Source: a virus
Length of the DNA stretch: 29,035 bases
Virus record (IMG/VR): IMGVR_UViG_3300009183_004348
Location: 1 to 29,035 of that record
Direction: 5' to 3' (one strand)
Each line of letters begins with the position of its first letter. Positions within the stretch are counted from its first letter, which is position 1. Below the pieces are notes generated by a model. The model was not told where the DNA came from and searched no databases. It saw only the letters and a program-made list of their open reading frames with translations. Shown piece after piece: positions 1 through 29,035 of the stretch. Both the position numbers and the translations under genes were made by a program.

Positions 1-174
1 AATCTTGACTTCGTTGTAGCCAGGGCAATCAACATAGCGGAACCTCCCGGGATCAAGATATACAACACGATAGTTGTCCCGAAGCGCACACGCCTCAATA
101 TTTTTGTAGGTCGTAACCACGCCATTAATTTGGTCATACAGATTATCCGTTACGATTAAGATTGTTTTTTGCAT
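1..174 (-). CDS. GT4-family glycosyltransferase, N-terminal fragment (cut by window edge)
   Basis: The start ATG is at 174 and the frame stays open to base 1, so only the first 58 residues are visible. They contain VTDNLYDQINGVVTTYKNIE and, later, YLDPGRFRYVDCPGYNEVKI. This is the typical N-terminal pattern of GT-B fold (GT4) glycosyltransferases: a glycine-rich acceptor loop with GVV, then a strand and a PGY motif. Such enzymes move a sugar from a nucleotide donor to a lipid or glycan. The gene follows the metallophosphoesterase by 66 nt, and similar pairs occur in bacterial lipid-sugar loci. The donor-binding C-terminal half is outside the window, so substrate cannot be judged. Confidence 0.8.
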   Translation of the reverse strand, partial: MQKTILIVTDNLYDQINGVVTTYKNIEACALRDNYRVVYLDPGRFRYVDCPGYNEVKI

Positions 175-240
175 TCACTTACTACCTTGAAACTGTCAAA
201 TTTTAACCAACTGGTCATTGTCGAACGTGCTCGTTCACAT

Positions 241-1080
241 TCAACTTGCGTAGGGAATTCCAGGGTCACTCTCCCCGGATTGTCCCTTGGATCGTTTACG
301 TGTACTGCCAGTATTATCAGTAACCACATTGTCGCTCTCCTGTGTCCACGTTACTATTTCCCAACGACCGTCATGATGTTCTACAAGTGCTGTACAACTT
401 TCGACCCAGTCGCCGTCATTCATATAAACAACACCATCTATTTCTTTAATCTCTGCATGATGTATGTGTCCGCATATTACTCCGTCATATCCACGTTTCT
501 TGCAATATGCTGCTAAATTCTTTTCAAATTGAAACATAAAGTCACTGGCTTTCTTAACTTTGTGTTTGAGATATTTACTAAGGCTCCAATAGCCAAACCC
601 AAGTTTATGACGCACCCAGTTAAAACGGCTGTTCCAGTCTAACACTACGTCATATAGTTTATCACCCAAAAATGCCAACCAAGGGGCAAGCCGAGTAATA
701 CCATCAAATAAATCACCATGTGTAACCAAATAATGTTTACCATTTGCACCTATATGTTCTGTTTGATTTTGTATTTCAATTAGACCAAAACTAAATCCAT
801 AGGGTATCATCGGGCGCAGGAATTCGTCATGATTTCCAGCCACGTATATAACGCGAGTGCCACGTTTAGCGTGACCAAGAACCCTACGAACGACATTGGT
901 ATGCGATTGTTTCCATCGCCATTTGTTCTGTTGAATTTTCCATGCATCGATAATATCTCCTACAAGATATAGTGTGTCGCATGAGTTATGTTTGAGGAAG
1001 TTGTTGAGCTTGTCTGCTTGACAATCTCTCGTACCTAAGTGTACGTCAGAAATAAAAATGCTACGATAAGTTTTCTGCAT
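241..1080 (-). CDS. LpxH-like metallophosphoesterase (UDP-2,3-diacylglucosamine hydrolase-like)
   Basis: This 279-residue protein has the full calcineurin-like metallophosphoesterase signature: SDVHLG (Asp12, His14), GDIID (Asp42), GNHD (Asn83, His84), THGDLFDG (His121) and GHIHH (His205, His207), which together bind two metal ions. Spacing and length fit the LpxH/UDP-2,3-diacylglucosamine pyrophosphatase-like subfamily that is often paired with a GT4 glycosyltransferase, as here. Lipid A enzymes and related phospholipid-headgroup hydrolases share this fold, so the substrate is inferred. No Shine-Dalgarno sequence precedes the ATG. Instead GATAAATA sits 5 nt upstream, which would start the transcript at the ATG itself. 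A role in remodelling host envelope lipids or glycans is plausible. Confidence 0.85.
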   Translation of the reverse strand: MQKTYRSIFISDVHLGTRDCQADKLNNFLKHNSCDTLYLVGDIIDAWKIQQNKWRWKQSHTNVVRRVLGHAKRGTRVIYVAGNHDEFLRPMIPYGFSFGLIEIQNQTEHIGANGKHYLVTHGDLFDGITRLAPWLAFLGDKLYDVVLDWNSRFNWVRHKLGFGYWSLSKYLKHKVKKASDFMFQFEKNLAAYCKKRGYDGVICGHIHHAEIKEIDGVVYMNDGDWVESCTALVEHHDGRWEIVTWTQESDNVVTDNTGSTRKRSKGQSGESDPGIPYAS

Positions 1081-1085
1081 AGCAG

Positions 1086-1093
1086 TATTTATC
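1086..1093 (-). promoter_or_regulatory. T4-type late promoter element GATAAATA
   Basis: On the minus strand GATAAATA is followed by CTGCT and then the ATG of the metallophosphoesterase gene. T4 late promoters use TATAAATA at about -13 to -6, which places +1 on the A of the ATG and predicts a leaderless mRNA. The motif is seen directly; its use is inferred. Confidence 0.55.
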
Positions 1094-1132
1094 GTAGCAT
1101 GGTGTGTGTAGTGTTACACTTGTGTTACAGAT

Positions 1133-1291
1133 TTAAATCTTTACCAATGTCCACTTAGCTGTAAATGGTTTACCTTCGGCCTTGTGTTTCAGTATCTTTG
1201 CGAACTCTTTTTTACGAAGTTCGGCGATGGTTTCTGTATCATGGTCGACGCAAGCCCTGTACAGTTTAGCGAGTAGCTTTTTCTGTTTCAT
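1133..1291 (-). CDS. Small basic protein, 52 aa, unknown function
   Basis: A 52-codon ORF between the autotransporter and the phosphoesterase, starting [18 protein letters not shown] and ending [10 protein letters not shown]. The ATG has a strong Shine-Dalgarno sequence (AAGGAGG, 8 nt spacing) and a late-promoter-like GATAAATA about 20 nt further upstream, which together make it convincing as a gene despite its size. It is lysine-rich with predicted helical character and has no signal peptide or membrane segment. I do not recognise the family. It fills most of the 237-nt gap between its neighbours. Confidence 0.72.
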
Positions 1292-1311
1292 GGTTGTGTC
1301 CTCCTTACAAA

Positions 1312-1319
1312 TATTTATC
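1312..1319 (-). promoter_or_regulatory. T4-type late promoter element GATAAATA upstream of the 52-aa ORF
   Basis: GATAAATA overlaps the TGA stop of the autotransporter gene and is followed by TTTGTAAGGAGG and the ATG at 1291. The distance is suitable for a short leader that includes the ribosome binding site. Overlap of late-promoter motifs with the preceding stop codon recurs at 10108-10115 and 17164-17171. Confidence 0.55.
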
Positions 1320-4056
1320 AGAAACCTACTGTATAGGTCAATGCTCCTGACTTAATACCAGACTGCTGCTGGTAACCAACGCTTAGGCCAAGTACCTGAT
1401 TTGGAGTAACATCATAGCTAACCCCAGCACCAATTACAGGAGTAGTTGAACCAGAACCTGTTAATGGTGTGCTAAAGTTTTGTAGACCAATGATATTACT
1501 TGTTCCACTTAGTGTGCCCTGTTTGTTGACCAAGTTCTTGATAACACCAGCGGATACAAATCCACTCCACTTGTCATCAAAGTCATGGCTAACATTAGCG
1601 CCAACTAACAAATCTGTTTTAGCCTGTGTTATACTGTTATAGGTAACAGGGTAAGTAGCACCTGTTTCTGTATAACCATTCGTGTTAAAGTTAGTTTGAC
1701 GAACCCCAATATAAGGACTGATATTAGTTCTGTTGGTTAACGGTGTTGTGTAACTGGCCTTAACTTGATAAGCATTGCCGTTAGTAGAAGTCTTGCCCTG
1801 TGCTGATTCTGAATACAAGGAACCTTCACGGTTAACACTTAGATTGCTGGAAGCTGTTGCAGCCGCAGCACTGATAGTTAGACCTTCACCATCGCCATCT
1901 GCATTCCAGTTGGCAAATACACCAACTAATGGATTAGCAGAATCTTTAACTCCACCGACCACTAAGTCGCCAAAGCTCTTGTCAGCAAATGCGCCAACAC
2001 GCCAGTGTTTGTCAATCTTCTTACCAATAGTCAATGAACCTGATTGGATCTTGCCTGCACCGTCTGTAGTAAAGCGTGAACCTGCGCTAATGCACATACC
2101 GTTCTCACCAAACATTGAACAGTCGTAGTTCAAACCACCACCAAGATTAGACATCTTTAGTGTGTTTATACTTGACAAGCTACCAGCAGTTTGTGTAATG
2201 CCGTTCATTGTGGCAGCAGAGCTCGGAGTAATTTCAACAGCAACATCATTGGCGCCTTGTACAATGCCAAATCCTAATGGACTGATATTGTCTGGGCTAA
2301 AACCAACCAATGAATAGTTGCCGTTTAATGTGCCTGCTGTTAAGAATGTATACTTGCCATATTGGTACGGTCCAGCAGCAGAATTAAATGCCACTGCGCC
2401 TGCAAGATTAGCAGTACCAGCGACTTCTAATTTCTGTATGGTGCCAGGAGCAATATTTAAAACTGTAGTACCGGTAGGAGATTGTGTATAATTGCCTACT
2501 GTTACTGTGCTGCCTGCACCTGTAAGATTATAAGTACCGCTGTTGTTTACACCGCCAACTGTACCACCTGTGTAATTAAATGTACCTGAGTTGGTAACAT
2601 TACCTGTTGCGCCGCCACTCATTGCAAATGTATTAGAGTTAGTAACACTGCCTGTTGTACCACCACCAATGGCCAACACACCTGTGTTGCTGATATTACC
2701 GGTAACGCCACCGTTTACTACAGCAGCACCACTGTTGGTAATATCACCAGTTGTGCCACTGTTAACAGTAAGCCCTCCAGCATTGGTAATAGCACCAGTA
2801 GTACCAGTGTTAGTAAATGACCCAGTTGAATTGTTTGTAACACTGCCAGTTGTTCCGCTGTTAGTAAATGTGCCACTATTAGTTACTGTAGTTGTTGTAC
2901 CAGTATTGGTAAATGTACCTATGTTGCCTACAGTACCTGTTGTACCTGCATTAGTAAATGTATCAGCGTTAGTTACATTACCAGTCGTACCTGTTGATGC
3001 ATTAGTAAATGTACCGCTGGTATTTGTAACAGCGCCAGTAGTAGCATTGTTGGTAAAAGTACCTGTATTGGTAACATCACCATTAGTACCATTGTTAGTA
3101 TATGTTCCAGCATTGGTAACTTCTAATGTAGTTGTTCCTGTTGGGTTAGTAGCTGTTGTGCCAGCAGCATTGTTAACTGCCACAGGACCTGTCGGTGCTG
3201 GTGGTGTTGGGTCGGGTGTTGGAGTAGGAGTTACTACTGCTTCAACTGCTGCTTGGATTGTAGGATCGTTGGATACAATAGCACCGAACGTTTGACCATT
3301 TTTAAGTGTAGTACCCTGTTGTCCGCTGACTAATAGAATCGGACTTAATGCTGTATCACCAAGATTAAAGTCACCAATACCCAGTGTGTAGGTACCATCT
3401 GCTAAAACTTCATATGACGCTACCTGCCAACCGGAGCTACCATAACTGCCCACGCTCCAGTTACCAGCACCAGTATTAATAGCACCAAGTACGCTGTAGT
3501 TTTGTACATAGCCGTTGATCTTAGGTGTAGCACCACCGGAAGTTGCTACCAAGCTGGTTAAGCTGGTATCGTTCCATGGTGTGTAGTCTGTGGCTACAAA
3601 GTTCCAAGCAAGAGTAAACTTAGTGCCTGCTGTTAAATTTAATCCGCTGTAGTACATGTATGATGCATTAGTTGGAGTAGTCTGTCCGCCTGCTGCCTTG
3701 GCTACTAAGAAACTTTGAATAGATGCTTTATCGCTAACACTAAGACCAAAGTTACTGGCCATAGTATTATACATTGTTGAACCAGTTGGCTGTAGTGCTG
3801 CCATGTAGTTTCCACTGTAGGGATTAATTGACCAAGTATTACCGCCACCTGGTGTATAGTTGGTCATAGCACTAACAATGTTAGCACCTTTACCTTGACT
3901 ATTCCATTGTGTGGCTGATTGCGCACCTGTTGACGGACTTAGTGTCCAACCAGTTAATCCACTGTCAGTGAATCCCAAGTTAATACCGTCTGCTAATGCT
4001 GACGAGGCAATTACAGTGGCCATAGCTATGGCCAACAGATTTCTTTTGAATTTCAT
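1318..4056 (-). CDS. Autotransporter-type adhesin with 15-residue repeats and C-terminal beta-barrel
   Basis: This 912-residue protein starts with a signal peptide ([20 protein letters not shown], cleavage near ALA-DG). An N-terminal passenger region of about 250 residues is followed by a [15 protein letters not shown] hinge (about 276-291). Then come 13 degenerate repeats of about 15 residues built on VTNxGTFTNxGTTG (about 312-516), and a C-terminal domain from about residue 630 that looks like an autotransporter beta-barrel: alternating beta strands ending in YTVGF with a terminal Phe, as BAM substrates have. It is expected to insert into the host outer membrane and expose the repeat stalk. 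It shares a 12-nt leader box with csgF and lies directly downstream of the curli-like genes, suggesting co-expression. A surface autotransporter is unusual for a phage. The passenger ligand is unknown. Confidence 0.83.
2509..3123 (-). repeat. Tandem repeats of about 45 bp coding the autotransporter stalk
   Basis: Thirteen imperfect units of 15-18 codons encode VTN-x-GTFTN-x-GTTG variants. Units near the middle are closest to one another, while the last five drift (for example [18 protein letters not shown]). The repeats are coding, with no conserved spacers. They create long spurious open frames on the plus strand. Confidence 0.85.
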
Positions 4057-4062
4057 TTCCGA

Positions 4063-4093
4063 TTTCGCTCCCGGTTATGTATTTCTATTTAAA
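4063..4093 (-). promoter_or_regulatory. Late-promoter-like TTTAAATAG and shared CCGGGAGCGAAA leader box
   Basis: Upstream of the autotransporter ATG (4056), the minus strand shows TTTAAATAG (4085-4093) and then CCGGGAGCGAAA (4063-4074), which carries the GGGAG ribosome binding site. The same 12 nt precede csgF at 9053-9064, where a TTAAATAC element lies in a comparable position. This suggests that the first and last genes of the surface block share promoter and leader type. Confidence 0.55.
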
Positions 4094-4138
4094 CGAATGT
4101 ACCCAATCTTAAAATGCTGGGTTAATAAAAGTATAATA

Positions 4139-5455
4139 TTACTGTCTTACTGTTATTGGTGCACATCCACCTGCGGTAACACAGGTAGTAGTGATGTTGT
4201 AAATTGCTCCACCATTTTGTATCATGTCAATGCTTGCTCCACCACCGTTATTGATTAATTCTATAGTGGCTTTATTTTGTGTGTTGCCTTGTTGTACAGA
4301 TGACACTGAATGATTATTACCTGTTAGCTTAAGATCAAGGTAATGCTGTCCGGAATCTTTCTGTACTGCGTTAACACTATTGCTACTACCATTAACTGTG
4401 ACAAACATTAGTTTATTACCATTGTCTGTTTGTTTTGCCGTAACATTATTGGTATTGCCAGTGATGGTAGTTTCCATATAATGGCCACCAACACCGCCTG
4501 CATTAGTCTGCTGTGTAGTTAGAGTGTTACCGCTTCCGTTAATGTCTGTAGAAAGATAGTGTCCGTTAGTGCCTATGGCTATTCCCTGTGTCGTTCTTGC
4601 CTGATTTAAATTTAGTGTGTTTGTGTCTCCAACTACACGCAGATTAATTTCATTGCTGCCGGGATCAGTTGTTACCCCCTGACGAATAGTTATGTTGTTG
4701 TAATTGCCCTGTATCTTAGCAGCTTGTTGGCCAATGCCTTTGATAGTGCCGCGACCGGCTTGATCAATAACGACAGTATTATTGTTACCAATTTGATCGA
4801 TGTGTATAGAAGCATCTGCATAACTTCTGGCACGATAAGAATCTACACGAGCCTGTTGCTGTGTGGTAATTGAAGAACTGTATTGTGGTGCGGGAGGCGC
4901 AAAATAGGTAGTGTCAGTAGCTAACGATGCTGTGGGTACAATGGTCCAATATGTAGAGCTGGGAGTGTACCACTGGAAGTTTACCATCTGCCCGCCACCA
5001 TTTTCGTAATACATTATTTCTACAGGCATAACGCCAGCAGTCAATGTAATAGCACCAGATCTAAAATCTCCACCGCTTTCTATCCAACTGTTGACTACAA
5101 ATACATTATTAACTTTGATGCGGATACCGTCATCGGCCTGGCCACCAAAATAGTAGGTACCAGATGTTGGAATATTAATATAGCCGTAGAAGCGAACTAT
5201 AAAACCATCACTACGGGTAGGGAGACCGGCTCCGCTACTGGTAGTCAATCCTACGGTGTTTACAGTGCCTGTAGTTAACAGTGTACGATTAATGATGTTT
5301 CCAGCAGCATCCTGAGTATATCCTGGCTGAGCTCCACCGGCAAGATAATTTTGATAGTTAAGACCTGCGGTTCCTGCTGCCAGAGTCGTAGGAACAAACG
5401 CTGAAAATACAGGTGTGTGTAATAGAAAGAATAATGTGATTATTAGACGTTTCAT
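4139..5455 (-). CDS. PA14 domain-curlin repeat fusion, secreted
   Basis: This 438-residue protein has a signal peptide (MKRLIITLFFLLHTPVFSA) and then a PA14-like beta-barrel (about 30-165; hallmarks FYGYINIPTSGTYYFGG, DDGIRIKVNN, YYENGGG), a fold that usually binds carbohydrate. From about 196 to the end there are curlin-type repeats with the Q-x-G-x-x-N pattern (IDQIGNNNTVVIDQAGRG, TTQQTNAGG, AVQKDSGQ, SVQQGNTQN). The last 20 residues contain two Cys. The curlin part should be passed through CsgG and join an amyloid-like fibre; the PA14 part could be the binding tip. Its start overlaps the FecR gene stop by 4 nt (ATGA), implying coupled translation. Domain identification is by eye; the fibre-tip role is inferred. 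Confidence 0.78.
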   Translation of the reverse strand: MKRLIITLFFLLHTPVFSAFVPTTLAAGTAGLNYQNYLAGGAQPGYTQDAAGNIINRTLLTTGTVNTVGLTTSSGAGLPTRSDGFIVRFYGYINIPTSGTYYFGGQADDGIRIKVNNVFVVNSWIESGGDFRSGAITLTAGVMPVEIMYYENGGGQMVNFQWYTPSSTYWTIVPTASLATDTTYFAPPAPQYSSSITTQQQARVDSYRARSYADASIHIDQIGNNNTVVIDQAGRGTIKGIGQQAAKIQGNYNNITIRQGVTTDPGSNEINLRVVGDTNTLNLNQARTTQGIAIGTNGHYLSTDINGSGNTLTTQQTNAGGVGGHYMETTITGNTNNVTAKQTDNGNKLMFVTVNGSSNSVNAVQKDSGQHYLDLKLTGNNHSVSSVQQGNTQNKATIELINNGGGASIDMIQNGGAIYNITTTCVTAGGCAPITVRQ

Positions 5456-6579
5456 TTTTGTATTAGGGTAATAATAGTACCGCCGCCGCTGTTAACACGA
5501 TTCTTAAATTCTAAACTACCCTGTGTTTGATAGATAGTTGAACTTTGACGTGTTGGTGTAGTTACGCATTGGATATCGCTGCCCGTGTCGCGGCATAGTG
5601 TAACCTTAGGTTCGTCTAATTCAACTGTGATACCCGATGTTGCTACATAATCCGGTAACAGTCCGCCTTTGGCTGTGTTTAATAAATTCAATTGCGCTTT
5701 CATTTGTGAGTCAAGTATATCCAATATATTGGCAAGGAAATCTTGGTCAAGGAAATTGCGACTTAGTTTGTCTTGAAATATTTCTTTTTGTTGTGCGTCA
5801 AGAGCATTAGTTAACCCTTGTTCTTTTAAGAAGTCAACGTCTAATGCTGACTTCATTAATTTTTTCTGTTGTTCTTTATCATCTTGATTAAGTTCTTTAG
5901 GCGGTGCAACAATCAACATATTGTTAATAGCATTTTCGCTGAGATTTAATATCACTGGTTTCTGCGGAAGTGTGCTACGACTGTCTACTTTAGTTGCTTG
6001 GAAAGGTTGATTAAGGATAACACTGCCAGCATCAGTAATAACTTCAATCTCACCTGTCTTACAGTTTAGTTCAATGTCACGAACATTACGAGTGCTGCGA
6101 TCATTAGGGCAGCTGGGCAGTAGAATAACAGTACTGCGACCAAGCTCATCTACTGTAGCAGTAAAATCAGTACCACGAACAGCAATAGTAGCGGTAGGGG
6201 TATTGATTGCGACTTTATTAGGATTATTATGAGCAATAGCACCTGAAGCGTACCTAACAGTGCCTTGAGCCATGTTGAGAGCAAGTTTACCAGCCGCGGG
6301 CTTTTTAGGATCGTAGACAAAGTCGTCGATAACCAATTTACTATTTTCGTTAACCTGGACTTTAGTATTATCTTCAAAGGTTATGCCCACCTTGCCCTGC
6401 GCAGTCTTTACGGCGTCGTTCATCTCCACGCCGGTACCTTTCGAGCCTGTCAGGCTTTGTGCCTTTCGTTGAATAGATGGTGGGGTATTGATCTGTTCCG
6501 TTACGGTTCCTATTGCTGAGTAACATAGCTCGTATGTACCCAGCAATATTATCGTTATTATAAACAGCCATGGTTTCAT
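5452..6579 (-). CDS. FecR-domain periplasmic or surface protein
   Basis: I chose the ATG at 6579 because GAGGAG lies just before it and it opens a signal peptide directly (MKPWLFIITIILLGTYELCY). The in-frame ATG at 6591 is also possible. The FecR domain spans about residues 40-155 and includes VKTAQGKVGITFEDNTKVQV, LNMAQGTVRYASG and INTPTATIAVRGTDFTATVD. The rest is helical and charged (EQQKKLMKSALDVDFLKEQ), ending in a small beta-rich part. Proteins with such extracytoplasmic FecR domains are often linked to surface assembly rather than iron signalling, and no sigma-factor partner is present here. It sits between two curlin-repeat genes, so a chaperone or scaffold role for the fibre is a guess. 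Confidence 0.75.
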   Translation of the reverse strand: MKPWLFIITIILLGTYELCYSAIGTVTEQINTPPSIQRKAQSLTGSKGTGVEMNDAVKTAQGKVGITFEDNTKVQVNENSKLVIDDFVYDPKKPAAGKLALNMAQGTVRYASGAIAHNNPNKVAINTPTATIAVRGTDFTATVDELGRSTVILLPSCPNDRSTRNVRDIELNCKTGEIEVITDAGSVILNQPFQATKVDSRSTLPQKPVILNLSENAINNMLIVAPPKELNQDDKEQQKKLMKSALDVDFLKEQGLTNALDAQQKEIFQDKLSRNFLDQDFLANILDILDSQMKAQLNLLNTAKGGLLPDYVATSGITVELDEPKVTLCRDTGSDIQCVTTPTRQSSTIYQTQGSLEFKNRVNSGGGTIITLIQK

Positions 6580-6613
6580 GTGTCTCCTCATTTAAACCAC
6601 CTTCACACGATTA

Positions 6614-7453
6614 TTAATTACGTGTGATGATACTAAATGTATTGCCACTACCGACACTCTTAAGACCAATAGTTGTATCAATACTTCCACTCTGTGTAGT
6701 TGTAACTGTATTACCAGAACCAGTTAGGTCAATGCCAGCATTATGCCCATTAGCACCGCCACCACTTTGTGTTACTGTAACGGTATTACTTGCACCAACT
6801 GCTGTGACATTAACAGTTCCCTTATCACCAGTTAAGTCTGTATAGACTTTATTGTTTGTACCGCCACTGGTTGTAATAGTCTGTGTAGTGCTGTCTGCAT
6901 TAGCTCTGATACCTAAGATACCTGCACCGCCGGTTTGTGTAGCATTTAGAGTATTACCAGTACCTGTTAAGTTAATCATAGCTGTGTTACCGCCATTGGC
7001 CTGACTAATATTAACTTGGGTATTGGCCGCGGTTCCTTGACCGTTGGCATTAATATTGATCAATCCAGTGTTGGTTCCACCTGTGGCATTGTATGTTAAA
7101 TTAACTCCAACTCCGCTGACTACTGTACTGTCAATGCCAAGGCTTAATGTGTTGCCTGCGCCAATCTGTGTAATGGTAACATTATTGCTATCGCCATAGA
7201 TCGTTGCTGCATCAGTTTTCAAACCATTGGTACCTTGAATGCTTTTTGTAGTAGCATTATAGTTGGCTGTACCGACACCCTTGACTTGATTATTGGCACC
7301 ATCTTGAGTCATAGTAACGGTAGCATTATCTCCGCTTTGGTCAATGTAAATGCTATTGTCCACAGCAAAGCCCAATCCTGGCATCGCAGACAGAATCAGA
7401 ATTGTGAATAATTTTCTCGACAATTCACCAGCGCCTTTTTTGCTTCTATTCAT
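6614..7453 (-). CDS. Curlin-repeat (CsgA/CsgB-like) fibre subunit
   Basis: This 279-residue protein has a basic N-terminus and a hydrophobic signal segment (about 14-30, ending GLGFA). Its mature part is almost entirely Asn/Gln/Gly/Thr-rich curlin-type repeats: YIDQSGDNATVTMTQDG, ITQIGAGNTLSLG, NISQANGGNTAMINLTG, VTQSGGGANG and TTQSGSIDTT. Strands alternate with Q-x-G-x-x-N turns, as in the CsgA/CsgB amyloid fold. Length is greater than E. coli CsgA (about 150), so it probably has more rungs. It follows csgF-csgG by a 248-nt gap with its own structured leader. It is the obvious client of the encoded CsgG pore. Whether it forms amyloid is not shown by the sequence. Confidence 0.82.
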   Translation of the reverse strand: MNRSKKGAGELSRKLFTILILSAMPGLGFAVDNSIYIDQSGDNATVTMTQDGANNQVKGVGTANYNATTKSIQGTNGLKTDAATIYGDSNNVTITQIGAGNTLSLGIDSTVVSGVGVNLTYNATGGTNTGLININANGQGTAANTQVNISQANGGNTAMINLTGTGNTLNATQTGGAGILGIRANADSTTQTITTSGGTNNKVYTDLTGDKGTVNVTAVGASNTVTVTQSGGGANGHNAGIDLTGSGNTVTTTQSGSIDTTIGLKSVGSGNTFSIITRN

Positions 7454-7701
7454 TTTGTTTACATATTAGACTACTTTATCGTCTAATCGCTCCTTGGGCA
7501 GTGCCCATTAATGTACTTTTAATTTCCTTTGTGTTTTCCCATTACCTCGACAGTTGTTAAAATGAAAACACATTTATTTTAACATGACTTACGTTTCTCT
7601 ACGTTACTACAAAAATATTTAAGTGCCTATACCTAAATGTTATACTCCGCTGTTAAATTTCCAACACTGTTAAAAATCTAACATGTTGTAAAACCAACAC
7701 C
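7454..7701 (-). promoter_or_regulatory. Structured intergenic leader between csgG and the curlin gene
   Basis: This 248-nt AT-rich gap holds no ORF that I can support. On the minus strand it contains TTAAATATT (late-promoter-like) and a perfect 8-bp inverted repeat GTTAAAAT/ATTTTAAC (7556-7563 with 7576-7583). A Shine-Dalgarno sequence AAGGAGC lies at 7489-7495, followed by a 7-bp hairpin ATTAGAC/GTCTAAT (7465-7471 with 7481-7487). The Shine-Dalgarno sequence is about 35 nt from the ATG, but only about 12 nt if the hairpin is folded out, so the hairpin may bring it into range. Confidence 0.5.
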
Positions 7702-8571
7702 TTATTTTGTTTCTGGAACAACTTCTGGTGCTATTGGCTCAGGTTCAAATCCGGAACCTTTATGCCAGACTTTTTCAACTGGTGGGTATTTAAATTCCCA
7801 AACACCTTTCTTAGCACCTTCTTTAATTAATTCAACTACTGCCATTTCGACTGTTGCTTTAACTGCGTATGTGCCTGGCTCGTTAATTGTTAATCCTGCT
7901 TCTGCTTCAAATGATTGTGTTGCGTTATCAAAAAACTTTAATGCTGATACTGAGTCTGCTGTTGATAATATGGTTTTCTGTACAGTTACAGTGGCCAATA
8001 CTTTACCTGTATTAACACTGACAGCACGTACACTGACTGTTACAATGTCCTGACTCCACTGTGTTTGTTTACCAATACCAAATATACGCATACCAGCACC
8101 ACCACTATTGGTACTTGCATCGTAGCCCACAATTCCGCCTTCTATGATCATGCCAGCAAACTGCATTGGCATCAAGGGCTTGGCATTAGGCCCTTCGTAG
8201 GCTTCACGCATCTGACGAATAATAGTACGTTCTTTGGTCAAATTGTCAATACCCACACGTTCGACAACATCAAACCATTTACCCTGTCCAACATTTTGAA
8301 GTGATTGGATTAGGAATGTTTCAGCACCCTGTGTAACTGCTGTTGACAAACTGGCTACGTTAGCCTGTGGTCGACGCTGTCCTGTTTTATCTTGGAAACT
8401 GTAAACTGCTACGCTGACTGGTTTGCCAGTAGCAGGCGGAGGCAGTGTTTCAAATTCCTTTTTCAACATGCTGGTAGTCAACGCAGGTTTCTGTTCGCTC
8501 AAGCCTGTGCTTTGGATCATTGCGCATCCAGTTAGTTGCACCAGAAGTAAAGTTAACAATAGCTGTCTCAT
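7702..8571 (-). CDS. csgG: CsgG, curli outer-membrane secretion channel lipoprotein
   Basis: I place the start at the ATG at 8571, one base after the csgF stop, which gives a 289-residue lipoprotein with a clear lipobox (LVQLTGC). The sequence follows CsgG throughout: PVSVAVYSFQDKTGQRRP, the helix before KWFDVVERVGIDNLTKER, then IIEGGIVGYDASTNSGG and TVTVQKTILSTADSVS in the pore-forming region. CsgG forms a nonameric outer-membrane pore for unfolded curlin subunits. Phage CsgG homologues are known in marine T4-like phages, but here the client fibre genes are also present. No CsgE adaptor is recognisable. In-frame ATG 8583 would move the start 4 codons into csgF and is less likely. Confidence 0.93.
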   Translation of the reverse strand: MRQLLLTLLLVQLTGCAMIQSTGLSEQKPALTTSMLKKEFETLPPPATGKPVSVAVYSFQDKTGQRRPQANVASLSTAVTQGAETFLIQSLQNVGQGKWFDVVERVGIDNLTKERTIIRQMREAYEGPNAKPLMPMQFAGMIIEGGIVGYDASTNSGGAGMRIFGIGKQTQWSQDIVTVSVRAVSVNTGKVLATVTVQKTILSTADSVSALKFFDNATQSFEAEAGLTINEPGTYAVKATVEMAVVELIKEGAKKGVWEFKYPPVEKVWHKGSGFEPEPIAPEVVPETK

Positions 8572-8572
8572 A

Positions 8573-9049
8573 TTAATTTCCAAACTGGAAAGAATTTAAT
8601 GGTATTGTTACTGATGTTTTGTTACCTGCGACATCTGTTACCTGCATAACGATGCCGTCAAGATTCTTGTACCAAGTAATGTTGTTTGATTCAAAGTCAA
8701 AAGATCCACAGGGGCTTGTTAATGAGCTGGTTGAGCTTGAACAATTACCGCTGTTGGCAAACATTGATGTTGCAAGATTCTGTGATATCTGTGCGTAGAT
8801 ACGCGACTCAAGATTGTTTAAAAACTTCTTAACGTTGGTGTTTTCGGCATCTGCCTTTTTCTTATCAAGAGACGCTTGAATGTCTTTTTGAAGAGCGATT
8901 CTGCGTGTCTGCTCTTGATTCTCGATAGTTAATACGTGAGAACTGTAACCAGAGCCACTAAAGGCTGGGCTTTTGAATTGGTAATCATTAATTGGCGCGG
9001 AAATTGCCATGGCTGGCAACATTGCTAACGCAATTACTATTCTTCTCAT
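8573..9049 (-). CDS. csgF: CsgF, curli assembly factor
   Basis: A 158-residue exported protein with a signal peptide (MRRIVIALAMLPAMAISA). Its mature N-terminus INDYQFKSPAFSG matches the CsgF segment that plugs into the CsgG pore (in E. coli TMTFQFRNPNFGG). The C-terminal half has the expected pattern of a helix (FLNNLESRIYAQISQNL) followed by beta strands and TSVTIPL. It contains two Cys near the middle that are not in E. coli CsgF. CsgF sits at the extracellular mouth of CsgG and couples secretion to nucleation. It is the first gene of the curli-like block, directly behind two late-promoter-like motifs, and its stop is one base from csgG. Confidence 0.88.
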   Translation of the reverse strand: MRRIVIALAMLPAMAISAPINDYQFKSPAFSGSGYSSHVLTIENQEQTRRIALQKDIQASLDKKKADAENTNVKKFLNNLESRIYAQISQNLATSMFANSGNCSSSTSSLTSPCGSFDFESNNITWYKNLDGIVMQVTDVAGNKTSVTIPLNSFQFGN

Positions 9050-9052
9050 TGT

Positions 9053-9117
9053 TTTCGCTCCCGGTACTCGGTATTAGTATTTAACTAATGGACAGCGAAA
9101 TTAAATGGTAGTATTTA
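9053..9117 (-). promoter_or_regulatory. Tandem TAAATACTA late-type promoters and CCGGGAGCGAAA box before csgF
   Basis: The minus strand carries TAAATACTA at 9109-9117 and TTAAATACTAATACC at 9070-9084, both close to the extended T4 late consensus (TATAAATAC then pyrimidine or A). These are followed by CCGGGAGCGAAA (9053-9064), which includes the ribosome binding site for csgF. The 12-nt box is identical to the one before the autotransporter gene. Confidence 0.58.
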
Positions 9118-9124
9118 CGATAGA

Positions 9125-10102
9125 TTAAAACTTTGGAGCAATAGAAGGGCAAATTTCACGCAACTGGCCAGCAGTTGGTTTATATAGTGCGCCCCAGTTT
9201 ACTACGTAGCTATCTGGGATTTGTTCTCCAGATATTGTATATTGATAAGAACCTTGCGATAAGAATAGTATACCGGTAAATCCAGCATAATCTTTATAGC
9301 CTTGATACATAGCATTTAACCACATACGTCTAAACCCAGGAGTACCTGCTGCGGCTACCAGTTCTGGGCGAACTTCGCCGAACCAAGCAAGACAGGCTGC
9401 TTTCATAAACTTAGCTTTTGGAAAATCTGGTGGTAACGGTTTAGATAATTCAGTAGCACTAATTGATTTTCGAGAACCAGTCCAACCGCCTAAGGACTTA
9501 GTCATACCAGATTGCTCTAAACTAATAACAGAAACTAATCTACCTTCTTTTGCTTTAACTTCTACTTTACCCACACCATTAACAATAATGTCTCCACCCT
9601 TGCCAAATTCTTCTGTAGACGCACCTTGGGCATAGGTAATATTTGGACTCATGATAGCCAATGCAGCTTCACCCGGGCCTGCATCAACCTTGCCTTTATA
9701 TGTAAGAAGACTATCAAACAATTTCTTAGCAAATGGGTTCACTACAAGACTTGATAATTGTGCAGCTTTTGTCATACCGCCTGCTGGAAATGCCAGTTTA
9801 TTATTAACAAACTCTACTGGTCTGCCTTTGGCGTCTTTTTTCTGGAATTCAGCAATAAATGCTTTGACTTCCTGAGCATTTCCAAGTGTTGGAATTAAAC
9901 GATCAAGTTCGGCTATAGCAGCCGCAGCATCTACGTCACCACGTGCTTCGATGTATTTCTTAATACGACCAGATAGTGGTTCGCCTACAAGTACTTTATA
10001 CACCTGCTGAAAAATAGGTGCATCGTCGGGCTTTTTAGCAAGTCCGCGAATAACACGTTGCTTGACGATTGGGTCTTCTGTTAGGATTTCAAATGCTCTC
10101 AT
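9125..10102 (-). CDS. Unknown protein, possible PD-(D/E)XK nuclease-fold core
   Basis: This 325-residue protein starts MRAFEILTED, a start often seen in T4-like phage proteins. Residues 1-100 are helical. The centre has GPGEAALAIMSPN (142-154), then GKGGDIIVNGVGKVEVKAKEG (Asp171, Glu181, Lys183). That order, GE-helix followed by D-x(9)-E-x-K, is what a PD-(D/E)XK nuclease core looks like, so a nuclease is possible. The C-terminal part is aromatic-rich and of unknown role. There is no signal peptide. The ATG lacks a Shine-Dalgarno sequence and lies 5 nt after GATAAATA. I cannot name a family. A virion protein is an alternative. Confidence 0.7.
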   Translation of the reverse strand: MRAFEILTEDPIVKQRVIRGLAKKPDDAPIFQQVYKVLVGEPLSGRIKKYIEARGDVDAAAAIAELDRLIPTLGNAQEVKAFIAEFQKKDAKGRPVEFVNNKLAFPAGGMTKAAQLSSLVVNPFAKKLFDSLLTYKGKVDAGPGEAALAIMSPNITYAQGASTEEFGKGGDIIVNGVGKVEVKAKEGRLVSVISLEQSGMTKSLGGWTGSRKSISATELSKPLPPDFPKAKFMKAACLAWFGEVRPELVAAAGTPGFRRMWLNAMYQGYKDYAGFTGILFLSQGSYQYTISGEQIPDSYVVNWGALYKPTAGQLREICPSIAPKF

Positions 10103-10107
10103 ACGAT

Positions 10108-10115
10108 TATTTATC
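10108..10115 (-). promoter_or_regulatory. T4-type late promoter element GATAAATA
   Basis: GATAAATA overlaps the TAA stop of the bilin reductase gene and is followed by ATCGT and the ATG at 10102. The geometry is the same as at 1086-1093 (five nt to the ATG), again predicting a transcript that starts at the initiation codon. Confidence 0.55.
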
Positions 10116-10794
10116 GGATTTCAGGGAACAGGCATTCTTGAATAAAGACCTTAACATCCTCTTCAGATAGCCCTAAACTGACCATTACACGCGGTGTATG
10201 CGGGTTGCACTTCTGATTTTGAGCATAGTAGTTCTGCTCAAATGTGTTATCTGCTATTGTATGATCAGATTCTTCTACTGTACTCAAATAGTGCGAGATT
10301 GTAGTTCGAGCAAGATCTGCAATCTGCTGTAATTCTTCTTCATCGCTGACATTGCCCGCAGCTACCATACTTTTACTGAATATGTTAGTGGCCCACTCCG
10401 GTAGTTCACGTTCTTTACGCCACTCGAGTTTTGCCACTTCATCAGCGAACCATTGCATCATAGGATGATTAGCATCATTAGTCTTGCTATAATCGTGAAA
10501 ACAGCCGGTAATTTTATTCTTACCAGCTATTACGTCAAATCCATAAATTGGTGCTGAGTTGTGAGTATGTGGAAAGATGCAACAATGCATCATCCATAGC
10601 CCTTTTGTTAGCCGAGCATCGACGACATCAATGTGGGCCCGACGGAACTTGTTGCCAGACCATACACGATTAACCCAACCAGGCTGATTAAAACGATACA
10701 TTCCAGGTTCGCTGACTTCGATCCCAGCTTGCTCAAACGATGCTTCGAGGAGGTGTTGTATTTCAATTAGTGTATCCCAGACCTTACTCTCCAC
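10111..10794 (-). CDS. Ferredoxin-dependent bilin reductase (PcyA/PcyX-like)
   Basis: This 227-residue protein aligns by eye with PcyA. FRRAHIDVV matches PcyA FRKLHLELA; MMHCCIFPHT matches ILHCVMFPRT (His70, PcyA His88); PIYGFDVIAGKNKITGCFHD matches PMFGCDLVGGRGQISAAIAD (Asp87, PcyA Asp105). LPEWATNIFS and a C-terminal NYYAQNQKCNPHTPR...CLFPEI are also shared. These enzymes reduce biliverdin IXalpha using ferredoxin. PcyA Glu76 is replaced by Asp56; that residue is needed by PcyA for exovinyl reduction, so the product may be phycoerythrobilin, as reported for viral PcyX enzymes, rather than phycocyanobilin. It overlaps the heme oxygenase gene by 11 nt, so the two enzymes should be made together. 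The product is inferred, not shown. Confidence 0.9.
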   Translation of the reverse strand: MESKVWDTLIEIQHLLEASFEQAGIEVSEPGMYRFNQPGWVNRVWSGNKFRRAHIDVVDARLTKGLWMMHCCIFPHTHNSAPIYGFDVIAGKNKITGCFHDYSKTNDANHPMMQWFADEVAKLEWRKERELPEWATNIFSKSMVAAGNVSDEEELQQIADLARTTISHYLSTVEESDHTIADNTFEQNYYAQNQKCNPHTPRVMVSLGLSEEDVKVFIQECLFPEIR

Positions 10795-11329
10795 GGTACA
10801 AATCTCGCATCATCTTAATAGCGTATTCAAATGCTACTCGAGCTTCGTCTCCAAGGTCATCGGTTAGAGTTTCACGGATAGCTGCTTTGAGTTCATCAGC
10901 GTTTTCAAACTCGTAGAACTTGCCACTGCTGATATGTGCTACCTGTTTCTTAATGATTTGACCACCGAATAAGTCGCCCATATGGCGGCAGTATAGATGC
11001 GCTTTAATAAGGTGTTTGCGTTCTGGGTCATTGCCGAGTTTGTGTAAGTACGTTTGATATTCGAGTGTAGCTGGTGTTAGATAACGATAACTACAATCAT
11101 CAATTTCTATAAAGTCTGCGTAGATTGCTTTTAATCGTTGGATGCCATTTAGGTTGATCATCATACCTTGACGCTTGGTATACCATTCAATGGGATCGTA
11201 AATGGCCAATAGATTATAAAGATAGTTAGCGTAGTCGTTCTTTTCAATTTTGCCGCTAAGTAACATCTTAGCGAATACTGTTGTTTCTGCCTCGTGATGA
11301 AGGTCTTTAGTGATTTCTCGTAAGCTCAT
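10784..11329 (-). CDS. Heme oxygenase, biliverdin-forming
   Basis: A 181-residue HO-1-type heme oxygenase, shorter than cyanobacterial HO1 (about 240) and lacking its C-terminal tail. The N-terminus LREITKDLHHEAE matches the proximal helix, with His11 as likely heme ligand. HLYCRHMGDLFGGQIIKKQ matches the distal helix motif GDLSGGQ, with Asp119 retained and Phe121 where Ser is usual. The enzyme opens heme to biliverdin, CO and iron, with electrons from ferredoxin. The start shares bases with the clpS stop (TAATG), and the 3' end overlaps the bilin reductase gene, giving a complete two-step heme-to-phycobilin cassette. Iron release for scavenging is an alternative purpose. Confidence 0.92.
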   Translation of the reverse strand: MSLREITKDLHHEAETTVFAKMLLSGKIEKNDYANYLYNLLAIYDPIEWYTKRQGMMINLNGIQRLKAIYADFIEIDDCSYRYLTPATLEYQTYLHKLGNDPERKHLIKAHLYCRHMGDLFGGQIIKKQVAHISSGKFYEFENADELKAAIRETLTDDLGDEARVAFEYAIKMMRDLYRGE

Positions 11330-11628
11330 TATTCTTCTTCCACTTGTATACGTAAAGGGCTACCGTTAGCTCTGGCAAGATTAGTTGCTTCAATGCCTCG
11401 CTGTTCGGCTATCTCGTATGTATACACACCGGCAATGCCGCTGCCCGTATTGTGGATTTCAAGAGTGATTTCTTTAGCACGAGTCTCATCGTGTTTGAAA
11501 ACTTGTGTAAGAAGTTCAATGACCAGTTCCATAGGAGTTTGATCGTCGTTCAAGAAAATTACTTTCCATAGCTTAGGCGGTTGCAATGCTACTACAATCT
11601 TCTCGTCAATTTTTGTATCAGTGGTCAT
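11329..11628 (-). CDS. clpS: ClpS, ClpA adaptor for N-degron substrates
   Basis: This 99-residue protein has the whole ClpS core. LWKVIFLNDDQTPMELV has the Asn-Asp-Asp, Thr and Met of the N-degron pocket; ITLEIHNTGSGIAGVYTYEIAE has the pocket His and the ClpA-contact region. ClpS delivers proteins with destabilising N-terminal residues to ClpAP and, in E. coli, blocks ClpAP degradation of ssrA-tagged proteins. A TTGGAGAAAAG ribosome binding site precedes the ATG. It lies between hsp20 and heme oxygenase, as part of a protein-quality block with dnaK. The same phage encodes a tmRNA, so it may control both tagging and proteolysis. Confidence 0.92.
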   Translation of the reverse strand: MTTDTKIDEKIVVALQPPKLWKVIFLNDDQTPMELVIELLTQVFKHDETRAKEITLEIHNTGSGIAGVYTYEIAEQRGIEATNLARANGSPLRIQVEEE

Positions 11629-11644
11629 CTTTTCTCCAATCTTA

Positions 11645-11666
11645 TAAGGGGGATTTCTCCCCCTTA
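11645..11666 (-). other. Strong 9-bp RNA hairpin with GAAA tetraloop between hsp20 and clpS
   Basis: TAAGGGGGA pairs perfectly with TCCCCCTTA around a GAAA (GNRA-type) loop when read on the minus strand. No T-run follows, so a classical terminator is unlikely. It could be an mRNA stabiliser or processing site that sets different levels for dnaK-hsp20 and clpS-ho. Confidence 0.6.
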
Positions 11667-11677
11667 CTGTTATTATA

Positions 11678-12115
11678 TTACTTAATCTCTACAATGTCAA
11701 TCACTTTTGGCTTAGCAGATTCTGGAATATTGCGTACCAATTTAACAATTAACATACCATTAGTGATTTCTGCACCCGTAACTTCAATGTGCTCAGCAAG
11801 TGGAAACTCGCGAGCAAAGTCACGTGTGGCCAAACCACGATGTAGATACTGTTCTGGTTGATATTCTGTAGTCATGCTTTCGCCTTTGATTACAAGAACA
11901 TTGTTTTCAACAGTAACAGCGATTTCTGATTTGTTAAACCCTGTAACAGCAACCTGTATCTCGTACTGATTGTCACCAGTCTTGATAATGTTGTGTGGGG
12001 GATAGTTGTTAGACACTTGGTTAGCAAATCTGCGTTCCATTGTGTCAAACATTGTGTCAAAGCCGATTAAGGCTCTACTTAGTGTGTCAAGTCTTGATAG
12101 TGCGTTGTTGTTCAT
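11678..12115 (-). CDS. Hsp20/IbpA-type small heat-shock protein
   Basis: I set the start at the ATG at 12115 (MNNNALSRLD), which has AAGGAG at normal distance; a longer frame to 12142 has no such site. The 145-residue product has an alpha-crystallin domain from about 38 to 135: NQYEIQVAVTGFNKSEIAVTVENN, LVIKGE, YLHRGLATRDFAREFPL and MLIVKLVRNIPE. It is a holdase that keeps unfolding proteins soluble for DnaK. Small Hsp20 genes are common in T4-like cyanophages, but a dnaK-hsp20 pair is not. It sits 59 nt after dnaK and shares a 17-nt leader with it. Confidence 0.92.
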   Translation of the reverse strand: MNNNALSRLDTLSRALIGFDTMFDTMERRFANQVSNNYPPHNIIKTGDNQYEIQVAVTGFNKSEIAVTVENNVLVIKGESMTTEYQPEQYLHRGLATRDFAREFPLAEHIEVTGAEITNGMLIVKLVRNIPESAKPKVIDIVEIK

Positions 12116-12120
12116 AATAG

Positions 12121-12137
12121 TCTCCTTATAAAGTAAG
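12121..12137 (-). promoter_or_regulatory. 17-nt leader repeat before hsp20 (identical to that before dnaK)
   Basis: The minus-strand sequence CTTACTTTATAAGGAGA is identical at 12121-12137 and 14084-14100. It contains the ribosome binding site (AAGGAG) and a TTTATAAGG core. The match extends well beyond a Shine-Dalgarno sequence, so it may be a duplicated regulatory leader or a second promoter type. Confidence 0.6.
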
Positions 12138-12173
12138 AACAATGGGGGCCTCGAAAGTACTCCCTCTTATAAC

Positions 12174-14078
12174 TTAGTCTGCTTTCTTCTCTGTGAAGGT
12201 AGCATCAACTACGTTATCATCTGCAGGCTGTTGTGGAGCTTCGGCTTGTGCCTTGGCCTGTTCAGCTGCCTGCTTTTTCTCCAACAATGCTGCCATTGCT
12301 GGGAAAACTTTTTCAAGCTCTGCTTTAATCTTGTCAGCATCGTCGCCTTGTTTAGCGATTTCAACTGCGGTGATTGCCGCTTGAATTTCTTCTACTTGTT
12401 CAGTAGTCAATTGATCTTTAAACTCTTCAAGATCTTTTTCAATCTCATGTAACTGTGCTTCGGCTGAATTACGTGTTTCAATAAGAGTACGCTGTTTCTT
12501 ATCTGCTTCGGCATTGGCTTCGGCATCTTGTACCATCTGCTGAATTTCAGCTTCAGTTAATCCAGAATCGGATTTAATAGTGATCTTGTTTTCTTTGCCA
12601 GTTGTTTTGTCCTTGGCGCTGATATGCATAATACCGTTGGCGTCAATGTCAAAAGTAACTTCAATCTGTGGCATACCACGGCGTTGTGGTTGGATACCTT
12701 CAAGATTAAATTCACCCAACAACTTGTTGTATTGTACAAGTTCACGTTCACCTTGGAAAGCCTTAATTGTAACAGCTGGTTGATTGTCTTCTGCTGTTGA
12801 GAATGTTTGGCTGGCCTTAGTTGGGATTGTTGTGTTCTTCTGAATCAACTTGGCCATTACGCCGCCCAATGTTTCAATACCCAGCGACAATGGTGTAACG
12901 TCTAACAATAGAACGTCCTTACGATCGCCACCGAGAACAGCACCTTGGATAGCAGCACCTGCGGCCACTGCTTCGTCTGGGTTAACATCCTTACGTGGTG
13001 CTTTACCAAACAACTTTTCTACAGTTTCCTGTACCTTAGGCATACGTGTCATACCGCCAACAAGGATAACTTCGTCGATGTCTGCGGCAGTAACGCCTGC
13101 ATCTTTCATAGCAGTTTGGCAAGGGCCAACTGAACGTTGAATTAGTTCGTCAACAAGGCTTTCAAGTTTAGCACGAGTCAATTTAACATTCAAGTGCTTA
13201 GGACCTGTAGCATCTGCTGTGATATATGGCAGGTTAACATCTGTTTGTGAGGCACTGGACAATTCAATCTTGGCTTTTTCAGCTGAGTCTTTCAAACGCT
13301 GTAATGCCAATGTATCGTTCTTAAGATCGACTCCGTTTTCTTTCTTGAACTCATCGACCAAGTGATCCATAATGCGTTGGTCAAAGTCTTCACCGCCGAG
13401 GAATGTATCACCGTTGGTGCTTAATACTTCGATCTGTTTCTCGCCTTCCACGTTTGCGATTTCAATAATTGATACGTCGAAAGTACCGCCACCGAGATCG
13501 TAAACAGCAACTTTCCTGTCAGCTTTATCAGCTTTATCAACGCCATAACTAAGAGCTGCCGCAGTAGGCTCGTTAATAATACGCAGTACTTCCAAGCCTG
13601 CGATTTTTCCAGCATCCTTAGTCGCCTGTCTTTGACTGTCATTAAAGTATGCAGGTACTGTGATAACTGCTTGAGTAACTTCTTCACCTAAATAATCCTC
13701 TGCTGTCTTTTTCATTTTACGCAAGACTTCAGCTGACACTTGCGGTGGTGCTAATTCTTTGCCATTTGCCTCAATCCAAGCATCACCATTACTTGCTTCA
13801 GTGATCTTGTATGGCATTAGGTTAATATCTTTTTGTACTGCTTCTTCTTTAAACTTACGACCGATCAAACGCTTGGCAGCATAGATGGTGTTTTTAGGAT
13901 TAGTAACAGCCTGACGTTTTGCAGGAGCACCAACAAGGATTTCGTCGTTAGTATAGGCGACGATTGAAGGTGTAGTTCTTGCACCTTCTAAATTTTCAAT
14001 AACTTTGGATTTTCCGTTCTCGATAACAGCCACGCATGAGTTGGTGGTGCCGAGGTCAATACCGATGATCTTAGACAT
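12174..14078 (-). CDS. dnaK: DnaK (Hsp70) chaperone, full length
   Basis: This 634-residue DnaK is intact. The N-terminal ATPase begins [18 protein letters not shown] and includes [27 protein letters not shown] and [14 protein letters not shown]. The linker [16 protein letters not shown] leads into the substrate-binding domain, and the C-terminus is a Gln/Ala-rich tail ([18 protein letters not shown]). Wording in the 340-520 region resembles betaproteobacterial DnaK. DnaK refolds proteins with DnaJ and GrpE, neither of which is seen here, so it would rely on host partners. Full-length dnaK is rare in phages and suggests recent acquisition or a large genome. A perfect TATAAATA late promoter and a two-hairpin leader precede it. 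Confidence 0.97.
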
Positions 14079-14083
14079 GTTTA

Positions 14084-14166
14084 TCTCCTTATAAAGTAAG
14101 ATCTAATTTGTTGAGCACTATGCTCTATAGCAAGCCCACTTGGTACTTGCTACGATTTTATTTATA
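14084..14166 (-). promoter_or_regulatory. TATAAATA late promoter and two-hairpin leader of dnaK
   Basis: TATAAATA (14159-14166), identical to the T4 late consensus, follows directly on the mazG-like stop. The predicted leader of about 75 nt has hairpin TAGCAAG/CTTGCTA (14128-14134 with 14146-14152) and hairpin GAGCA/TGCTC (14113-14117 with 14121-14125). It ends with CTTACTTTATAAGGAGA (14084-14100), shared with hsp20. This is the longest structured leader of any late unit here, so post-transcriptional control is plausible. Confidence 0.68.
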
Positions 14167-14451
14167 TCAAATATTTTCTAAATTACTAATATTTGACCAT
14201 TTTTTAAGTTTTTCTATTTTAGCTGCCTGAGCCCGTTCAATGTTAGAGTAACTGACAATATCCATATTTTGCAGTATGTCAATCATAGCCAACATATCGC
14301 CTAACTCTTCTTCCAAGTGTTCACGATTAGTTTTAGGTTTTCCGGGTTTATAATTATCAAGTCCAAAACGGCTAATTTTGCTGACCGCTTGGATTACTTC
14401 TGCACATTCTTCTTGTAGAATGTCCATTACTTCTTTTGTATCTGTATTCAT
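14167..14451 (-). CDS. MazG-like nucleotide pyrophosphohydrolase
   Basis: A 94-residue all-alpha protein with the metal-binding pattern of the MazG/dUTPase-like NTP-PPase superfamily: LQEECAEVIQAVSKISRFG (EE-x-x-E) and LEEELGDMLAMIDILQNM (EExxD). Such enzymes hydrolyse NTPs or dNTPs, or ppGpp-related nucleotides in some phages, to monophosphate and pyrophosphate. It is single-domain and short but complete. Its ATG follows the dexA-type stop by 3 nt with AAAGG as ribosome binding site, so they form a nucleotide-processing pair. The actual substrate cannot be told from sequence. Confidence 0.85.
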   Translation of the reverse strand: MNTDTKEVMDILQEECAEVIQAVSKISRFGLDNYKPGKPKTNREHLEEELGDMLAMIDILQNMDIVSYSNIERAQAAKIEKLKKWSNISNLENI

Positions 14452-14454
14452 TTG

Positions 14455-15036
14455 TTACCTTTGATTTGCAAATGGTGTGATTAAACCACCATCGTATTGT
14501 TTAGAACCACGTAGTGCTCTATAAACATTCTGTACACCTACTGCTTGATTCCATGCATCTTCAAGTGCATGGTGAGCCAGCACAGGAGGACGATTAGGGT
14601 TGATGCCAATATCAAAAATTGTCCGTGTGTCGCGAACTTCCCAGAAACTCCAGGGAATCGCTTTGCCTACTTTACGGAATATATTTTCAAGAATAATAAT
14701 GTCAAAGCCTGCACCATGACTCCAAACACGTTTAGCACCCCAACAGAATTTATACAACTGCTGTACTGCTTCTTCGATTGGAATACGATTACTGGGATCA
14801 AAGGCTTCGTCTTGTGCGGCTTGGCTTTGATTAGCCCACCATTCAAGAGTACTTTGGCTAACAGTACAACCTATGCGATCGCAACTGTCAACGTCTACTC
14901 TGACATAGAATTTTTCACAACTGGGTTCTTCTACATCCATACCAAAGGGATCAAATTTAACTGCTCCGATGGTAAGGATTGTGGCTGAGGGGAGGACGTC
15001 AAGCGTCTCCAAGTCTATCATAATATCTGTGTTCAT
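14455..15036 (-). CDS. dexA: DexA-type 3'-5' exonuclease (DnaQ/RNase H fold)
   Basis: This 193-residue protein has ExoI IMIDLETL (Asp-Glu), ExoII SHGAGFDIIILENIF (Asp), and ExoIII AHHALEDAWNQA (His, Asp), the DEDDh exonuclease set. The phrases QSTLEWWANQSQAAQDEAF and VRDTRTIFD match T4 DexA, an exonuclease that degrades DNA from 3' ends during host takeover. A near-perfect sigma70 promoter (15043-15071) places +1 on the A of the ATG, and there is no Shine-Dalgarno sequence, so the mRNA may be leaderless. A later in-frame Met (residue 6) also lacks a ribosome site. It is 3 nt from the mazG-like gene. Confidence 0.88.
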   Translation of the reverse strand: MNTDIMIDLETLDVLPSATILTIGAVKFDPFGMDVEEPSCEKFYVRVDVDSCDRIGCTVSQSTLEWWANQSQAAQDEAFDPSNRIPIEEAVQQLYKFCWGAKRVWSHGAGFDIIILENIFRKVGKAIPWSFWEVRDTRTIFDIGINPNRPPVLAHHALEDAWNQAVGVQNVYRALRGSKQYDGGLITPFANQR

Positions 15037-15042
15037 ACAGTT

Positions 15043-15071
15043 ATTATACTACCTTTCTAACAGAATGTCAA
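15043..15071 (-). promoter_or_regulatory. Consensus sigma70 promoter of dexA-mazG
   Basis: TTGACA (15066-15071), a 17-nt spacer and TATAAT (15043-15048) match the sigma70 consensus exactly on the minus strand. Six nt separate TATAAT from the ATG at 15036. It suggests early or middle expression by host RNA polymerase and a leaderless transcript. Confidence 0.85.
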
Positions 15072-15074
15072 TGA

Positions 15075-15320
15075 TTAATAAAGTTTAGGGGGGAGTTGTT
15101 GATCGCGGAGTTTTTTACGCCAACGTGCTTTGGCAGCACCTTTTTTGCGTTTGCGTTCAGTGGTAGGTTTTTCGTAGAATTCTTTGGCTCGCAGATCTTC
15201 CAAAACTCCAGATGTTTCAATTTTTTTCTTAAAGCGGCGCAGGGCCTGATTGATGTTCTCGTTTTCTTTAACGGTTACACGATTACCTTTAATCAGTTTG
15301 TTATCTGGTTTGTTTTGCAT
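15075..15320 (-). CDS. rpsU: Ribosomal protein S21 (bS21)
   Basis: An 81-residue basic protein whose body matches bS21: [34 protein letters not shown], and an Arg/Lys-rich [17 protein letters not shown] tail. S21 binds the 30S platform near the anti-Shine-Dalgarno sequence and helps initiation. It is the most common ribosomal protein in phages of aquatic bacteria, where it may bias host ribosomes to phage mRNAs. It overlaps the upstream 135-aa ORF by 20 nt, with GGAG about 13 nt before the ATG. Many genes in this window have weak or no Shine-Dalgarno sequences, so an altered S21 could matter for leader selection. Confidence 0.92.
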
Positions 15321-15708
15321 GATGTTGTATTGCGTTCTCCAATATTGTAATTATCTGGTCAGTATTATATATAGCCGAATTATTGACTAAATGTAAATCT
15401 CTAAGGGTGCCAAAGTAGTGTGAGTTTGGCTGTGCCGCGATATAGCCGATGATCAATTCAATTGCACCGTTATCGGGCTGATCGCAGTTGAAAATAATAA
15501 GGTCGCTTTTGGATTTCTTACTCAGCATCCATTCCATTGGATCACCAAACTTCCATACATAGTTGATAATTGAATATGGAGAATCTACTGCGAGTAGGGC
15601 ATTAGATACTATTTGGGATTGTTCTGTTGTAAGATCTACTAATAATATTCTTAAACCGTCAATTAGTATATCGTCTGGTGGTGTTACTATGATAACCTTA
15701 TCTGACAT
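15301..15708 (-). CDS. Unknown cytoplasmic protein, 135 aa
   Basis: A 135-residue protein starting [18 protein letters not shown]. It alternates strands and helices ([52 protein letters not shown]), giving a Rossmann-like or response-regulator-like impression without an obvious nucleotide or phosphorylation motif. No signal or membrane segment is present. It starts at the TAATG junction with the 4-TM gene and overlaps rpsU by 20 nt, so it is translated within the envelope operon. I do not recognise the family. Confidence 0.75.
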
Positions 15709-17156
15709 TAACTGCCTTTCTTAATTCGTTGCCATATTGTCTGTTCGCCTTGTTCTGCATTTTGAACATAGCCTTTTAAAATTCCTTGCTCTTCTTCACT
15801 TGATGCCCGTCCACTGTCTCCATCCACTCCACTATCTTTTTTTTTAGACTCTTCTTCGAGTGCTTTTTTCTCTAATTGTTCTTGAGCCCACTTGGCAGCT
15901 TCTGCGGCTGCATCGTCATCTGAAAAGTCTGCTTGAGGCTTGAGATAGTCATCCCACGGTAAGTGATCAATTTTGCCTATTTCTAATAGTTTACGCTGTT
16001 GTTTTAATGAGCTATCTGGATTGTCATGTTTCCATGCCTTCATTGCTGCCTTTTCACTGTCTGCGGCACCTTCAATGATTTCATGATCTTCAAGTTCTTT
16101 TTCAGCTTCAACTGCCTTCTCCGCTTCGGAGATCATTTTGTTCCAATCGTCTACACTTATACCGTTGATCTGTTCTACTTGATCATCAGTCAACGGACCA
16201 TCGTCGGCTTCGTATTTTGGTTCTTCAGGTTTCCACATGGCAGGGAATGGCCAGAATGAACTGGCCTGTGGCCATACTGATGTAGGTTTATCTAATGCTT
16301 CGATTTCTTCTTCAGTGAACGGACGAGTGTCTTCTTCCTTTGGAGGAACAATAGCCATGGCAGCTTGATCTTCTTCATCCTTGCGGAACCATTGGAAACT
16401 GTATTGGCTGGCCAGCAATAATATAACTGCCAACGGATCAAACACCAATACAATAATAATGATTACTGCACGAACTGCTTTTTCTAAGAGGTTCGAGTCG
16501 GGATTGTCACCGTAAAGGAGTGCGGCGATGTATTTGATGGGTCCAACTTCAGCTTCAACTTTACGGAGTTCCTTGGCGATTGGAGCACGTTCTTCGTTGA
16601 GACTTGCAATCGTACTCTGGGCCTTTGCGATATCGCCTTGAAGTGCCGCTCGCTCACGCTGTTGTCCTCTACGCAAGGCTGCGGCTTTGTCTGCACCTTT
16701 TTCGTCATTGCTTCTTGACATGGTTTGATCAACCGACTCGTCCATTTGTCTAAGAGCTTTTCGAGCAGCATCAATATTGTCTCTTTGAGTTTTAATTTTT
16801 TCATCTATTAGCGCCACCTTATCCGCTACGTCACCTGTTGGAACTGCTTGGTCCAAATGTGCTTTTGAAAGATATCCAAAGATACCCATAGAAGTGATTA
16901 ACATCAATATAGCGATAGCACTACATAGATACAGTTTAATTAGTCGGGGAGCTCGTTGCCAGTTTAGTTTAACCCATACTGTGGCAACCAGTTTACTAAC
17001 CTCAAGCACCACCCCCATAATGATGATAGGGATAGCCGCAGCCGCAAAGATGGATACTAAACCTGCTACGGAATAATAAACTGCAACTGCCGAGATGCTG
17101 AGCCCGCTTAACAGCGTCAACCAGGCTACTATTTTATCGCTTGTGTTAATCTTCAT
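15708..17156 (-). CDS. 4-TM membrane protein with periplasmic coiled coil and acidic tail
   Basis: This 482-residue protein has hydrophobic segments at about 10-32, 36-54, 75-96 and 229-252. A coiled coil lies between segments 3 and 4 (about 112-205, rich in Lys/Glu/Arg: LRRGQQRERAALQ, NEERAPIAKELRKVEAEVG). A long, highly acidic soluble tail with Pro/Trp (VWPQASSFWPFP) follows. With an even number of TMs the coiled coil would be on the same face as the TM3-4 loop, probably periplasmic, and the tail cytoplasmic. I do not recognise a named family. It follows two small exported proteins and a lipoprotein and may span the envelope with them. GATAAATA lies 7 nt before the ATG. Confidence 0.78.
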   Translation of the reverse strand: MKINTSDKIVAWLTLLSGLSISAVAVYYSVAGLVSIFAAAAIPIIIMGVVLEVSKLVATVWVKLNWQRAPRLIKLYLCSAIAILMLITSMGIFGYLSKAHLDQAVPTGDVADKVALIDEKIKTQRDNIDAARKALRQMDESVDQTMSRSNDEKGADKAAALRRGQQRERAALQGDIAKAQSTIASLNEERAPIAKELRKVEAEVGPIKYIAALLYGDNPDSNLLEKAVRAVIIIIVLVFDPLAVILLLASQYSFQWFRKDEEDQAAMAIVPPKEEDTRPFTEEEIEALDKPTSVWPQASSFWPFPAMWKPEEPKYEADDGPLTDDQVEQINGISVDDWNKMISEAEKAVEAEKELEDHEIIEGAADSEKAAMKAWKHDNPDSSLKQQRKLLEIGKIDHLPWDDYLKPQADFSDDDAAAEAAKWAQEQLEKKALEEESKKKDSGVDGDSGRASSEEEQGILKGYVQNAEQGEQTIWQRIKKGS

Positions 17157-17159
17157 GAA

Positions 17160-17603
17160 TTAATATTTATCGTTAAACCACTGCCACCTGTTGTTTATGT
17201 CATCAAAACAGGCCGTTGATGACATTGTCTTTTCTGTATTATAGGCAAATGCTTGAATGTGTACACGTCGGCAATAACCATTACCACTTGGCCAAGTCAT
17301 GACCGGCATTGCCATACCTGAAGCATTGCCTTGCTGCCAGCTAACTCTCTGACCATTGTCTGCGTACATTACTGCATGGCTGACCGCAGAATGATAGGCC
17401 TGTGATTGCTCGTTATCAAGAGTCTTGAACCAACCAAAGGAAAAATCTACCAATCGATTTACAAATCCGCCTGCACGATATTCAAAGAATCGAGGATTGT
17501 CTGCTTCTACAGCACCACAAGGGCCAAAACTAACGACCAGCAGTATTAACGATTTCCCAACTACCGTTCGGCTTTTGGCAACTAACGCCTTTGCGTTGAA
17601 CAT
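17160..17603 (-). CDS. Exported surface-antigen-like protein
   Basis: A 147-residue protein with a hydrophobic N-terminal stretch (VVGKSLILLVVSFGPCGAV) and a C-terminal half resembling the 17-kDa surface antigen/RT0821 domain: GQRVSWQQGNASGMAMPV, NGYCRRVHIQAFAYN, SSTACFDDINNRWQWFN. The two Cys could form a disulfide. The ATG has a strong GGGAGG site, so its unusual 74-nt overlap with the preceding gene appears real. Export is likely given the signal-like N-terminus, but PCG could also hint at a lipobox variant (FGPCG), which is weak. Function is unknown; it belongs to the envelope cluster. Confidence 0.72.
   Translation of the reverse strand: MFNAKALVAKSRTVVGKSLILLVVSFGPCGAVEADNPRFFEYRAGGFVNRLVDFSFGWFKTLDNEQSQAYHSAVSHAVMYADNGQRVSWQQGNASGMAMPVMTWPSGNGYCRRVHIQAFAYNTEKTMSSTACFDDINNRWQWFNDKY
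17164..17171 (-). promoter_or_regulatory. GATAAATA element before the 4-TM gene
   Basis: GATAAATA lies inside the last codons of the surface-antigen-like gene, 7 nt before the ATG of the 4-TM gene at 17156. It resembles the late elements elsewhere, with a spacing that would put +1 just upstream of the ATG. It also codes for Asp-Lys-Tyr, so chance is possible. Confidence 0.42.
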
Positions 17604-17877
17604 CTTGTCCTCCCTGTCTCATCCAATACATGAATTCACCACAGTTCGGAGCCATACCCGACTGCACCTGGAACAACCGTTGAATACTGTTGTCATTGCA
17701 TTCCATAACTTCAACTTTAGAAGTTTCAACGGTTCCGTCAATGCGTGTTACCGAAACAGTTTTTGTTTTTAAATCACAAACCTGTTCAGCGGCACGGCTA
17801 TTATCCATAACGGCAATCAAAAGAAACATTATGGCAATCACCGCCCATAATATTTCTTTTACACGATACGGATTCAT
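17530..17877 (-). CDS. Small exported protein, 115 aa
   Basis: A 115-residue protein with an uncleaved anchor or signal peptide (EILWAVIAIMFLLIAVMDNSRAA). Its mature domain has four Cys (VCDLKTKTVSV, MECNDN, PNCGEF, VSCQKPNGSWEIV), which suggests two disulfides in the periplasm. The end, SCQKPNGSWEI, resembles the end of surface-antigen-type domains (C-x-x-x-DGSW). The ATG overlaps the lipoprotein stop as ATGA. It probably works together with the next gene, with which it overlaps by 74 nt. No function can be assigned. Confidence 0.72.
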   Translation of the reverse strand: MNPYRVKEILWAVIAIMFLLIAVMDNSRAAEQVCDLKTKTVSVTRIDGTVETSKVEVMECNDNSIQRLFQVQSGMAPNCGEFMYWMRQGGQDVQRKGVSCQKPNGSWEIVNTAGR

Positions 17878-18581
17878 CGAACAGATACCTGGCCAACTAC
17901 TGCGCCTGGTTTCTGTAGAGCTTCATCGCGGCGACGTTTATAGTCTTCGTTGTCTACACTCATTAATTTGAATTCGCCTGGAACAGCAGTCACTGAACCT
18001 GGATTCACTGGAGTAACTTCCGCACCATTCATTTCTTTAAATGCCTTATCGGATTTATCTTCAATTGAACGTTGCAGTTCGCGATTGTCTTTTTCTGTTC
18101 GCAGTACATTAGCATCACCAAAAGGCAAAGCAATTAGGACATAACTGCGATAGCGTGTACCTTCGGACACACGTTTGATTTCCATAACCTGAACACCAGT
18201 TACGTCAACTTGTCTGCAGGCGGATTGAATAGCCAATTCAGTACGTTCGCCGCTGGATTTTTCTGTATCAAGACGATACATCTTACTGCGTTTATCTACG
18301 GTGCCACCTGATGTTGTACAGATTTTACCTAAGGCAAATAGTTTAGCCTTTTCATCTGCCATTCCAAGGTCGCCGCTAACTGCGGAACCGGCTGCATAGA
18401 TCGCTGATTTGCTTTCTGGTAACTCGGTCATCCACTTGGGAGCCTTGTCCAAACTACGTTCAACATATTTCTCTTGACGCTCACGTTCAGCTTCTGCTCG
18501 TTTGTCAAATGTATTACTTGATGTAGTACCACAGGCCGCAAGAGCAGCGACTAACGGTAACAGTATAAATGCCTTTTTCAT
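17874..18581 (-). CDS. LPP20-like outer-membrane lipoprotein
   Basis: A 235-residue lipoprotein with lipobox LAAC (MKKAFILLPLVAALAACGTT). After a charged helical linker (KRAEAERERQEKYVERS), it has PKWMTELPESKSAIYAAGSAV and DEKAKLFALGKIC, then VTGVQVMEIKRVSEGTRYRSYVLIALP. This is the pattern of the LPP20/LpoB-related lipoprotein fold. Such proteins sit on the outer membrane inner leaflet. A good sigma70 promoter lies 35-63 nt upstream. It is the first gene of the envelope cluster that ends with rpsU, so the set is likely expressed early by host polymerase. Confidence 0.78.
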   Translation of the reverse strand: MKKAFILLPLVAALAACGTTSSNTFDKRAEAERERQEKYVERSLDKAPKWMTELPESKSAIYAAGSAVSGDLGMADEKAKLFALGKICTTSGGTVDKRSKMYRLDTEKSSGERTELAIQSACRQVDVTGVQVMEIKRVSEGTRYRSYVLIALPFGDANVLRTEKDNRELQRSIEDKSDKAFKEMNGAEVTPVNPGSVTAVPGEFKLMSVDNEDYKRRRDEALQKPGAVVGQVSVR

Positions 18582-18615
18582 AATTGCCTTTCAGTGTTTG
18601 ATTTACAACAAGTAT

Positions 18616-18644
18616 AGTATAGCACCACTGCCGACCAAAGTCAA
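18616..18644 (-). promoter_or_regulatory. Sigma70-type promoter of the envelope cluster
   Basis: TTGACT (18639-18644), a 17-nt spacer and TATACT (18616-18621), each one mismatch from consensus, lie upstream of the lipoprotein ATG at 18581. The predicted leader is about 28 nt and contains AAAGG. Host polymerase should read it without phage factors. Confidence 0.75.
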
Positions 18645-18664
18645 CAGTGATGTTTACCAAAATG

Positions 18665-18982
18665 TTATTTGAAGAAGATCAGAGCCATCATTGTGGCTTG
18701 AATGATGAAACCAAAGCCGATTGTAACAATGTTTAGCATATCACGTTGCACAGTAGCTTTGACAAATAAGAGAGTGAGACCAGTCCAAACCAGCAATACC
18801 AAATCAAGACCAGGTAATCGATCTGTTAGTCCGCTCATGACAGCGAGCAAACTTGGAAGGGTAGAGGCATGTAATATAATAATAGCCATCCATCCAAGTG
18901 TTTCTGCTGAAATATGCGAAAATTTATTTTGGACAAAATCTTTGACGGTTTTGATATCAAAATTGAAATTAAAATATTTCAT
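18665..18982 (-). CDS. Small 3-TM membrane protein (holin candidate)
   Basis: A 105-residue protein with a polar N-terminus and three hydrophobic segments at about 27-49 (ETLGWMAIIILHASTLPSLL), 57-73 (LDLVLLVWTGLTLLFV) and 83-103 (IVTIGFGFIIQATMMALIFF). It starts 2 nt after the SleB-type hydrolase stop, with AAGGAAAT as ribosome site. Size, topology and position next to a wall hydrolase fit a holin, though short three-TM phage proteins of other roles exist. No family motif is recognised. Confidence 0.72.
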   Translation of the reverse strand: MKYFNFNFDIKTVKDFVQNKFSHISAETLGWMAIIILHASTLPSLLAVMSGLTDRLPGLDLVLLVWTGLTLLFVKATVQRDMLNIVTIGFGFIIQATMMALIFFK

Positions 18983-18984
18983 GC

Positions 18985-19536
18985 TTATTTCCTTTCTTTC
19001 TGTTTGTAAAAAATGTGATTACCAATTTGTCCAATTTTATCTAAGGGCCATTGTGGGTTGACATAGTTTGCATGATAGTATAATGCATGTTTCAAAATGT
19101 CAAGACTAAATCCTTCGAGTAATACCTTTTTGGCTACAGCATAACTTTCTTGATATGCTGTATTATTGATTGGACGTGCTTTGGCAGCAGAGTCACATGC
19201 CCATGAGAATTGGCATACTACTTTGTCCATAACAACATTTTTCTTATAGATAACTCCGCAGACGTCATCTCCAAAACGACCGTCTTTGACACGGTTCATT
19301 GTAACCTGTGCCACTGCAACTTTACCTTCAAACGGCTCGTAGCCGGCTTCACGATAAATGTTCATGGCCATGCATTCGAGTTGCTTTTCACGAGTTTTGA
19401 TTGATACTACATCTGGCGCAGATGCAACTGGGTCACTGCGTAGTTTGATCATTTTAGCTTGGGTAATACCCTGCACCAAAAAGACTACTATTAATAAGCC
19501 AACAAGATACGTGGCTATTTTAACTGCTTTTTCCAT
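18985..19536 (-). CDS. SleB-type cell wall hydrolase with N-terminal anchor
   Basis: A 183-residue protein with one N-terminal hydrophobic segment (about 8-24, IATYLVGLLIVVFLVQG) and then a Hydrolase_2/SleB domain (about 52-178). Visible hallmarks are LECMAMNIYREAGYEPFEGK, VAVAQVTMNRVKDGRFGDDVCGVIY, CQFSWACD and HALYYHANYVNP. SleB-family enzymes are lytic transglycosylases acting on peptidoglycan. The weakly hydrophobic N-terminus could be a signal-arrest-release sequence. The 3-TM gene follows at 2 nt, so the pair may form a lysis module. An imperfect cell-entry role is possible too. Confidence 0.87.
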   Translation of the reverse strand: MEKAVKIATYLVGLLIVVFLVQGITQAKMIKLRSDPVASAPDVVSIKTREKQLECMAMNIYREAGYEPFEGKVAVAQVTMNRVKDGRFGDDVCGVIYKKNVVMDKVVCQFSWACDSAAKARPINNTAYQESYAVAKKVLLEGFSLDILKHALYYHANYVNPQWPLDKIGQIGNHIFYKQKERK

Positions 19537-19835
19537 AGTGTTCTCCTTTCACTTGGTGTCGTAAACGTCTACGACATTACATTAAGGGAGTAACTTCACG
19601 AGGCTCAATAAAAGAACCCTGACATACGTGTAGTTGTCTCCATTGGACGCACATGCTCATAACAATGTGTGCCTTTGGCGAACTTGACCGCCCGAATCTC
19701 ACGGGTTTCTCATTGGCCAAGACCGCGGATCAATATCAATAAAACTTCGCTCTCGACATTGACCTACTATCTTGTTTCTTTGCGAAACGTATAATATATA
19801 GTTCATATTTTGGATATGAGGGCTAAAATGTGGAA
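19537..19835 (-). other. 300-nt non-coding region with several hairpins, possible structured RNA
   Basis: No ORF here is supportable in either strand. On the minus strand I see hairpin CATAT/ATATG near 19820, a GTTTC-GCAAA-GAAAC hairpin near 19785, CCCG/CGGG near 19695, GCACA/TGTGC near 19660 and a perfect GTCGTA/TACGAC stem (19558-19563 with 19570-19575) before the SleB ribosome site. AT-rich TATATTATA near 19795 could be a -10. Base composition is more GC-rich than flanking intergenic DNA. It may be a long leader of the SleB gene or an independent small RNA. Confidence 0.5.
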
Positions 19836-20219
19836 TTATCGACGCATTTTGGCAATATCTTCAGCTTCTTCATTGCTAAAGATAGGAACTGCATTACTTT
19901 TGTGCATTGTACCAATACCCTTAATCATAGTACCAGTATAGACCTTGTCCGGCGCTTTTAGACACGGGCCGCCAGTAAAGGGCAAGCTGTCAATTTTGGC
20001 TGTTTCACGAATAAACGGTTTTGTGACAACTGGATTCATAGCAGGCGCCGCCAATCCACGCTGACGTTTACGTTCCTCTGCTTCGATGCCCCAACGCTTC
20101 ATAAGCTCTTTCCAAGACTCTTCTTGTTCGCGAGCTTTACGAGCATGTTCTGCCGAAGCAAACTTCTTTTTGCCTTTTTTCTTGCCTGTGGTACTGAGCC
20201 ACGGACCTTCAAGATGCAT
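19836..20219 (-). CDS. Unknown basic protein, about 127 aa
   Basis: A protein starting MHLEGPWLSTTGKKKGKKK, with a strongly basic, helical first half (FASAEHARKAREQEESWKEL, ERKRQRGLAAPAMNP). The second half is proline/glycine-rich and more extended (SLPFTGGPCLKAPDKVYTGT, GIGTMHKSNAVPIF). The TTG two codons earlier (20225) has better spacing to AGGAG and may be the true start. There is no signal or membrane segment. The basic half suggests nucleic-acid contact. I do not recognise a named family, although such proteins are frequent among phage hypotheticals. Confidence 0.75.
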   Translation of the reverse strand: MHLEGPWLSTTGKKKGKKKFASAEHARKAREQEESWKELMKRWGIEAEERKRQRGLAAPAMNPVVTKPFIRETAKIDSLPFTGGPCLKAPDKVYTGTMIKGIGTMHKSNAVPIFSNEEAEDIAKMRR

Positions 20220-20265
20220 ACTCAAAATGAACTCCTAAATTGTTTACTATAGAACTATTATACAC

Positions 20266-20676
20266 TCACTTTGTAAGTCTTGCAAGTTCTTTATAGCCAT
20301 TATAAGTTGGATGAACAGTGTCAGAACTGCGATCAACTGCTCGTGCATCTAATATATGATCACCAAAATGTCGAGCAACCATCCAAACAGCTTTTCGTTT
20401 GGTTTCTTTAATATTTGGTAAAATCCAATATACGCGGTCTGCATCGACCAACTGTCGAAGTGCTATTAATTCTTCATAGGTATCAATATTCTTTGTATCA
20501 TTACTGCCTAAACTAATAATAACAGTTTTGGCACTGGTATTACCTTTGGTATTGAGCACATGACGATTAACATAATTGTAACTGTTAATACCACTGACTG
20601 CATAGGTAACACATTCTTTACGAATCTGTCCAACACCGACAGCTAAACTGTCACCTAAGATTAAACATTCTAACAT
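20266..20676 (-). CDS. SGNH/GDSL-like hydrolase
   Basis: I set the start at ATG 20676 (MLECLILGDSLAVG), which has GGAGAAATT upstream; the frame runs back to 20739 without a ribosome site. The 136-residue protein has SGNH block I GDSLAVGVG (nucleophile Ser), block III ISLGSNDTKN (Gly, Asn), and block V HPTYNGYKEL (His, after DTV). This is a compact esterase/acylhydrolase fold. Phage SGNH enzymes often deacetylate surface glycans or peptidoglycan. There is no signal peptide, so a virion or cytoplasmic role is likelier than secretion. It follows the pqqA-like gene after a hairpin. Confidence 0.85.
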   Translation of the reverse strand: MLECLILGDSLAVGVGQIRKECVTYAVSGINSYNYVNRHVLNTKGNTSAKTVIISLGSNDTKNIDTYEELIALRQLVDADRVYWILPNIKETKRKAVWMVARHFGDHILDARAVDRSSDTVHPTYNGYKELARLTK

Positions 20677-20732
20677 AATTTCTCCAATCATAAAACATAA
20701 TGTAACATCTTTTGAAACTTTAGTCAAGAGAA

Positions 20733-20750
20733 AGCCCACCGAAGTGGGCT
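20733..20750 (-). terminator. Hairpin terminator after the pqqA-like gene
   Basis: AGCCCAC pairs with GTGGGCT around a TTCG tetraloop on the minus strand, followed by TTCTCTT. This is a stable hairpin with a modest T-rich tail, 17 nt past the pqqA stop. It would separate the minigene from the SGNH gene. Confidence 0.7.
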
Positions 20751-20766
20751 ACTCATGTTTTGGATA

Positions 20767-20838
20767 TTACTTGTTCATTACATACATTGTAACTTCAAAA
20801 CCGAAACGCATTTCTTCTGCTGTTGGCTTGGTCCACAT
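20767..20838 (-). CDS. pqqA: PqqA-like PQQ precursor peptide, 23 aa
   Basis: A 24-codon gene with a strong AAAGGAG ribosome site 8 nt before the ATG. The peptide begins MWTKPTAEEMR and ends FGFEVTMYVMNK. It matches PqqA in length (23-24), in the MWxKP start and in the key E-V-T-x-Y core, where the Glu (residue 15) and Tyr (residue 19) are cross-linked by PqqE to make pyrroloquinoline quinone. Both are present with the right spacing (E-x-x-x-Y). No pqqBCDE genes are in the window, so it would depend on host enzymes. PQQ serves methanol and other alcohol dehydrogenases, pointing to a PQQ-making host. It has its own leader and terminator, so it is expressed as a separate unit. Confidence 0.88.
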   Translation of the reverse strand: MWTKPTAEEMRFGFEVTMYVMNK

Positions 20839-20861
20839 AGTATTTCTCCTTTATAATAAAA

Positions 20862-20921
20862 CATACTGCATTAGTATGTATCACTATTATACGACAAAAA
20901 CACCAGGTAAACCATACTAAT
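20862..20921 (-). promoter_or_regulatory. Promoter and inverted-repeat leader of the pqqA-like gene
   Basis: On the minus strand TATAAT (20886-20891) is a good -10; the -35 is poor. It lies between perfect 9-bp inverted repeats ATTAGTATG (20913-20921) and CATACTAAT (20870-20878). The downstream arm can instead pair locally as CATACT/AGTATG (20862-20878). This is an operator-like layout, or competing hairpins in read-through transcripts from ahpD. Confidence 0.5.
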
Positions 20922-20937
20922 AATCATTAAAGATCTA

Positions 20938-21444
20938 TCAAGAATTTAACACCTTAGCAACACTATTCATTACACTGGCAATTCGTCCAATATCACGAAG
21001 TTGTTCTACAGTATAGCCTTCTGTCTTGAGTGTTTCATAATGTGCCTTAACACAGAAGTGACACTTGCCAACAATACTTGCAGCCAAACTAAATGCTTCA
21101 AAGTTTGACTTGGTGGTTCCGCCGTGACTTGCGATTGCGTTCATACGTAGGCCTGCTGGCAATCCTTTTAGAGCAGGATCGTCTGCCATTTCAACATAAG
21201 GATACCATACATTGTTCTGTGCCATGATACTTGCGGCAGTCATTGCTGACTCTGCATGTACCGGAGCATCTGCTAATATTACTGATAGGATTTTACCGTT
21301 ACCAGTTGCGGCGAGTGCGGCCACAGCACAACCCATAGCCACATCAGCATCTAATGTACTACGCAGTAGGACAGCATCAAGATTTAACTTGGTGTCCTTT
21401 GCGTAGTCTGGCAACGCTTCCTTTACGGAGTCGATGAATGCCAT
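20938..21444 (-). CDS. ahpD: AhpD-type alkylhydroperoxidase
   Basis: A 168-residue protein of the AhpD/CMD family. FEAFSLAASIVGKCHFCVKAHYETLK places Glu116, Cys128, Cys131 and His135 with the spacing seen in mycobacterial AhpD (Glu118, Cys130, Cys133, His137). The family's His132 position is Phe here, with a His next to Cys128 instead (CHFC instead of CSHC). AhpD reduces AhpC and has weak peroxidase activity. The ATG overlaps the ahpC stop (TAATG), so the two are co-translated as a self-contained peroxide-removal pair. Confidence 0.93.
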   Translation of the reverse strand: MAFIDSVKEALPDYAKDTKLNLDAVLLRSTLDADVAMGCAVAALAATGNGKILSVILADAPVHAESAMTAASIMAQNNVWYPYVEMADDPALKGLPAGLRMNAIASHGGTTKSNFEAFSLAASIVGKCHFCVKAHYETLKTEGYTVEQLRDIGRIASVMNSVAKVLNS

Positions 21445-21983
21445 TATAGAGTCTCTCCGCCTACTGTACGGTTACAAGCGCATAGCTCGCCAGTTTGTAG
21501 CGCATCAAGAATACGCAGAGTTTCTTCTGGACTACGGCCAACGTTCAAGTTGTTGACAGTCACGTGTTGGATTTCGTTGTTGGGGTCAACAATGAATGTG
21601 GCACGTAGAGCAGCACCTGCTGGAGCATAGAATACTCCCAACTGTTCAATCAATGACTTCTCACCACGTTGTGTGTCAGCAAATTGTGTGTGAGTGATCT
21701 TCTGTAAGTCACTATGTGCTTTCTGCCAGCTAACTTTGCAGAACTCATTGTCTGTGCTACCTGTGAGCAATACAGCATCACGATCAGCAAAGTCACCTGC
21801 TAACTTGTCATAGGCTACGATTTCTGTAGGACATACAAATGTAAAGTCCTTTGGATAGTAAACGATTACTTTCCACTTGCCTGGAAAGGATTCTTCAGTG
21901 ATGTCAAAAAATGCATCTTCTGGTTGTCCAGGCTTAACACCTGTGACCACGAACGGTTCTAATTTATCGCCAACTGTTTTCAT
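21444..21983 (-). CDS. ahpC: AhpC-type peroxiredoxin
   Basis: A 179-residue 2-Cys peroxiredoxin. The peroxidatic site is FTFVCPTEI (Cys51), with Thr and Pro of the active site, and Arg in the LRATFIVDP region. The C-terminus has ALQTGELCACNR (Cys168, Cys170), the two-Cys tail of the mycobacterial-type AhpC that works with AhpD, unlike E. coli AhpC, which uses AhpF. It reduces peroxides and peroxynitrite. It has AAGGAG and a sigma70-like promoter (22038-22066). It is followed directly by ahpD. Confidence 0.94.
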   Translation of the reverse strand: MKTVGDKLEPFVVTGVKPGQPEDAFFDITEESFPGKWKVIVYYPKDFTFVCPTEIVAYDKLAGDFADRDAVLLTGSTDNEFCKVSWQKAHSDLQKITHTQFADTQRGEKSLIEQLGVFYAPAGAALRATFIVDPNNEIQHVTVNNLNVGRSPEETLRILDALQTGELCACNRTVGGETL

Positions 21984-22037
21984 TTAATTCTCCTTGTGTG
22001 TGTTGAAAACTATATTCAGTGTTTATACTGATTGTTT

Positions 22038-22066
22038 ATTGTAATAGTATTTACAAATAAGATCAA
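22038..22066 (-). promoter_or_regulatory. Sigma70-like promoter of ahpC-ahpD, with overlapping TAAATACTATT
   Basis: TTGATC (22061-22066), a 17-nt spacer and TACAAT (22038-22043) form a plausible sigma70 promoter 55 nt upstream of ahpC. The spacer includes TAAATACTATT (22043-22053), a T4 late-like element, so the pair could be read in both early and late phases. Confidence 0.58.
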
Positions 22067-22079
22067 GCATTTTAATTGG

Positions 22080-22118
22080 TTTTTTCAATAATTATTTTAA
22101 TAACGCTTATTGAAAAAA
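22080..22118 (-). repeat. AT-rich 12-bp inverted repeat upstream of ahpC
   Basis: TTTTTTCAATAA and TTATTGAAAAAA are perfect inverted repeats with a 15-nt loop. The T-run at each end could act as a weak bidirectional terminator or a binding site. It lies between the omp terminator and the ahpC promoter. Confidence 0.6.
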
Positions 22119-22125
22119 TTAATAA

Positions 22126-22152
22126 CAAAAAAAGAGCCCGGAGGCTCCTTTG
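22126..22152 (-). terminator. Rho-independent terminator after the OMP gene
   Basis: GAGCC/GGCTC (22143-22147 with 22134-22138) with a short loop is followed on the minus strand by a run of T (TCTTTTTTTTG). This is a standard intrinsic terminator 19 nt past the outer-membrane protein stop. Confidence 0.82.
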
Positions 22153-22170
22153 ATGTATTCTAAGAATTAA

Positions 22171-22623
22171 TTAGAATGAGTACTTAACACCAGCGGCAAC
22201 TGTGCTGCCGTTTTGGTTGTTAATCTTGCTTTGGCCAGCTTGGTAACGATAGTCAACTGTCGCGGCCAATTGCTTGGTCAACGGATAGCTAACACCTGCA
22301 CCAACTAATGCGGCATAACCATCTTTTGCTGAACCGCTGTTAGCAACGTAGGCTGCACCTGCTTTAACTGCGATAGTAGCAGTAGCAACAGTAGCAACAT
22401 CGTATGAACCAACTAAACTGTACTTGCTGGTATCTGTACCTTTGGTATAACGATCAAATCCAGCGGTTGCGCCAAACTTGCCAAACTTCTCACCAACGGT
22501 AAAGCCTGCACCTGGACGATCGTTTGAACCACCCATGTCATAGCTGCCATTAACTCCGACTTCAACAGCACTTGCTGAAAATGCGGCTAATGCCAACAAA
22601 GATGCGATTGCTAATTTTTTCAT
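22171..22623 (-). CDS. Small outer-membrane beta-barrel protein
   Basis: I choose ATG 22623 (MKKLAIASLLALAAFSASA, signal peptide), preceded by AAGGAATTG; an upstream ATG (22662) would add 13 odd residues. The 150-residue precursor has a mature part of alternating beta strands (VGVNGSYDMGG, YSLVGSYDV, GYAALVGAGVSYPL, AATVDYRYQAG) and ends in GVKYSF with a terminal aromatic, the BAM recognition signature. About eight strands fit an OmpA/OmpX-size barrel. It has its own sigma70 promoter and terminator, so it is a stand-alone unit. Exclusion of competing phages by masking a receptor is a guess. Confidence 0.82.
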   Translation of the reverse strand: MKKLAIASLLALAAFSASAVEVGVNGSYDMGGSNDRPGAGFTVGEKFGKFGATAGFDRYTKGTDTSKYSLVGSYDVATVATATIAVKAGAAYVANSGSAKDGYAALVGAGVSYPLTKQLAATVDYRYQAGQSKINNQNGSTVAAGVKYSF

Positions 22624-22663
22624 ATCAATTCCTTTTTTAAAATAATGACTATTGTCATTCACT

Positions 22664-22693
22664 ATTATATAGTGTTGATCAGTTAAAAGTCAA
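22664..22693 (-). promoter_or_regulatory. Sigma70 promoter of the OMP gene
   Basis: TTGACT (22688-22693), an 18-nt spacer and TATAAT (22664-22669) on the minus strand lie about 41 nt upstream of the ATG. It starts right at the tmRNA terminator, giving a clean independent unit. Confidence 0.78.
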
Positions 22694-22694
22694 G

Positions 22695-22721
22695 AAAAAG
22701 CGGCATTTTCAGCCGCTTTTT
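22695..22721 (-). terminator. Rho-independent terminator of the tmRNA gene
   Basis: On the minus strand AAAAAGCGGC and GCCGCTTTTT form a stem with a short A/T-rich loop and end in a T-run. It lies just after the last pseudoknot of the tmRNA. Confidence 0.88.
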
Positions 22722-22724
22722 GGT

Positions 22725-23045
22725 TGTTTTGGTTACAAGGTAAGTCCTACCCCGGACACGCTGTTTTTTAGGCAGCTAAAGCAAATTTGCTTTCATTGGC
22801 AGCACCGCGAACGGTATTACCTGTGAAGCTCATCGCTGTAAAGTCGAATGTATCTGCGTTTGCATTTACGATTTTTGCTTGATTTACAGTCATCGCCTAC
22901 TGTGTTGCCTCTTTCGCTATCTCACCATGTCGAAGCCTGGTCATCCCCAAAAAATACACTATTTCAAATGCACTTTTTGGAGATGTCGGGAATCGAACCC
23001 GAGTCCACAATGCCTTCACTACGAAGGGATTACAACAATTCTATT
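22725..23045 (-). ncRNA. ssrA: Circularly permuted (two-piece) tmRNA
   Basis: The tRNA-like 3' part comes first: T-arm TCGGG-TTCGATT-CCCGA then CATCTCC and discriminator A (22978); CCA is not encoded. A 29-nt intervening segment (22949-22977), able to fold as a hairpin, follows. Next is the normal 5' end, GGGGATGACCAGGCTTCGAC, from 22948. GGGGATG pairs with CATCTCC over seven pairs with G3-U70, the alanine identity pair, which proves that the two halves form one acceptor stem. The tag frame (22768-22803) reads AANESKFALAA then TAA. It is followed by an H-type pseudoknot (22739-22742 with 22748-22751; 22744-22747 with 22754-22757) and a terminator. Exact outer ends are estimates. tmRNA rescues stalled ribosomes and tags nascent proteins. 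It lies directly after cspA and may share its promoter. Confidence 0.93.
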
Positions 23046-23056
23046 ATTTAACCAAC

Positions 23057-23260
23057 TTACGCTGGATAAATGTTTGCAGCCTGCTTGCCTTTTTGTCCTT
23101 GTACTACATCAAACGTTACTGCTTGATTTTCCTGTAGAACTTTGAAGCCTGAGCTTTGTATTGCTGAGTAATGAGCAAATAAATCCTCACCACCGTTGTC
23201 TGGAGTAATAAATCCAAAACCTTTGGTTTCATTAAACCATTTTACTTTACCTGTTGCCAT
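23057..23260 (-). CDS. CspA-type cold-shock protein
   Basis: A 67-residue single cold-shock domain with RNP1 KGFGFITP and RNP2 DLFAHYSAI. The wording [18 protein letters not shown] and [13 protein letters not shown] is typical of betaproteobacterial CspA. It binds single-stranded RNA and DNA and melts mRNA structures. It has AAAGGAAAG as ribosome site and a near-consensus sigma70 promoter, so it is probably expressed early. The stop is only about 10 nt before the tmRNA acceptor part, so cspA and ssrA could be one transcript that is processed. Confidence 0.96.
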
Positions 23261-23281
23261 TTTAATAACTTTCCTTTAATA

Positions 23282-23545
23282 TTAAATTTTACTTTCTTTT
23301 TGACTGTATGTCAAGAGTTTAGAATGCAAAATCATGTTTTCTGTTACTAATTTGGTTAAAGTTGCTAATAAAATCAAACGTTCTTCTTCTGTGTAAACAT
23401 CTTTGTCAAATTGCTCAATAATGCTTGTACCAATCATTTTCATTGCTTCTGTCTTGCCTTGCTTGAATAGCCCCCAGTCAAATGGGTCACCATCTTCTAC
23501 CGCAAATGCGATATCAATTAATTCTTCTAATGTTATTTTAGCCAT
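23282..23545 (-). CDS. Unknown acidic helical protein, 87 aa
   Basis: An 87-residue helical protein, starting MAKITLEELIDIAFAVEDGD and continuing FDWGLFKQGKTEAMKMIG and EEERLILLATLTKLVTENM. No membrane segment or catalytic motif is visible. The start overlaps the end of the DUF454 gene by 13 nt. Its 3' end contains the cspA promoter (23286-23314). It resembles short conserved proteins in T4-like phages, but I cannot name the family. Confidence 0.72.
   Translation of the reverse strand: MAKITLEELIDIAFAVEDGDPFDWGLFKQGKTEAMKMIGTSIIEQFDKDVYTEEERLILLATLTKLVTENMILHSKLLTYSQKESKI
23286..23314 (-). promoter_or_regulatory. Sigma70 promoter of cspA-tmRNA
   Basis: TTGACA (23309-23314, perfect), a 17-nt spacer and TAAAAT (23286-23291, one mismatch) lie within the 3' end of the preceding ORF. 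The predicted leader is about 19 nt with AAAGGAAAG before the ATG. Confidence 0.82.
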
Positions 23546-23943
23546 CCTACCTTTTCTCCACTATCAATTCTTCTCTGGTGTTCTTCAACACTCCCAGGAA
23601 AACGCCAAGCCCAAATGGCAACAAGGGCCATAAAGCAAGCAGTACTGATAATGCCAATTGTTTTTACTCCACTAAAAAACATAATGATCAAACTGGTACT
23701 CATCATGAACAGCATAAAGAATTTCATCTTGGTAGGGAATACACGCTTCTCGCCCCAATTGGTAAGGAATGGTCCGAACAATTTATGATTGTAGATCCAG
23801 CGATGCATACGTTCGCTGCCTTTTGAAAAACAATAGGCAGCAAATACTACGAAGATACTGTAAGGTAGGCCGGGAGTTATAACTCCGATGTAGGCCATAC
23901 CAAGGCTTAGAAAGCCAAGAATGTTCCAAAATAATTTTTTCAT
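23533..23943 (-). CDS. DUF454 (YbaN-like) inner-membrane protein
   Basis: A 136-residue protein with hydrophobic segments at about 5-40 (FWNILGFLSLGMAYIGVITP, PYSIFVVFAAYCFSKGS) and 74-110. The signature RMHRWIYNHKLFGPFLTNWGEKRVFP is characteristic of the DUF454/YbaN family. That family is of unknown function in bacteria and is sometimes linked to heme or respiration loci. A phage copy is unusual. A GATAAGTA element lies 4 nt before the ATG, with no Shine-Dalgarno sequence. Confidence 0.88.
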   Translation of the reverse strand: MKKLFWNILGFLSLGMAYIGVITPGLPYSIFVVFAAYCFSKGSERMHRWIYNHKLFGPFLTNWGEKRVFPTKMKFFMLFMMSTSLIIMFFSGVKTIGIISTACFMALVAIWAWRFPGSVEEHQRRIDSGEKVGWLK

Positions 23944-23947
23944 CTTG

Positions 23948-23955
23948 TACTTATC
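23948..23955 (-). promoter_or_regulatory. GATAAGTA late-promoter-like element before DUF454 gene
   Basis: One mismatch from GATAAATA, 4 nt before the ATG at 23943, in the same layout as at 1086 and 10108. It overlaps the region just past the preceding stop (23958). Confidence 0.42.
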
Positions 23956-23957
23956 GG

Positions 23958-24953
23958 TTAGGCAGCTACGATTCGATTAATCCCGGCATTAGCAACAATG
24001 TCAGCATGTAGATTAGGAGTAAACTTGCCACCAGAGGCACCATTTAATGTAGCCAACCTGTTCTGTGGTTTTGATTTTGTAATACTGAGTCCCCCGGACG
24101 GTAATCCAGGGATAGCATAACTGCAATGTATCCATACAGTCTTAGTTGGCAAATATTCAAGTAACAGTTGATCGTACGGTAAATTCTTGCTCATCCATAC
24201 AGCGATATCAAAATAGTCGTTTGAGTTAACTCCGCGAAATTGAAAGTCTGCTGCCTGACCAGTACCATGTTGTCCGCCACCAATGCTCGCACCATGGCGG
24301 AAGCTGTTGGTCATAAATGCCTTGGGATATTGTTTCTTTAATGGTTCGTAGATGTTCAGTGCAAGATTGGCAAGATTGTTAACAATCTGTGAAGGGGTCA
24401 TTCCTGGATATCCTTGGCTCAATTGATCAATAGTCCTTGGAAATGTTACTTTTTTAATCATGTCTCCGAGGGTAGTTCCATTGGGAGTTAGAGCAGTCCC
24501 ATAATCAAATGCTGTTCCAGTAATAGTAATGGTCTTACCATCGAAGGACTTGCCAGGCGGAACCCCAGGTCCTGCTGGTGTGATGTCTTTAGTGAGTGCA
24601 TCATACTCTTTCTGTGTAATCTTACCTTCTTTCAAAAATTCGTCAGCCTGCTTCTTACCTTCTGCTGCGGATTCTTCGCTGCCTGTATCGTTCTGCTGAA
24701 CAGCCTGGGCGATCGTTACGCTCGGTACTGCGTTTTGTTTAAATGCTGCTTTGGCTCGTGCTGCTTCGTATAATGCAATTTTTACACCGTTGGCCCAAAC
24801 ATCTTCAGCATCATATACTGGTTCAACTCTACCATTAGGGCCAAAGCGAAGCCCCTGTACTGCACCAAGCGGGTGAGTGTGTGGTTGCGGAGTCCACGGG
24901 CCTGCTGGATTGTTAGCCGGACCATAGGCTGGGGTTATGGTTTTAGTTGCCAT
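23958..24953 (-). CDS. Protein with C-terminal M15-type peptidase domain (virion-associated hydrolase?)
   Basis: A 331-residue protein. The N-terminus is Pro/Gly-rich (TPAYGPANNPAGPWTPQPHT) and followed by a helical linker with a short SHOCT-like stretch (KKQADEFLKEGKITQKEYDAL). From about 170, the fold resembles M15A D-Ala-D-Ala carboxypeptidases: MTNSFRHGAS, GGGQHGTGQAADFQFRG (His229, Asp236) and WIHCSYA (His276), the three zinc ligands. It should cut peptidoglycan cross-links. No signal peptide is present, so it may be a virion or tail component. The ATG follows the previous stop with no gap. Confidence 0.78.
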   Translation of the reverse strand: MATKTITPAYGPANNPAGPWTPQPHTHPLGAVQGLRFGPNGRVEPVYDAEDVWANGVKIALYEAARAKAAFKQNAVPSVTIAQAVQQNDTGSEESAAEGKKQADEFLKEGKITQKEYDALTKDITPAGPGVPPGKSFDGKTITITGTAFDYGTALTPNGTTLGDMIKKVTFPRTIDQLSQGYPGMTPSQIVNNLANLALNIYEPLKKQYPKAFMTNSFRHGASIGGGQHGTGQAADFQFRGVNSNDYFDIAVWMSKNLPYDQLLLEYLPTKTVWIHCSYAIPGLPSGGLSITKSKPQNRLATLNGASGGKFTPNLHADIVANAGINRIVAA

Positions 24954-25280
24954 TTACAGTTTTGGTAAATCTTTTATCTTATTAACGTAGGCTACAAATT
25001 CTTCTAATCCAATATTATAGTCTGTATCGTCATCAACATACAGTTTGTACATAGATGCCAGAATCATCCAATCGTAGACATTCATAGTCTTAACACCATC
25101 GGTCTTTGCTAAAGATTCAATAGATGAGATTTTAGTAGCAATTGTTTCAAGTGATGCTGCAATACGTGACAGATACGGACTATAGTCAATAGCGATGCCT
25201 GTATTAGCTTCATATAGATATGAGCTTGCCTGGGTACTGTCGTTTTGATCGAGTAGATCGTTTAATTTTGAAATAGCCAT
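24954..25280 (-). CDS. Unknown protein, 108 aa
   Basis: A 108-residue acidic protein, starting MAISKLNDLLDQNDSTQASS. A central helix reads YLSRIAASLETIATKISSIE, and the C-terminus is MNVYDWMILASMYKLYVDDD. No motif or membrane segment is visible. It precedes the M15-domain gene with directly abutting stop and start (TAA-ATG), so it probably works with it. A TGTAAATAG element is 7 nt before the ATG. I do not recognise it. Confidence 0.7.
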   Translation of the reverse strand: MAISKLNDLLDQNDSTQASSYLYEANTGIAIDYSPYLSRIAASLETIATKISSIESLAKTDGVKTMNVYDWMILASMYKLYVDDDTDYNIGLEEFVAYVNKIKDLPKL

Positions 25281-25290
25281 GATATACTAT

Positions 25291-25581
25291 TTACACCAGC
25301 TGAATGCCAGTAGTCTGCTTAATAAACTGATCGGCAAATTGCTTATCTGTTGCTTCAGCTACTGTTACTGTAGTTTTTAACAACTTTACTTCTTTTTCTG
25401 GATTTACTGTAAACAGGTATGGCATCAGCCCTGGACCACTTGGGCCCATTCCTATAACCTGTGGATGACTTAATTTATAATAAGTTGCTGTTTCTTCTGC
25501 GAGCTTGGCAACAAGTTCTTCGCCCGATGTGAGTTTTAGGGTGATCACCTCACCGACTGTTACGCCTTTATCAATTAGCAT
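25291..25581 (-). CDS. LSm-like small protein
   Basis: A 96-residue protein with a Sm-like N-terminal pattern: GEVITLKLTSGEELVAKLAEETATYYKL, then LSHPQVIGMGPSGPG, a loop, and LMPYLFTVNPEKEVKL. This matches the strand order of Sm1, which binds RNA in Hfq and LSm rings, although the Sm2 motif is not convincing. Small LSm-like proteins occur in T4-like phages. It overlaps glutaredoxin by 11 nt, in the nrd operon. RNA binding is inferred. Confidence 0.68.
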   Translation of the reverse strand: MLIDKGVTVGEVITLKLTSGEELVAKLAEETATYYKLSHPQVIGMGPSGPGLMPYLFTVNPEKEVKLLKTTVTVAEATDKQFADQFIKQTTGIQLV

Positions 25582-25801
25582 TTTCTAACCTTTTCTTAAG
25601 TTCTTGGAATCCACCTACTAACTCGTCATCGAGAAAGATCTGCGGAACTGTACGTGCTGTTGGGATTGCTTCTAACAAATCTTCTTTGGTATAACCATCA
25701 CCAATTTTCTTTTCTTCAAACACAATGCCCTTTTGTTTCAACAGTGCTTTCGCCTGGTCACAATACGGGCATTGGTACTTACTCCATACCACTGCTTTCA
25801 T
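25571..25801 (-). CDS. Glutaredoxin
   Basis: I set the start at ATG 25801 (MKAVVWSKYQCPYCDQAK), 4 nt after the 55-aa ORF stop and with an AGGA ribosome site; the frame runs 10 codons further but overlaps that ORF. The 76-residue protein has CPYC (11-14), the TVPQIFLDDELVGGFQEL glutathione site with cis-Pro, and a thioredoxin-fold pattern. It supplies electrons to class I ribonucleotide reductase, in agreement with its place in the nrd operon, as T4 NrdC does. Confidence 0.94.
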   Translation of the reverse strand: MKAVVWSKYQCPYCDQAKALLKQKGIVFEEKKIGDGYTKEDLLEAIPTARTVPQIFLDDELVGGFQELKKRLENAN

Positions 25802-25805
25802 ATTA

Positions 25806-25973
25806 TTATCCTGAATATACAACTCCACCATTTTTGTCAGTGACTCTTACCAAAAGAGCTCCGCGGTTCTTTTTCTGTAGAGCTGCTGAAATAGCAGCTT
25901 CTTCAGTACCGTAGGTTCCTAAGTTAGTCCATGCTTCAAATGGGGATTTGTTTTTAAATTGTGCTTTAAACAT
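25806..25973 (-). CDS. Small unknown protein, 55 aa
   Basis: A 56-codon ORF between nrdB and glutaredoxin, starting MFKAQFKNKSPFEAWTNLG and ending KNGGVVYSG. It fills the gap almost exactly: the ATG is 7 nt after the nrdB stop, and the stop is 4 nt before the glutaredoxin ATG. Helix-like TEEAAISAALQKKNRGALLVRV follows the middle. The codon pattern and position support a real gene. Such short ORFs next to phage nrdB are not something I can name. Confidence 0.75.
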   Translation of the reverse strand: MFKAQFKNKSPFEAWTNLGTYGTEEAAISAALQKKNRGALLVRVTDKNGGVVYSG

Positions 25974-25979
25974 AGTTTA

Positions 25980-27080
25980 TTATATAGCCGGAAGTAGGTC
26001 GTAGTCAATATTTTCACTCATTACACCGATAACATAATTGGTGCTTTCGCTTTCCTGTAGGGCTGTTTGCTTTTTATGTGTATCGCTGTGTTTATTAAAC
26101 CACGGAATAGGAGTCGTGCGTGGAGCAGGACCCTGATACTTAATACCAATTTCTTTTAGAGCGCCAACTGCTGTGTAGTCTACAAAGTCTTTAAGAATGT
26201 TAGCATTGAGTCCGATAACTGGTCCTTTTTGGAACAGATAATCAGCCCAGGCTTTTTCTTCACGAATTACATCTTCATATAATCTGTATACTTCACCCTC
26301 ACATTCTGCCTTGGCTGCTGCAAATCTTTCATCTTCTTTAACCACTTGGTTGATCAAATAAGCAGTCCAACCTTTGTGCAGTAATTCGTCTTGCAGAATC
26401 AAGCTGATGATGTTACCATTGCCAATAAAGATCTTATTCTCTACCATTGCAAGACTCGTAGCGAAGCTAACCATAAAGCGGAATGCTTCGAGAGCATAGC
26501 TGGCATGTAGTGCCATATAGATTGCTTTAATGTGTGTGCTTTCATTAATCTTTTCGCCAGCTTCTTTACGGCAATTAATTTGGTGCAGCGCATCGTAGTA
26601 GTTGCCCACACTCGATGCCATGTCTACAATTTCTTGAGTATCATGGATTGTATTAAACACTTCCTTAGGCACGTTATAGATGTTACGAATAATATGACTG
26701 TAACTACGACTGTGAATGTTAGTTTCAAAGAATGTCCAGTTGTAGATAAGTGCTTCAAGTTCTGGCAATGAACATACAGGTGTGAACACCTGACTTGGCG
26801 CACGACCTTGTAGACTATCGAGTGCTGTTTGACGTAGTAAGTTTGAAGTGAAGATGTGTTTAACCGCATCGCTGGCATCTTTAAAGTCATTGCTGTCTTT
26901 GCTTAGGCTAATCTCTTCTGGCACCCAGAAGAAGCCACGTGCAGTTGTTTCAAAGTCTGCGATCTTTTTATATTTTACTTCTTCGAAGCGTTGGATGGTA
27001 ACTGGGCCGGCTGGATCCAGAAACATCTTGCGATTAAGATAGTCTGTCTTTGTGTTTAAGTTATATTGCGCTTGACTCAT
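25980..27080 (-). CDS. nrdB: Ribonucleotide reductase beta subunit, class Ia
   Basis: A 366-residue R2 subunit. Diiron and radical residues by alignment with E. coli NrdB: Asp in RQTALDSLQGRAP (Asp84), His and Tyr in IHSRSYSHIIRN (His118, Tyr122), Glu in EAFRFMVSF (Glu204), and Glu/His in DELLHKG (Glu238, His241). The Glu115 region reads FFETNIHSRSY, with one extra residue between Glu and His compared with E. coli SETIHSRSY. R2 generates the tyrosyl radical used by NrdA to make dNTPs. It overlaps the SOD gene by 20 nt. The C-terminus SENIDYDLLPAI is the NrdA-docking tail. Confidence 0.95.
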   Translation of the reverse strand: MSQAQYNLNTKTDYLNRKMFLDPAGPVTIQRFEEVKYKKIADFETTARGFFWVPEEISLSKDSNDFKDASDAVKHIFTSNLLRQTALDSLQGRAPSQVFTPVCSLPELEALIYNWTFFETNIHSRSYSHIIRNIYNVPKEVFNTIHDTQEIVDMASSVGNYYDALHQINCRKEAGEKINESTHIKAIYMALHASYALEAFRFMVSFATSLAMVENKIFIGNGNIISLILQDELLHKGWTAYLINQVVKEDERFAAAKAECEGEVYRLYEDVIREEKAWADYLFQKGPVIGLNANILKDFVDYTAVGALKEIGIKYQGPAPRTTPIPWFNKHSDTHKKQTALQESESTNYVIGVMSENIDYDLLPAI

Positions 27081-27612
27081 TTACGTGTTCCCAATTTATA
27101 ATTTTCCATTGATTCTCTAAATATTTTTTCTTGTCAGCTTGATAGTCGAGTGCCCAAGCATGTTCCCACCAATCGATCAGCAATACGATATCTTTTTTAA
27201 TCTCGTGATTCTTAATAGTTTTAATCTTACCATCTTTAGCAAGATATACCCAACCACTGCCCTGTATAGTCATCGCTACCTTAAGGAACTCTTCTTTAAA
27301 GTTATCAAAAGACTTGTAGTGTTCTTCGATGAATGTTAAGATACCGCCTGTGGGCTTATTTGAACCCTTGGGTGATTGATATTGCTGAAAAAGAATGTTG
27401 TGTAAGAATACACCCGCCTCGTTGAATGTTGGATCACCTTCGCCCTTATTGTATCTTTCAGCGTAGGTTTTAGCCAGCTTGCCATAGTGATAGTTGATTG
27501 TATCTTCTGATATAGCTGGAGCCAATTCGTTAGCATCATAAGGCAAAGGTTTGATCTCTAAATGATCAGGTTTGCCCTCAAGCAAGACGTTTCTAATAAA
27601 ACTGTAGGACAT
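27061..27612 (-). CDS. Fe/Mn superoxide dismutase, divergent
   Basis: A 183-residue SodA/SodB-family protein. Metal ligands are His42 (INYHYGKLAKTY), His71 (FLHNILFQQY), Asp147 and His151 (LIDWWEHAWALDY); the gate Tyr50 is retained. The usual KHH after YHYG is KLA, and the WNH-x-FYW stretch is FLHNILF, so the active site shell is atypical. It has a 20-residue N-terminal extension. It converts superoxide to peroxide and oxygen. Its place inside the nrd operon, between nrdA (TAATG overlap) and nrdB, is unusual and suggests protection of the diiron radical cofactor. Confidence 0.88.
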   Translation of the reverse strand: MSYSFIRNVLLEGKPDHLEIKPLPYDANELAPAISEDTINYHYGKLAKTYAERYNKGEGDPTFNEAGVFLHNILFQQYQSPKGSNKPTGGILTFIEEHYKSFDNFKEEFLKVAMTIQGSGWVYLAKDGKIKTIKNHEIKKDIVLLIDWWEHAWALDYQADKKKYLENQWKIINWEHVNESSAI

Positions 27613-29035
27613 TATAGTTTACATGCCTCGCAGTCTTCTTCAATACTGGTTTCTACTTCACGTTCATTATGGAAGCCATTATAGTGTACTTCTGGTGTTG
27701 GCTCTGCTTGTGCTTTACTACCCGCTTTATTAATTAGGCTGTAGTAGAATGTTTTCAAGCCCCACATGTGAGCCTGCATTAGATTTTTAATAATTAATGT
27801 AGTAGGCACTTTACGATCAGCCCAGTGTGCTGGATTATAGAATGTATTAGTTGAAATACTTTGATCAACATAGGCAGCTAATACTGCGGCTGTTTTCAAG
27901 TAACCGTCACAATCTTTTTGTTCCCACATCATTTGATATTTGTTTTTCAATCTATGATACTCTGGAACAACCTGTACAAACGATCCTGCTTTACTTTCCT
28001 TAACACTAATCAAACTCATTGGCATTTCAATACCGTTGGTTGAATCAATTACAACGCTTGAACTTTCCACAGGAGCGATGGCCATCAAGGTTGCATTGCG
28101 AACTCCATACTGTTTCATATTCGTACGTAGTGTTTCCCAATCAAGTTCGGGAGCGAAGTCTGCAAGTTCATTGACTCCCTTGGCCCGTAGTTCCCAAGGA
28201 AAGACGCCCTTGCCGTATCGTGTATGTGCGCTATGCAGACAAGCCCCACGTTCTTTGGCAAGTTCAACTGTTGCTTCTGTTAGATAAAATGCTTGATGTT
28301 CCATCCAGCTCTTAACATCTTGTAATGAATCTTTCTCTCCGTACTTGAGTCCACGCTTGGCGTGCCAGTAGGCTAAGTTAGTTACACCAATACCTAATGG
28401 CTGTATCTCATCGTTACTGAGCTTGCTCTGTATCGACAAGAAGTCTTGATAGTCAAGAATGTTACACAGGCTACGCTGTAGAATCCTACAGGCTCTACGC
28501 ATATCCTCTGGATTACGGAACGATCCCCAGTTAATAGATCCCAGTGTACATAACGCTATGCGCCCTTCCTCGTCGTCTAATCTCTTAAATGGACGGGTAG
28601 GTAATAAGATCTCACAGCACAAGTTACTTTGATAGATAGTATGATATTCAGGATCAAAAGGTCCCTGGCTCATAACGTTATCAATAAACACCAAATAGAT
28701 GCGACCCGTGTCTGTACGTTCTTTTAGTATACCACTCTTGAACACTTCTTCCGCTGACATTACTTTCTTACGTAGGTCTTTGCGTTTTTCGTATCTAACA
28801 TACAGCTCTTCGAACAGAGCAGTATTCTTGTAGAAGGCCTCATACAAGTCCGGCACTTCGTTGGGATCGAAGAATGTAATGTTTTCTTTATTTTTAAATC
28901 TGCGCCAGAAGAACGCACTCAAGACAACACCATAGTCCATGTGTCTTACCCGAGTCTCCTCAGTTCCTTGATTGTTCTTAAGTACGATGAGATCATCAAA
29001 CTGATGATGCCAAATAGGATAAAAAACTGTCGCAC
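27612..29035 (-). CDS. nrdA: Ribonucleotide reductase alpha subunit, class Ia (N-terminus outside window)
   Basis: The reading frame continues open to the window edge: ...FYPIWHHQFDDLIVLKNNQG leads into RVRHMDYGVVLSAFFWRRF, so the Met at 28940 is internal and the gene is only cut by the window. Visible R1 features are SNLCCEILLPT (active-site Cys and Glu, E. coli Cys439/Glu441), ALCTLGSINW (Cys462), APVESSSVVIDSTNGIEMP and the C-terminal CEACKL redox pair. The enzyme reduces NDPs to dNDPs. The first of a tight operon with sod, nrdB, a 55-aa ORF and glutaredoxin, as expected for phage DNA replication supply. Confidence 0.96.
   Translation of the reverse strand, partial: ATVFYPIWHHQFDDLIVLKNNQGTEETRVRHMDYGVVLSAFFWRRFKNKENITFFDPNEVPDLYEAFYKNTALFEELYVRYEKRKDLRKKVMSAEEVFKSGILKERTDTGRIYLVFIDNVMSQGPFDPEYHTIYQSNLCCEILLPTRPFKRLDDEEGRIALCTLGSINWGSFRNPEDMRRACRILQRSLCNILDYQDFLSIQSKLSNDEIQPLGIGVTNLAYWHAKRGLKYGEKDSLQDVKSWMEHQAFYLTEATVELAKERGACLHSAHTRYGKGVFPWELRAKGVNELADFAPELDWETLRTNMKQYGVRNATLMAIAPVESSSVVIDSTNGIEMPMSLISVKESKAGSFVQVVPEYHRLKNKYQMMWEQKDCDGYLKTAAVLAAYVDQSISTNTFYNPAHWADRKVPTTLIIKNLMQAHMWGLKTFYYSLINKAGSKAQAEPTPEVHYNGFHNEREVETSIEEDCEACKL

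Follow-up and report, generated by a model that had tools for sequence, protein, structure and literature searches.

A stand-alone pqqA minigene in methylophages, probably a precursor-supply cassette for host PQQ synthesis

We find that the window (the whole 29,035-base stretch of DNA analysed, which is an entire IMG/VR virus record) carries a stand-alone pqqA gene, and that the same gene recurs among methylophages. Judging from sequence comparison, we read the phage pqqA, with a probability of roughly 0.78, as a precursor-supply cassette that would top up host PqqBCDE and sustain PQQ-dependent methanol oxidation. Phages of methylotrophs would thereby probably support methanol oxidation during infection.

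The gene runs on the minus strand, with its ATG at 20838 and its stop at 20767; the first-pass annotation had given these coordinates correctly and left the strand unstated. On the plus strand, 20767-20838 translates as LLVHYIHC... instead. The ORF had been called PqqA-like from its motifs, and a profile search with the family model had been proposed as a check. Both curated models now place the peptide above their cut-offs, with 40.8 bits (2.1e-10; cut-off 21.1 bits) for Pfam PqqA PF08042 and 38.8 bits (cut-off 20) for the NCBIfam equivalog TIGR02107. The peptide contains both Glu15 and Tyr19 of the E-V-T-x-Y core, the pair that becomes PQQ, and the motif arose by chance in none of 200 shuffled windows. 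The window ORF is a true member of the PqqA family. Solved structures gave no match to this very short query, and PHROGs contain no family for the PqqA peptide. The statement that no other pqq gene is present also held, as homologues of pqqB, C, D and E were found neither in the window nor in about 120 viral pqqA loci. Adjacent pqqBCDE, the usual but not the defining context of PqqA, is thus missing from the window; orphan pqqA copies are normal and common in Methylophilaceae. The features of the region, in the 5' to 3' direction of the minus strand, are as follows.

20938 to 21444, minus strand: AhpD-like gene (carboxymuconolactone decarboxylase family, PF02627), upstream of pqqA
20914 to 20930, minus strand: degenerate palindrome TTAATGATTATTAGTAT, a 13/17 match whose start precedes that of the -10 element by 39 nt
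20886 to 20891, minus strand: -10 element TATAAT, from the sequence and alignment with relatives, with no good -35 hexamer
20861 to 20879, minus strand: 5' leader hairpin ACATACT-AATGC-AGTATGT, kept in relatives with compensatory changes
20846 to 20852, minus strand: Shine-Dalgarno sequence AAAGGAG, from the sequence, 7 nt upstream of the ATG
20767 to 20838, minus strand: pqqA minigene, 23 aa, MWTKPTAEEMRFGFEVTMYVMNK (PF08042, TIGR02107, ORF listing)
20733 to 20750, minus strand: intrinsic terminator AGCCCACTTCGGTGGGCT followed by a T-rich stretch (RNA fold z = -3.85)
20266 to 20739, minus strand: GDSL/SGNH-like hydrolase, downstream of pqqA (PF13472, E 3e-4, a weak match below the Pfam cut-off)

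By these signals, the window pqqA is an autonomous cassette, a predicted small transcription unit in which degenerate palindrome, TATAAT, hairpin, Shine-Dalgarno sequence, pqqA and terminator follow one another. Eight phage cassettes of the window type, when aligned, show palindrome, -10, hairpin and Shine-Dalgarno sequence in unchanged order, and the terminator is recognisable in most, not all, of them. The early description of the ribosome site as strong held up, and of 131 viral pqqA leaders, 129 contain an AGGA or GGAG core. TATAAT occurs in 41 of the 131 viral upstreams (11.9 in shuffles), and terminators at 47 of the 131 loci (0.4 expected from shuffles); that of the window is also found in the related cassettes L092 and L310. 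The leader hairpin starts at about the inferred transcription start, and its stem is 96.8% paired across nine leaders; at 2 of 7 pairs, both partners vary. Since the fold energy of single leaders is by itself not unusual, this covariation is the stronger evidence for the hairpin, whose sequence could possibly be a DNA palindrome instead.

A canonical sigma-70 promoter was considered for the window and rejected: the -10 is clear, but no -35 lies at the proper spacing. Just 14 nt separate the hexamer TTTACC (20911-20906) from the -10, and a consensus promoter scan of the window did not call a pqqA promoter. Downstream, the GTG start listed for the GDSL/SGNH-like ORF overlaps the terminator, so translation of this ORF probably begins at an internal ATG.

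The window being an uncultured virus record, host DNA contamination or a chance ORF might be suspected, a reading that we regard as practically negligible. For pqqA in phages as such, it is already refuted by the complete isolate genomes that carry the gene. In the window, the flanking genes are of phage type: NrdB shares 62% identity with its counterpart in Xanthomonas phage X1, its match list is filled by phage NrdBs, and endolysin-like and further PHROG families are present. Furthermore, the same cassette lies among homologues of window genes in two other virus records, between AhpD and the GDSL/SGNH-like gene in L092 and directly after AhpD in L310, and the shuffled windows speak against a chance ORF. 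A close AhpD occurs in virus records of up to 357 kb, and a PqqA match was found in 6 of 18 long AhpD-type records chosen regardless of pqqA (2 weak, above the cut-off).

Elsewhere in the window, also on the minus strand, a heme oxygenase (PF01126) adjoins a ferredoxin-dependent bilin reductase (PF05996, 55.6 bits) at 10111-11329. The two form a bilin-making pair, and the phage host is probably a non-phototrophic methylotroph. A curli-type export region at 4139-9049 includes CsgG (PF03783, 160.9 bits), together with a CsgF-like ORF and repeat-rich curlin-like ORFs recognised by eye only. Within 11329-14078 and 21444-28940, NrdB (PHROG 86) and AhpC (PF00578) were confirmed by match, and ORFs for ClpS, Hsp20, DnaK, SodB, NrdA and glutaredoxin were assigned by eye, a stress and redox gene set that is unusually full for a phage.

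To survey phages, we used tblastn with PqqA over 50,697 phage records. All nine methylophage isolates encountered carry the gene, and they represent three lineages: Venkman, P19250A and MEP301; MEP401 and MEP402; and four Melnitz phages. The only other matches were Podoviridae sp. ctXG6705, whose terminase shares 74% identity with that of Venkman, and two 'Acinetobacter phage' contigs. A Pseudomonas-type PqqA query retrieved the same phage records. Among the 50,697 records, no Pseudomonas or Klebsiella phage gave a PqqA match, and the terminase neighbours of the three lineages (Pelagibacter or Vibrio phages) were absent from the matches. The carriers are thus methylophages and one close relative, which bears out the methylotrophic host proposed by the first-pass annotation and favours methanol over glucose as the branch served; the glucose dehydrogenases named alongside are correspondingly less favoured. 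The gene had also been described as easily missed, and indeed the isolate genomes leave it unannotated, its place being either blank or taken by an antisense 'hypothetical protein'.

'Acinetobacter phage MD-2021a' was set aside as an additional phage case, as the contig that we opened holds a bacterial pqqABCDE operon. Its PqqA matches are CAKLQF020000010.1 and CAKLQH020000055.1, the former being mislabelled and containing an ordinary bacterial pqqABCDE operon and ppk.

With a strict DNA pattern, pqqA was found in at least 120 IMG/VR stretches. Among the matches listed, all are ATG-led short ORFs that end a few codons from the motif, and nearly all have a Shine-Dalgarno sequence. In P19250A and MEP301 (pqqA at 2501-2569 in both), another residue stands in for Lys4 of the MWTKP start (MWTTP and MWTSP, respectively), and MWTTP also begins an OM43-type host copy. 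Lys4 can therefore be dispensed with, and counts from the strict pattern are too low. Five further viral copies (L005, L011, L014, L018 and L019) have a different PqqA type, MWTKPTYExIRLGFEVTMYFKN and similar, which suggests phages of another PQQ-making host group. Tests of 33 pqqA virus records found neither PqqE nor a PQQ-alcohol dehydrogenase or methanol dehydrogenase. Presence in related phages, proposed early on as a check, was confirmed for some relatives and failed for others, and universal carriage is ruled out. A Venkman relative without pqqA has 47 nt at the syntenic gap, against 212 nt with pqqA in Venkman, and several MEP401-type and large AhpD-type records, many of them fragments, lack a PqqA match.

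Viral pqqA is under purifying selection. Over 98 distinct methylotroph-type viral sequences, pN/pS is 0.14 (0.126 for host copies), a raw value partly biased by the search pattern, which fixed some residues; at codons unconstrained by the pattern (117 viral sequences), it is 0.33. The core residues E15, V/I16, T17 and Y19 are kept in 137 of 137 viral copies as EVTMY, EVTLY or EITMY, which is partly imposed by the pattern, and they are also kept in P19250A, in MEP301 and in family-model matches found without it.

On the host side, pqqA was present in 100 of 100 genomes of the family, in 1-12 copies (median 4) and in at least two copies in 97, and every host genome checked had one PqqE above the cut-off. 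Each PQQ uses up one PqqA, so the copy number of the substrate gene would be a natural setter of flux; with 1-12 pqqA but one pqqE in the hosts, precursor supply looks like the adjustable step. Published counts are 3-12 pqqA against a single pqqBCDE (PMC4109929) and, in another methylotroph strain, five pqqA copies, three of them separate (PMC9851590). As a phage auxiliary metabolic gene should, pqqA lies inside phage genomes (the isolates) and has a host homologue.

Host pqqA upstreams share the palindrome CTMATGAWWWTCATKAG, with 40 of 53 scoring at least 14/17 (1.6 in shuffles). In eight host genomes (about 22 Mb), all 13 exact matches lie upstream of pqqA, and the palindrome written backwards, as a control, has no match. 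With one mismatch, the palindrome also stands upstream of pqqB in the pqqBCDE operon of an OM43-type genome (CTCATGGAATTCATGAG at 5097-5113 of L669, about 80 nt from pqqB), and six more related genomes have sites whose distance from pqqE matches. Some one-mismatch host sites elsewhere look incidental; one that we opened is inside a coding region. Other bacteria scanned gave 7 of 107 pqqA upstreams at 14/17 or better, against 0.8 expected.

The same palindrome scores at least 14/17 in 55 of 135 viral pqqA upstreams (3.2 expected). At a threshold of 15/17, a scan of 1.14 Mb of phage DNA yields 20 sites, every one of them no more than 200 nt upstream of pqqA; at 14/17 the enrichment beside pqqA is 45-fold. 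The site of the window itself, at 13/17, is not significant alone, as 485 such sites lie far from pqqA in phage DNA; its support comes from the relatives (L310, L350, L092 and L641-L643) that score 14/17 at the same position. The host distance from palindrome start to -10 start is 61 nt in 25 of 45 cases, whereas in the window family it is 39 nt, which brings the two about two helical turns closer. In other phages it is about 60 nt, with a noisier spacing signal. As a predicted site, the palindrome is common to host PQQ genes and phage pqqA across the phage set. We found no paper on it within an incomplete literature search.

In the mechanism that we propose, the window phage would be a T4-like phage of a Methylophilaceae methylotroph. 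During infection, host PqqE with PqqD would cross-link the phage peptide at Glu15-Tyr19, and host PqqB and PqqC would finish PQQ from it. As one PqqA is used per PQQ, an extra, strongly translated copy would raise or maintain PQQ for XoxF/Mxa methanol dehydrogenase, presumably the main energy source of the host, so that PQQ could be upheld while host transcription fails. The palindrome, as an activator-type site, would let the host's own PQQ regulator turn on the phage gene. We infer both the rise of PQQ in infection and the role of the regulator. PQQ in Acetobacter rose by just 29% with pqqA plus pqqB, against eightfold with pqqABCDE (PMC7936290), and the precursor may therefore not limit PQQ everywhere. 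We put at slightly better than even the further proposal that several unrelated methylophage lineages each took up pqqA together with the host PQQ operator, an apparently undescribed PQQ-regulon site, through which the host regulator would switch on viral cofactor supply.

Among the alternatives, pqqA could be a neutral passenger, a short host cassette gained by recombination and expressed to no benefit. Its small size, its patchy distribution and its clean absence from a close relative at the syntenic site would fit this, but selection comparable to that on host copies, the presence of pqqA in all of the separate lineages on the same hosts, and the retained terminators, Shine-Dalgarno sequences and leader hairpin make it unlikely. 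Phages sometimes inhibit host pathways, and surplus phage PqqA might likewise act as a decoy that titrates PqqD/PqqE, or serve some other function as a peptide, so that PQQ falls or the radical SAM machinery is diverted. Such a decoy could freely lose the cross-link pair, yet the core is retained in the 137 viral copies and in the pattern-free matches, and functional host copies have a matching palindrome upstream, so we consider this role quite improbable. Less probable still, indeed very improbable, is that the phage palindromes serve as a sponge for the host regulator of PQQ genes, with pqqA carried along: the strongest phage sites do lie exclusively beside pqqA, but the coding sequence is itself constrained, and some phage cassettes, that of the window included, have only a degenerate site. 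Precursor supply to host PqqBCDE thus remains our preferred reading.

Phage pqqA itself is already known. It was reported in 2020 on a Lake Baikal methylophage contig, together with methanol dehydrogenase (population VP_266, PMC7678222), and a 2026 virus survey of reservoir sediment lists pqqA, pqqD and pqqE (PMC13188868). Full-text searches on pqqA, phage and Methylophilales returned no methylophage paper, and for pqq terms the Melnitz and MEP301 papers mention PQQ solely as a medium supplement. OM43 medium as published includes PQQ at 1 nM (PMC9004378), an amount that could hide an effect of phage pqqA on burst size. What is new is the unannotated pqqA in nine isolates and at least 120 IMG/VR stretches, its purifying selection and its host-type palindrome. 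A metagenomic note on a Baikal contig thereby becomes a recurrent trait of cultured methylophages that every isolate annotation had missed. Its role is testable with phages and hosts already in culture (Venkman or Melnitz on H5P1, MEP401 on FZCC0133), and the palindrome is a candidate operator for a regulator of PQQ synthesis in Methylophilaceae.

As here, phage pqqA was proposed to support Methylophilaceae methanol oxidation in the case of VP_266. That case is one representative contig also encoding methanol dehydrogenase, whereas we describe cultured phages of several lineages, no methanol dehydrogenase in the pqqA virus records tested, and in addition cassette anatomy, selection and the palindrome. 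The sediment survey likewise treats virus-encoded pqqA as an auxiliary gene, but in the parts available to us it does so in a frame of phosphate solubilisation, without anatomy, methylotroph link or regulation. The chromosomal orphan pqqA of Methylophilaceae (PMC4109929, PMC9851590) is also a stand-alone 23-residue gene with the same peptide type and a palindrome upstream; it differs in being chromosomal rather than virus-borne and in a palindrome-to--10 distance of about 61 nt instead of the 39 of the window family. Taken together, the findings suggest that, within C1 metabolism, methylophages adjust how much of a ribosomally made cofactor precursor is supplied. Cyanophages with photosynthesis genes (psbA) similarly supply a rapidly consumed part of the host energy machinery; that part is a reaction-centre protein in their case, and a cofactor peptide substrate in the pqqA phages.
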